Shown: positions 1 to 64,000 of the stretch, piece by piece | How the letters are laid out: each line of letters starts with the position of its first letter | Numbering within the stretch: the stretch's first letter is position 1 | Source of the DNA: Terebella lapidaria | Taxonomy: Eukaryota > Annelida > Polychaeta > Terebellida > Terebellidae | Reading direction: 5' to 3' | DNA: 64,000 nucleotides | Assembly (NCBI GenBank): GCA_949152475.1 | Contig: OX424567.1 | Span: forward strand, 31,149,402 to 31,213,401 | Program-made: the position numbers and the translations under genes | Notes under the pieces: generated by a model | Told to the model about the DNA's origin: nothing | Databases searched by the model: none | The model's input: the letters and a program-made list of their open reading frames with translations, nothing else

Positions 1-100
1 ATCATGATTCGCATATGCCTCGCCTAGTTCTGATATCTTTAGAATAGCCTGTTTTCGGTGAACTTAAATTCGAATCGTATCATCTGCGGTCATTTTAACG

Positions 101-127
101 ACTACCGTAACATACGTTACGGTAATC
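101..127. repeat. Near-perfect palindrome shared by copies A, B and C
   Basis: A 27-28 bp palindrome of the form GATTACCGTAAC around a central GTAC-like core. It recurs at 17362-17389 and 37096-37123 with mostly compensating arm composition. The core word CGTTACGGTAATC also recurs near 17165. It could be a protein-binding or fragile site; no function is shown by the sequence. Confidence 0.6.
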
Positions 128-359
128 GACGGTAATCGGGGTATCTACAGTGACTTGAACAGATGTGTGCAAATCATGTCATTGCGGGCCAAATCAAGCA
201 GACAATCGTGTTTGAACCTAACTTTGTTTAATAAAAGAATAGGTACGGAGTGAAAAGAAACTAAAATGGAGATAATCATGCATTCACAGTAAAGTTATTC
301 TGATGAAGCCAGACACATTAAATAACAGCTTCTGATTGATGCCAATAATACAGCCTCGG

Positions 360-1655
360 GTTAATCTTACAGCCTCTAATTAAGATTAATATATCAATAT
401 TCATTATAAACATTTCCTGCTCCCCTCAAATCTGTAATGTATTTTAGGGCATAAAGATCCAATGTTCATGTGTTGTTCAGCCCAAGGGCCTTTCACACTA
501 TGAAACGTCAGAAACGTCTTGTTAGAAACGTCTTGTGTGTTTTACTCAATAAGTAAGTCATAGTCAATGCAAGGTGTCAGATGACAAATACTAAAACGAG
601 GATACTCATTTATTCTGAATAGAAAAAATATCGTGTGTATACTCGAGCCATAACATTTTATATTCCGACAACAACAGGATCTGTTTGGGGCACGGAATAA
701 TGATTGGCAACCAATGTCCTTCCACAAACCAGATGGGTCCCACTCTTACATGTGTCCCAATTGGCTGAGGAGGAAATATGACCATTGTATTGCGCGAACA
801 CACGTCATTTCTTGTAAACGAAATCCTATTGTTTGTGGAAGTTAACACCACATTTGTTGTAAGAACCATGTGATATGAACATGTCATAGACACATGAATA
901 CATTTTTCTAGAGAGACGCTGGAAGTGATACTCTCACGATTCACGATGTGGCTGTCATACTTTCATAAAAATAAGTTTCAAACAATTTTGTTTACATTGA
1001 TGAGTGGATGATTTTTTTTTCTTCTGCAGAACAGTTCACACCATGATCAATGGTCCATAATCATGATATGTGTCAGGTATTGTTGACCACTTTCCCTGAT
1101 ATGCTTCCCCTATGACTCCTAAATATGATCACTTCAACTTCTCGCTAACAGGTGCAATGTAGAGTCAGTGAGTCACAGAGTACATCCACGTACAATAGCA
1201 TATGTCTGTACTGGTCTCAATACAATACTATTCCAAGAAGAATTATAGTGTTTTTGTCTTGCTGGATGTCAAAGTCAAGTTCACCTGTCAGTAAAACAGG
1301 CTTTTTGGTCATAGTTTTGGATCAATCAGAATAATCGGATCAACTTGAAATTTTGTGTGTTTAATTGGTTGTCATGTCGCAATTTTTCACCAAATTTCAT
1401 AATCATATCTAATAAAAATTGTATCATGATGGTCTAGTCTGAATTATCTTGACAATTTTCATCAAATCAAAAAATTTGTCCAATACAAATTGTAATATTT
1501 TTTTATCTTAAGTTCACGATATTGGGCAGCTGTTAGTTGATATCCGAAATATTGACATTAAATACATGTGTCTATGACATGCAGTTATCGTTCACTGCAT
1601 AAATTGATGCCATACATTTGTTCTGGCACACATGTAGTCTCAGTTCACAGACACT
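360..1655. other. Non-coding stretch of copy A
   Basis: Unique-looking AT-rich sequence conserved in copies B and partly C. Open frames here, such as 606-944 on the minus strand, hold similar lengths in A and C. They show no domain, and the copies are too similar at the DNA level to argue for coding selection. No RNA gene is recognised. Confidence 0.5.
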
Positions 1656-1739
1656 GTGTATATTTTGTTCATTGCCAGATATCGTGACTACTTTTGGGGT
1701 GAAATGAGTCGCCTATGTGATTTTGTTACCCAAGATGTG

Positions 1740-2000
1740 TTAATTTGGTCGGTGAACACACATGTTTCGGATGAACATGTTTCCCGCAAAATATTTTTCT
1801 GCTTCATCTGGCAGTGCATGCCGTCTTCCCAAATGACCCTTGCTATTTTTGTATCGGCCAACTGTATGGTCCTGCAGGGTGGATCTTGGAACATGGTATC
1901 GTCTTGCAGCCTTCCGCACGCTCCAGCCTTCTTTAGTCACAGCACTGCTCGCCTTCCCCCAGTCATCTTGGGTATAAGGATTCTTGGCCTTGTTGGGCAT
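1740..2000 (-). pseudogene. HTH-psq domain fragment of a pogo/Tigger-like transposase (copy A)
   Basis: An ATG-initiated 86-codon frame on the minus strand. Its first ~65 residues look like a psq-type helix-turn-helix: a PYTQDDW start, a WSVRKAARRYHVPRSTLQD recognition-helix segment, then GRRHALPDEAEKYF, equivalent to the GRPxxLTxEEE linker of pogo/Tigger/Jerky proteins. The DDE catalytic domain is absent, and after residue ~68 the frame runs into ordinary flanking sequence. Copy C and the related block near 13550 lack this ~215-bp piece, so it was inserted into the array. It is a transposase 5' fragment rather than a functional gene, though the frame is still open. Confidence 0.6.
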
Positions 2001-3047
2001 GTTATGATAAAACGCCCAATAAATTATTGGTGCAAGATCTATTAAATTTTGTCAAGGACCAGCCCACATTTCGCTCAAGTATTCAACCATGGTTCGGATA
2101 TTGAAATATTTGGAGTAAAATATCCCATAACATAGTAAATCTGTTCGTTGTGAAACTTATTATTATTATATATTACCAAGGAATAAGTGGAAGTATGACA
2201 GAATAAAACATAATAATTATGTACTATAGGCCAATAAATGGGTTGACCTCTAAACATTATGGTTGAGCCCTTGAACATCCACTTTTTTTAATACACATTC
2301 AGGTTTTGCTTGTGTAATATGTTTCTTATGATAAAGGATACATAGGTTGGTCAAACTCGAGTACAAAAATAGTTTTAGATGGTTGATTTCACGTATTGAT
2401 GATGAAAAAATCCACTTCTCAGATAAAATCATCTGCTATGACCACCACTAAAACTTGTCCTACAGTCCGCAAATTACTCACACCCTAAACCGCCCCCTGG
2501 CGATCAAAATGCGCTCCCTGGTGAACAAACAATACACTGCACATTCAAAACATGGCTTTTCTGTAAAACAGTCATTTATTTCCCGATAAATTTGTGTCCT
2601 TGACAAACATATTTTAACATTGGTTTAAACGTACGATCATTAGCATGATTAGGTACCGGGCCGATCAAAGGTACCCTAACGCTAATACAAGAAAACGGCT
2701 CTCAGAAACTGTTGCGCGCGATATATAATTTTTTTGTCATTTTGTTTATATAGAGAGTGATGCCTGAATTATTGATTGACGTGGATTATTAACTCAACCA
2801 GAAATATAATACTTTTTAGACCGAACAGGCCGTAATCATGATCTACGTCAGGTAAATGTTGACTGATTTCCATGATATGCTTCTCCCATGACTCCTAAAT
2901 TTGATCACTTCAACGACTCGCTAATCAGGTGCAATGTATGCTCAGTAAGTCACTGAGTACATCCGCAAATAATAGTGTCTGTACTAAAGGATTGGTTTAC
3001 TATTTTCAGAAGCATTCTAATGTTTTTGTCCTACTCGAAGTTAGATC
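2001..3047. other. Non-coding stretch of copy A before the LINE
   Basis: Sequence shared with 19266-20312. The block 2830-3047 repeats, with divergence, the block 1050-1290 and also 31010-31230; all share words around gcaatgta-gagtcagtgagtcac. This shows an older tandem duplication inside the larger unit. No gene is seen. Confidence 0.6.
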
Positions 3048-3055
3048 TACCTGTG
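3048..3055. repeat. Target-site duplication of the LINE (distal to its 3' end)
   Basis: TACCTGTG here and again at 10035-10042 flank the LINE. Copy B has the word only once at 20313-20320, in otherwise continuous flanking sequence. That confirms it as the 8-bp target-site duplication. Confidence 0.9.
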
Positions 3056-3080
3056 GATAGGATAGGATAGGATAGGATAT
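3056..3080 (-). repeat. Pentamer microsatellite tail of the LINE
   Basis: Five GATAG units (TATCC on the element's sense strand), the last one altered, directly abut the target-site duplication. LINEs of the CR1/L2/Jockey group commonly end in such short repeats instead of poly(A), made by slippage at target-primed reverse transcription. An AATAAA on the sense strand lies at 3089-3084. Confidence 0.85.
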
Positions 3081-4188
3081 TTGTTTATTCAGCAACTTGA
3101 AATGAAATGATATGAAATAATAAGCAATAAGTGAAAAATGATAGTGGAATATACATGTACTGACAAAATATGAGATAAACAGACATTGATACATGTAAGT
3201 TGCTGAAGAGACCATACAAAGCCTGAGGGCTGTATTATGTATGGCCTCAAAAAAAAGAAGAAAAAGATAGATAGATACATGGCAAGAAAACATAAACCAA
3301 GGAAAGAAAATGCTAAACGAAAATACAGGTAATGAGAAATAATAAAACAAAGGAAATAACCTACTAATCAGATGTACATGTAATGAGTAAGAAAGTAAAG
3401 AGAGAAAAAAAAATGAACACTTGAGTGTGACATTTTGGTGGATGGAACTACTGGGAACCCCGACGACCCTAGGTGTCAATTTTATTAACATTATAATGTA
3501 GATATGTAATTGGAAAAGAATGTTTTGTCTTTGGTTGGAAAATTACTGACCCAAGAAAAGTTCAAAAGCCATGGAACAACAATGAAACTATGAATTTATG
3601 ATTCAATTTCAGAATGAATGAACTGGAAATTTAATGAATAACAGTAATGAGGGTTGTAAAAAGATCCACGGACCCAAACCGTACTAGAGATCATTGACAA
3701 TGTAAGCCCATGGATATAAACATATATTTGTTTCATAATGTCCTTGAAAAAGATAAAGATATAGATAAAGATATATTTTCCACACACATAAAAAATGGTG
3801 AATAGGCCATCAGATTAGTGTGCCCTGACCCATGTTACAAACACATATACAAAAGGTTCTGTGATGATTTAGTGATAAACGATACATGTATATGTATGTA
3901 TACGTTATGATATTAGCCAAGTCACGATCAGAGATCATAATGCTTGAAACAAGCCCACGAATCCCACCCGCCCTAGAGACCCTTGAAAATGTAATGCCCA
4001 TTTATATACAATCCCAAGATATATACCAGTATATATATCCTGAAATTGTATATCAATTTAGTGTGATCTGATCTGGATATAGGACATCCGTTGTAGAATG
4101 ATTTGTAATAATCAATGTGTGTATGTGCATACATACGTTATGATACATATTAGCCCAGTCATCAGAAGAGATGATATTGGTTGTAGGT
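3081..4188 (-). other. LINE 3' untranslated region with stem-loop and internal duplication
   Basis: No coding potential is credible here. A conserved-looking stem-loop lies at 3212-3244 (CCATAC/GTATGG outer stem, GCC/GGC inner stem). This is the sort of 3' structure that some LINE reverse transcriptases recognise. Further into the UTR, 3660-3920 and 3950-4160 are diverged copies of one ~250-290-bp unit, both ending with acgttatgata-tattagcc. Confidence 0.6.
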
Positions 4189-7100
4189 TCACATACAGTC
4201 TTTGCAGGTAGGATTTGAGCACCATACAATGTTTTTATAATTATATAGCATTGCGTGTCTGAGATATGTTTTAATTTGATTTATTGACATGGAGTTATGG
4301 TCTGGCAAAAGTGATTGCCATTTATTCCAGATGTGAGGAAAATTGAAAATAGGAAACCTGCCAGCAAAGTCACTTGTGGCACGTCGGACATAAAGCTGCT
4401 CTGATTGTCTGGTGATATGATGTGATTGAATTTCATGATTGACAACAAACATGCCATTGAAAGATGCAGGTAGTTTATTTTTAAGATATTTCGCCATAAA
4501 TAGGGAAATTTCACATTCATACTGATCTGAGAGTTTGAGAATATTTAGTTTTTTTAATAATGGCTCAGTATGACTATTATAACTAGCCCCACCTATAACT
4601 CTAATTGCTCGTTTTTGCAATATTGAAATGGAATTTAAAAGAGATGTGGAGGCATTACCCCATGCTAATAGGCCATAAGTAAGATATGGATGTATTAGAG
4701 AAAAGTATAGGGTTCTCAGGCACTTCTGTGGAAGAAAGTTTCTTACTTGCCTGATAATGAATAGGGCACGAGATATTTTAGTTTTGATATGTTTAATGTG
4801 GTCTCCCCAAGAGAGATGATCATCTATTTTGACACCTAAAAATTTAGTACTAGTTTCTATTTGGTCTTTACCAACTCTATCAAGGACTGTGCCATTTATA
4901 GATATATTATTGTGTGATAAATTGATATTGGCTCTGGGTGATCTGATGTGGACATATTTGGTTTTTTTGGCATTTAATGATAATCTATTTGCACAAAACC
5001 AATTATATAGATTATTAACTTCCTTGTTTGCATTGAGATACAAATTGTCTATACTACTATCAGAAATACAAAGTGAAGTGTCATCTGCAAATGAGAGGAT
5101 TTTTCTTTGTGAGACAGAGTGACCTATATCATTTACATAGATGAGATACAGTAGAGGGCCCAGTATTGATCCTTGTGGAACACCATATTCCATAGGTAAT
5201 GTGTCAGAAACTGAATCATCAAAAGCCACATATTGGGTACGCATAGTCAAATAGTTTGTTAACCAGTCTTTAATTTTGCCTCTTAGTCCATAATATTCAA
5301 TTTTGGTTAGAAGTATATCTTTGTTTATCACATCAAAGGCCGTAGAAAGATCACACATTATGGTTATGGTAGATTGCTTGGGTGTCACATTATTTGCTTC
5401 CGCGCAGTCATTAAGTAAGTGCAAAATGGGGTGGATTGTACTGTGACTGGATCTGAAACCATACTGGTGATTATAGAAGAGATTGTTTTTTTGGAAGTAA
5501 TCTGTGATTTTGTTGAAAACAATTTTCTCAAAAATTTTGGAAAATGAAGGTAATAAGCTAATTGGTCTATAGTTATTTAGAATTGTGTTGTCACCGGATT
5601 TATAAATTGGAACCACTTTAGCAATTTTAAGGGTATTGGGGACTATGCCTGTCAGTAAGGATCTATTAATTATGTGTGTCAGTGCTATATGGATGTAATG
5701 AATGCTTTGCTTTATTATTTTCATTGGGATAAGGTCATGACCAAAACTAGTTTTGGGTTTGAGTTTAGATACTACATTCAGTACTTCTAGTGGTGTGACA
5801 GGTTCAATAAACATGCTTGATTTATATGGTGTTTTGAGATAGTCCTTATAGGATGTGTTTGTAACTGGTATGCTGTGACTTGTCTTAACACCAATTTCGG
5901 CAAAAAATCTATTAAACGCTTGAGCAATATTCATTTTGTCTGATACTAGGCTGTTATCGATATTGAAGAATTGTGGCAAAATGGGTTTTGTTTTATTCGG
6001 ATTGATTGCATTTGTAAGTATTTTCCATGTGGCTTTGATGTCATTTTGTGATTCATATAATTTAGATTCAAAATAGTTCTGTTTCATAATTCTCTTCACT
6101 TGGTTATATTTATTCTGAAATCTTTTATAAGTGTTTATGTTGAGTTCAGTTGGATTTTTTAATTTTAATTTGTATAATTTATTTTTCTTTCGCATAGATG
6201 TCAAAAGACCAGAAGTTACCCAGGGTTCTTTCTTGATATAATTCCTGTTGCATTTATATGTTTTAATAGGGAAAGCAATTTCAAAAGCATCAAAGTATTT
6301 GGAGTAGAAGGTACCATAAGCTTCTTCGGGGCAGTCAATATTGGAAATGCCAGTAAAATCAATTTGTTCCAGTAGTGTATTGAATGTGTTGATGTTTGTG
6401 TCAGAAAATGTTCGTTTTTGATAGTTTTTTACCTTTAATTGTTTTTGAGTGTTATTAAAAGACAGGAATACCCCGAAATGATCAGCAACGTCATTTATAA
6501 TGATACCACTTTGGCAGTTGTTTGACTGGATATTCGTATAAATATGATCAATTAAGGTTGCAGAGTTGGGAGTTACTCTTGTTGGTTTAAAAATTTTTGG
6601 AACAAAAGTACGTGATACTATGTTGTCAAAATAATTATTCACGCTTAATAGAGAATTGTACTTAAGTAGATCTATGTTCATGTCTCCAAGAATGACTGAT
6701 TTTTTGTTTTCATTATTAATAATATCCATAGTGTCATACATGGTCTGTGAAAAGATATCAATATCTGCTCTAGGGAGAGTGTTTGGTCTATAGATGACAC
6801 CGATGATGCAGTTAGATTTGAATGTTGAACAATTGTCATGTTTACCGAGAGATACTTCCACAAATAGTGATTCATACACATGAGGGATCATGACAGTAAG
6901 GTCATCTCTAATTGTGAAATGTAGATCATCCCGGATAAATAACCCTTCCCCTCCCCTGCCATCATCTGATCTATTACGGGTAATAAGTTTGTGGTACCCA
7001 GTGAGGGAAACTCTACTATCTCTGGAACAATCAAAGAGTTCACTGATACCTATAAAGTCAAATTGGAAAGTTTGGCATGTTATTTCCTGCATCAGATCCC

Positions 7101-7380
7101 TAAAATGCTCCCAATTGGCTGATAAGCCTCTACAATTTATGTGAAAGAACGAAGTACCATTTCCTTTATTTTTGAGGATATTCAAAGCCGTGGATGGTTC
7201 ATAATATTTGCAATCATTCATACTAATAGGTGTGTCTGTTTGATCTTCACACCATTCATCAGAAGCAGTGTAAACATGTTTCAAATCATAATGTTGGTCA
7301 GTACCAACCATATCCAGTGTTATACTAGCCATTGTTAAAGGGTAAAGAAGAGTCGTCCATGTCCCAGCAATTCCACCCAT
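4189..7380 (-). CDS. LINE ORF2: APE-type endonuclease and reverse transcriptase
   Basis: About 1063 residues. The N-terminal APE endonuclease (~75-330) shows FFHINCRGLSAN, GISE, VIYRPN, LGDMNIDLL, LIDHIYTN and a final ADHFG where SDH is usual. The reverse transcriptase (~590-860) shows VVPIYKSGD, NYRPISLLP, HQYGFRSSHST, CDLSTAFD (first catalytic Asp), GVPQGSILGPLLY and the FADD catalytic pair near residue 765. LSLNAKKTKY and FLGVKIDDHLSWGDHI follow. The C-terminal region has the HPYLTYGLLAWG and LQKRAIRVI segments typical of Jockey/CR1 relatives. There is no RNase H domain. The start is uncertain: ATG at 7380 or 7332 both fit. It would nick target DNA and copy the element RNA in the nucleus. 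All frames are intact. Confidence 0.95.
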   Translation of the reverse strand: MGGIAGTWTTLLYPLTMASITLDMVGTDQHYDLKHVYTASDEWCEDQTDTPISMNDCKYYEPSTALNILKNKGNGTSFFHINCRGLSANWEHFRDLMQEITCQTFQFDFIGISELFDCSRDSRVSLTGYHKLITRNRSDDGRGGEGLFIRDDLHFTIRDDLTVMIPHVYESLFVEVSLGKHDNCSTFKSNCIIGVIYRPNTLPRADIDIFSQTMYDTMDIINNENKKSVILGDMNIDLLKYNSLLSVNNYFDNIVSRTFVPKIFKPTRVTPNSATLIDHIYTNIQSNNCQSGIIINDVADHFGVFLSFNNTQKQLKVKNYQKRTFSDTNINTFNTLLEQIDFTGISNIDCPEEAYGTFYSKYFDAFEIAFPIKTYKCNRNYIKKEPWVTSGLLTSMRKKNKLYKLKLKNPTELNINTYKRFQNKYNQVKRIMKQNYFESKLYESQNDIKATWKILTNAINPNKTKPILPQFFNIDNSLVSDKMNIAQAFNRFFAEIGVKTSHSIPVTNTSYKDYLKTPYKSSMFIEPVTPLEVLNVVSKLKPKTSFGHDLIPMKIIKQSIHYIHIALTHIINRSLLTGIVPNTLKIAKVVPIYKSGDNTILNNYRPISLLPSFSKIFEKIVFNKITDYFQKNNLFYNHQYGFRSSHSTIHPILHLLNDCAEANNVTPKQSTITIMCDLSTAFDVINKDILLTKIEYYGLRGKIKDWLTNYLTMRTQYVAFDDSVSDTLPMEYGVPQGSILGPLLYLIYVNDIGHSVSQRKILSFADDTSLCISDSSIDNLYLNANKEVNNLYNWFCANRLSLNAKKTKYVHIRSPRANINLSHNNISINGTVLDRVGKDQIETSTKFLGVKIDDHLSWGDHIKHIKTKISRALFIIRQVRNFLPQKCLRTLYFSLIHPYLTYGLLAWGNASTSLLNSISILQKRAIRVIGGASYNSHTEPLLKKLNILKLSDQYECEISLFMAKYLKNKLPASFNGMFVVNHEIQSHHITRQSEQLYVRRATSDFAGRFPIFNFPHIWNKWQSLLPDHNSMSINQIKTYLRHAMLYNYKNIVWCSNPTCKDCM

Positions 7381-7383
7381 CAA

Positions 7384-8629
7384 AAATACAGCATAATATT
7401 TTCCTCATAAGCATAGTCACTGTACATTCAAACAACTTGAGCAAATCTCATAGTAGTGATGGTGGAGGAATCCCAAATATTTACAAATATTTACAAATGT
7501 TTAATATCTCGATCATATGTAATAATGCACGATATTCACGCATATTTCTGATTTAACGTCTATATGTATCAGGCTCAGTAAAACAGCAAAACAAAACAAC
7601 AATTGTCCAGTCATATTTTTATATTACATGTTACTAGCTGGGTCATGTTTACTATCGCGATACCCAATCATAGGACTGGTTAGCCTAACTGAAAAATTAT
7701 TTGATTCATTGTTCATTATATGTTAGTTTACTGGTAGTGAAAATTGCATTTAGATCATGTTTCCAATGAGGCAACCATGTAATTGCACATCGCGATATAA
7801 AGGCCACAGTTAGAAAAGTGATACTCGATCATAGAAATGGTCCACCTAACTCAAAAATTTCTTTTTTTTTCTTATCATTATTTTTTTTTTACACATTTAG
7901 GTTATATAAGTGAGGCAACCATTCAATTGCACATCGCGATATGATTCCTACGCTACAAGATATTCAGCCACATATTTTGAGACATATCTAAATTTAAGGC
8001 TATATATTCATTGTGTACGTGTATAAATAGAAATCCACAGGTACAAACGCGATACCCAATCATGATGTATTTATGGTGCGCCTAACTCAAGTTTATTGGT
8101 TTTATTTACCGAACGTTTAAGTAATAGATGTGTATGAGTGAGGCGACCATTGAATTGCACATCGCGTTGGCAAAAGATAGTTGACACTATGGACATGGAT
8201 TGTTCAGCCAGTGTCGGTAACAATTGTCAATGTGACCGTCATATGGCAATGGACGATAATATAGGAAACTTGACATTTCGAACTGAACTGGTTGATTGAG
8301 AATAGTTTTGAGCTTGAAAATGATCTAGTGTGTCATATAAAGTGGTGCTTACGTGATCTGTGTTCCAATCCAATCTTAGAGATTGGTATTGTGTATAATT
8401 TAATCATTTTCACTGGTAAATAAACCTGTGTTTACAATCGCTGTCGGATAAATGACCTTGACATTCAGGTGTGTAAGAACTACGGAGGCAAAAACGAAGC
8501 AGTGCAAGACAAGCATACTATGGAATTCCGCAGGCGACGTACTACATACTACATACCACATACGCCGGTAAAACAAGCAATACACCTTTCATGGGCATAG
8601 AATAGGGAGCCTACACATAGCCTAATTGC
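7384..8629 (-). other. Inter-ORF spacer of the LINE with three related ~125-bp repeats
   Basis: An unusually long (1.25-kb) gap between ORF1 and ORF2. Three diverged repeat units lie at about 7655-7798, 7818-7942 and 8048-8169. On the plus strand each starts with a cgcgata-cccaatcat-like word and ends in gtgaggcaaccattgaattgcacatcgcg. The spacing between units is irregular. No frame bridges the ORFs, so ORF2 needs its own translation start, a separate transcript or an internal entry mechanism. Which one cannot be told from sequence. Confidence 0.7.
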
Positions 8630-9781
8630 TCATGATTGAAGTTCATTTCGAATTGACTCCAGGAGTTTGCCGGTCGTGTTTTTGCCTTTCCAAGTGGATG
8701 GATCGAGGGTGTCCTCATCATCCAGAGTCGAGCCACAACCCCAGGTACGGTCCAGTGAGGCCTCTCCAATAGTTTTGTCCCCAGTCGAGAGTAAGAAGTC
8801 CTTCAAGTCAGGCGTAGCAGAGAATTTTGCTCGCATCGCTTCTTCCATGATTTTGGGACCAGTGGACAGCCATCGGTAGGGGGTTTTGATCGAGTCGCCG
8901 ATCCGCTTTGCCACGCCGGGGTCAGTGCTCAGCAGGATGTCAATGGCAGATTGATCATCTTTGGCTGCCAAAGCCTTGTGGTGTTGGTAGTAATGCTCAA
9001 CTGAAGGATATTCCATTGTGTCGGATGCCACTTTGCACTTGTAAAAGTTACTCAGAGGAGAGAGTCTACCTAAGAACACGACTGATTTGTCACTGTATTT
9101 GGTGTGTACGGAGGAAGTGTCGAAGGGAACTTTGTGAACGTCGTCTACTGTGTATGAGGTGCTGTCGATAATCAGTTTGTCGGCCTTCAGACTTGCTTGC
9201 ATTTTGAGTTCTTTGGCCTTACGGAGCACAGGGAGCAAGATGCGTCTGCGGGACACTACTTCAGTGGGGTATTGTTGATTTATGTAAATGTGAGGTTTGT
9301 GATTTTTTAGTTTGCCGCCATTGCTCAGTACGAGCTGAACATCTTGTTTGTTGTTAAATCGAGCCACAATGTTTCTTGGGCGATTTAGGACCTTTCGTAG
9401 GCGATGACAGGCGACAATGGTGGGAGGTGACTCAATCCCCAGGACATCAACGAAGATATTGTTTAAGGTTGTTTTTAAGTCCTCCACTGATTCGTTCTCT
9501 TTGTCGGGTACACCTGATAGTATTATGTTGCAGTTCATAGAACGGCATTCTAGCTGGGTTACCCTGTCAGAGATTGCCCTGTTCTCGTTTTGCAGTTTCA
9601 GTAGGAGCAAATCATGTTTTTTCGACGTTTTTTCCAGTTCATTTGATGTGTCTGTCAGTTTGTTTACCGTGGTCAGAAGATTATCACTGGCCTGTTTTAG
9701 CTCGTCAAACTTTTTCATTAAAGTGTCCTGGAAGTTCATGTGCCAAGCTGGGGCCTTGTCATCAAATTGTATATTAGCCAT
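8630..9781 (-). CDS. LINE ORF1: coiled-coil / RRM-like protein fused to a C-terminal NADAR (YbiA-like) domain
   Basis: 383 residues from an ATG at 9781. Residues ~15-80 are heptad-rich and likely coiled coil. Residues ~83-205 resemble the L1-ORF1-type RRM/C-terminal RNA-binding region: NIILSGVPD, then a VACHRLRK stretch and an IVARFNNKQDV strand. Residues ~233-381 match the NADAR family: LSPLSNFYKCK, YPSVEHYYQHHKA, AKRIGDSI, MEEAMRAKF, LSTGDKTIGEAS, a DRTWGCG motif, and WKGKNTTGKLLESIRNEL. Known NADAR/YbiA proteins act on ADP-ribose-linked or riboflavin-pathway N-glycosides. A role in an ORF1 ribonucleoprotein is inference, for example removing ADP-ribose marks from nucleic acid. It lies upstream of ORF2 in the same element and is unbroken. 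Confidence 0.92.
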   Translation of the reverse strand: MANIQFDDKAPAWHMNFQDTLMKKFDELKQASDNLLTTVNKLTDTSNELEKTSKKHDLLLLKLQNENRAISDRVTQLECRSMNCNIILSGVPDKENESVEDLKTTLNNIFVDVLGIESPPTIVACHRLRKVLNRPRNIVARFNNKQDVQLVLSNGGKLKNHKPHIYINQQYPTEVVSRRRILLPVLRKAKELKMQASLKADKLIIDSTSYTVDDVHKVPFDTSSVHTKYSDKSVVFLGRLSPLSNFYKCKVASDTMEYPSVEHYYQHHKALAAKDDQSAIDILLSTDPGVAKRIGDSIKTPYRWLSTGPKIMEEAMRAKFSATPDLKDFLLSTGDKTIGEASLDRTWGCGSTLDDEDTLDPSTWKGKNTTGKLLESIRNELQS

Positions 9782-10034
9782 AATGAATACACGTCTGGGT
9801 CACCGTAGTTAAATGTCCGTCACGCGTGATTGCACAGCACTGATCGATGGTTGTAGATTGATATTTCTAGTGATTAGTCGATCAAGATTGTCTTTTATAA
9901 ACCACCAATAGGTTCATGCAAGTTATTTCATGCAATCAAACCGTTCGATTCCATCTGTATTTATCCAAGATTGAAATAAATCAAGATTTATGCTCAGTTG
10001 TTTATCTTGGTTACGCCATGACCGGAAGTGTGAT
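9782..10034 (-). promoter_or_regulatory. LINE 5' leader / presumed internal promoter
   Basis: A 253-bp segment between the element's 5' end and the ORF1 ATG. Its sense-strand start, ATCACACTTCCGG, carries an ETS-like CCGGAAGT core on the complementary strand close to the 5' end. LINEs carry internal promoters here; the exact initiator is not identifiable by eye. Confidence 0.5.
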
Positions 10035-10161
10035 TACCTGTGTAATGAAGCTTTGTGAAATCGATCGAACCTTCCCCAGTTGCTCCTCTGCCAATCGGTA
10101 GGTACACCTTGCTTTAGAACAAGATTTTGTTTTCTTATTATATATTTCCCCTTTTCTAAGC

Positions 10162-10206
10162 ATCAACATAGGTCATTCCAGAACTAGTTGAATGACCTAT
10201 GTTGAT
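10162..10206. repeat. Perfect 17-bp inverted repeat unique to copy A
   Basis: ATCAACATAGGTCATTC at 10162-10178 is followed after 11 bases by its exact reverse complement at 10190-10206. Copy B has only the left arm, then ~100 bp of different sequence absent from A. The word gatcatcatgatct then occurs twice in A (10204-10240). This looks like a fold-back, templated replacement in copy A. Confidence 0.85.
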
Positions 10207-10378
10207 CATCATGATCTAGTTGATCATCATGATCTCGATGATAAATACGCCGAATCTGCTATCAGTATGCAGCAAGAACTGTTTACATGTTATTTTGTTT
10301 TTGGAATCCATGACGGGTGCCACACGTGATTCAGCTAATGCCCAGTCTTCCCAGAACACCTAATTTCACCCCTTATGG

Positions 10379-10600
10379 TTAATGTGGGGGGTCATGAAGG
10401 TCCACACTATTTTCCGAGTTTGCCTGACACTGGACTTTGAGATTGGATAACGGACTTGGTTTTGTTTGCTCAGAATACTCTGCACTTGGGTATTCTATCG
10501 TATCTGGCGTGTTTTGTTCAACGTCTTTCCACAATCGTAATGCTGTAATTTGAACGACCCTACCTTCAGGTGAAACAATATGCCAATTTACATTACCCAA
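10379..10600 (-). CDS. Small conserved open frame, weakly CUB-like, function unknown (copy A)
   Basis: A 73-codon minus-strand frame, open in both A and B (20731-20952) with one residue changed. The segment NWHIVSPEGRVVQITALRLW resembles the WxIxSPxGxxVxLxF core of CUB domains, but the cysteines are missing and the rest does not fit. It opens at TTG and has no clear splice acceptor. The 3' part (EQTKPSPLSNL) has a decayed relative at 61700-61750 on the plus strand, where stops interrupt it. It could be an exon relic or chance. Confidence 0.25.
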   Translation of the reverse strand: MGNVNWHIVSPEGRVVQITALRLWKDVEQNTPDTIEYPSAEYSEQTKPSPLSNLKVQCQANSENSVDLHDPPH

Positions 10601-11520
10601 TTAAAAAACGGAAACTTTCACATCAATACTGTCCAATTAATTATTTGAAACAGATATTTGTCGGCATGTAATTGAAATCTCGAACTAAGATCTGAAGCCG
10701 GTATAATGTCTACAACTGATTGCCACAGCTAACACATTTCTATTCATGAAAAAAGTCCCAAATAAAACTACCGTTTTCTATGTAAACTTTATTTTCAGAT
10801 TCCCAAACACGCAAAAGCGTATATCAATTCAACAAATCATAGAAAAAGTGTGATAACAAAGTAATCAGATACGAGATAGTATTGAATGATTTACATAAGA
10901 GTGAGATGATCGCATGAAATGATTTATGGACGAACTATAACTTGGTGGATGTTATATGGAAGAATCAAAATCAATTGCATCAGAAGAAAGGCCAGTTCAC
11001 CCATTTAGTAGAATATAAGAGTCAGTGATTGTGTTGCCGATGTTGGCAAAAATATTTCCAGTGCATCCCTTAATGAACGGCAACATAGCGTGAAATGATA
11101 TAGAACTCTCTTGCAGTGGCCGCAGCGACACGATGGTGTGTCGATGACGTGTACATTCGTACATACCGGTAAATCGTGATTTAACAAGCTGCACCATATT
11201 CTCAGTCGGGATAAAATAATATTTACATGGTGTGGTCCCACATAAAACATAGGTCATTTGACAGTGTGTCTACTTGCTTCAGTTTTGCTTTAAAATATTG
11301 ATGAAGTCTGCATTTCTCTGCACCAATGATAATCAATTCCATTCTCTGATGGTATTGTGGATAAATGAAATACGTGAACATCGCAGCCGAGCAATGCTGG
11401 AGCTGATATCACCAGCTGATTTTAAATTATACTAAGATCACTCCCGGGCTGTAGATTCGGAGAGAGTAAGCCAGTTAACATCTCTCAGTAATCTTAATGT
11501 ATCATAACGAGCATTTGCAC
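10601..11520. other. Non-coding stretch of copy A
   Basis: Shared nearly base-for-base with 20953-21870. Overlapping minus-strand frames near 10997-11257 are open in both copies. They lack any domain, and the copies are too similar to judge selection. I see no RNA gene. Confidence 0.4.
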
Positions 11521-11696
11521 CGGCCACAACTCATATTTTTTTAGCCTCTCAAGTTTGGCTAAATCTGCATAACAACGTCGGCATATTCTATCGTTGGTTG
11601 AATCATCCAGATGTGGAAGGGTTCTAATGATTCCCTGTCAAACCGAAATTTGAAGGAATTGAAAAGGGTAAAATAAGTTTGGCTTTATCATATATA

Positions 11697-11960
11697 TTAC
11701 ATGTGGGTAGACCAAGATAAATCCCGTGTAAGAATAACCCGAAGATGCTTAATAATAATATGCTTTTTCACTTCTGCGTGAATTGAAAAATCCTTATCCT
11801 TTTCGGCTAAAGTGACCGAGGGTGTTGATTTGATGTGCGTTTGTTGGATATCAGCAAGGATGGGGATCTGGAAACCAACCATTTCTTGTACTCGCAATAC
11901 TGAAATTAATAAAGGCCCAAGCACAGAGCCTTGTGGAACACAAGCACGTATGTTGCAAAG
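11697..11960 (-). pseudogene. Decayed LINE reverse transcriptase fragment (copy A)
   Basis: On the minus strand, upstream sequence encodes CVPQGSVLGPLLI, the conserved RT block before the catalytic FADD. The frame then continues after an internal deletion into HLRVILTRDLSWSTHM, the C-terminal LGVxxDxxLSWxxHI block. Everything between, including the FADD motif, is missing. Copy B keeps only the downstream half (about 22020-22130), because the Penelope-like element begins there. This is an old Jockey/CR1-like remnant, not the same family copy as the full-length LINE at 3056. Confidence 0.7.
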
Positions 11961-13337
11961 GATTAACAGAACTACTCTGCTTGGTTGATGTGTTATTGGG
12001 ATCAGTGTTTGTGACGTTATATTCGATTTGTCCCTGGAATTGTGTACACTGGACTTACCACACGAATTGCAGATAATAATTTATCCATAGGATATGTTGA
12101 TATAAAGTCACTCGTCTATATACAATATTACAGCTGGGGTATGTTTTTGAGATATTTTGCTTCTACATAAGTACATGTACACCTGGAAAAAAATCTATAC
12201 TCTGATTTTTTAAACTTGTTTACACCGTTTTTGCCATGAGTTTAGTCAAGTAACTTCGAGCGAACTATTCAACTGAATATTGCATGTCAGGGGTATAAAC
12301 GGCAATTAATTTACACAAACCTGGCTTCCGGAACGCTATCTGTTTCTTTAAAAACACAAAAGTTTCATTTAAGGGATGATTTTATTTTATTTATATGTTC
12401 TTTAGCCAGGGTAGCCTGGTCAGTGTGCAAAGAAAAAACACTGGTCTCCCCCAGGGCCCTGGATGCTCGAGCCATGGGCGCCGACATATCTTGTTTGTTT
12501 CTCGACCACCGATGACGGAATCCAAATGGTCAAGTTCAAATTTGGCATAATAAGCCCCCAAACCCTCTACATGTCTATGTGCTGACTTTTTCATGGAGCT
12601 TTCATGCCAAACTATCGACGCCCGTTTTGGCAGGTAAACCTTCAGACACCTACTCCAAATGAGGATTTTCTTCGTCTTTGACATAAAATCTGTCGAATTG
12701 ATGGCAAACTTCCAATATTCCACAGATGTATAATGCATAAATCGATGTGTTAGGATTGAGAAAATAACGTAAGATCCTCAAATTATCCAAAAACGTCCAA
12801 AATGGCGGAGCCGATGGAAATTGACGTTCCCAGAATGCAAAGCAAATTTTACCGCAATGACGCATATTATGGAACACACAATTTTCTGTGCAACAATACG
12901 TGCATGCATACATCATCTTGCGTGTGACATTCTCTGGCGCTATGATGAAGTAAACACGATGATACGTCTGCGACGCCACGGCTAAATTTACCGTAATTTG
13001 ACGTATTGTATCACATGACAATTAAGGTGTTCCATGCAGGGATGCGAATTTTTATTTTAAACTGGCCTTTCAATTCGCCCAGTAGGCATATGTATCATGA
13101 TATCAGATGCAGATATTTCTCATGGTTTTCAATATTTTTTTTTATTTTTTTTTTTTAAATGAAATACCATTTTAGTAGGCGTAGATCTATCTGTTACATT
13201 GAGTTCAAAATAAATTTTTACTTATTAGGAATATGAATGAAGTAGGCCTATGTTTTTCATCATAATATACTGTCGTGGTGCTGATGATGTGCTCGAGCTC
13301 TAATGTCGTCCCCCGCAGTTAGCTGCATTTTCTTGTT
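11961..13337. other. Copy A-specific segment without recognised genes
   Basis: There is no counterpart in copy B, where this place is taken by the Penelope-like units and a 450-bp block. Open frames at 12391-13021 on the minus strand are short and domain-free. The sequence around 12430-12500 is GC-richer, and poly(T) occurs at 13135-13156. I cannot assign a function. Confidence 0.4.
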
Positions 13338-14329
13338 GTTTAAAAGTTATTATTCGAACTATTGATATTAAATACATAAGTCTGTATGCCGCTCTCACTG
13401 CATAAATTGACACCATATATTTGTCCTAGCAGTCATATGGCTCAGTGCACACAAATATTACATCCAGTGCCTCATAGCCTGGTTACTTGGGGAGTGATGG
13501 GAGTCGCCGTTGTTTTGTTTAGTGAACAAACTGATTTCGGGTCGAAGCGTTTCCACAAAATATTTGCTCACCTGGACGAACATTCAGTGAGTGGTACCAG
13601 TAATTATTGGTGCAAAAGAAAGTCAGTCATCTTTCAAACGCACAAACAACCGTTGTTTTGCTTATAGGTAAACTAAGATAACAATGTTTTATAAGCAAAA
13701 CGGTTGAATTTATAAGTAGTCTGGCCTATTCTGGCCCATCTAAACCAGGCGTTTGTGAGGATTTATTGGGAGACCAATTGGGACGAATTGCCAAAATGTT
13801 TACTATGAGAAAGTTATGATGTTAAAAGTGGGCTGTTAAATATACATGTGTATGTATCCACACCATCCATGATCATGTACAATATCAACGGATGAAAAAA
13901 AACATACTACTATATACGTGAAATATCTTTGAATCGTAATTGACTTGAAATGAACTCTACTGTGTTCTAATAATGAAAAAGTTTATCAATCACGCAAAAG
14001 TTAATTAACAATTTGCAATTATAATGAATTATATCAAACTTCATAATTCACAACATCTTATACTTGTATTATCGTAGATTCTTTTTTAATACACATCTTT
14101 TATACTGAAAATTTTCATAATTTAGTATAAAAATTGCAGGGCGCAACAATTGTGCAAACCCTTTTGTCACGAACAGTGTTATGTTTTATTACGCATGCGC
14201 AAATATTGTTAGCTTGTTTTTGTAATCCTCATCGTTGAATGACTCACATAGATGCATTTGCCACACAAAAAAAGAAGTTACGAAAACAACACTGTGTCGT
14301 GTTTAATTTAATTGCAAGCCTTTTGCATT

Positions 14330-14566
14330 ATTAAGGTCTCTTGTGTCGTTGCTAATTGTAACCTGATAGGATTTATATGGGTTTCCCCTCTTGTACACCT
14401 GACAATTGCGACCTTCTTTGGAGAAAATTACAAGATAAACATTGAAAACATGACCATATCTATGTTGAACTATTTCCTACAACATCCCGTAGAACTGGTG
14501 ATTATCTTACTGAACAAAATCAATGGAAGTTTCATGGAAATAAAAGTTACCAACTATACGTTGTGA
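14330..14566 (+). CDS. Short open frame kept in three duplicated copies, unknown function (copy A)
   Basis: A frame of about 80 residues starting FCIIKVSCVVANCN. The related frame in B lies at 32466-32702, and a more diverged one in C at 42452-42787 retains VVANCN followed by a hydrophobic FxWV stretch. About 180 bases upstream, all three keep a possible acceptor ending TGCAG followed by gcaa-aattgtg. A gcatgcgcaaat word also lies between the acceptor and the frame. There is no recognisable domain. The A and B tails differ by frameshift. It may be an exon relic of a gene the array once carried. Confidence 0.25.
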   Translation: MKVSCVVANCNLIGFIWVSPLVHLTIATFFGENYKINIENMTISMLNYFLQHPVELVIILLNKINGSFMEIKVTNYTL

Positions 14567-16317
14567 CAGCATCCGTCTCCGTGACACCTTTTTACAAATC
14601 AGATTCATATTCAAATTGTAACGCAAAAGTGCTTTACATGCAAAATATCACGACATTATAGCTTCATTAAGTTTTATGTGCCGTGGTAAAATTCATCTCT
14701 GGTTCTGTAGTCAATGAGGAAGATCAGATGTATTCTTGTCATTTATTGCCCCCTCAACCTCCCCCCCCCCTCAACAACAACAAAAAACCCGCAACTTCAG
14801 AACAACACATCAATTTATTAGGAAGTAAATATTGATGGCTATATCTTCTATAGGCAAGGGTTTGCATTTATATTGTAGGTGGGGGAAATTTTGTTGGAAT
14901 TCATTTTGGAACTTTATTCCTCAACTGAATATTCTTCTGGAACCTTTTTGAAAAAGTACATCTGCTGAAGACGACGTACACGTAGTCACTCCGGTTTTCA
15001 GATTCAGACTGATCACGTTCTCCAGAATTTCATGCTTTTATACCCTCCCGAGCTGCGTGACGTCACTGGTCACATGACTTTTGAGCTTTTCTTGAAAATT
15101 TCTTACAGTTTGATGCTCAACATTCACGTTTGGATTGGTAAAATAAACCCATAAGTAATGCCCTGGCATGTCCTCCCCGTGCATTTATACCTCGAAACGG
15201 AAAGAGATTGTAATGAGCTTGCAGACTGAGGCTTGAGATTGTAGTTTTGTGGAATGGCACTCGCCATGTGTGTGTCGTTCTGATGCTAGTTCTATGTGTT
15301 AGATATCGATGTGGCTCCTAAGTGGATTCATCGCTGTTATGTCTTGTATAACTATAGGTTGTGGCTTCTGTAGATGCTGCCAGAGAGTTTTCTTTGTGTA
15401 CTCTTGTATGTTTTCTTCTTGCTTAAAACACCACTTCACTGCTCGTCAAATTTAAAATAATCCTACGTGTAAGCAAGTCATGAAATTCTAAAATGATCAT
15501 AAAGTGCAACCGTTATCAGTAAAATATTTCATTCAAATATCTATCAGACAAATACCTAAGCATAACAATATATCCTTGTTTTGAATAATCTTGATTAGGT
15601 ACTGACTTCAGTCATAAGTTATCATTAGTTCGTGTCTTGATGACAGCATCTCATTCCTGTCGGATACACCCTGGTGTGTTTTTGTGTAACGATGTTTGTG
15701 TGCTAGTAACCACTACACACCGATAATAATGGACATCTGTCTAGACATTCATAATTATGTGAGAACAGGATATTGGATAGTAATTTGCGAATGCCGAGAC
15801 GGCGAAGGCAGCAACAATGATACTCAAGAACCATGTTATCACGTACATAAGAGGGCATGAGTTCGAGTCCTTTGCCAAGATTGCTGTTCCATCGTACAAT
15901 CTACAGATCAGTGCATGACACAAATATTATAGTTGTGAAAATGGTGGCTATATTTCCAAGCAGGTATAGATGAGCAATCTAAGGAAAACATGCACGAGTA
16001 CCTGTATAACCATCGAAACCCTTGGTACATGCCATGATGGGTTACCACCGCCTAACAGCTCTACTCGTGTAAACTGATCGAGGAAAGCAATAGGAATTGT
16101 ATAGTGTAATAGGAACAAATCCTAATTATATCCTTGCGATGATTAATAACTAACCTGCATGATGTCACGACATGACAGGGCGACAACACTAATCCAGTGT
16201 CATTTTCATGTTTTCCATCTTCGTGATGTCTTTGGAAATGTGCATCACATTACGTGATTGTAAGGATAATAGAACACATTGCGCTCGCCTTGCCTTCATC
16301 TTCAGCCTGAAGAATAA
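14567..16317. other. Non-coding stretch of copy A
   Basis: AT-rich sequence shared with 32703-34560 at moderate divergence, including a C-rich tract at 14752-14771. I see no frame, RNA gene or terminal repeat that would mark a feature. Confidence 0.4.
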
Positions 16318-16503
16318 ATGTTGCTGGATTTTATTGATATAGCTTCCAATTGTCACTCGGAAATGAACACTTACTATTGGTTCCTGTTACCTAGAGCACT
16401 TCTGTCAACGAAACATCATTCAGATAGCATTAGTCTTCCCTTTCTTGATATTGAACAAACAACATATATTTATTTTGGAATCAACAAGCAGACCTTAACA
16501 TAG
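16318..16503 (+). CDS. Short ATG-started frame after a possible splice acceptor (copy A)
   Basis: An ATG frame beginning MLLDFIDIASNC. Copy B (34561-34803) has MLLDFIEIASKC and stays similar for ~38 residues before diverging. Just upstream both copies have a pyrimidine-rich run ending in CAG (cttcatcttcag in A, ctttttcttccag in B), then cctgaagaataa before the ATG. This could be a first coding exon, or chance conservation in a duplicated region. No domain is recognised. Confidence 0.25.
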   Translation: MLLDFIDIASNCHSEMNTYYWFLLPRALLSTKHHSDSISLPFLDIEQTTYIYFGINKQTLT

Positions 16504-16647
16504 ACCAATCAGCACAATCCCACTGGGAGGGGATTATTACCACGCTTCTGGTTCTACGCATTCGCTATGCATGTCGCAGGGCTCAGTGGCAGCTCAGTGT
16601 TACGTCGGTAATTCAATATCGTTTGACTAAATATCAAAGGCAAATAC

Positions 16648-17262
16648 AAACACAAACTCACCCATCGGATATCACATCAATATAATTATAACAAAATGTG
16701 ATAGAATGAACCGAAATTTTAGTGGGAAATTACGAAGCCTCGATAGCTCACTCGTACAGCAGTTGCTTTGTGAGCGGATTATCTGTGATTCGAATCCCGG
16801 TCAAGTCAAACTGCGTTTTTCACTAAATTTTTCTCCATCTATAACAAGATGGTTTGTGAAAACTGGAACGTTCATTCCAAGCTATATTACTGACATCTGG
16901 ATTTAGAATAATTGTGGTCACAAACTAACCTATCGGATGCCACACCGTCCTTGACAAATGTGCTGCCTCGTATAAAGGACAATACTAGTTCTATCATATT
17001 ATGATATCAAGTTATTATTATATTTAATTTGCCACATTTTCTAAACGTCTGCAACACACGAATCGCATCGAAGCTAAAAGTCATTATCATATTTGTCAGG
17101 CAAGCTTTTCTACGATACGGCAACCAGCTCTGTGTATTCATTTTCACGTTACAGTAATCATCAGTACACGTTACGGTAATCAACAATGGTTTTTGAAAAT
17201 GGATATTTGAACAATTTAACGCGAACAATAAATTATAGACTGTAAACGGTGGCAAAGGCACC
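16648..17262. other. Spacer between segmental copies A and B
   Basis: Sequence not shared with the end of copy B. It holds the tRNA-like SINE head described separately and a cacgttacagtaatc / cgttacggtaatc pair near 17145-17185 related to the palindrome at 101-127. Nothing else is recognised. Confidence 0.5.
16737..16807 (+). pseudogene. tRNA-like sequence, probable tRNA-derived SINE head
   Basis: It has a TAGCTCACTCG A-box-like word at 16744-16754 and a near-consensus B box, GATTCGAATCC, at 16787-16797. The spacing fits a tRNA. The acceptor ends (GCCTCGA with TCAAGTC) pair only partly and the D and T stems are degenerate, so it is not a functional tRNA. Such heads are typical of SINEs transcribed by RNA polymerase III. 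A body of ~100 bp may follow, but I cannot define the 3' end. Confidence 0.5.
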
Positions 17263-17389
17263 ATCATGATTCGCATATGCCTCGCCTAGTTCTGATATCT
17301 TTAGAATAGCCTGTTTTCGGTGAACTTAAATTCGAATCGTATCATCTGCGGTCATTTTAACGACTATCGTAACGTACGTTGCGGTAATC

Positions 17390-18920
17390 GACGGTAATCG
17401 GGGTATCTACAGTGACTTGAACAGATGTGTGCAAATCATGTCATTGCGGGCCAAATCAAGCAGACAATCGTGTTTGAACCTAACTTTGTTTAATAAAAGA
17501 ATAGGTATGGAGTGAAAAGAAACTAAAATGGAGATAGTCATGCAGTCACAGTAAAGTTATTCTGATGAAGCCAGACACATTAAATAACAGCTTCTGATTG
17601 ATGCCAATAATACAGCCTCGGGTTAATCTTACAGCCTCTAATTAAGATTAATATATCGATATTCATTATAAACATTTCCTGCTCCCCTCAAATCTGTAAT
17701 GTATTTTAGGGCATGAAGATCCAATGTTCATGTGTTGTTCAGCCCCAGGGCCTTTCACACTATGAAACGTCAGAAACGTCTTGTTAGAAACGTCTTGTGT
17801 GTTTTACTCAATAAGTAAGTCATAGTCAATGCAAGGTGTCAGATGACAAATACTAAAACGAGGATACTCATTTATTCTGAATAGAAAAAATATCGTGTGT
17901 ATACTCGAGCCATAACATTTTATATTCCGACAACAACAGGATCTGTTTGGGGCACGGAATACTGATTGGCAACCAATGTCCTTCAACAAACCAGATTGGT
18001 CCCACTCTTATATGTGTCCCAATTGGCTGAGTAGGAAATATGACCATTGTAGTGTGCGAACACACGTCATTTCTTGGGAACGTAATCATATTTTTTTGTG
18101 GAAGTTAACACCACATTTGTTGTAAGAACCATGTGATATGAACATGTCATAGACACATGAATAAATTTTTCTAGAGAGACGCTGGAAGTGATACTCTCAC
18201 GATTCACGTTGTAGCTGTCATACTTTCATAAAAATAAGTTTCATGACAGCTTCATAATTTTGTTTACTTTTATGAGTGAATGATTTTTTTTCCCTGCAGA
18301 ACAGTTCACACCATGATCAATGGTCCATAATCATGATATGTGTCAGGTATTGTTGACCACTTTCCCTGATATGCTTCCCCTATGACTCCTAAATATGATC
18401 ACTTCAACTTCTCGCTAACAGGTGCAATGTAGAGTCAGTGAGTCACAGAGTACATCCACGTACAATAGCATATGTCTGTACTGGTCTCAATACATTACTA
18501 TCCCAAGAAGAATTATAGTGTTTTTGTCTTGCTGGATGTCAAAGTTCACCTGTCAGTAAAACAGGCTTTTTGGTCATAGTTTTGGATCAATCAGAATAAT
18601 CGGATGAACTTGAAATTTTGTGTGTTTAATTGGCTGTCATGTCGCAATTTTTCACCAAATTTCATAATCATATCAAATAAAAATTGTATCATGATGGTCT
18701 AGTCTGAATTATCTTGACAATTTTCATCAAATCAAAAAATTTGTCCAATACAAATTGTAATATTTTTTTATCTTAAGTTCGCGATATTGGGCAGCTGTTA
18801 GTTGATATCCGAAATATTGACATTAAATACATGTGTCTATGACATGCAGTTATCGTTCACTGCATAAATTGATGCCATACATTTGTTCTGGCACACATGT
18901 AGTCTCAGTTCACAGACACT
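17390..18920. other. Non-coding stretch of copy B
   Basis: Matches 128-1655 of copy A with a few substitutions and small indels. No gene is recognised. Confidence 0.5.
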
Positions 18921-19004
18921 GTGTATATTTTGTTCATTGCCAGATATCGTGACTACTTTTGGGGTGAAATGAGTCGCCTCTGTGATTTTGTTACCCAAGA
19001 TGTG

Positions 19005-19265
19005 TTAATTTGGTCGGTGAACACACATGTTTCGGATGAACATGTTTCCCGCAAAATATTTTTCTGCTTCATCTGGCAGTGCATGCCGTCTTCCCAAATG
19101 ACCCTTGCTATTTTTGTATCGGCCAACTGTATGGTCCTGCAGGGTGGATCTTGGAACATGGTATCGTCTTGCAGCCTTCCGCACGCTCCAGCCTTCTTCA
19201 GTCACAGCACTGCTCGCCTTCCCCCAGTCATCTTGGGTATAAGGATTCTTGGCCTTGTTGGGCAT
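19005..19265 (-). pseudogene. HTH-psq domain fragment of a pogo/Tigger-like transposase (copy B)
   Basis: The copy B partner of 1740-2000, identical in length and with one residue changed (Lys to Glu before GWSVRKA). It carries the same psq helix-turn-helix segment and the same missing catalytic domain. Its open state in both copies is expected from their recent duplication and does not by itself show function. Confidence 0.6.
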
Positions 19266-20312
19266 GTTATGATAAAACGCCCAATAAATTATTGGTGCAA
19301 GATCTATTAAATTTTGTCAAGGACCAGCCCACATTTCGCTCAAGTATTCAACCATGGTTCGGATATTGAAATATTTGGAGTAAAATATCCCATAACATAG
19401 TAAATCTGTTAGTTGTGAAACTTATTATTATTATATATTACCAAGGAATAAGTGGAAGTATGACAGAATAAAACATAATAATTATGTACTATAGGCCAAT
19501 AAATGGGTTGACCTCTAAACATTATGGTTGAGCCCTTGAACATCCACTTTTTTTAATACACATTCAGGTTTTGCTTGTGTAATATGTTTCTTATGATAAA
19601 GGATACATAGGTTGGTCAAACTCGAGTACAAAAATAGTTTTAGATGGTTGATTTCACGTATTGATGATGAAAAAATCCACTTCTCAGATAAAATCATCTG
19701 CTATGACCACCACTAAAACTTGTCCTACAGTCCGCAAATTACTCACACCCTAAACCGCCCCCTGGCGATCAAAATGCGCTCCCTGGTGAACAAACAATAC
19801 ACTGCACATTCAAAACATGGCTTTTCTGTAAAACAGTCATTTATTTCCCGATAAATTTGTTTCCTTGACAAACATATTTTAACATTGATTTAAACGTACG
19901 ATCATTAGCATGATTAGGTACCGGGCCGATCAAAGGTACCCTAACGCTAATACAAGAAAACGGCTCTCAGAAACTGTTGCGCGCGATATATAATTTTTTT
20001 GTCATTTTGTTTATATAGAGAGTGATGCCTGAATCTTTGATTGACGTGGATTATTAACTCAACCAGAAATATAATACTTTTTAGACCGAACAGGCCGTAA
20101 TCATGATCTACGTCAGGTAAATGTTGACTGATTTCCATGATATGCTTCTCCCATGACTCCTAAATTTGATCACTTCAACGACTCGCTAATCAGGTGCAAT
20201 GTATGCTCAGTAAGTCACTGAGTACATCCGCAAATAATAGTGTCTGTACTAAAGGATTGGTTTACTATTTTCAGAAGCATTCTAATGTTTTTGTCCTACT
20301 CGAAGTTAGATC

Positions 20313-20320
20313 TACCTGTG
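20313..20320. repeat. Empty target site of the LINE in copy B
   Basis: A single TACCTGTG in the continuous sequence gaagttagatc-TACCTGTG-taatgaagc. The left half equals 3035-3055 and the right half equals 10035-10055 of copy A. It is the unoccupied allele-equivalent of the LINE insertion. Confidence 0.92.
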
Positions 20321-22130
20321 TAATGAAGCTTTGTGAAATCGATCGAACCTTCCCCAGTTGCTCCTCTGCCAATCGGTAGGTACACCTTGCTTTAGAACAA
20401 GATTTTGTTTTCTTATTATATATTTCCCCTTTTCTAAGCATCAACATAGGTCATTCCAGAACTAGTTGAATACATGAGGAATTCGCTACCCAAGTTCCCA
20501 ACTAGACTCTAAATTGCTGTGACAAGGTTACGTTTCAACAAGATTGATAGCTGTTTTCAACAAATTTTATGGACGTCATCATGATCTCGATGATAAATAC
20601 ACCGAATCTGCTATCAGTATGCAGCAAGAACTGCTTACATGTTATTTTGTTTTTGGAATCCATGACGGGTGCCACACGTGATTCAGCTAATGCCCAGTCT
20701 TCCCAGAACACCTAATTTCACCCCTTATGGTTAGTGTGGGGGGTCATGAAGGTCCACACTATTTTCCGAGTTTGCCTGACACTGGACTTTGAGATTGGAT
20801 AACGGACTTGGTTTTGTTTGCTCAGAATACTCTGCACTTAGGTATTCTATCGTATCTGGCGTGTTTTGTTCAACGTCTTTCCACAATCGTAATGCTGTAA
20901 TTTGAACGACCCTACCTTCAGGTGAAACAATATGCCAATTTACATTACCCAATTAAAAAATGGAAACTTTCACATCAATACTGTCCAATTAATTATTTGA
21001 AACAGATATTTGTCGGCATGTAATTGAAATCTCGAACTAAGACCTGAAGCCGGTATAATGTCTACAACTGATTGCCACAGCTAACACATTTCTATTCATG
21101 AAAAAAGTCCCAAATAAAACTACCGTTTTCTATGTAAACTTCATTTTCAGATTCCCAAACACGCAAAAGCGTATATCAATTCAACAAATCATAGAAAAGG
21201 TGTGATAACAAAGTAATCAGATACGAGATAGTATTGAATGATTTACATAAGAGTGAGATGATCGCATGAAATGATTTATGGACGAACTATAACTTGGTGG
21301 ATGTTATATGGAAGAATCAAAATCAATTGCATCAGAAGAAAGGCCAGTTCACCCATTTAGTAGAATATAAGAGTCAGTGATTGTGTTGCCGATGTTGGCA
21401 AAAATATTCCCAGTGCATCCCTTAATGAACCGCAACATAGCGTGAAATGATATAGAACTTTCTTGCAGTGGCCGCAGCGACACGATGGTGTGTCGATGAC
21501 GTGTACATTCGTACATACCGGTAAATCGTGATTTAACAAGCTGCACCCTATTCTCAGTCGGGATAAAATAATATTTACATGGTGTGGTCCCACATAAAAC
21601 ATAGGTCATTTAACAGTGTGTCTACTTGCTTGAGTTTTGCTTTAAAATATTGATGAAGTCTGCATTTCTCTGCACCAATGATAATCAATTCCATTCTCTG
21701 ATGGTATTGTGGATAAATGAAATACGCGAACATCGCAGCCGAGCAATGCTGGAGCTGATATCACCAGCTGATTTTAAATTATACTAAGATCACTCCCGGG
21801 CTGTAGATTCGGAGAGAGTAAGCCAGTTAACATCTCTCAGTAATCTTTATGTATCATATCGAGCATTTGCTCCGGCCACAACTCATATTTTTTTAGCCTC
21901 TCAAGTTTGGCTAAATCTGCATAACAACGTCCGCATATTCTATCGTTGGTTGAATCATCCAGATGTGGAAGGGTTCTAATGATTCCCTGTCAAACCGAAA
22001 TTTGAAGGAATTGAAAAGGGTAAAATAAGTTTGGCTTTATTATATATATTACATGTGGGTAGACCAAGATAAATCCCGTGTAAGAATAACCCGAAGATGC
22101 TTAATAATAATATGCTTTTTCACTTCTGCG
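20321..22130. other. Non-coding stretch of copy B up to the Penelope-like element
   Basis: Matches 10043-11778 of copy A, except that copy B keeps ~100 bp (20470-20575) replaced by the inverted repeat in A. It contains the B partner of the 73-codon frame (20731-20952, minus strand) and, at the end, the truncated LINE remnant. Confidence 0.5.
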
Positions 22131-22140
22131 ATATCCTTGG

Positions 22141-22791
22141 AGGCAAGCAAGATCAGCCCAAACGTCGGCCGACAAAGCACAGATCCGTTCTAGATCTCTG
22201 AGACGGATGGCTAGCAACGGCAATCTACCCGAGTGGATCTTCAATCTCCAGACAATTCCGGGACTTTCTAACCTGGACAAGCAGGCAACCAAGGACATTG
22301 AGACCTTACTCACTAAACAAGGACGAGAATTCCTGTTCACCCTCGCCGACATCCTGACTAGATATAGCACACGTCAGACTGAGCAGGCCAACGCCTATGT
22401 AGCATCAATGGAGTTCCTTATGAAGGACTCCCCGGAGGACCTTTCACGTTACGTCCAACAGCTCCAAGATGTGATCAAAAAAGAAACTGACAAACTGAAC
22501 AGCATTGTCACAGACAAGGAAATGGAAACCAAGAACAATCCGATAAACACCCAAGAGGTCGTACAGAAACGGATCGGGTTAAGCAACACGACCCATCCTT
22601 TTCAGAAGCGGCGCTATCGCAGTCCGAAACAAGGCAGCAAGGAGCGCCCACGACCAAGCACATCCAGGCCGAGGTCCAGGTCCCGAAGCCCCAGACGAAA
22701 TCAGGCTTGGTCCAACCGCCGACAGCAACAGCAACAGAACTCTGGAATGACAAAGAAACAACAACTCATAAATCTCATAAAGAATCTGTAA
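22141..22791 (+). pseudogene. Penelope-like ORF1, 5'-truncated copy
   Basis: This carries only the C-terminal ~215 codons of ORF1. The first 270 residues are lost by 5' truncation of the unit. Remaining features are a helical region (an ATG at 22207 opens MASNGNLPEWIF), a basic RS/SR-rich tail (PRSRSRSPRR) and a Gln run. The 3' end overlaps the RT reading frame by 85 bases in a different frame. Confidence 0.85.
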
Positions 22792-23093
22792 CCGGATGGA
22801 CTTTTCTGGACGTTTCCAAAACTCTAACGTTCACTACTTATTTCTCGGTATTTTGGCATTACCTTTATCCTTTATACCTACAAGTGTTTTGTTTCATCTC
22901 TTGCTTTTATTCCTTTACCCATCTTTGGTTTTGTTCTCTTCTTTATAAACTTTGCAACCTTTTCTCTGACTTTCTGCACCTCACCTTTCCGTGCGATACC
23001 ACTGCCAAATCGCTTACAATCACGGATCGTCACGTCTCAAATGCTCATCATGGCTCCTTCAGTGGACAAACTCCATCCATAGACTCCTTTCTT

Positions 23094-25475
23094 ATGCTTC
23101 ACACAAACACAAACCAAAACAATGGCAATTTGTGTGTTGACACTACAATATCTCAGGAGGATAATAACCAAACCTCAACTCCTATTCGCAAGGTTATCAA
23201 CCTCTCCACTATGGTGCTGAACCATCACCATATATCTCTACTCAACCGAGGTCTCAACTTCTGCCCCACACCAGGGGAACCAGATATCAGTCAGATCAGG
23301 GCCGACTTGGATAAATTCCACCGCTCTCTGAGAATTCGACATTTCTTTGAATCCAAAAATCAAAGAGATGACTTTAACTCAACACAGGATATTTCCCTAC
23401 TCCACTCTATTTATCCTTCCGAAGATCAATTTGACCATCCATCTTTTGAACCTAAGTCAACCTGGCGCCCCCCTCCAGGGCCTCCCACTCTGGAAACCAT
23501 GGCACTTACCAACGAGGTTAAAGTCCAAAAAATCATTCCACGCAGCCCCCGTAAACAAAATTTGTCCCTTGATGAAAAACATGCTCTCAAGGAACTGCGT
23601 GATAATCCCAACATTATCATTAAAAAAGCCAACAAGGGATCAGCCATTGTAATAATGGACACCCCTGATTACATCAAAGAAGGGGAAAGACAATTAGGTG
23701 ATAGAAACTTCTACCAACAGGTAGATTCCGACCTCAGCCAACAGCACATGCTCCAAATCACCCACCAAGTGGAGGACATGTTGGAGAACAACGAAATTAG
23801 CCAAAAATGCTTTGAATATCTAACAGATTTCAAGTTCCGCACTGCCAAATTCTACATGCTACCAAAAATACACAAAGGAATCTCACCCCCACCGGGCAGA
23901 CCCATCTTTTCCGGAAATAACAGCCCAACAGAACGCATCTCTCAATTCGTCGACTTCTTCATAAAGCCACTAGCTAGCAAAGGACCTTCTTTTATAAAGG
24001 ACACCACCCATTTTCTCTCTATCCTGAACAGTTTAGACTCTGTCCCCGAGGACACGATCCTTGTCACTCTGGATGTTTGCTCACTGTACACAAACATCCC
24101 TAACCAATTTTGGATCTCAGCTGTCCACCAACAACTTCTTAGGCATCGAACTCATGAGGTCAATCCCACCAATACCTCCATACTGAGACTCTTAAGAATG
24201 GTACTTACCATGAATAACTTTACCTTCAACCAAAAACACTATCTCCAAGTAGGAGGCACAGCCATGGGCACAAAACTGGCACCCTCCTATGCTATCATAG
24301 CCATGAATCATTTTGAAGACATGTTTGTCTACAAGTATCCAAAACAACCCTTGCTATGGGTACGCTTCATTGATGACATCTTCATGCTTTGGCATCACGA
24401 TCAAACAGAACTCACAGACTTTGTCAAACATCTTAATTCTTGCCATCAAACCATTAAGTTCACTATGGAAGCATCACAAACACAAGTTAGCTTCCTGGAC
24501 ACTTTGGTACTTCTAACTGAAAACAACCAACTACAGACCAAACTGTATAGTAAACCAACTGACACCCACATGTACCTGCACTTTGACTCCTGTCACCCGA
24601 GACACTGCAAAACAGGTCTACCTTACAGCCAATTCCTCAGAATCCGAAGAGTATGCACTAAGTTGCAGGACTTCCTAGAGGAAGCAAACAAACACAAACA
24701 GTACTTTTTAGAAAGGGGTTACCCAGCACCCCTTCTAGACACTGCAATACTTCAAGCACTATCCAAATGCAGAAGGGACCTCTTGACTCCTAAACCCAAG
24801 GATCCAGTGGCCGAAACATCAAACGACAACCTTTTTGCTATTACAACATACCACCCTAGTTGTAATGCATTCAGGGACATCATAAGTACAAACTGGAACA
24901 TTCTCACCAAGAATAAGGCCACCCGCCAGCTACACAATAAACACAAAATCTTTGGTTACCGACGACCAAAAAACCTTAAAGACATACTGGTCAGGGCGGA
25001 GATTCCAAAGGAAACAGTCCAAAACACAACACCAAAACAACACTGTAAAAAGGACACCTGCCAATACTGCAACTTCCTTGATAAATCAGGTAAAATCAAG
25101 GATCCCATATCCAAACGGGTTTACCGTACAAAAACCAATGTCTCATGTCAGAGCAACAATCTGATATATGCTATACAATGCATACGTTGCACCAAGCTAT
25201 ACATTGGTCAGACCAAGCGACCTATACAAAGACGCTTATACGAACATCTACGAGATATCAAATTGGCGGACCCTGGTAAAACAATGGGCCAACATTTTTC
25301 CACGCACAACAATCACCAAGGTAGTGACGATGTTCGCGTGTACATCGTGGACTTCTGCCAACAAGCACCAACTGATGCTAACAAATCACACCAAGAAAAA
25401 CTCGAAAAAATGTTGCAGTTTCGCTTACATTCCCATTTTCCTATGGGTCTCAACACTGAAGACGAATGTCATTAG
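23094..25475 (+). CDS. Penelope-like ORF2: reverse transcriptase with C-terminal GIY-YIG endonuclease (intact, unit 1)
   Basis: The frame is open from 22707. The first in-frame ATG here is 23094, because the presumed ancestral ATG (27876 in unit 2) is ACG in this copy. Motifs in order: KANKGSAIVIMDTPDYI (Penelope N-terminal block), FYMLPKIHK and GRPIFSG, then TLDVCSLYTNIP with the first catalytic Asp. GGTAMGTKLAPSYA, FIDD (catalytic pair, Phe replacing the usual Tyr), SFLDTLV and YSKPTDTHMYL follow. Next come a CKKDTCQYC zinc-ligand cluster and a GIY-YIG nuclease with NLIYAIQC, LYIGQT, RRLYEH and a final Glu in EKLEKM before MGLN. The product would nick DNA and copy RNA at the chromosomal target. 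All key residues are present. Confidence 0.93.
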   Translation: MLHTNTNQNNGNLCVDTTISQEDNNQTSTPIRKVINLSTMVLNHHHISLLNRGLNFCPTPGEPDISQIRADLDKFHRSLRIRHFFESKNQRDDFNSTQDISLLHSIYPSEDQFDHPSFEPKSTWRPPPGPPTLETMALTNEVKVQKIIPRSPRKQNLSLDEKHALKELRDNPNIIIKKANKGSAIVIMDTPDYIKEGERQLGDRNFYQQVDSDLSQQHMLQITHQVEDMLENNEISQKCFEYLTDFKFRTAKFYMLPKIHKGISPPPGRPIFSGNNSPTERISQFVDFFIKPLASKGPSFIKDTTHFLSILNSLDSVPEDTILVTLDVCSLYTNIPNQFWISAVHQQLLRHRTHEVNPTNTSILRLLRMVLTMNNFTFNQKHYLQVGGTAMGTKLAPSYAIIAMNHFEDMFVYKYPKQPLLWVRFIDDIFMLWHHDQTELTDFVKHLNSCHQTIKFTMEASQTQVSFLDTLVLLTENNQLQTKLYSKPTDTHMYLHFDSCHPRHCKTGLPYSQFLRIRRVCTKLQDFLEEANKHKQYFLERGYPAPLLDTAILQALSKCRRDLLTPKPKDPVAETSNDNLFAITTYHPSCNAFRDIISTNWNILTKNKATRQLHNKHKIFGYRRPKNLKDILVRAEIPKETVQNTTPKQHCKKDTCQYCNFLDKSGKIKDPISKRVYRTKTNVSCQSNNLIYAIQCIRCTKLYIGQTKRPIQRRLYEHLRDIKLADPGKTMGQHFSTHNNHQGSDDVRVYIVDFCQQAPTDANKSHQEKLEKMLQFRLHSHFPMGLNTEDECH

Positions 25476-25799
25476 GGATACACCGGCTCCTTGCCTCGTT
25501 CCTTTTTTATAACTCTTTGAGTTGGTGTATCCCCCTCACTTGCCCCCTCCCTGGTCAAAAACTGGGGAGGCTACACTGTTGATTCCGGATGATCACCACT
25601 CCAGTATATCAGAAATGGATATACATAATACGCCAAATGGCATAGCCAACCCCTTATTTCACTATATATGATACCATTCTTAGGAAATTAAAAAAAATTC
25701 CAAACTTTTGCCAAAGGCTACCACAGTCACAAACTTGGTTCAGAATGGGTCCCCCCCTTTCCTTCTCCCACCCTGGGCCATCTTCCTTGTCTACTCCCC
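25476..25799 (+). other. Penelope-like unit 1, 3' untranslated region before the ribozyme
   Basis: Non-coding, about 99% identical to 30329-30652. A frame at 25708-25935 crosses the ribozyme and is not credible as a gene. Confidence 0.6.
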
Positions 25800-26094
25800 T
25801 GTGCCTGATGAGTCTCGGAAAGACGAAACCGTGAATTTCTCAGGGAAAACCCAGCGGCCTTCCCGGAGACTGTCTAGACATCTCTCGATACCAACGTCAC
25901 AAACGTTCTTGTGGTTTTTCCCACGATCCCAATGACGTAAACAATGCAACATTGCGGTTCAACCTATCACCGAGATCTATGTCTTTGTTTTCCACGAAAA
26001 ACTGTCAGTCTCTCTTTTTATTGGTAAACAAACCAATTAGGCTAACTGGAATCAACAAAATACTGAATTCAAAAAATCAGTTCACGGTCACACA
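25800..26094 (+). ncRNA. Hammerhead ribozyme motif, discontinuous, unit 1
   Basis: CTGATGA (25805-25811) is followed by a GTCT/AGAC stem II with a CGGAA loop (25812-25824) and GAA (25825-25827). ACCGTGAA (25828-25835) pairs perfectly with TTCACGGT at 26081-26088 as stem III, followed by C17 at 26089. Stem I is TGTGC (25800-25804) with ACACA (26090-26094): four pairs, with an A-C mismatch next to the cut. Stem III is interrupted by 245 nt. The predicted cleavage is between 26089 and 26090. Hammerheads are known in Penelope-like elements; the mismatch may weaken this copy. Confidence 0.82.
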
Positions 26095-26184
26095 CCTGCC
26101 GTGCACGTAGCAGCCGTTTTCGCTCGTCTCGTATTCATACTTATCTATTTCATTACCGATAATGACTGTGGGCTTTTCACTACG

Positions 26185-27645
26185 ATGGCATCCACCCAAA
26201 AAGACATGCTATCCGAGACCACTCACTCGCGAGCCGACGTTCCACAACCCGGGAGACAACCTGCCGCATCCAAGGTAAACACCGCCATTTTCAGCCCTAC
26301 CACAGGGCGAGAACTTAACGCCAACGTGACTGGCCTGGTTAGTGCAAACACAACTGGCTGTCACACCGAAGAGAAGGCCGACCTGACCTTCTTTACACCC
26401 AATCAGAGCAGAGAAAACCTCACTTCTGGTTCCGCCACGTGCATTGTTGATCAACAACAACACATGCCTTTATCTTCACCGGCGAGTCTAACTGACATTG
26501 CCGACCAAACTGCGACGTTTAGTCATTTTCTAAATTGGCTCGATGATTTACCCAACATCGAACCGACCATTAACAATACACAATCTGTATCGGAGACCTG
26601 TATTTCTCTTCAGAATACACACATCAATACCAGTTTAAATAAATCCAATGACAATGATGCATACAAGCCTTGCTCTTCAATTCCCACCATCATTATCCAA
26701 CATGTAGATGATAAATCTAAAGATGACATTTTCCAAACAGATTTATCTCATACCCAGCGCAATCCCAAAAGGAAACGCATTGATTCAGGCCCAGCACAAC
26801 CTGACCTGCATCCCTCTTGTACTAATCCTTCCACTGAAACCCAGACTAACAGCATCTCTTCCATCTCTATGCCCTCCCAGCCCCCTCCCACCTCTCAACC
26901 ACGGGAACCTGGTAGCCGTATCAACAACTACGGCCTCACACCATTCTCCAAGGTGGACCACATTCCCATCAGAGAAGAGGTCCTGCCCACATGGAGGCAA
27001 GCAAGATCAGCCCAAACGTCGGCCGACAAAGCACAGATCCGTTCTAGATCTCTGAGACGGATGGCTAGCAACGGCAATCTACCCGAGTGGATCTTCAATC
27101 TCCAGACAATTCCGGGACTTTCTAACCTGGACAAGCAGGCAACCAAGGACATTGAGACCTTACTCACTAAACAAGGACGAGAATTCCTGTTCACCCTCGC
27201 CGACATCCTGACTAGATATAGCACACGTCAGACTGAGCAGGCCAACGCCTATGTAGCATCAATGGAGTTCCTTATGAAGGACTCCCCGGAGGACCTTTCA
27301 CGTTACGTCCAACAGCTCCAAGACGTGATCAAAAAAGAAACTGACAAACTGAACAGCATTGTCACAGACAAGGAAACGGAAACCAAGAACAATCCGATAA
27401 ACACCCAAGAGGTCGTACAGAAACGGATCGGGTTAAGCAACACGACCCATCCTTTTCAGAAGCGGCGCCCTCGCAGTCCGAAACAAGGCAGCAAGGAGCG
27501 CCCACGACCAAGCACATCCAGGCCGAGGTCCAGGTCCCGAAGCCCCAGACGAAATCAGGCTTGGTCCAACCGCCGACAGCAACAGCAACAGAACTCTGGA
27601 ATGACAAAGAAACAACAACTCATAAATCTCATAAAGAATCTGTAA
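26185..27645 (+). CDS. Penelope-like ORF1, complete, function unknown
   Basis: 486 residues from the ATG at 26185; the frame is open further upstream, but this is the first ATG, ~95 nt after the ribozyme cut. The first ~270 residues are Ser/Thr/Pro/Asn-rich and low in predicted structure, with a KRKR basic patch near residue 200. A helical segment follows (WIFNLQTIPGLSNLDKQATK onward, with coiled-coil-like spacing). The tail is very basic and RS-rich with a Gln run and ends LINLIKNL. It is probably an RNA-binding, Gag-like partner for the RT; I know no family for it. It overlaps the ORF2 open frame by 85 nt in another frame, suggesting coupled translation or reinitiation. Confidence 0.85.
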   Translation: MASTQKDMLSETTHSRADVPQPGRQPAASKVNTAIFSPTTGRELNANVTGLVSANTTGCHTEEKADLTFFTPNQSRENLTSGSATCIVDQQQHMPLSSPASLTDIADQTATFSHFLNWLDDLPNIEPTINNTQSVSETCISLQNTHINTSLNKSNDNDAYKPCSSIPTIIIQHVDDKSKDDIFQTDLSHTQRNPKRKRIDSGPAQPDLHPSCTNPSTETQTNSISSISMPSQPPPTSQPREPGSRINNYGLTPFSKVDHIPIREEVLPTWRQARSAQTSADKAQIRSRSLRRMASNGNLPEWIFNLQTIPGLSNLDKQATKDIETLLTKQGREFLFTLADILTRYSTRQTEQANAYVASMEFLMKDSPEDLSRYVQQLQDVIKKETDKLNSIVTDKETETKNNPINTQEVVQKRIGLSNTTHPFQKRRPRSPKQGSKERPRPSTSRPRSRSRSPRRNQAWSNRRQQQQQNSGMTKKQQLINLIKNL

Positions 27646-27875
27646 CCGGATGGACTTTTCTGGACGTTTCCAAAACTCTAACGTTCACTACTTTTTTCTC
27701 GGTATTTTGGCATTACCTTTATCCTTTATACCTACAAGTGTTTTGTTTCATCTCTTGCTTTTATTCCTTTACCCATCTTTGGTTTTGTTCTCTTCTTAAT
27801 AAACTTTGCAACCTTTTCTCTGACTTTCTGCACCTCACCTTTCCGTGCGATACCACTGCCAAATCGCTTACAATC

Positions 27876-30328
27876 ATGGATCGTCACGTCTCAAATGCTC
27901 ATCATGGCTCCTTCAGTGGACAAACTCCATCCATAGACTCCTTTCTTATGCTTCACACAAACACAAACCAAAACAATGGCAATTTGTGTGTTGACACTAC
28001 AATATCTCAGGAGGATAATAACCAAACCTCAACTCCTATTCGCAAGGTTATCAACCTCTCCACTATGGTGCTGAACCATCACCATATATCTCTACTCAAC
28101 CGAGGTCTCAACTTCTGCCCCACACCAGGGGAACCAGATATCAGTCAGATCAGGGCCGACTTGGATAAATTCCACCGCTCTCTGAGAATTCGACATTTCT
28201 TTGAATCCAAAAATCAAAGAGATGACTTTAACTCAACACAGGATATTTCCCTACTCCACTCTATTTATCCTTCCGAAGATCAATTTGACTATCCATCTTT
28301 TAAACCTAAGTCAACCTGGCGCCCCCCTCCAGGGCCTCCCACTCTGGAAATCATGGCACTTACCAACGAGGTTAAAGTCCAAAAAATCATTCCACGCAGC
28401 CCCCGTAAACAAAATTTGTCCCTTGATGAAAAACATGCTCTCAAGGAACTGCGTGATAATCCCAACATTATCATTAAAAAAGCCAACAAGGGATCAGCCA
28501 TTGTAATAATGGACACCCCTGATTACATCAAAGAAGGGGAAAGACAATTAGGTGATAGAAACTTCTATCAACAGGTAGATTCCGACCTCAGCCAACAGCA
28601 CATGCTCCAAATCACCCACCAAGTGGAGGACATGTTGGAGAACAACGAAATTAGCCAAAAATGCTTTGAATATCTAACAGATTTCAAGTTCCGCACTGCC
28701 AAATTCTACATGCTACCAAAAATACACAAAGGAATCTCACCCCCACCGGGCAGACCCATCTTTTCCGGAAATAACAGCCCAACAGCCGCATCTCTCAATT
28801 CGTCGACTTCTTCATAAAGCCACTAGCTAGCAAAGGACCTTCTTTTATAAAGGACACCACCCATTTTCTCTCTATCCTGAACAGTTTAGACTCTGTCCCC
28901 GAGGACACGATCCTTGTCACTCTGGATGTTTGCTCACTGTACACAAACATCCCTAACCAATTTGGGATCTCAGCTGTCCACCAACAACTTCTTAGGCATC
29001 GAACTCATGAGGTCAATCCCACCAATACCTCCATACTGAGACTCTTAAGAATGGTACTTACCATGAATAACTTTACCTTCAACCAAAAACACTATCTCCA
29101 AGTAGGAGGCACAGCCATGGGCACAAAACTGGCACCCTCCTATGCTATCATAGCCATGAATCATTTTGAAGACATGTTTGTCTACAAGTATCCAAAACAA
29201 CCCTTGCTATGGGTACGCTTCATTGATGACATCTTCATGCTTTGGCATCACGATCAAACAGAACTCACAGACTTTGTCAAACATCTTAATTCTTGCCATC
29301 AAACCATTAAGTTCACTATGGAAGCATCACAAACACAAGTTAGCTTCCTGGATACTTTGGTACTTCTAACTGAAAACAACCAACTACAGACCAAACTGTA
29401 TAGTAAACCAACTGACACCCACATGTACCTGCACTTTGACTCCTGTCACCCGAGACACTGCAAAACAGGTCTACCTTACAGCCAATTCCTCAGAATCCGA
29501 AGAGTATGCACTAAGTTGGAGGACTTCCTAGAGGAAGCAAACAAACACAAACAGTACTTTTTAGAAAGGGGTTACCCAGCACCCCTTCTAGACACTGCAA
29601 TACTTCAAGCACTATCCAAATGCAGAAGGGACCTCTTGACTCCTAAACCAAAGGATCCAGTGGCCGAAAAATCAAACGACAACCTTTTTGCTATTACAAC
29701 ATACCACCCTAGTTGTAATGCATTCAGGGACATCATAAGTACAAACTGGAACATTCTCACCAAGAATAAGGCCACCCGCCAGCTACACAATAAACACAAA
29801 ATCTTTGGTTACCGACGACCAAAAAACCTTAAAGACATACTGGTCAGGGCGGAGATTCCAAAGGAAACAGTCCAAAACACAACACCAAAACAACACTGTA
29901 AAAAGGACACCTGCCACTACTGCAACTTCCTTGATAAATCAGGTAAAATCAAGGATCCCATATCCAAACGGGTTTACCGTACCAAAACCAATGTCTCATG
30001 TCAGAGCAACAATCTGATATATGCTATACAATGCATACGTTGCACCAAGCTATACATTGGTCAGACCAAGCGACCTATACAAAGACGCTTATACGAACAT
30101 CTACGAGATATCAAATTGGCGGACCCTGGTAAAACAATGGGCCAACATTTTTCCACGCACAACAATCACCAAGGTAGTGACGATGTTCGCGTGTACATCG
30201 TGGACTTCTGCCAACAAGCACCAACTGATGCTAACAAATCACACCGAGAAAAACTCGAAAAAATGTGGCAGTTTCGCTTACATTCCCATTTTCCTATGGG
30301 TCTCAACACTGAAGACGAATGTCATTAG
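27876..30328 (+). pseudogene. Penelope-like ORF2 (RT + GIY-YIG), broken by a one-base deletion (unit 2)
   Basis: The ATG at 27876 opens MDRHVSNAHHGSF, and the frame follows unit 1 until about 28785. There, cagaacgc of unit 1 reads cagccgc, one base shorter, and a stop follows at 28815-28817. The remaining coding sequence continues in the next frame to 30328. It still holds GGTAMGTKLAPSYA, FIDD, the CHYC cysteine cluster and the GIY-YIG block. Apart from this deletion the coding sequence looks intact, so the break is recent. Confidence 0.9.
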
Positions 30329-30652
30329 GGATACACCGGCTCCTTGCCTCGTTCCTTTTTTATAACTCTTTGAGTTGGTGTATCCCCCTCACTTGCCCCC
30401 TTCCTGGTCAAAAACTGGGGAGGCTACACTGTTGATTCCGGATGATCACCACTCCAGTATATCAGAAATGGATATACATAATACGCCAAATGGCATAGCC
30501 AACCCCTTATTTCACTATATATGATACCATTCTTAGGAAATTTAAAAAATTTCCAAACTTTTGCCAAAGGCTACCACAGTCACAAACTTGGTTCAGAATG
30601 GGTCCCCCCCTTTCCTTCTCCCACCCTGGGCCATCTTCCTTGTCTACTCCCC
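30329..30652 (+). other. Penelope-like unit 2, 3' untranslated region before the ribozyme
   Basis: Partner of 25476-25799. No coding signal is seen; it leads into the second hammerhead. Confidence 0.6.
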
Positions 30653-30947
30653 TGTGCCTGATGAGTCTCGGAAAGACGAAACCGTGAATTTCTCAGGGAA
30701 AACCCACCGGCCTTCCCGGAGACTGTCTAGACATCTCTCGATACCAACGTCACAAACGTTCTTGTGGTTTTTCCCACGATCCCAATGACGTAAACAATGC
30801 AACATTGCGGTTCAACCTATCACCGAGATCTATGTCTTTGTTTTCCACGAAAAACTGTCAGTCTCTCTTTTTATTGGTAAACAAACCAATTAGGCTAACT
30901 GGAATCAACAAAATACTGAATTCAAAAAATCAGTTCACGGTCGCACA
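30653..30947 (+). ncRNA. Hammerhead ribozyme motif, discontinuous, unit 2 (fully paired)
   Basis: Stem I TGTGC (30653-30657) pairs with GCACA (30943-30947) without mismatch. CTGATGA is 30658-30664, and stem II GTCT/AGAC with loop CGGAA is 30665-30677. GAA is 30678-30680. Stem III ACCGTGAA (30681-30688) pairs with TTCACGGT (30934-30941), eight base pairs, then C17 at 30942. The cut is predicted between 30942 and 30943. All invariant core bases are present and it opens at stem I (type I). The 245-nt insert in helix III makes it long-range. Cleavage at both sites would release one 4853-nt monomer RNA starting just upstream of ORF1. Confidence 0.88.
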
Positions 30948-30998
30948 CCTGCCGTGCACGTAGCAGCCGTTTTCGCTCGTCTCGTATTCATACTTATC

Positions 30999-31450
30999 GA
31001 CTTCTATGATTGGCTTTGCCCATTTACTTTCACATCTGAACACTTCAACGCCTTGCGATCCGGTCACAAGTTAAATGCAGTGAGTCACATCCAGTGAAAA
31101 TCGGCACACTTATGTGCTAATGGTCTCATACAATATTTTTTTCAGAACCATTATGATGTTTCCGTCCTGCTTGAAGTTACCTATGTAATGGGGCTTCATG
31201 AAATCGATCCAACCCTCGTCAGTTGCACACCTGCCTTTTGGCTGGTGCACCTTGCCCTTTTCTAGTTCATGTCATACACCCACACATGTGTATTGCTTCA
31301 TAGATGTCCACGTAAGAACGATGCATAGTATTGCAGTGGCCTGTTCCTAATCATTTTCGCAATTTACCTAAAATGAATACCAGTTATAACCCGAACAAAT
31401 AATCCACATTTTGAAATCCGCTTTCAAGTATTGAATACTGGACAGTTTTT
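30999..31450. other. Block related to 2860-3055/10035-10090
   Basis: Diverged but recognisable: it shares cacttcaacg, a ttcagaa-ccatt-tgatgttt-cgtcct run and acct-tgtaatg-gctt-tgaaatcgatc with the LINE target region. No LINE is present, so it is another occurrence of the sub-repeat seen at 1050-1290 and 2830-3055. No gene is seen. Confidence 0.65.
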
Positions 31451-32465
31451 GTTTAAAAGTTATTATTCGAACTATTGATATTAAATACATAAGTCTGTAT
31501 GCCGCTCTCACTGCATAAATTGACACCATATATTTGTCCTAGCACTCATATGGCTCAGTGCACACAAATATTACATCCAGTGCCTCATAGCCTGGTTACT
31601 TGGGGAGTGATGGGAGTCGCCGTTGTGTTTTTTACGCAAGACATTGTGTTGTTTAGTGAACAAACTGATTTCGGGTCGAAGCGTTTCCACAAAATATTTG
31701 CTCACCTGGACGAACATTCAGTGAGTGGTACCAGTAATTATTGGTGCAAAGGAAAGTCAGTCATCTTTCAAACGCACAAACAACCGTTGTTTTGCTTATA
31801 GGTAAACTAAGATAACAATGTTTATAAGCAAAACGGTTGAATTTATATGTAGTCTGGCCTATTCTGGCCCATATAAACCAGGCGTTTATGAGGATTTATT
31901 GGGAGACCAAATGGGACGAATTGCCAAAATGTTTACTATGAGAAAGTTTATGATGTTGAAGGTGGGCTATTAAATGTACATGTGTCTGTATCCACACCAT
32001 CCATGATCATGTACAATATCAACGGATGACAAAAACATACTACTATATACGTGAAATATCTTTGAATCGTAATTGACTTGAAATGAACTCTACGGTGTTC
32101 CAATAATGAAAAACTTTATCAATCACGCAAAAGTGAATTAACAATTTGCAACTAAAATGAATTATATCAAACTTCATAATTCACAACATCTTATACTTGT
32201 ATTATCGTAGATTCTTTTTTAATACACATCTTTTATACTGAAAATTTTCATAATTTAGTATAAAAATTGCAGGGCGCAACAATTGTGCGAATCCTGTTGT
32301 CACGAACAGTGTTATGTTTTATTACGCATGCGCAAATGTTGTTAGCTTGTTTCTGTAAACCTCATACCTCGTTGAATGACTCGCATAGATGTATTTGCCA
32401 CACAAAAAAGAAGTTACGAAAACAATACTGTGTCGTGTTTAATTTAATTGCAAGCCTTTTGCATT

Positions 32466-32702
32466 ATTAAGGTCTCTTGTGTCGTTGCTAATTGTAACCT
32501 GATAGGATTTATATGGGTTTCCCCTCTTGGAAACTTGACAATTGCGACCTTCTTTGAAAAAAAATACAAGATGAACATTGAAAACATGAACATATCTATG
32601 TTGAACTATTTCCTACAACATAATGGTAGAACTGGTGATATTCTTGCTGAACAAAATCAATGGAAGTTTCATGAAAATAAAGTTACCAACTATATGATGT
32701 GA
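32466..32702 (+). CDS. Short open frame kept in duplicated copies (copy B)
   Basis: Partner of 14330-14566. The first ~55 residues are nearly the same, then a small indel changes the frame so the tails differ. It also has the upstream TGCAG and gcatgcgcaaat words. The shared frame breaking between copies argues against strong selection on the C-terminal part. Confidence 0.25.
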   Translation: MKVSCVVANCNLIGFIWVSPLGNLTIATFFEKKYKMNIENMNISMLNYFLQHNGRTGDILAEQNQWKFHENKVTNYMM

Positions 32703-32883
32703 CAGCATCCGTCTTCGTGACACTTTTTTTTTATCAGATTTACATTCATATTGCAACGCAAAAGTGCTTTGCATGCAAAATATCACGACATTATAGCTTT
32801 GTTAAGTGGCATGTGCTGTGGTAAAATTCATCTCTGATTCTGTAGTCAATGAGGGAGATCAGATGTATGCTTGTCATTTATTG

Positions 32884-32949
32884 CCCCCTCACCCTCCCCC
32901 CCCCTCCCCCTCCCCCCCCCTCCCCCTCCCCCCCCCCCCCAAAAAAAAA
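32884..32949. repeat. Expanded cytosine-rich tract followed by poly(A)
   Basis: Runs of C5-C12 separated by single T or A, then nine A residues. Copy A has only a short tract at the same place (14752-14771). This is a slippage expansion specific to copy B. Confidence 0.9.
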
Positions 32950-34560
32950 CACCAATAACAAAAAACAAACAAAAAACCCCAAATATTTCAGTTACAACTT
33001 CAGAACAACACACCAATTTCATTACGAAGTAAATATTGATGATACTATCTTCTATAGGCGAGGTTTGCATATATACTGTACATGCTGTAGGTGGGGGAAA
33101 TTTCGTTGGAATTCATTTGGAACTTTATTCCTCAACTGGATATTCTTCTGGAACCTTCTTGAAAAATTACATCTGCTGCAGATGACGTACACGTAGTCAC
33201 TCCCGTTTTCAGATTCAGACTGATCACACTCTCCAGAATTTCATGCTTTTATACCCTCCCGAGCTGCGTGACGTCACTGGTCACATAACTTTTGAATTTT
33301 TCTTGACATTTTCTTACAGTTTGCTGCTCAACAGTCAAAACAGCTCGAATCTTCAATAAAATCATTGATGTTGTGTTTTACATCACACACATTTGGATTG
33401 GTAACATAAACCCATAAGTAATGCCCTGTCATGTCCTCTCTGCACGTATAGCTCGAAACGAAAAGAGATTGTAATGAGCTTGCAGGTTGTAGCTTGAGAT
33501 AGTAGTACTGTGGATTTGCACTCGCCATGTGTGTGTCGTTCTGATGCTAGTTTCGTGTGTTAAATATCGATGTGGCTCCTAAGTAGATTCATCGCTGTGA
33601 TGTCTTGTATAACTATAGGTTTTATGTGGCTTCTGTAGATTATGCCAGAGATTATTTTTTGTGTACTGTTGTCTGTCTTCTTTTTTGCTTGAAACACCAC
33701 TTTACTGCTCGTCAAATTAATAATTATCCTACGTGTGAGCATGTCATGAAATTCTAAACTGATCATAAAGTGCAACCGTTATCAGTAAAATATTTCATTT
33801 AAAAAACAATCAGGCAAATACCTAAGCATAACAATATATCCTTGTTTTGAATAATCTTGATTAGGTACTGACTTCAGTCATGAGTTATCATTAGTTCGTG
33901 TCATGATGACAGCATCTCCTTCCTGTCGGATACGCCCTGGTGTGTTTTTGTGTAACGATGTTTGTGTGCTAGTAACTACTACACACCGATAATAATGGAC
34001 ATCTGTCTAGACATTCATAATTATGTGAGAACAGGATATTGGATGGTAATTTGCGAATGTTGAGACGGCGACGGCAGCAACAATGATACTCAAGAACCAT
34101 GTTTTCGCGTAAATGGGAGGCCATGTCAAGATGGCTCAGTTCCATCGTACAATCTACAAGTCGGTGCATGACACAAATATTATAGGTGTGAAAATGGTGG
34201 CATTATCTCCTAGCAGGTATACATGAGCAAACTAAGTAAAACATGTACGAGTACATAATCAAATATACCATCGAAACACGTGGTACATATTGTCATGATG
34301 GGTTAACACCGCTTAACAGCTCTACTCAAATAAAATGATCGAGGAAAGCAATAGGACGTGTATATTGTAATAGGAACAAATCCTAATTATATCCTTACGA
34401 TGATTAATAACTAACCTGCAACATGTCGTGACATAACAGGGCGACAACACTAATCCAGTGTCATTTTCATCATGTTCATGTTTTCCATCTTCGTGATGTC
34501 TTCGGAAATGTGCATCATATCACTTGATTCTTTTTCTTCCAGAAACAGCCTGAAGAATAA
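32950..34560. other. Non-coding stretch of copy B, part 2
   Basis: Aligned with 14780-16317 of copy A. Short frames are not conserved between the copies. I see no RNA gene or element ends. Confidence 0.4.
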
Positions 34561-34803
34561 ATGTTGCTGGATTTTATTGAAATAGCTTCCAAATGTCACC
34601 CGGAAATGAACACTTACTATTGGTTCCTGTTACCTAGAGCATTTCTGTCAACAAAACATCATTCAGATAACATTAGTCTTTCCAGTCTTGATAATGAACC
34701 CATCACAAATACAACAAGCAGACCTAACATAGACCAATCAGCACAATTCAAATTTGAGGTGGCGCCACATGTGTATTATACACCACTAACACCTGGAACA
34801 TGA
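34561..34803 (+). CDS. Short ATG-started frame after a possible splice acceptor (copy B)
   Basis: 80 codons, beginning MLLDFIEIASKCHPEMNTYYW. Similar to copy A for the first ~38 residues, then different. A good pyrimidine tract and CAG lie 18 bases before the ATG. It is only a candidate exon. Confidence 0.25.
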   Translation: MLLDFIEIASKCHPEMNTYYWFLLPRAFLSTKHHSDNISLSSLDNEPITNTTSRPNIDQSAQFKFEVAPHVYYTPLTPGT

Positions 34804-35153
34804 GATCGGAAAGTATACGTGATATTCCTGGGACGATAGCTCATCTCTGTCCAGGGCATAATACTTTTTCGCATAATAACTTTTGTTTTTCGACATGATT
34901 TGAAAATCCTACTGGGAGGGATATTACCCACGCTTCTGGTTCTACGCATTTCCTATGCATGTCGCAGGGCTCAGTGGCAGCACAAGCAGACGTGGTCATT
35001 CAGACACATTCTCAACCTTTTTTTAGGCAAACAGTTATTCATGCAACTATTCCAGGTACCTTGAACTGTCAAGACACACTTGCTTATCTTTCTACTAATA
35101 TAGTGTTACGTCGGTAATTCAATATCGTTTGACTAAATATTAAAGGCAAATAC

Positions 35154-37140
35154 CCAAAGGTTCACTCATCCATACACCTCGCGAGTCTGGTGTCACGAAC
35201 AACTTATCGAAAGCTGAGACATTAACCAATGTAATTGACAAGCTCAAAAGGAATTTAGTCATGAATTGCACCAAAAACGGAAAGGCTTCTGAAGGTAGAT
35301 TAGAGACTTAGATTTAGACGATTATTTTTTTCTGTTTTTTTTTCTTTATACTCTTTGTGAAACATTTGATTCCTGGACCGTCAACAAAACCAGTGTGATA
35401 TATACACTGTGTAATAGACGTGGAATCAATACCCAGTATTAGTATTCCAAGCAAACAAAACAGGGTCCGTGATCCAATCTCACAATCTGGGGACATAATG
35501 ACATATCAGGCTTACTAAGTGAGAGAAAACAAAAATGATAGAGAAAACAAAAATGATATATATCACAGTGTGATATACAATAGGGTTTGTTTCGGATTTC
35601 TAAATTAATTTTCATATGTTGTTGGGCAGTTGTATACTAATTTCATCAGGTGTACAGTAGAAACTAGTACATTTCACACACTGTCTGCCCCTGATGACAC
35701 CAGTGTGTCATTGGATAAATTATTTGATCGGGATTCTATTTTTGTATTGGTGGTTTTGATTGATTGATTGATTGATACTAATAGATTGGTACTTAATATT
35801 ATGAAACATTAAAACCCTAATGCCATTAAACAGATGTTTGACTATTACTATGTTTGAACATTTTATAGTTCCACAGGAAAGGTTATCATGGTTATATGGA
35901 GGTTAATGATAAAAATGGTTATATAAATTTCACATCTCGCCTATATAATTCACCCTTTTGGTTGAAATTGACCCAAAATATGGCTATTTTTTCAAGATGG
36001 CATCCATGTATTTTAATATATTTCTTCGAATGTATGGTAACTGCATCGATGGATATCCTGTCTTGAATGGATATCCTGGCCTCGGAACATCTGAGAATTT
36101 TATTGCTTAGTGAGATGAGATATGAAGTGGGATTATTGTCGCCTATATTGAATGCTACTACACGGTACCAGGTGTCAATCTGTTTGGCCAATCAATTTTT
36201 TCCAGTGAAGCGCTTCGTGTCATTCACAGTATGTCTCAACACATTGTGATACTACGTGATCCTGATGGGACGGAATTTGAAGTAGAAATACAAACAACAA
36301 TTTCCTACCAAAGAAAAGAATGTCCTGCCTGGATGTGCTACGTGGGAATGTCAAAATAACAAATGAATAAATATTTTGTTTGTGATCTTGTAAATAGATA
36401 ATGTAAATATGTCCCTGGGTTTTTTGTTATCTCGGGTAAATCACACAAACAGACTGATTCTAGGAGATTCGAATGAGTGCGATTAAAAACTGATCAAATC
36501 AAGACGAAGAAACAACTTCACCTTCTCTCGCCGAATATATAATCAGCTGTGTTCGGGACTAAAACCAGAATGCGTGGGAAATATCAAAGTTACTGCCACG
36601 CTGATAATCACTGATAATAATAATTAGAAACGCATGGAAACAATTACCACCTTATTCTAAAAAAAAGCCTAGAATTTTGCACATATTATGCTGATGCACC
36701 ATTCGCAGCAGATGAATATATTTAATGTGTTTTTTTCAATGACACACTGCAGATTAGAATCGCGTGGTTCTGTCATTGACATGTTTCCGTTTTCCATACA
36801 CTGGAGTGGAGAGCACGGATTATGAAAAGGTCGAAAACTTTTATGACACTGATCCACACTTAGTTTCACATATTCCCTGCTCATCATTTCATCACAGAAT
36901 ACGCAATATCAACATCATCTTGTTTTTTTACCATCAGAGGAATATCATCATTATGGAATCAATGATTGGACATCAAATTGTGAACATTTAGATGCAAGTT
37001 TGAAATAAGGAAACACATTCCTGTCTCCGAGGTAAACTTAGCTACGAATCATCTCATTCATATCAATTTGCACTAGTTACACTGTGGATACCCCCGATTA
37101 CCGTAACGTGCGTTACAGTAATCGAAAAATTAGCCCAAGG
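35154..37140. other. Gene-free segment with dispersed relatives elsewhere
   Basis: 35580-35740 is an inverted, diverged copy of part of the 360-bp tandem unit at 38930-39470 (shared tgttgggcagttgtatacta, tcaggtgtacagtag, tgcccctgatgac). 35757-35776 is a GATT microsatellite. 35925-36310 and scattered blocks to 37060 match 52590-52990 and 53280-54950. No gene is recognised. Confidence 0.6.
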
Positions 37141-37189
37141 GCTAATAAACGTTACCGGAAAGGTTGCCCTCCACCTCTGTGCCCTCGTT

Positions 37190-37937
37190 GGAAGGTGAAC
37201 TCTTGCCTCAAACAGATAAGATACAATACTTGGGGCCGTGATATCTGATGATCCGCGCCATTATGCAGAGGCAAGGATTAGTGCCTATCGCAGAGTTTTT
37301 CACGCTCTTCAAGGAGCTGGCTTGTGTAAAGGAGGATCCAATCCTTTAACAATACGGTATCTGTGGATGGCCGCTTTCAGACCGATTCTGACATACGGCC
37401 TGGGCTGTGTAACCCAATCTATTAAATCAATTGACCTTTTAGAAAAGTGCCAAAGTAAGCTCATCAAGTCAGCGTTGGGTTTGAAGACTACGACTAGGAA
37501 TACCCCGCTACTATACGCGCTGAATAATAAATATATTGAAGAGACTATCAATGGACAACAACGGGATATTCTCAAAACTTGTATGCGGCACCAATCAGTG
37601 GCTTAAAAATTTTATTCGTATATATTATCTCTTAACACCGTGGATAAAAACACTTTACCAGGAAACGTCTTGCGTCAGTGTGACCATGTCATAAAGTATA
37701 TATTCGATGACAATTATTCTATTCAAATGAAAAGCGTACGGTTAATCCTTGACAAGGTGATGGTCTTTTGGACAGTGTGAAGCAAGCTTTATTCAACGGT
37801 TTTTACAACTCACACTTACTGCAGCCGCTACTTTGTCCGTTTTAACTTATATGTGTTATGTCAATTTTTTACCATGTTTACAATTGTACATGTCATATTC
37901 TCTTCAGGAGGCTTTACTAATAAATAATAATAATAAT
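37190..37937 (+). mobile_element. 5'-truncated LINE fragment with TAA-repeat tail
   Basis: It encodes only the C-terminal part of a LINE ORF2. The visible blocks are LGAVISDDPRHY, then an ARISAYRRVFHAL stretch, and LWMAAFRPILTYGLGC, as in the post-RT region of Jockey/CR1-type elements. The frame stops at 37606. It ends in a ctaataaataataataataa tail near 37916-37937. No catalytic RT motif is present. Confidence 0.75.
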
Positions 37938-38727
37938 TACCCATTTTGTGCTTTGACCTTGAAAATAATGTCAAAGGTCAAATTCAAGGTTTTGAGAATA
38001 TTTAGCTCATATCAGTTCCTAAATGTCTACAATCGATTCACAAACTGTAGAGTCAATAATCAGCAAGATATCAGTCATTTTGTCCACTGACTTTGAAAAT
38101 AAGGTCAAGGTCAAGTTCAAATTCATGACAATATTCAGCACATATCATTTCCTATGTGTTTACAATTGATTCACAAGCTGTAAAGTCAATAATAAGCGAG
38201 ATATTATCCATTTTGTGCATGTGACCTTGAAAATTAGTTCAATGGTCAAATTCAAGGTCACGTAAATATTTGGCATATGTCATTTCCTATATGTCCACAA
38301 TTGAATCCTAATCTCTAATATCAATATTAAGTGAGATATCAGGAAATATGTTTCCCAGTATAAAGCATAGGAAATTTTACATAGCAAAGTCCCATTTGGG
38401 ACCCGTCGAAAACATCAAGGCCATGTCACAGAGGTATATGAGGGTAATCTTCTGAAAAAAATCTCAATAGTGGTCAGACAGTTTTTGATAAAATGACCGC
38501 CAAACTCCAAAATTGGCAATTTTTCGTCATTAATGGCCGTCATTTTGAAGAAATAGCGGAAATAAAAAAATACCTCCAGTCTTGAAATATTTTTTGTGCA
38601 AAATTTCAGGAAGATTCAACCGTAAACTTTAAAGATAAAAATGTACACGGACGACGAAGCCGACGGATGACAACGGACGCAACGCCACAGCAATAGGTTA
38701 TCGGACCAAAGGGCCGGTAACCTAAAA
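37938..38727 (+). mobile_element. Non-coding repeat element with nuclear-receptor-like tandem units and 3' hairpin
   Basis: Three units of ~135 bp begin near 37945, 38080 and 38218. Each contains tgaccttgaaaat followed by a tcaaggtca-like or caaattcaaggt word. A tail follows with gacgacgaagccgacgg and acaacggacgcaacg. The element ends in a hairpin, GGTTATCGG...CCGGTAACC (38695-38721). Similar tandem-unit plus purine tail plus terminal-hairpin layouts occur in pearl/HINE (Helentron-derived) elements of bivalves and other invertebrates. Assignment is by structure only. Confidence 0.55.
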
Positions 38728-38866
38728 ATGGCGGAGGGTATGTTGCTTCGAAAAGTTTGAGGCCTGTTTATCATAAATTATCCAATATAATAACATCAAA
38801 TCAACTCGGATGATAAGTTTAATTTTTGATGGATGTATCGTTAGTAGAGGCCGTTTTGTTCAATGC

Positions 38867-39620
38867 AAGTATCAATCTATTACCACCAATACAGCTAAAT
38901 TTTGATGATTCCAATAACAAACGTAAAATACAACATTTTGCAATAGAAACAAAGCCCGACCAAATACTTTATCAAAAGACACACTGGCGTCAACAGGGGC
39001 AGAAAGTGTTGTAAATAGTTGTTCCTACTGTACACCTGATGGAATTAGTATACAACTGCCCAACAACCTATGAAAATAATTTAGAAATCCGAAACACATC
39101 CCATGGAATAGATATATGACAAGTATTAAGTACCTAATCGCCAGCCAAAAGGCTACTGAGTTGATGGTATCCTCGGGGACAGACTTAACGTCCACCAGCA
39201 GTGACACCGGCTCAGTGGTATGAATGTAAGTATCAATCTATTACCACCAATACAGCTAAATTTTGATGATTCCAATAACAAACGTAAAATACAACATTTT
39301 GAAATAGAAACAAAGCCCGACTAAATACTTTATCAAAAGACACACTGGCGTCATCAGGGGCAGACAGTGTTGTAAATAGTTGTTTCTACTGTACACCTGA
39401 TGGAATTAGTATACAACTGCGCAACAACCTATGAAAATAATTTAGAAATCCAAAACATACCCCATGGAATAGATATATGAGGAGTACATAAGTACCTAAT
39501 CCCAAGCCAAAAGGCTACTGGCTTGATGGATGGTATCCTCGGGGACAGACTTAACATCCACCAGAAGTTACACCGGCTCAGTGGTATGAATGTAAGTATC
39601 AATCTACTACCACCAATCTA
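38867..39620 (+). repeat. ~360-bp tandem repeat, about two copies
   Basis: The unit starts gtaagtatcaatctattaccacc at ~38867, again at ~39228, and a third start appears at ~39594. Copies are about 95% identical. An inverted diverged copy lies at 35580-35740, and a short related start occurs at 59100. No coding signal is seen. Confidence 0.85.
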
Positions 39621-41535
39621 TTATCAATCTATATTACCACTTTTTTATCAATCTATTATCAATGTTCAACTTACACATGGATCCTTTGAAAATTCTCATC
39701 GTGATTACCGCAACGTGAAGGCGACTTTTGTTGTGATTACCGTGCCGTCAAATCCACCATAGACGAATGATAACCGTAAGATGGAATGATAATGAGCTGA
39801 ATGATAATGTTTCGATGAATAGAATATCAACCACCCTAAACGCAAATGCAGCAATAGTTTTACAGCCTCTAATTGAGATTAATATATCGATATTCAATAT
39901 AAACATTTCATGCTCCCCTCCAATCTTTAATGTGTTTTAGGACATAAAGATCCAACGTTCATGTGTTGTTCAGCCCAAAGGCCTTTCACACTGTTAAACG
40001 TCAGAAATGTAGATACGTCATAGGCAATGCAAGGTGTCAAATGTCAAATACCAAATCGATGATACTCATATATTCTTAACAGAAGAAGTATCGTGTATAT
40101 ACTCGAGCCAGGACATTGTATATTCCGTCAACAACACGATCTGTTTGGGGCACGGAATAATGATTGGCAACCAATGTCCTTCCACAAACCAGATGGGTCC
40201 CACTCTTACATGTGTCCCAATTGGCTGAGGAGGAAATATGACCATTGTATTGCGCGAACACACGTCATTTCTTGTGAACGAAATCCTATTGTTTGTGGAA
40301 GTTAACACCACATTTGTTGTAAGAACCATGTGATATGAACATGTCATAGACATATGAATAAATTTTTCTAGAGAGACGCTGGAAGTGATACTCTCACGAT
40401 TCACGATGTAGCTGTCATACTTTCATAAAAATAAGTTTCAAACAATTTTGTTTACATTGATGAGTGAATGATTTTTTTTCTTCTGCAGAACAGTTCGCAC
40501 CATAATCAATGGTCCGTAATCATGATCTGTGTCAGGTATTGTTGACCAATTTCCCTGATATGCTTCCCCTATGACTCCTAAATTTGATCACGTACATTAG
40601 TATATGTCTGTACTGAAGGTCTTATACAATACTATTCCAAGAAGAATTATAGTGTTTTTGTCCTACTGGATGTTAAAGTCAAGTTCACCTGCCAGTAAAA
40701 CACGCTCTTTGGCCATAGTTTTGTTTTAAATAATCGGATCGGTTTAATTTTGTGTCATGTCGCAATTTTTCACCAAATTTCAGAACCATATCTAACAAAA
40801 ATTGTATCATGATGGTCTAGTCTAAATTATCTTGACATGTTTTGAGTTCGCGATATTGGGCAGTTGATATTTTTAGTTGATATCCGAACTATTGACATAT
40901 AGTTATCGTTCACTGCATAAATTTATGCCATAGATTTGTTCTGGCACACATGTAATCTCAGTTCACAGACACTTGTAATATATAATATTATATATAATAT
41001 TGGTATAATATGTTCATTGCCAGATATCGTGACTACTTTTGGGGTAAGATGAGTCGCCTCTGTGATTTTTTCCCCAGATGTGTTAATTTGGTCGGTGAAC
41101 GCACATGTTTCGGATGAACATGTTTCCCGCAAAATATTTGCACTCCAGGGCGAACATTCAGCGAGTGGTATGTCGGATATACGTGCTCATGGATGTTTGC
41201 TCGATATCTCTCGCTTGTGCACCAAGGATTATTGTAGCAAGAGAAAGTCAGTCAGCTTGCAAACGCACTGACATCTGTTGTTTTGTTTACATATAAACTA
41301 TGATATTGATATTTTATAAGTAATGCGAGTGAATTTATATATAGTGTGGCCTATTTTTTTCACACAAACTTCTGGTTTGTGAGGGGTTATTGGGAGTCCG
41401 TTTGGTACTAATTGCCAAAATGCTGATTATGAGAAATTCATAATATTACATCTGTGTTGAATATATGTGTATGTACTTTCACCATTCTATTTTCATGTGT
41501 TATATCATTGAGTCACGGAAATGTACTACTATATA

Positions 41536-42067
41536 CAGTTGGGTCCAACAGTCTAAGAGAGTATCATCTCTTAGACAGGTGGGTATAAGGCTGAATCTTC
41601 TGCCTACTTTAAAGACATGTATCCCAAAATGACACCGGACAGGTTATTTTTATAAAATCGACATTTTTTACCAACAAACTTAAACAAATATAGAAATGTA
41701 ATATATATGTATTCGTATGTCAACAACTAGTGGTACATTGGTGAAATGCATTAAAATAGCTGGTTGCAATGAGACTGATGTTGATCTACCCACAATCGCC
41801 AAGCATATCGCACCCTAGTCTTGATATTTTTTCGCGTTCAACCATTTATCGAATGCAAATTTCAATACATTGAAAATCGGTGTTTTTTTCCCCCAAATAC
41901 TCAAATATTCCATTGCTCCACAATTCAGCGTTCTGAATTTCTGATGTTACGTAAGTGACTGAAATAATAGCTAACAGACAATTTAGATATATTAAATCAT
42001 ATTTTAGTGATCGGTTTTCAGAAAAGGTGATATTTTCAGGGTGGTCTAAAACTAAACGACTCCATTG
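41536..42067 (+). mobile_element. Mariner/Tc1-like non-autonomous remnant
   Basis: It is flanked by TA on both sides (41534-41535 and 42068-42069). The left end CAGTTGGGTCCAACAGTCTAAGA and the reverse complement of the right end (CAATGGAGTCGTTTAGTTTTAGA) agree at roughly two thirds of positions, as expected for decayed mariner terminal repeats. Copies A and B lack it and continue directly from tactatata into flanking sequence. A perfect hairpin GTCTAAGAGA/TCTCTTAGAC lies at 41551-41576. There is no transposase frame. Confidence 0.6.
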
Positions 42068-42451
42068 TACATATATTGTTTTTTTTCAAATGGACATGAG
42101 ATTTTTCAAAAATTGACAAATTTCCAGGTATAATGAAGTATACCAATCTACGTTATTCACAAAGTGTTTTACAGCTGTCATGGGATATTATTTCTTAGTA
42201 TACATCTAATTCAATGAACTAATATATTTTAGGTTTTTTTATACATATTGTATAAGGCACAGTTTTGTAATATAATGAAAACTTGCAGGTCGCAATAATT
42301 GTGTAAACCCTGTTGCCGCGAACTGTACTACATGTATGTTGTTTTTTATACATGCGCAAATGTTGTTAGCTTATTGCTGTAATCATCATGCCTTGTTGAT
42401 TAACCCACAAAGAGAAGATTTTCCACACAAAAAATTACCAACAACAACATT

Positions 42452-42787
42452 ATGCCATGTTTAATTCAATTGCAAACGTTTTGCGTTTATATGGTTTCTT
42501 TTGTCGTTGCTAATTGTAACACGATAGTATTCGTATGGGTTTTCACTCTTGGAAGCCAGACAATCTTCGTAAACAAATCATCCTATGGGGAAAAGTACAA
42601 TACAAACACTGTGACTAACGTGTGTTCGAATATTAATTACAGCATATTCCTTACACTGGTAATATCGATACTCGACAACAATGTGATTTTCTTAAATACA
42701 CTCTTTCACCAAATAAGATTTTTTGTCACAGCACCCATCATAATTTGTGTATGCCTAATCCTCACGACAACTTTTGTATCATATTAA
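42452..42787 (+). CDS. Short hydrophobic open frame (copy C relative of 14330-14566)
   Basis: 111 codons from a nominal start, with VVANCNTIVFVWVF and a C-terminal hydrophobic segment. Homology to the A/B frames covers about the first 40 residues. It could encode a small membrane-associated peptide, or be a coincidental frame in an AT-rich area. Confidence 0.22.
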   Translation: MPCLIQLQTFCVYMVSFVVANCNTIVFVWVFTLGSQTIFVNKSSYGEKYNTNTVTNVCSNINYSIFLTLVISILDNNVIFLNTLFHQIRFFVTAPIIICVCLILTTTFVSY

Positions 42788-43592
42788 CATTCATATCTCC
42801 TTGTTTCGGATATCCTTTAGTTTTAGTCATGAATGGCAATCGTTGTAATTCATTACCATGGTGGCACGCTGATGGGTAATTTGTGTAATGATAGAACAAC
42901 ACACCAGAGAAAAATGGTTATCTGATCGCTGGACATTCATAATCATGCGCCGAAACACTGCTTGGATGTCAATTTGTGATGCTGAAACGCCATAGAAGGC
43001 ATCAATTATACCAAGAAAGGCATCAATAAAAGTGATATCTCGTATCTGAGATGCCTTGAGGTTGAGATCTTCCCCTCTTACAAACTACAGGTTTTATGTA
43101 TGCAGTGTATTGATCAGTACGACACAGGACGTTAGATTAGTTAAATATGATTATGAAAATGGCGGCAATATCTCAAACCAGGAATAGATGAGAAACCTAA
43201 TCATGTAAAATGTCAAACCAATCATATCATCGTCTGTGACGGGCCATCCACCATTCAATTTGTCTCGCACCTTTCGTATCCTTATTGAACATAGAAAAAC
43301 CAGTAGTACCAACTAGTGTGTATGGGCGAAATATACTTCAATCTTTTTCTTGGAATATAAACAAGCCCCGTTTGCATTCTTGCGGAAATATATCACTAAC
43401 ATTTACCACATCAGGACGACAGCACTGATGCCGTATCATTTTAAGGTATTCCGTTTTTGTTTGATTTTGTTGGAAAGGTGCATCATATCGTTCAATCACG
43501 CTGCCGTGAAGGATAACAGACAACACCACGTTCGTCTCGCATCTCTGGATGCTTGTCAGACACATCATGAACGAGACAATCAGAGATTGCAG
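42788..43592. other. Non-coding stretch of copy C
   Basis: Decayed relative of 33,900-34,500. Only short, non-conserved frames are present. No RNA gene is seen. Confidence 0.4.
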
Positions 43593-44574
43593 ACCCTCGC
43601 CCTTCAGATTTAGTCACTAAAATTAGGCGATAATTGAGAGTTTTGGTCTTAAGACCATCGGTTGTACGCCATACGATTGGGAATTGGCCAAAGAAAAATA
43701 CAAAAATAGGTTGAACATTTAATATTGATTAGAACCGGAGTTATAGTCAATTATGTGATTTTATTTTTTCAGTTGCCATGGCAACCGTTTCCATCCGATT
43801 TTGACAAAATTTTGAAGGGTCTGAGCCACCATCATAGCACTCTAGTTCTATAAATTTCAAATCGATCGGACCGTTTGCCTTTGAGTTATGAGCACAGACA
43901 TTTGCACTGAAACGTCGCTGGCCAAAAATAACTGAAATCGTGACCCCCAATTTTTCGACATCGGGCGATAATGGAGAGTTTTCGTCGTACGACCATCGGC
44001 CGTACACCATACGATCGGGAAATGGCCAAAGAAAAATACAAAAATAGTTGGAAAAATTAATATCGAGTAGAACCGGAGTTAAAGCCAATTATGTGATTTT
44101 CTTTTTTCCGTTGCCATGGCAACCGTTTTCATCCGATTTTGGATGAAATTCTGAAGAGAATGAGCCAGCACCATAGCACTCTTGCCCTATAAATTTCAAA
44201 TCGATCGGGTCGTTTGCCTTTGAGTTATGAGCGCAGATATTTGCACTGAAACGTCGCTGGCCAAAAAAAATTGAAACCGTGACCCCCAATTTTTCGACAT
44301 CGGGCGATAATGGAGAGTTTTGGTCGTACGACCACGGGCCATATAGCAGATGATCAGGAATTGGCCATAGAAAAATACAAAATTAGTTAAAAAAAATGTA
44401 TCTTGAATAGAACCGGAGTTATGGTCAATTATTGATTTTTACATTTTCCGTTGCCATGGCAACAGTTTTTGTCCGATTTTGACCAGATTTGAGGAGGACC
44501 GAGCCACTGAGATACCGCTTCATCCCTATAAGTTTCATGTTGATCGGACCATTCTCCTTTGAGATATGCGCGCG

Positions 44575-44610
<36 letters not shown>

Positions 44611-44675
44611 AACAAACAGACATACAAACGGACAGACCCAATTGCAATACCCTCTGCCCCTATCGGGGCGAGGGT
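43593..44675 (+). mobile_element. Helentron/pearl-like non-autonomous element with three ~340-bp tandem units
   Basis: The left end ACCCTCGCCC (43593-43602) is the exact inverse of GGGCGAGGGT (44666-44675). Inside are three tandem units (starting ~43625, ~43970 and ~44301). Each carries the words gagagtttt-gtc, ttgccatggcaac and tcgatcgg-cc-tttgcctttgagttatga. A GACA microsatellite (44576-44605) and a terminal hairpin CTGCCCC-TATC-GGGGCGAG follow. Copies A and B lack the insertion. Minus-strand frames in the units reflect repetition, not genes. Confidence 0.6.
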
Positions 44676-45409
44676 AAATATAAACATGGATTGATTCTAT
44701 TGATCCTTCTTCCAAAATATCGCAATAAAACGGGCATCTGATCCCACCTGTCAGGGGCAGTTCGTCATTCAGAATAGCATCAGTCTTTACATTACACTAG
44801 TCACATTCATTCATTCGGGAAACAACGAGGAGGCCAAAGTTTGGTGATGAACTCCAAAAAAGAACAATCAACACGACAATCAAAACTTGATGGGGAGTCA
44901 CGTGTTTATTATACACCACTAGCACCTGGAACAAGTGATTGGAAAATGTAGGTGATGTTCCTGGTTCGATAGCTCATCTCTATCCAAGGTATTTCCGCTT
45001 AATAATTACTGCGATATACCATGATTTGATATGACACGATTTAATTTGCATGTATTGAAAATCACACTGGGAGGGACAATTACCCAGGCGTCTGTCTCTC
45101 CAAATGTTAAAGTTTAGTTTGCACAGCTCTTTTGCTCTGACTGCACAAGCAGGTGTGTTCATTGAGACACACACTCAACCTCTCAGGGGGCATACAGTTC
45201 TACATGCAGCCATTCCTGGTAAACGAGACAGATACTTACATACACACATATCGTCTCTGTCAACGTAGAATAGACGACGAACAGCCGTATTGTATGACGA
45301 ATACAGGAGTCTATCCTCGAGCTCTAGAAAGCAAAACCAGTGTAATTAACCATATTATGCACCAACTACATCACTAAAAATCGAATATGTTTTTATTATC
45401 ACATTCATT
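44676..45409. other. Non-coding right part of copy C
   Basis: 44890-44990 matches 34765-34860 of copy B (tattatacaccacta-cacctggaaca and gatagctcatctct). No gene is seen. Confidence 0.5.
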
Positions 45410-45413
45410 GTTA
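45410..45413. repeat. Target-site duplication of the LTR element (GTTA)
   Basis: GTTA here and at 52558-52561 flank the TG...CA termini. A five-base version would carry one mismatch (tgtta/agtta). Four to six bases is normal for gypsy-type integrases. Confidence 0.6.
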
Positions 45414-46261
45414 TGTAACAAAATACATACGACTGCCGCGCTGAAACGTTCGTTAGGAACGGTCACGTGACTCTCCAAAGTCCACTGGCGGGAGACACCA
45501 TTCGCGGAAGAACCGTTCGCGGAAGCACGATCGCGGAAGCACCAGCGGCGGAAGTACCCTTCGCGGAAGCACGTTCGCGGAAGAGTACGCGGAAGCAGCC
45601 TTCGCGGAAGAACCGTTCGCGGACGCAGTCTTCACCACGTGGAGAAGAGTGCGGAAGATACGTTCGCGGACGAAGATGCGCGCGCAGCCACCCTGGCTAT
45701 ATAAGGGAGAGCGAACGGCCGCTCTGAGAGCACTGCAACAGCGACATCGACCGTGGGGAGATCGTCACCGCCACAGCCAAGGGACTCAACGAACTCCGTG
45801 CGGACGACTCCTTCTTCAGGGCCTTAGAGTCAACCGGGATTAGACCGACTACCTGGAGAAACCATTCGACTAAACGGGACGGGAAACTTCAACGGGAAGG
45901 GACAGAGAGATGCCGCCGGCTAAGAACTCTTTTTAGTTGTGCCCTCGTGCACTATTTATTTTTGAAATGTGATCATACAGTGCTCCATGTCTGAACTTCA
46001 TATTTGTACGTCACGTGGGTGACCAGCCATACAATTGTAAGTTGATTTGATGTATATAAATCTTCAATTTATTTACATCTGAGTTGCTTCTTGCCTAAGT
46101 GTAGCCGGTAAGCTACGGAGTGATGATACACCAGCGTTGGGGGACACCAATTTAGTGACGGCTCTCGAATCACAACGAGCGGGAGTTACATAAAGTCTAT
46201 ACGATCAGAGAAACCAGGTTTTTTGGGCCACACCGAAAACAAGTCATTACCAAACGTCAAA
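45414..46261 (+). repeat. 5' LTR
   Basis: It starts TGTAACAAAATAC and ends near cgtcaaa; the 3' LTR ends cgtcaca, so the exact final base is uncertain by two. The U3 part (45490-45680) is packed with ttcgcggaag-type repeats, including one more 15-bp unit than the 3' LTR. A TATATAAG box lies at 45698-45705. Confidence 0.9.
45698..45705 (+). promoter_or_regulatory. TATA box of the 5' LTR promoter
   Basis: TATATAAG follows the TTCGCGGAAG repeat cluster and is conserved at 51994-52001 in the 3' LTR. Transcription should start ~25-30 bases downstream, defining the U3/R border. Confidence 0.75.
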
Positions 46262-46264
46262 ACT

Positions 46265-46277
46265 TGGTGCCGTGACC
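46265..46277 (+). other. Primer-binding site
   Basis: TGGTGCCGTGACC lies a few bases after the 5' LTR end, beginning with the TGG that pairs with tRNA CCA. I cannot name the tRNA by eye. It primes minus-strand synthesis in autonomous relatives. Confidence 0.7.
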
Positions 46278-46324
46278 AGGATCCCCGAGGGTCTACTGCC
46301 AGGGAACGAACCTCAGCATCACTC

Positions 46325-47956
46325 ATGTCCGGCGAAAACGACGAAACTGCCCCAGGGAAGACAGGAGGTGAAGAGGAAGACTCTTCGCGGACGGCCTCAC
46401 TTGCGGACGAGGAAGACAGCAGTTCGCGGAAGCCGACCTTTGCGGAAGAGGGAGACGACCGTTCGCGGAAGACGTTCGCGGAAGACGACCGTTCGCGGAA
46501 GACGTTCGCAGACGACAACCGTTCGCGGAAGACGACCTTGGCGGAAGAGGCCGACGACCGTTCGCGGAAGACAACGTTCGCGGAAGACGACCGTTCGCGG
46601 AAGAGCAGCTTCACAGCCAGGGGTAGACGGGACGTTTCGACGAGTGAGGAGCAACCAGGGAGGTCGAGACCTTCCATGGGCCAGTCGACGAGTCAACAGA
46701 GACCCCGGAGCCAGACACCCGACAACCGTTTTCTTTTCAGACACGACTCTGGGTGGCAGCACGATCGAGACAGGGAGAGGTCAACCTACCTTGAGAGCGT
46801 TAGGAGGGGCCCCGAGTTCCGACGAGTGCTGGGACCGGAGTACGTCAATCTGGACGGGGAGGACGGCGAAATCTGGGCGAGGAGGGATCGGCTACAGATA
46901 CCGGAGCAGAGTCCAAGTGTGGCACCTCCAGAGAATGCAGCATTGAGACGGCTTTGGGACCAGTCCCAGCAGCAGTCTGGTGCAACAGAGCAGCAGTCTG
47001 GTGCAACAGGGCAGCGGTCTGGTGTGACGAGTCGACAAACGGGAGTGACTGGAGGACGGGTTACTTGGGCTCCGACCCAAGAGAGCAGCTCGAGAGGGAG
47101 AGGACTTTTTGCGGAAGAGAACATTCGCGGAAGAGAGGCATTCTTCGGCGACAGGGACGCTTGCAGCCGGGGATCTTCGTGGATGAACGGGCTCGTGGGC
47201 GAGGGGGAGTCTTTGGTGACGAGGACGCTTGTGACCGTGGAGGGCCCTTCACGGACGACCACGTTCGCGGACGAGGACGACTCGCGGAAGAGAGTGTTCG
47301 CGGAAGAGAGGAGTCTTCACCCAGACGGCGGCTCGACGAAAGGAGTGATCCAGGCGACCAATCTTCCTTTCCAGTTTTTCGGAGTAGACGGGGAAGACCA
47401 TTCGCGGATGAGCCGGTTCGCGGAAGACTCGCGGAAGATGGCATTCGCGGACGTGCATCTTTCGTGGAGGGACGTCTCGGAGACATCTTGGCAGATGAGC
47501 CCGTTCGCGGAAGACTCGCGGAAGACGGCCTTCGCGGAAGAGGCCTGTTCGCGGAAGAACTTCTTCGGGAGCTGCTGGCGGAAGAGTCCATTCGCGGAAG
47601 GTTCGCGGGAGACAGTGTTCGCGGAAGGTTCGCGGAAGACAGCGTTCGCGGAAGAGAGAGGTCTTCACCCAGTCGACAACCGAGACAGCCAGCCTCCTGG
47701 AGAAATCCAGCTTCTATTTCAGTCACCCAGGGAGGCCGGAGACAGCACCCTTTCTCATCATCGGGCGATGAGGGGCCTTCATCTGATGGAGGGACCGACA
47801 GCAGCCATGGTTACCCAGGACGGGGGAGGAGACCACCGAGGCGGGGACCGCCGCTGCACCGACGAAGCCCTAGGCCGAGACGGAGGCAGGAGGACTCGTC
47901 GTCCGAGGACAGCACAGCCTGGAATCAGAACGGCAGAAGGAACTGGAAGATGCTGA
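46325..47956 (+). CDS. Repeat-encoded open frame overlapping the gag leader
   Basis: ATG at 46325 (MSGENDETAPGKTGGEEEDS), ~543 residues, ending just after the capsid ATG of the adjacent frame. Much of it is the translation of the ttcgcggaagacga repeat, giving RSRKTTFAEDD-like peptides. It has no capsid or enzyme motif. A charged, disordered N-terminal Gag extension in another frame, joined by frameshifting, is possible. A chance open frame kept free of stops by the repeat is equally possible. Confidence 0.45.
   Translation: MSGENDETAPGKTGGEEEDSSRTASLADEEDSSSRKPTFAEEGDDRSRKTFAEDDRSRKTFADDNRSRKTTLAEEADDRSRKTTFAEDDRSRKSSFTARGRRDVSTSEEQPGRSRPSMGQSTSQQRPRSQTPDNRFLFRHDSGWQHDRDRERSTYLESVRRGPEFRRVLGPEYVNLDGEDGEIWARRDRLQIPEQSPSVAPPENAALRRLWDQSQQQSGATEQQSGATGQRSGVTSRQTGVTGGRVTWAPTQESSSRGRGLFAEENIRGREAFFGDRDACSRGSSWMNGLVGEGESLVTRTLVTVEGPSRTTTFADEDDSRKRVFAEERSLHPDGGSTKGVIQATNLPFQFFGVDGEDHSRMSRFAEDSRKMAFADVHLSWRDVSETSWQMSPFAEDSRKTAFAEEACSRKNFFGSCWRKSPFAEGSRETVFAEGSRKTAFAEERGLHPVDNRDSQPPGEIQLLFQSPREAGDSTLSHHRAMRGLHLMEGPTAAMVTQDGGGDHRGGDRRCTDEALGRDGGRRTRRPRTAQPGIRTAEGTGRC
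46380..47670 (+). repeat. Dispersed TTCGCGGAAG repeat array in the 5' internal region
   Basis: More than twenty copies of TTCGCGGAAG or close variants, in clusters at 46385-46610, 47100-47310 and 47400-47665. Spacings are often 12-21 bases, that is multiples of 3. The same word fills U3 of both LTRs. It matches TTCN3GAA (STAT-type) and holds an ETS-like GGAAG. Confidence 0.9.
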
Positions 47957-48882
47957 CCCCTGACAAGTTCGATGGGACTTCCATAGAGTGGCCGGTGTAC
48001 CGGGCCCACTTTGACGTCATCGCAGAGGTCAACGGATGGAGCAAGCGGGAACAGGGCGTCTACTTAGCCGGGAGCTTGACAGGAGAGGCGCGACGAATGC
48101 TGACCAGCCTGAGTCCTGCAGACCGGAGGGACATCGACGTTCTGACCGACAAGCTGACCCTACGATTCGACCCTGACTGTCAGGAGGAGTCCTACAAGGC
48201 GACCTTGGGACAGAGAACCCGCAGGAAGGCAGAGACACCCCAGCAGTACGGCTATGAGTTGCAGCGACTGGCCGGCCGTGGTTATCCGGATCTGAACTCT
48301 GCAGCTCAGGAGGCTATCGCCTTAGACCACTTCTGGAAGGGCCATCCAGATGGGGACATGAAGGTGATGGCGCTCATGAGGAAGATGAAGACCATGGGAC
48401 AGGCCATAGCATTCGTGACCCAGTACGAATGTGTCAAACCCAAGCCTGGGAAGCCGGTGATGTCCATAGAGTCGGAGGACTCTGAGCCAGCTCTAGGACG
48501 GGTCCTACAGCTATTAAAGAACCAGCAGGGAGGCGAGATTACCACCAGTGGGCAGCAGAGCAACCAGCCGAACGTAGCGGGTCTACCCAGACTTCCCTAC
48601 TTCAAGGGGCTCTTTGAGAGCCAAGACAGGAAGCTGGATCGACTAATCGAGCTGTGTGAGCAGGTGCTATCCATCAAGCCGAGGGCCGCCACTGCTGAGA
48701 ACAAGGGACCAAGCGCTAGGCCGGGACCAGATGACTGTTGGTACTGTGGGAAGCCGGGTCATCGGAAGTACCAGTGTCCAGATCGGCCGCCACCTCGGAC
48801 CAAGGAGGAGCGCTTGAGTCGACTAATCGAGGAGATTGGTGAGTGGAACAGTTTGACAGACGAGGAGTCGGAAAACCAGTAG
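46954..48882 (+). CDS. gag: Gag polyprotein (capsid domain and CCHC zinc knuckle)
   Basis: The frame is open from 46954; the first ATG before the conserved region is 47950 (MLTPDKFDG), giving ~310 residues. The capsid part resembles the retrotransposon gag family: WPVYRAHFDVIAEVNGWS, then AGSLTGEARRMLTSL and a LTLRFDPDCQEESYKATL segment. Near 48735-48775 is a CCHC knuckle, CWYCGKPGHRKYQC (CX2CX4HX4C), for RNA binding. The upstream half of the open frame is Arg/Gly/Glu-rich repeat translation (GRLAEDGIRGR). Gag would assemble the particle. The frame is intact. Confidence 0.88.
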   Translation: MGPVPAAVWCNRAAVWCNRAAVWCDESTNGSDWRTGYLGSDPREQLERERTFCGREHSRKRGILRRQGRLQPGIFVDERARGRGGVFGDEDACDRGGPFTDDHVRGRGRLAEESVRGREESSPRRRLDERSDPGDQSSFPVFRSRRGRPFADEPVRGRLAEDGIRGRASFVEGRLGDILADEPVRGRLAEDGLRGRGLFAEELLRELLAEESIRGRFAGDSVRGRFAEDSVRGRERSSPSRQPRQPASWRNPASISVTQGGRRQHPFSSSGDEGPSSDGGTDSSHGYPGRGRRPPRRGPPLHRRSPRPRRRQEDSSSEDSTAWNQNGRRNWKMLTPDKFDGTSIEWPVYRAHFDVIAEVNGWSKREQGVYLAGSLTGEARRMLTSLSPADRRDIDVLTDKLTLRFDPDCQEESYKATLGQRTRRKAETPQQYGYELQRLAGRGYPDLNSAAQEAIALDHFWKGHPDGDMKVMALMRKMKTMGQAIAFVTQYECVKPKPGKPVMSIESEDSEPALGRVLQLLKNQQGGEITTSGQQSNQPNVAGLPRLPYFKGLFESQDRKLDRLIELCEQVLSIKPRAATAENKGPSARPGPDDCWYCGKPGHRKYQCPDRPPPRTKEERLSRLIEEIGEWNSLTDEESENQ

Positions 48883-49333
48883 GGCTCATACCAGCCCCCA
48901 ACCGTATGGGCCATTGGCAGGTGTGTGCACGGCTTCACAGGCGAGAAGCTCGACGAAGACGTGAAGAACACATTGCCAGGGGGGAATTTTTAGTTTCACA
49001 GATTTTTAATAGGTTTTTCCGGTGTGCATCCGAAGTAACTGGATGGGCGCAGGAGGAGCTCGAGGATCAAATTCTCGACTATTTGGAGGGCAAGCCTGTC
49101 AACACAGACGGGAGTGCCAATGTATAGCAAACTGATGGAGCCGCGGAGCGTCTAATGACCAGCAGAGACGTCGACGAAATGCAGACCGATGGAGCTGTGG
49201 AGCGTCTGGGGACCCACGGAGACATCAACGAGGTTTCTGCTAGCAGCAAGGAGAACCAACAGGTTACAACTTTGAGGCTGGAGGCTGCGAAACAGCAGGG
49301 ACCCCCCCCCATGCAACTGAACCACAAGCGGCC
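48843..49333 (+). other. Gag-protease junction of the LTR element
   Basis: A basic 94-codon frame (48843-49127) overlaps the gag end in a different frame. It contains an acidic helical stretch, then stops at TAG. Protease begins in yet another frame. A ribosomal frameshift could pass from gag into this linker, but the later stop shows the Gag-Pol fusion is not continuous in this copy. Confidence 0.4.
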
Positions 49334-49366
49334 GTGAAAGAGGAGACGGAGGGCCGGTGGAGCGGA

Positions 49367-50587
49367 ATGACCAAGGGGCCAGCGCAGCAGCTATTGCTGG
49401 TGGACGACTCATTACTTATCCGGAGCGATGGTTCCGAGGGGAGTGATTCCCTTAAGACTGACAGAGAGGACCAGGGTGGTGCATCACTGTGGGTGGACGA
49501 CTCAGTACTTATCCAGGGCGGCGTCCCTGAGGAGAGTGGCAGCTCTCTTAAGATTGACAGAAATGGCCAGGTGGTGTCGCTGTCAGCCGGTGCCCGAGGC
49601 ACATTGGCGTGGTATGCGGCGTGCCACGTTATGGGGAAGGCGACTCGTATGTTGGTGGACACGGGTGCCTCTTCCACCGTTCTGGACGAGTGTCTCTTCA
49701 ACAAAATGGATGACGAACATAAAGCAATGATAAGGCAGATGAGAATAAGGTTACGGGCAGCAACCGGAGACTACTTACAGGTTCAAGGAGAGATGACAGT
49801 TCAACTTCTACTGGGCACACGACTCGTGTCGGCAGACGTACTGGTAGCCAAACTAGGGATCCTGGGAGTGTTGGGGCTTGATGTACTTCAACAGATTGGG
49901 GGACAGCTGGATCTGCGTAAGGGCGAGTGGCAGGTGGGTGACACTACCGTAGTGATGAGCTCGGGCCATGAGGACGCCGTCTACACACTGGTGACGGAGG
50001 AGACGGTCGTCTTGCCACCCTTTTCAGAGATGATGGTGGACCTCAAGCTGACAGGAAGTGAGGGAGGAGTTCCGAAGGCCGGCCTCGTGCAGTCCGCAAG
50101 AGAGCCGTTGGAGGACGACCCCCTCGTAGTGGGACGAGCCCTGGTACGACCCCGAGGACGCCTGGTACCGGTGGTACTTCTGAACGCCGGCGCTGGAGCT
50201 TACACTGGGCTGATGGGGACCATCTTAGCTGAGCTTCACGGAATAGAGGCCGTGATCGACTTAGGATTTCGTCCCGATGGAGGGAAAACAACCCAGAATG
50301 AACCTAAAAGGGAACAGTGGTACCGGGAGGAGAGCGGGAGGGAGCATGAGCCCCTTACACCAAACTCCACCAAGTGGCGGAACCGGACGCCTGAGCAGCC
50401 CGAAACCAGAGTGCACGCCATGCACGCAGAATCGTCGACGAAGACACCAGAGTGCCCGGAGCATCTAAAACCGCTCCTGGAGGGAATGCATCCGGACTTG
50501 ACGGAGAAGGAGGTGGAGGTTGTCAGTTGTGTCAACAACCGCCGTCTAAATGAAGTCACCCGGAAGGATGCGTACCCTCTGCCTTGA
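49367..50587 (+). CDS. Retropepsin-type aspartic protease with start of pol
   Basis: ~406 residues from the ATG at 49367; the frame is open slightly upstream. The protease core has RMLVDTGASSTVLDE (catalytic Asp in DTGAS) near 49650-49690 and a flap-like ATGDYLQVQGE. It ends with GVLGLDVLQQ, the second hydrophobic-Gly-Leu-Asp motif. After a long linker it ends CPEHLKPLLEGMHPDL and NNRRLNEVTRKDAYPLP. The last block is the conserved entry to gypsy RT. A TGA follows where relatives read on (VDERFDIL is visible just after it). The protease would cleave Gag. Confidence 0.85.
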   Translation: MTKGPAQQLLLVDDSLLIRSDGSEGSDSLKTDREDQGGASLWVDDSVLIQGGVPEESGSSLKIDRNGQVVSLSAGARGTLAWYAACHVMGKATRMLVDTGASSTVLDECLFNKMDDEHKAMIRQMRIRLRAATGDYLQVQGEMTVQLLLGTRLVSADVLVAKLGILGVLGLDVLQQIGGQLDLRKGEWQVGDTTVVMSSGHEDAVYTLVTEETVVLPPFSEMMVDLKLTGSEGGVPKAGLVQSAREPLEDDPLVVGRALVRPRGRLVPVVLLNAGAGAYTGLMGTILAELHGIEAVIDLGFRPDGGKTTQNEPKREQWYREESGREHEPLTPNSTKWRNRTPEQPETRVHAMHAESSTKTPECPEHLKPLLEGMHPDLTEKEVEVVSCVNNRRLNEVTRKDAYPLP

Positions 50588-51120
50588 GTCGACGAAAGAT
50601 TTGACATCTTATCAGAAGGACGACGGAGATGGAGTTCGACAACCATTGGAGCGAGGCTCATCAGCAGGTGTTCGAGGCGCTGCGTCAACCTCTGACCGAG
50701 CGCCCCCTGCTGGTGTACCCTGATATGAAGCGTAGCAAGACCCAAAGGAGAAGAGGAGGCCTGTCCGACTCAGGAGGAGTGTCCCCTACCCCTGGAGGAC
50801 TTCTCTGATGAGGATTTGCTTCCTCCGATCAGCGGAGAAGGATGGAGCCCAGGAGGACCTCAAGTCAACATCGTATTGGAGGTCCCTGTTGAGCCCTTGA
50901 TGGAAGATCACTATTGCGGAGATGGAGTCGGGATATTCCAGATCTGGGAGGTGCGCCGCCAGGAGGACCCGAGGACGACTGCAGAGCCGACCGAGGAGTC
51001 CCTACCTGAAGACCGGAGCCCCCCACGACCGGTGAGCCATCGGCTAGAAAGGGTGGCGATAGATATTCTGGAGCCCGGGACCATCAACAATTTAAAAAGG
51101 TGCTGGTTTATCCTTCAAAC
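50588..51120 (+). pseudogene. Remnants of RT/RNase H and integrase after large deletions
   Basis: After the TGA, VDERFDIL continues the RT entry block briefly. Sequence then jumps near 50629 to HWSEAHQQVFEALRQPLTE and RPLLVYPDMK, the RT-RNase H connection of gypsy elements, so the whole catalytic RT is missing. Around 51050, ERVAIDILEPG matches the start of an integrase catalytic core (RVAIDILGPL), but the rest is gone. No YxDD, RNase H or DDE catalytic set survives. Confidence 0.75.
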
Positions 51121-51152
51121 TGACACCTGGATACCCAACCCGGACGATGTGA

Positions 51153-51638
51153 CCCCAGTCCGAACCGGAGTCTCAGCAGGAGCGGAGAGAGGCGGAATCC
51201 CCGGAGGCCCCCACCCCCGAGGACGACGGACCCCCCGTTCCCAGAGACTCGGCCCCTACCTACAAGCCCCTAGACCTGAGTTGGTACCTCAAGCCCGTTC
51301 CGGAGGAGGAGGACCAACTGCGACCGTATGTGGAGGGCCTGGGCAGAGCGGTCACTGCCGGAGAGAAGGCCCTGGAGGACCTGGCGTCCACTATAGCCAT
51401 GGGACGGCGCCACCTGACCCAGGCGGAGGCTCGGCTCCAAGCCAAGGAGGAGCGGAGACAGCTCGAGGCCGAGGTGCTGCAGCTGCGAGGGGAGGCCTCT
51501 CAACGAGAGAAGAGCCACCGGAAGGAGCTGCGAGCCCACGTCCGAGAGACTAAGCTGCTCCGGGAACAGCTCCGGGCCTACACTGACACTCGGGACAGGT
51601 TGGCACAAACATCCGAGAGCGAGGTGGATCGCCAGTAA
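51153..51638 (+). CDS. Open frame with Pro/Glu-rich start and coiled coil, before the 3' LTR
   Basis: 161 codons open after a TGA at 51150-51152, with no ATG near the start. The first ~60 residues are Pro/Glu/Ser-rich (EAPTPEDDGPPVPRDSAP); the last ~85 form a strong heptad coiled coil (LQAKEERRQLEAEVLQLRGE and onward) ending SEVDRQ. It lies where an env or accessory frame would sit but has no signal peptide or membrane segment. It may be the pol C-terminus left by the deletion, or an accessory Gag-like protein. Confidence 0.45.
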   Translation, partial: PQSEPESQQERREAESPEAPTPEDDGPPVPRDSAPTYKPLDLSWYLKPVPEEEDQLRPYVEGLGRAVTAGEKALEDLASTIAMGRRHLTQAEARLQAKEERRQLEAEVLQLRGEASQREKSHRKELRAHVRETKLLREQLRAYTDTRDRLAQTSESEVDRQ

Positions 51639-51687
51639 AGTGGAAGAAATGAAGAAGGAGGAAGAAGAGAAAAGAAGAGAGAGAAAG

Positions 51688-51707
51688 GATCAACGGGGAC
51701 GTTGATC
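51688..51707 (+). other. Small perfect hairpin before the polypurine tract
   Basis: GATCAACG-GGGA-CGTTGATC, eight pairs with a GNRA-class tetraloop, lies between a 45-base purine-rich run (51643-51687) and the final polypurine tract. A role in RNA packaging or termination is possible, not shown. Confidence 0.55.
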
Positions 51708-51710
51708 TCC

Positions 51711-51724
51711 AGAAAGGGTGGAGT
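51711..51724 (+). other. Polypurine tract
   Basis: AGAAAGGGTGGAGT abuts the TGTAAC start of the 3' LTR, the expected position for plus-strand priming. One T interrupts the purines. Confidence 0.75.
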
Positions 51725-52557
51725 TGTAACAAAATACATACGACTGCCGCGCTGAAACGTTCGTTAGGAACGGTCACGTGACTCTCCAAAGTCCACTGGC
51801 GGGAGACACCGTTCGCGGAAGCACGATCGCGGAAGCACCAGCGGCGGAAGTACCCTTCGCGGAAGCACGTTCGCGGAAGAGTACGCGGAAGCAGCCTTCG
51901 CGGAAGAACCGTTCGCGGACGCAGTCTTCACCACGTGGAGAAGAGTGCGGAAGATACGTTCGCGGACGAAGATGCGCGCGCAGCCACCCTGGCTATATAA
52001 GGGAGAGCAGACGGCCGCTCTGAGAGCACTGCAACAGCGACATCGACCGTGGGGAGATCGTCACCGCCACAGCCGAGGGACTCGATGAACTCCGTGCGGA
52101 CGACTCCTTCTTCAGGGCCTTAGAGTCAACCGGGATTAGACCGACTACCTGGAGAAACCATTCGACTAAACGGGACGGGAAACTTCAACGGGAAGGGACA
52201 GAGAGACGCCGCCGGCTAAGAACTCTTTTTAGTTGTGCCCTCGTGCACTATTTATTTTTGAAATGTGATCATACAGTGCTCCATGTCTGAACTTCATATT
52301 TGTACGTCACGTAGGTGACCAGCCATACAATTGTAAGTTGATTTGATGTATATAAATCTTCAATTTATTTACATCTGAGTTGCTTCTTGCCTAAGTGAAG
52401 CCGGTAAGCTACGGAGTGATGATACACCAGCGTTGGGGGACACCAATGTAGTGACGGCTCTCGAATCACAACGAGCGGGAGTTACATAAAGTCTATACGA
52501 TCAGAGAAACCAGGTTTTTTGGGCCACACCGAAAACAAGTCATTACCAAACGTCACA
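51725..52557 (+). repeat. 3' LTR
   Basis: Nearly identical to 45414-46261 except for one missing 15-bp TTCGCGGAAG-containing unit after ggagacacc and scattered substitutions. The TATA box is at 51994-52001. It ends cgtcaca before GTTA. Confidence 0.92.
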
Positions 52558-52561
52558 GTTA

Positions 52562-53577
52562 TATGAGTTATGAGTTGACATATCAGTGGCATCATTCACC
52601 ATTTACCTTCTGGTTGAATTTGACGCGAGATAGGACAATTGTTTCAAGGTAACATTCATGTCTTCTAATGTATTCGTATGTATGTGTGTTAAAGTGTAAC
52701 TTGCACTTACCAATATTATACATGTACGTCTATGATATGACGGACATCCTGGCTTCAAAGCACATCTGCAAAGCCTTTGACAATTCTATTGCTCTGGGAG
52801 ACGAGCATGCCAAGAGGTCTGAGTAATGTCGACCATATTGAATGCTACTACATGGTGTACCAGGTGTAAAGCTCTTTAGCCAATCATTCATTCCGTTGAA
52901 GTACTAGATTTCATTCACCATGTCTAGACACAAACGCGACTCTGTGTGGTGCAAATATTGAAATCGACACCTTCATTGGCATGCCTTCATTGTGTTAACA
53001 ACAATTGAATGTCATTCCTGGATGTAGTACGTAAACAATATATAAATATCTATGAATAATTATTTTTGTGATCTGGTCTACTTAGAATCAGATGATATTG
53101 GTTGGTATCATACACAATCCGGTTGATATTCAAGTGAAAAAAAAGGAAAGTCGTTGACACAAATCCAGATTTCACGGTGCATAAAGATATTAAACGTCAA
53201 TGATATTTCCGAGTTCATTGACTCCACTCGTATCAAAACCACATACTGTCGAATAAATATCATATTATTGTGAAAAGGGCGGAAAATCTGGTATATATGC
53301 TGATGCACCAAAAGGTGTGATTTAAAATCATTTCCACTTGAAAATCATGTGGATTAAATCAGCCATGATCTATGTTTAATCCTGTGATCTAGGCAAGAAA
53401 TTGTACATGCAAGAAATGACTTCGCGTGCGGAATAAACAAAGCTCGGAGAGAATCAGCACGGATGAACTGAAGACGTGATACACTTGACACCAGGGAAAC
53501 AGCAATCTTTCTTCCCTGTGAATACTTGTAGTTGCGCTATACGAAACAAAACCAGAATGCGTGGGATCAGGAAATTA
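52562..53577. other. Continuation of the duplicated array, no gene
   Basis: 52590-52990 matches 35925-36310 (atattgaatgctactaca, taccaggtgt, ttt-gccaatca), and 53280-53320 and 53540-53570 match 36670-36700 and 36560-36590. No coding signal is seen. Confidence 0.6.
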
Positions 53578-54701
53578 CAGAAACGTATTAAGGCCACATG
53601 AGTTTTTTTTAAATTCAATTTGTCGACTTATTATCTCGATAAATCGAGTTAGTTATCTCGATAAGTCGACTTAATATCTCGATAGATCGAGATATTATCT
53701 CGACAAATCGAGATATTATCTCGATAAATCGACTTAATATCTCGATAAATCGAGTTAATTATCTTGATAAATTGAGATAGTATCTCGATAAATCGACTTA
53801 TAAGACTCAGACATTTAAAGTACAAGTAAAATGAACACGCATCGACCATAATATAGGCATTTCATTGGTTTCCTTGTATTGGCAACAATAGGACAAAGAA
53901 AATATACTGATCACTCATATTGAAAACTTATGGAGTATATGATTAACAGTCATTACATTAATCTCTGAAATAATACCAAACTATCCAGTTGAAGAAGCCG
54001 CACAGATTTATAACTTTATGAATATACCTCATTTCATGTTTAATAGCTAAATAATTTCTAAAAAACAAAACAATTATACCATTTTCATTCATGAACATGT
54101 TGCATCTTTCTAAGAGATAGTGATATAGGAACTTCACTATAGTTTTTAATTCGATAGTTTGGTCTGTATTATTCAATATTTTATGTTGTAATGGTCCATC
54201 ATATAACCCTATTCAACATAGTGTTCAACATGAATAATGTGACTCGAAACATATTTCCATTTTACTTGAACTTTAAATGCCCAGGACAAAAGTCGATTTA
54301 TCGAGATAATTAACTCGATTTATCGAGATAACTAACTCGATTTATCGAGATAATAAGTCGATTTATCGAGATAATATCTCGATTTATCGAGATAATAAGT
54401 CTATTTATTGAGATAATATCTCGATTTATCGAGATAACAAGTCGATTTATCGAGATAATTAACTCAATTTATCGAGATATTAAGTCGATTTATCGAGATA
54501 ATTAAGTCGATTTATCGAGATAAATAACTCGATTTATCGAGAAAATATCTCGATTTATCGAGATAATAAGTCGATTTATCGAGATAATAAGTTGATTCGA
54601 GATAATATCTCGATTTATCGAGATAATAAGTCGATAAATCGAGATAATAAGTCGACAAATTGAATTGAAAAACAAACTCATGTGGCCCTAATACGCTTCC
54701 G
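53578..54701. mobile_element. TA-flanked MITE with long terminal inverted repeats of palindromic units
   Basis: The left end CAGAAACGTATTAAGGCCACATGAG mirrors the right end, whose complement reads CGGAAGCGTATTAGGGCCACATGAG. TA dinucleotides flank both (53576-53577 and 54702-54703). Each arm continues into an array of units built on ctcgataaatcgag (53630-53800 on the left, 54292-54660 on the right), itself palindromic. The ~490-bp centre is AT-rich and has no gene. TA targets suggest Tc1/mariner mobilisation. Confidence 0.8.
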
Positions 54702-55653
54702 TAGGAAACACTATGTGCGTGTTTTTTGCGAAACTACACCAACAAAAAGAAATAGACATAAGACTCTAGTATGTCGCTTACTTTCACAGGGTATCCCTGC
54801 TACTGGTGTTACAGCGTAGGAACAAGGTCTTACCATTGACTTGGGTGTAACCAACGAATATGATATTGGCACAGTATCCAACAATAAATGACTCAGAATG
54901 TAAGTCTGACATATCATACATGTCTCCGAAATAAACTTAGCTACTAGTCAACTGAGCACTTTTCAAGATTACCCTCCGGAGTTTCTCACACATATCAGTT
55001 GTATGACTTAACAGATGTGCGGAAATCGTGTCATTGTCGGCACATGACCTCACGCCAGGCAGACAATCATGTTTGATCTTGTCTTTGCTTAATCTACAAA
55101 TTTGTCATGGAATGCAGGGAATGTAGTATGCATTTGCCCAGCGCATGCAATATGATCCGTGTATATCCCCAGTGTTGGTGGCTCCTAAATATCAAGATCA
55201 TTATCTCTTTGTTTGGCTAATGATTGTTGTTAAAGTTCCAGATTGTAATAATAAACTTTTTTGGCTGAGTATGGCTCAAAGCAGACAATGACTTGAATTT
55301 GGGCCATAATCTTTCGCGGACACATCAGGAAATAGAAATGGCAGCAACGCGCAGACCAGCAATTTGAGAGCAACAGAACAAGGCGGTTTTCATAGATTGA
55401 CTTGTTGTCATATCAGTGAAAAATATGGCTGAAAAAGAATACAACTGTTAAATCACATTCTTCATGAAGTAGTCTGTTTAAACATTTTTCGCAGTATCAT
55501 GTTTTGATGCCCTAGAAATATAACATGTTCATTACAAAACAAAAACGTGACATGAAATTCGTGCCAAACTCATAATTAGGCCAATAAAAACAGGGCAGGT
55601 GTTGCTGTTAGTGTTGTGTTGGTGTTGGGGGTGGGTCAGTTAATCGTTCTTTC
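54702..55653. other. Gene-free segment with a relic of the segmental duplication
   Basis: 54920-55090 matches 37020-37070 and 150-230 (gtctccgaaataaacttagcta; cagatgtg-g-aaatc-tgtcattg; caggcagacaatcatgtttga). This marks the start of a further decayed unit. Nothing else is recognised. Confidence 0.6.
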
Positions 55654-55866
55654 ATGGACATAAAATGTGTAGATAAAAAAAAGGGTATACATTATCACAC
55701 CACATTTAGCAGTATCACGCACGTGATGGATTCTAAATCTGTTCATGGGAGCAGTTACCATCTCGTTCAAAACGAGAAGATTAATGGATTGTTTTCCCAG
55801 ACTATTAAAAAAAATGGCAAAACCAAATATTTGGAGACTATTTCCCTTGATACAGATGATAAATAA
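55654..55866 (+). CDS. Small open frame, unknown function
   Basis: 70 codons from an ATG (MDIKCVDKKKGIHYHTTFSS), Lys- and Ser-rich, ending TAA. It has no domain, signal peptide or conserved copy elsewhere in the window. It may be random. Confidence 0.2.
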   Translation: MDIKCVDKKKGIHYHTTFSSITHVMDSKSVHGSSYHLVQNEKINGLFSQTIKKNGKTKYLETISLDTDDK

Positions 55867-58200
55867 AGCGTGAGTCGCCTCACTATATTATGTGACTTAA
55901 CAGGGCAAAGTGGTGACATCATTCACACGCATGGATTATCCAGTATTGATTCAGATGTCTCTGCATGTCCTGGCAAATTTAACCTGTTATTGCCCTGATG
56001 TTTACATAGGATCAAATCCGCCGAATACAAATTAGGTAAAGTAGCTTTATTTCAGTGCGAACGCATTATGAGTCATGTTTTCAGTTTCTGAATGACATTT
56101 CGTACATGTATCAATATAATGGAGTTATTACTTCCAGATTTCGCCTTTATAGTTTGATATTACAGTTTGAATGTCATACCTTTACGGATCTTGGACCATA
56201 TCACCAGCATAACTGGATGAGAAGACAATTTTTCAGAAGACAATTGACCTCATTTCATTCTGAATATTCACCGGTAGATATGTTCATGTACCTACGATGG
56301 AAATCAAGTCTTGACTTGAACACCATTCAAGGGTGTTTGATGTGATACTTGTATTTTTATGCACAATAGTCTCTCTGTTGATGGTGGCGACATAAGATCT
56401 AGCTTTAGACGTTTATCAGTTATTTTTAGGAAGGGATACGGTGGAACATGAAGCCGAACCTGAAATAACAAGTTTTCATTTATATAAAATACATTCAAAT
56501 TATATTATTAATACTACTATAATTTTTTGTCATCACTGAGGCTTGCTTTTCGAGATGCAATATTATATTTCAGCCTTTTGTGCCGAACATAACCACACAA
56601 TTTTTTTAAAGTGAACTGAAGCTACATTGAAAACACACTAACGAGGTAGACTAATCATAAAATATTACAGGCTCACAGTGTGCTAATTTATAATGGTGGT
56701 CAAATTAAACAGGTCAACAATAAGTTTTGTCAGTTTGCTATTTATTTTTAAGTAATCAGACGATGTATCATTTGCGTCATGTGTTGAATAATGATAGAAT
56801 CTACTTTCAATTTAATGATTTGAACAGTTCGAAACAATATACTCCTCGTAATAATTTATGAATCAAAGGATGGTTCATATTAATTTTCAATCAATACATA
56901 TCCATATACATGTAAATGATATGCTTTGAAAATAGTACACAATATTCTATATGGATAATGAACCTGTCCCAGTTCCCGATTAATTTCCTGATCCGTATCC
57001 AAGAAAAGGACATGGATTCCAAATCCTGATTTTCTAGGGAAACAGAATATGTTCCCAGGCAACATGACCATAGAAATTGAAAGCGAATCTGGCCCATCAT
57101 TCTAGCTCATTGTAATCACGATCTGATTTCTGAATCAAAAGAGTTTCAGGTTGACCGTGGTTGGATCCGTCATCCGTATCAACAAAACCCACACAATGAC
57201 AGTCGTTCTAATCTATATTTGGGCATATTTGGAAAACTAATCACATTGATTAAACTAATGGTTTGATCCTTAGATGCTTTTGGGAGCGTACCAGTTACTG
57301 TGCTCTTTGAAATAAGGTAAAATTTATTATAATATTCAATACGAAGGGAAACAAACAGTGCTGATATTAGTTTGTAATAGATAAATTATGATATCCATGA
57401 TATAGTTGAAACATTCGAACGTTTTCAATTGGTTGCTATTACATGTCAATTACATGTACTGTGTACTCGCATCAAACGGGTTGCAAGTAACTGTTTCGCA
57501 GAACGGCTGATCATGTTTTCTTATGTAGCCACTCACCTTTATAACGGAACCTCAAAGAATTTAACACAGAATGGTATGTCTAATTGATTGTCGTTGTACC
57601 TGATGGCTCATTATTCAATATAACAATGACAAGTTTATTAATCACAACAAATGTGAGCAAAATCGACGACACATGCACATGCAGTTGTACTACTTGATGC
57701 AGACGGTCGCATACGACCGAAAATCGTGTTCAATGACAGTACAAGCATCAGTTGAAATGCAATAATATTATGCATCAATAATATTTTATTTTATATACAG
57801 TATATATATATATGCACCAAAGAGATTATGTTCAATTCGTGACAATTTAACGAAAAACGCCAACAACAACAACAGCAAAAACTAACCATTAAATGAATGC
57901 ACATGGTCGTTATCATAACACAACCCAAAGTGCAGGAGAGTGGCCATCTTGTCTTTCATATTTGAGTAAAATCAACATTGATTTTCTTGCTACGGTCCCG
58001 CACCCGCCTATCAATTATCGCGAGGATACATAGAAAGGAACTGAGTTGTGCTCCTTGTTGCATGAAAGGTACGCAATCCAAATGCAGAGAACAAAAAAAA
58101 ATTCATGGATTTGATGCCAAATGGCTGGGTTTAACATATGATAAAAATTTCTACATCATTCCGACTGCATCCGTGAAACAATTACTTTTCCATACCGACC
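55867..58200. other. Gene-free AT-rich segment
   Basis: Only short frames without motifs are present, for example 57978-58217 with ELSCAPCCMKGTQSKC, which I do not recognise. A TA dinucleotide repeat occurs near 57798-57813. Confidence 0.4.
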
Positions 58201-58830
58201 AGGATATTTATCTCTAAAACTTCACTTTTAATTACTTCACACTCACTACCTGCACCATCCATTGATTCCTCTCTTTGTACAAGACTTAGACGTTTTATTA
58301 AAATCGCCTTCAAGTGCCCTCCAGGTCTACACAAGTGCAAACGACATGGATAATTAATTGGTTGTTCATCTTCCAGCCAATGGGTGCAAATATGTTATAT
58401 CGAAGAAGACAACAATCAAACAGATAAAGTTTTGAAAGTCATACTACAACCTCACCTTATGGGACATGACATGCAGATTTTACAGCACTGTTGTATTCAA
58501 CTAAAATCAATGATGTGACCAGTTGGATGGATGGTTATATCATTTATGGATAGTTGGGATTGTCTAAACGGGCATCTGCATCAGAGTCTAATATACTGCT
58601 CTTGCCGGTAACATTTCACGCTTTGATGATACTGTTAAATCGGCATTGGCCAGTTTCAGGATGATGTCCTTGATTGCGTGTTCGAAATTGTATATAAATT
58701 GCTGTCCGATACACACACTGCTGTCCTCATATCAAGAGAATTTTCTCCAAATCACACGAAAGGCTGATCGTGAGGTCTCTTTATCTAAATATGTATAGAC
58801 TACCCACACTTCAATTTAGAGTTTAACTGT
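58200..58830. repeat. Block duplicated at 61235-61660
   Basis: 58205-58450 and 61237-61480 share tctctaaaac, tacttcacactcactacctgca, ttccagccaatgggtgcaaatatgttatat and gtttttgaaag-like ends. 58785-58850 and 61592-61655 share aatttagagt-taac and aacactaattagttgtgctg. This is a diverged local duplication spaced ~3 kb. No gene is seen. Confidence 0.75.
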
Positions 58831-59320
58831 AACACTAATTAGTTGTGCTGCACCAATTTTATTTGTGACTCTATGAAACACTTCCAGGTCTATCGTTTCC
58901 ATATTCATCGAGGAGAAGTATGCACTCATTTGACTGCCAGTGACTGGAACACATCCAATGTCAATATACTCCAACACTTCATACAAACGTTGCACGCATA
59001 TTTCGGATAAGAGAATATCAATTTCCGAATGAAGTGACGTGTGACGCATGAGCTGCAAGCTATAACTTCATTGATATGTGTGTGTTTGCAAGTAAGTATC
59101 AATGTACTACCACCAATACAGTCAGACAATACTAGGCCAAGAAGTTACAGGCAAGATATTTCAGTTTGTTAGATCCAATGCTAAAACTATTGAATATATA
59201 CGGAAGCCCACAGGTGACATACGAGTAAATTTTGTTTTTCTTTTTCTCTGAAAAAAAAACAAATGTTCGCACATTGAAAGAAATTGAGGCTATCGCCCGT
59301 CGAAACAGTAAAGGTTATTG

Positions 59321-59680
59321 CGTTCACACGTACTATTACGCTCACACGTGGAAGCATTTGAAATTACGACCTCAGCATGTAGAAAGTTCAAAGCTACGAC
59401 GTTCACACGTGAGAGTATGTAATGCTTCAACGTTCGCATGTGGAAAGATTTCAGACTTCTAAGTTCACGCGTGGAAAGTTTCCGTACTTCTACGTTCACA
59501 CGTAGAAAATTTCAAAGTTACCACGCCCGCACGTGGAAGGTGTTAGGTTTCTATGTTCACATGTAGAAAGATTGAAAGTTCGCACATTTACACATGGGAG
59601 GATATAAAATATTCATGTTCGCACGTGAAAACTTTTAGAGCTACGCATTCGAATGTGGAAAAATGGGTGTGATGGCCTCA
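59321..59680 (+). repeat. 31-bp minisatellite with E-box-like CACGTG core, about 12 units
   Basis: Unit starts fall at 59321, 59339, 59370, 59400, 59431, 59462, 59493, 59524, 59554, 59585, 59616 and 59648. The spacing is almost always 30-32. The consensus start is cgttcacacgtggaaag, then a variable AT-rich 14 bases. Two inverted occurrences (tttccacgtgt) follow at 59684 and 59742. The CACGTG hexamer is intact in about half the units. Confidence 0.88.
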
Positions 59681-59819
59681 GATGTTTCCACGTGTGATCA
59701 TGGTAAGTTGAATCCTTTTACGCGTCTACGTAGAAGCTTGACATTTTCCACGTGTAAATGTGGTAGCTTTGACCTTTCCAGAGAAACCATGGGAAATTCA
59801 GTTCGCAGAATTCGGTCAT

Positions 59820-60016
59820 ATAAAAATTATTTGACTTGGGGTAATCCTCAAATTATGTGCATGTATATCTTTTGTAACAACCATTATCTCCGATGTACAT
59901 AATTTGGAATAAACTAAACTATAAAAATTATTTGATTGGGGTAATCCTCAAATTATGTGCATGTATATCTTTTGTAACAACCATTATCTCCGATGTACAT
60001 AATTTGGAATAAACTA
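59820..60016 (+). repeat. Tandem duplication with 101-bp period
   Basis: Bases 59820-59916 recur at 59921-60016 with one or two differences (ttgacttgggg against ttgattgggg). This is recent and non-coding. Confidence 0.92.
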
Positions 60017-61230
60017 TATATCTCTCTATCAATAGACAGATGAATATTTTGAGCATATCATACTTGATCTGACAAACACGATTGTTACCCCGGAAAAGCA
60101 GTTTTAGTTCTCTGATTATTTTCAAATTATTCCATGGTGGCACAAGTATATGCCTACATTTGGTAGTACAGGGTGGAGAATAAGGAATACCGGCCACGGG
60201 GGTGTATGCCACAAAAAATACCAGTTTGCTCTGACACTGCAATCATAAATTTCGTTCATATGAATACGTAGGTCGATATGAAAACTATAACGATTTTGTA
60301 CATATATAAGTGCATATACATTGGTTTTGTCAGTATGTTCTATTGTTTTATCATTATTATCTAGACATACGTAGATATGTTTGTTTTCCCCTGTGAAATT
60401 ACCCATAATTCTGTACTTTAGATAGTTCGGATATGTTCAATAAGCTCCAAATGTTCTTTGCTCTCAGAGAGGTCAAAGAACATTCACATAATCATTATAT
60501 AACCAAAGCTTGGCTTTACTAGGGCTAAGTATGGCTACATATTATCACAGGATGGAGAAAACCCCCAAGTGTGTAGGCATATGTGTTAACATATGCACAC
60601 ATTGTAGCTACCATGTATCAGAATATAGTTAACGATCTTAGTATGTTTTGGATGTGTGCATGTAGATATTTGTTTATGACCCAGGCCTGACCCATTCACG
60701 ACTGATCGCACATACACATATTTCATGAACATGCATGGTGCCATCGCAAAAATATGGCCTTTGGCGCCTTGCAGATTTTCACAATCCCAGTATTCAGCTG
60801 GTATTTGCGTTTTGCTGTACTTCGTTCTATGATAACTTGGTGATTGTAACATAAGTAGGTTGGGGAATGAGTTTTCTTTGTTCAATAAGTGATTATCACA
60901 CAAATAGTTGGCTAAATGTCACTAAATTTACTCATTTTCGCCCACTTGCTTTCGCAAAATAATCGGCAAGTGATATGCTTGTCGATGTTGTGTGGAAATG
61001 GCACCCAGTGCAGCCTGAAAGATGGGGCTTAACAGAAAAACATGTCTACTAGGTTAATAGATATAAAATAGAACTCGAGAGTATTCCTTTGGGTAGAAAA
61101 TGTCCCTTTTGATCGCACCTCTGCTATTTTTCTCAAAACATGCACGGTGCATGGGAGGCACGACGCATGTTTCCGACGAACATAGCCGTAGACGTATAGG
61201 ACCGTGATCCCAAATGCACCAAACCAACTC
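60017..61230. other. Gene-free segment
   Basis: Only domain-free frames are present. An 11-bp perfect inverted repeat AATGTTCTTTG/CAAAGAACATT with a 13-base loop lies at 60450-60484. Confidence 0.4.
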
Positions 61231-61660
61231 CTCATCTCTAAAACTCCACATTTATTTACTTCACACTCACTACCTGCATCATCCATTGATTTCTTCCTTT
61301 GTACAAGACATACATGTCTTATTAAAATCACCCTCAAGTGCCTCCAGTTCTTACCCGAGTGAAAACGACATGGATAATTAACTTGGTCGTTCATCTTCCA
61401 GCCAATGGGTGCAAATATGTTATATCCAAACTGACAACAATCGAAGAGATGAAGTTTTGAAAGGCCTATATTACAAACTCACTTCAGGGGACGTGTCCGT
61501 AGATCTAGAGACTTTTCCCCATATCGTGTGAGCAACAAGATCAATCACCTGGATGTAAAACATCACCAATCCTGATGCCTCTTCGTCTACATATGTATAA
61601 ATTAGCCACACTACAGTTTAGAGTGTAACGGAAACACTAATTAGTTGTGCTGAAAAGAAT
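61231..61660. repeat. Partner of the duplicated block at 58200-58830
   Basis: See the shared words given for 58200. This copy is shorter because the ~300 bases between the two shared sections differ. Confidence 0.72.
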
Positions 61661-63000
61661 AAATGTGATAAACATGGAGCCAGTTCCCAAGTACTGTACA
61701 AAGAAGTTCGAGCAAACAAACTGAGTCCATTATCCGATCTCAAAGCTGAGTTCCAGTCTAGGGTGAGGGTCTCGAACAAAAAATCTCTAAAAAAAAAAAT
61801 TCTGAAAAAAACTACACACAGGTCACATACATTTATTCAATTTATTCTTGAAAGAAAGGTCCGGAGAAAAAAACTGTTACTGTCGTCAGTAGATCAACAA
61901 TATCGACTATGAGACTAAAGCAATACCTAGTAATTGATTAACAGTTTGGCTTTTGGTTGTTTATATGGTGTGGTTCACTGCAACATGAAAGTGATCAGAG
62001 GAGAGAGTCCAGAGGGCAGTAGAAAACCGTGTGATATGTCTTCCTCATACAAATACATTGACTGGCACTATCAGAAACCCATTCAATTGGCGTTGCTACT
62101 CACAGATGACGAGAGGTGAATTCATTACCTGAAACATACTTGACATATATTTTTCCAAACACAACAGAAGCATCTGGATAAGTACTATATGTAATATGAC
62201 ATTTCAAACCATCTTCCCACCGTCTCATATTCAGATAACACTTGACTCATTTTTTCATGCAAATTCAAACGTGAGGAGTTTATTTACTAATTCGCCCCTA
62301 GTTGGTATCAGATGATTTTTTCAGAACTCACAAAACACATCTATGGCATATCTCATTTGCATACTAAGGACATAATTGACATATTGATATAATAAAGCAT
62401 CGTGCATACAGGCATAATGTACAATATGTGCCAAACATTTCAAAGCCTTTCTCTTAACTTTGTAAAGCATTGAAAATAGTGTGCAGTATATATATACCGA
62501 GTTTATCTAGAACACATTTCTCAAAAATAATGTTCAGAAACAATTTACGGTATGATTTAGACTCTACTATGATTACGCAAGCACATGAACAAAGATTGTA
62601 CACTCAACAGTGATATCTGTGTCCTCCCAGTCATTCCTATTCAGTGCTTAAAACTGTCTGTCAAAATTTACACAAAATACGATCTTCAGTCTCCTTCGTT
62701 TACCACAGTTAACACTCATCTTCATGCCATGCAGTGGCTAGTAACTGGATGACCAACTGTAAATATCTTCTGGCAGATTTTGTGACTCGATCATAATGGC
62801 CTCGACGATTATCAATGAAAAACAGGCGATACCAAGGATATGATGCTGTAAAACAGGAAATTCTGACGGCACGGGCCCGCTTCTGAACACACTAAATTAT
62901 TCAGAAGTCACTTCTGTTATTGAGAACAATACGAGGCTTTAGATTTGACAGCCATGTATTTAGCACACACTTAAAGAGCTAACGAGCCATATAACCGCGC
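61661..63000. other. Gene-free segment with a relic of the 73-codon frame
   Basis: 61700-61750 (gagcaaacaaactgagtccattatccgatctcaaag) is a decayed, oppositely oriented relative of 10420-10475. The rest is AT-rich with short random frames. Confidence 0.45.
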
Positions 63001-63125
63001 GGCCCAAGTATCATACACTGCGCCTTCCTCTATATTCCACAAGGATTAAAAAGGTGACAGACGGATTAAATGGCATTCATTTAGTGGACGAGTAGTATTA
63101 AGGCGCAGTGTATGATACCTGGCCC
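63001..63125. mobile_element. 125-bp MITE with 26-bp terminal inverted repeats and 8-bp target duplication
   Basis: The left end GGCCCAAGTATCATACACTGCGCC mirrors the right end (its complement begins GGGCCAGGTATCATACACTGCGCC). AACCGCGC flanks both sides (62993-63000 and 63126-63133). Eight-base duplications fit hAT, P or Merlin-type transposases; the GG-start does not settle which. Confidence 0.85.
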
Positions 63126-63133
63126 AACCGCGC

Positions 63134-64000
63134 TATAAAAGCACATTTTAGTGCTCATCATGGACTTTGTTTTCGCACCATGTCCAGGCACAATGCGTTT
63201 CACAAACAATTGGCTTCGAGCACACAATCTGGCTTACTAACTACATCTATATATGTACATATGCATATCTCACAAAAGTAAATTTTAACGGGCCACTGAG
63301 ATCCTCACAAAATTCCCTACATGTTATCATGATGCAGTTTGTTACCGGATAAGCTATTGTAATATTCAAGTTTGGCAGTATTATAAATGGATTCCTTGAC
63401 CATGAGAAGTTTGTTTGATCTTTCCAGTGAGAGGGACAAAATTAGTGCATCAAATATACAACAAAATAAAAAAATAAATCCACCACCACCATAAAGCTGC
63501 AAGTACAACAGTTACTCCGACACCAACAAAACCCATACAGCTGAACATGTACCGGTTCATCAGAGCAACATTCTGTATTTACAAATTCATCAATCAAAAT
63601 TGTAATTGACCAGTAAGCAGGACGTGAGTTAAGGTAGTCCGCTCCAAACAGTGAGGGGAGGGAGTCAAAGAATTTTTCAAAATAAATGACTGTATTAACA
63701 AAATCTAGAGCTTCAAAATTACACATTTTATAGAGTCACTGATCAGCATCCTAACACTGAAAAGAAAATAGGGGGTCACCATATCCGCTCTCTTGGAAAA
63801 CAAGATGCAAGATGTGAATATGGGCAAAAAAATGTGCAAAAATACCATAAATTAAGTCATTTTAGTAAATGTTTGTGATTTTTGATCGAATATGTTGAAG
63901 AAACCAGCACGGTGACCCACTATTTTCTTTTCAGTATTAGAATGCTGTTCAGTTACTCTAAAAAATATGTTATTTTGAAGAGATCATATTCAAGACATAA
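63134..64000. other. Gene-free segment at the right edge
   Basis: Minus-strand frames at 63317-63726 are short and low-complexity. A run of complementary text around 63740-63780 and 63895-63950 (tgaaaagaaaata-gggtcacc and ggtgacccactattttcttttca) forms a perfect-to-near-perfect inverted repeat ~26 bp long. It may be another MITE (about 63732-63946). Confidence 0.5.

Follow-up and report, generated by a model that had tools for sequence, protein, structure and literature searches.

A YbiA-type NADAR domain at the end of an L1-type ORF1 protein in a LINE insertion of Terebella lapidaria

The window analyzed here, the whole 64-kb stretch of Terebella lapidaria DNA, holds a LINE insertion in which an ORF1 with a C-terminal NADAR domain lies together with an ORF2 for a reverse transcriptase (RT). 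The LINE thus has two ORFs, and the product of the first is an RNA-packaging ORF1p of the L1 type whose CTD is followed by a YbiA-type NADAR domain. A first-pass annotation of the sequence had proposed a LINE ORF1 with a full NADAR domain, and the ORF1p fold, the RT-encoding ORF2 in the same insertion and a strong Pfam NADAR match bear this out. Positions below are those of the window.

The LINE insertion and its layout

The LINE spans 3056..10034 on the minus strand (6,979 bp, running from its 5′ end at 10034 to its 3′ end at 3056), limits that were set by an empty site in a duplicate of its flanks. Self-comparison of the window showed that positions 1-3055 are duplicated at 17263-20320 (98.0% identity), 10025-10193 at 20302-20471 (98.2%), and 10224-11778 at 20576-22130 (98.7%), with precisely 3056-10034 missing from the duplicate. 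Compared base by base, the duplicate runs uninterrupted through a single TACCTGTG (20313..20320; flanks 98-99% identical), the unoccupied target site, and in the first copy TACCTGTG flanks 3056-10034 on both sides as a target-site duplication, at 3048..3055 beside the 3′ end of the LINE and at 10035..10042 beside its 5′ end (none of the three sites has an assigned strand). On the plus strand of the window this 8-mer occurs at exactly these three sites (3048, 10035, and 20313). The empty site, the 8-bp target-site duplication and the terminal (TATCC)n tail at 3056-3079 thus place ORF1-NADAR and ORF2 within one LINE insertion, and the features of LINE membership found here comprise an RT ORF in the same element, the target-site duplication and the 3′ tail. 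Because the LINE is missing from the duplicate and both of its ORFs are open, the data suggest a recent insertion, with the reservation that the flanks may appear younger than they are if the duplicates have undergone gene conversion, a further part of the duplication being just 86% identical. No second copy of ORF1 or ORF2 was found in the window, where additional tblastn matches were at chance level only (E 0.19 or worse).

The local duplication as a whole spans 1-16518 and 17263-34747, with only 86% identity between 13333-16518 and 31446-34747. The LINE lies in the first copy and a Penelope-like pair in the second, as if each duplicate had received a different insertion. The two Penelope-like copies (22138-26151 and 26992-31004) point in the same direction and are 99.3% identical across 4 kb; the first encodes an RT and a GIY-YIG domain, and the RT frame of the second is broken into two ORFs. 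A likely LTR retrotransposon lies at 45414-52555 between direct repeats (45414-46259 and 51725-52555, 97.2%), with a borderline aspartic protease, a sub-threshold zinc knuckle and a Gag-like region with repeated peptides; no RT was noticed among its ORFs of at least 150 aa. Scanned against Rfam with gathering scores as thresholds, the window gave no match.

Along the minus strand, the LINE consists of a 253-bp 5′ region (9782..10034, from the insertion border to the ORF1 start codon), ORF1 (8633..9781), a long inter-ORF spacer of 1.2 kb (7405..8629), ORF2 (4189..7404; 1071 open codons plus stop), and a 1.1-kb 3′ region (3056..4188) in which an ~80-bp unit is present in two imperfect copies (3869-4183, 75-78%). 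The spacer contains no sense-strand ORF longer than 62 aa and carries, at 7642-8169, three diverged repeats of ~130-150 bp, each with ATTGCACATCGCG at its end, which are possibly promoter monomers or a nested short repeat. The RT of ORF2 (residues 604-860) matched PF00078 (RVT_1) at 1e-29, and its endonuclease-like region (residues ~115-291) matched Exo_endo_phos weakly, at 17.0 bits under a cut-off of 24.5. ORF2 also matched LINE-1 ORF2p (8sxt) at 2.1e-14, the L1 ORF2p alignment beginning only at residue 242. At the position of human L1 GTRQGCPLSPLLF (GTRQGCPLSP), its RT has the motif GVPQGSILGPLLY (GVPQGSILGP). The latter is usual in CR1/L2/Jockey-like LINEs and the former in L1/Tx1, and judged by this motif the ORF2 RT does not look L1/Tx1-like.

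The two ORFs also differ sharply in composition: GC3 is 0.52 in ORF1 vs. 0.31 in ORF2, and their codon-usage distance (0.151) exceeds that of every one of 35 overlapping ORF2 blocks from the rest of ORF2 (maximum 0.131). Together with the RT type, this difference suggests either that an L1/Tx1-like element was the donor of the LINE's ORF1, or that insertion joined two separate RNAs. In the latter case ORF1-NADAR and ORF2 would stem from two elements, united in this one copy by an RT template jump, an explanation that we regard as possible but doubtful; the compositional break, the 1.2-kb spacer with its repeats and the pairing of an L1-type ORF1 with a GVPQGSILGP-type RT all fit it. However, a jump from the usual bicistronic RNA would be expected to leave a trace of an L1/Tx1-type ORF2 on the 3′ side of ORF1, and no such remnant was visible there (the spacer has no sense-strand ORF longer than 62 aa), which favors acquisition of ORF1 over the joining of two RNAs; in addition, both ORFs are open and the ends of the insertion are clean.

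Domains and active site of the ORF1 protein

ORF1 encodes 383 aa (minus strand, stop codon at 8630-8632) arranged as coiled coil, RRM, CTD, and NADAR. In the AlphaFold model of the monomer, residues 12-81 (9539..9748) form one long N-terminal helix, presumed to be the coiled coil, followed by the RRM (residues ~83-171; 9269..9535) and the CTD (residues ~172-215; 9137..9268), the latter reached by the LINE-1 ORF1p profile alignment and spanned by the structure alignment. Residues 38-242 of the model align with the LINE-1 ORF1p trimer structure 2yko, and both the RRM and the CTD of L1 ORF1p are present. Profile comparison with LINE ORF1 proteins, as proposed in the first-pass annotation, gave a divided answer: the N-terminal half had no convincing match in Pfam, but a profile built from ORF1 and 29 relatives reached human LINE-1 ORF1p at 4.2e-15.

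The NADAR domain takes up residues ~234-383 (8633..9082; 241-382 by Pfam, 221-383 by structure). Two NADAR profiles matched above their cut-offs, in agreement with the initial reading: PF08719 at 113.8 bits (cut-off 35.1), over profile positions 11-163 of 163, and TIGR02464 (riboflavin intermediate N-glycosidase) at 108.3 (cut-off 73.7). NCBIfam NF053876 (NADAR family anti-phage protein) was not reached, at 28.5 bits vs. a cut-off of 240. The predicted structure confirmed the NADAR fold over residues 221-383; the solved structures related to it by sequence are 8bau and 2b3w, and many predicted structures of viral NADARs match it as well. PADLOC matched the NADAR region with model PDC-M42C (3.9e-23) and residues 94-144 weakly with GajA (0.0063), and in PHROGs two families of unknown function matched, both over the NADAR region.

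Residues were mapped by pairwise alignment to the Phytophthora nicotianae NADAR 8bau, and the catalytic residues sought in the domain were found. Glu262 (8996..8998) corresponds to P. nicotianae E43 and to E88 of the Escherichia coli C7 NADAR, Lys269 (8975..8977) to K50 and C7 K95, the essential lysine, and Glu340 (8762..8764) to E125, the YbiA-type glutamate (all three codons on the minus strand). ORF1 therefore has the YbiA-type set of catalytic Glu and Lys plus a last-strand Glu, rather than Asp or His. Four further ADP-ribose-site residues of P. nicotianae (K75, W89, D130, and W133) are matched by K292, W304, D344, and W347, and the contacts R79, Y84, D86, and R93 had no identical counterpart in the pairwise alignment. 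The roles of the P. nicotianae residues are described in passages of PMC11543638, which also report that C7 K95 is essential for efficient de-ADP-ribosylation of guanine although K95R retains hydrolysis in vitro, and that the conserved glutamate of the superfamily (E173 in C7) is dispensable in C7, which uses D171 instead. In proteins of the YbiA type, this catalytic position is occupied by a glutamate (PMC11125620).

Relatives, conservation and phylogeny

A search with the ORF1 protein returned 31 matches, 29 of which were taken as ORF1-NADAR proteins or pieces of them and two (P0030 and P0031) as other NADARs. Ten N-terminal halves used as queries gave 49 matches: 24 contained PF08719 (three already found in the first search), four broke off inside the NADAR region or shortly ahead of it (P0035, P0044, P0045, and P0047; P0044 less clearly), and 21 were without NADAR, among which P0079 is too short to tell. 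Rescanning ten of these 25 truncated or NADAR-less matches with Pfam revealed no NADAR domain. The combined set of 51 rows, whole proteins or pieces (the window ORF1, 29, and 21), shows a recurrent fusion and excludes a one-off read-through, the outcome that the first-pass annotation had named as refuting. The accompanying suggestion that such fusions are the source of scattered YbiA-like labels in invertebrate genomes held in part: a source name came with five of the 31 matches, and four of the five were labeled "ribA/ribD-fused uncharacterized protein," but none named an invertebrate.

Several NADAR-less ORF1s share a common end point after the CTD (P0054, P0057, P0059, P0066, and P0069), so that the NADAR domain is, judging from these proteins, an optional tail of a wider ORF1 family. 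An L1-type ORF1 without NADAR (P0061) that came from the same search as NADAR-bearing ORF1s is named from the coral Oculina patagonica. Clusters of 9-14 sequences stand behind P0038, P0039, P0041, P0043, P0051, and P0055, which is consistent with repeats and is no proof of copy number.

Over the 51 rows, Glu262 and Asn245 are kept in all 51, Glu340 in all 47 with a letter at that position (four gaps), and Trp304 in 47 of 49; D344 is found in 36 of 45 and W347 in 35 of 44. Position 269 is K in 41 rows, R in three and M, Q or N in seven, one of which (P0055) resembles a degraded copy of P0051, itself with K. Among 27 hand-picked comparison NADARs (bacterial or cellular, plasmid, phage, and others), the positions of E262 and K269 held E and K in all 27, and that of E340 held E in 26. 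Set against the invariant lysine of the comparison proteins, the seven M/Q/N rows suggest that NADAR catalysis may be dispensable in some lineages.

Across 771 pairs of relatives, mean identity in the NADAR domain and in the RRM was 0.35 vs. 0.29 for the 306 pairs with 25-35% RRM+CTD identity and 0.37 vs. 0.38 for the 305 pairs at 35-50%, and in 19 closer pairs NADAR fell slightly under RRM (0.53 vs. 0.57, n = 16; 0.82 vs. 0.86, n = 3). The NADAR domain is thus conserved about as much as the RRM, which we read as probable constraint.

For the NADAR tree we used 42 of the 51 ORF1 rows, nine having been excluded at the outset because they were short, truncated or degraded, and the 27 comparison rows: 15 of 80 bacterial loci, L001, P0030-P0034, and loci drawn from 4 of 623 phage records and 2 of 67 plasmid records. 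The best tree requires two changes for the ORF1 rows, and a tree that keeps them in one clade is worse by 5.65 log units (p-AU 0.388). The RRM+CTD tree comprised 46 of the 51 NADAR rows (five were too short), the four rows that break off in or shortly ahead of NADAR, and 17 of the 21 NADAR-less rows (P0048, P0073, P0078, and P0079 left out); here the best tree has four changes for the NADAR-less rows, and with all NADAR rows in a single clade the tree is worse by 17.4 log units (p-AU 0.102). A single gain of NADAR is thus rejected by neither tree and proven by neither; the deep branches of both trees are weak, and NADAR may have been lost in places or gained more than once. Three groups appear, starred, in both trees (P0016/P0065/P0049/P0053, P0002/P0003, and P0008/P0013), and P0005/P0006/P0018 also group in both but are starred in the RRM+CTD tree only; in these shared groups the two halves of ORF1 have travelled together, and elsewhere the trees differ or lack resolution.

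From the NADAR tree, whose sets include no named animal cellular NADAR, the domain's source cannot be read. Viral contigs, scanned with ORF2, the window ORF1 and two pairs of its relatives, yielded no ORF1-NADAR locus, the sole relative being L001, a separate 212-aa NADAR ORF on an IMG/VR contig. A genome contig scan with P0012 found nothing and one with P0034 found 559 bacterial relatives, of which 80 were kept and 15 used for comparison. The NADAR part alone as query returned four proteins, too few for a study of origin.

Possible roles of the NADAR domain and known systems

We propose, and give this an even chance of being right, that the NADAR domain is an eraser acting in cis that removes ADP-ribose from guanosines of the LINE's own RNP or cDNA. 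If ORF1p coats the LINE's own RNA as in L1, this coating would place NADAR on the LINE RNA and on the cDNA made by target-primed reverse transcription, where it could hydrolyze ADP-ribose put on guanosines by host ADP-ribosyltransferases. The template would then stay readable and the RNP would be neither marked nor inactivated, making NADAR a self-protection or counter-defence module in cis. The NADAR fold, the intact active-site residues, the recurrent fusion and the ORF2 in the same insertion are the observations behind this proposal, from which we infer catalysis, substrate and a benefit to retrotransposition. Against the proposal stand the M, Q or N at the lysine position in some relatives and the lack of identical counterparts to R79, Y84, D86, and R93 of the P. 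nicotianae NADAR; nor do we know of a host guanosine ADP-ribosyltransferase that is aimed at retrotransposons.

Published work bears on several of these elements. Of the hydrolase families tested, NADARs alone remove ADP-ribose from guanosines in RNA (PMC11833690), and they do so on DNA too (PMC11543638; PMC11125620). Activity that ADP-ribosylates DNA at N2 of guanine has been reported in six edible clams (PMC11209040), so hosts with the matching chemistry exist. For NADARs in RNA-virus polyproteins, the proposed substrate is ADP-ribose that the host has placed on macromolecules (PMC9503650). Human L1 is restricted by PARP13/ZAP, with loss of L1 RNA and RNP (PMC4441479); since the relevant part of that report does not name ADP-ribosylation as the means, the finding goes no further than showing LINE RNPs to be a possible target of a PARP-family protein.

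The lysine losses leave room for a second role, unlikely in our view, in which NADAR reads ADP-ribose and does not need to cleave it: bound to ADP-ribosylated DNA, RNA or protein, it would anchor the RNP at chromatin that is damaged or carries PARP marks, the place at which reverse transcription is primed. The glutamates that hold the distal ribose (E262 and E340) are fixed and 10 of the 51 rows have another residue in place of the essential lysine, but as C7 K95R still hydrolyzes in vitro, only the seven M/Q/N rows speak clearly for a reader. Against it, 41 rows, the window ORF1 included, keep the lysine, a pattern that is not decisive because this residue also coordinates phosphate and its presence fits a reader too. 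We consider it quite unlikely that the substrates of the domain are instead small ADP-ribose derivatives or N-glycosides of another kind (immune signals resembling cyclic ADP-ribose, or intermediates of riboflavin), with ORF1p merely its means of production. The TIGR02464 match would agree with such substrates, as would the argument, made in a passage of PMC9503650, that phage NADARs act mostly on low-molecular-weight derivatives; however, the same source contends that the NADARs of eukaryotic RNA viruses work on macromolecules, and fusion to an RNA-coating, RNA-binding protein points to a nucleic-acid substrate. Very unlikely, to our judgement, is a passive tail that adds an oligomerization or RNA-binding surface and leaves the ADP-ribose pocket unused: loss of the lysine in some lineages and the NADAR-less related ORF1s indicate that NADAR is not essential to every such element, but N245, E262, E340, and W304 in the pocket region are near-fixed despite a domain identity of mostly ~35%. 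We give next to no credence to a domesticated, single-copy host gene outside mobile elements, an idea that the unusually long spacer, the different RT motif and the lack of a further copy in the window had raised and that was dropped, since ORF1 lies with ORF2 inside an insertion with a target-site duplication and is absent from the duplicate locus, which refutes it for this copy unless the copy is chimeric.

A wider proposal, which we advance tentatively and hold to be doubtful, is that LINEs have their own ADP-ribose eraser on ORF1p, which would point to an unrecognized, ADP-ribosylation-based restriction of retrotransposons in invertebrates; in this proposal the ORF1-NADAR block would also have moved between LINE groups with different RTs. 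The role of eukaryotic and animal NADARs is described as an open question in PMC11125620. Should many of them be ORF1 tails of retrotransposons, their role would have to be sought in transposition, and gene labels such as "ribA/ribD-fused" or YbiA-like would need checking. ORF1p, so far seen chiefly as a coat for RNA, here has an enzyme-like domain added to it, and the open ORFs and mapped empty site offer a concrete construct for work on whether ADP-ribosylation of nucleic acids restricts retrotransposons and whether the LINE replies with an eraser.

Human LINE-1 ORF1p (2yko, 2ykp) ends after its CTD and, unlike the window ORF1, is not known to carry a NADAR domain. The YbiA-type NADARs of P. 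nicotianae (8bau) and E. coli (YbiA, 2b3w) lack an ORF1p fusion, and the 8bau contacts R79, Y84, D86, and R93 are not kept in the window ORF1. NADARs of animal RNA viruses and phages likewise belong to mobile parasites and are read as acting on ADP-ribose in virus-host conflict, but in the account given in PMC9503650 they occur in polyproteins or are mostly free-standing, not as a LINE ORF1p fusion.

Among the closest known systems are other retrotransposons, and the novelty that had been attached to the ORF1-NADAR fusion was overstated. In the Pacific oyster, several families of Tx1 LINEs (Repbase) were reported in 2025 to have NADAR domains in ORF1, together with NADAR in the Pol of Ectocarpus Gypsy elements, in a passage of PMC12477816 whose authors suggest that the oyster domain processes RNA intermediates. 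Ectocarpus Gypsy likewise represents a retrotransposon with an acquired NADAR, but it is an LTR element with the domain in Pol; its NADAR is said there to have almost only bacterial matches outside Ectocarpus and the oyster matches are called divergent, which suggests a separate gain. Among the papers listed by full-text searches, largely outside preprints and subscription papers, we recognized no other account of a NADAR/YbiA-retrotransposon fusion, and 14 L1-Tx1 oyster entries in RepBase are listed in PMC10294476, where the passage concerned makes no mention of NADAR. The fusions are present in many relatives and have had only passing mention in print. Like the oyster Tx1 ORF1s, the protein described here combines a LINE ORF1 with a YbiA-family NADAR domain; unlike in Tx1, the RT beside it is, by its motif, not L1/Tx1-like in appearance. 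The oyster account is a single passage without a comparison to L1 ORF1p, active-site counts or insertion anatomy (PMC12477816, in the part concerned), and relative to that published fusion the empty site inside the same window is new.
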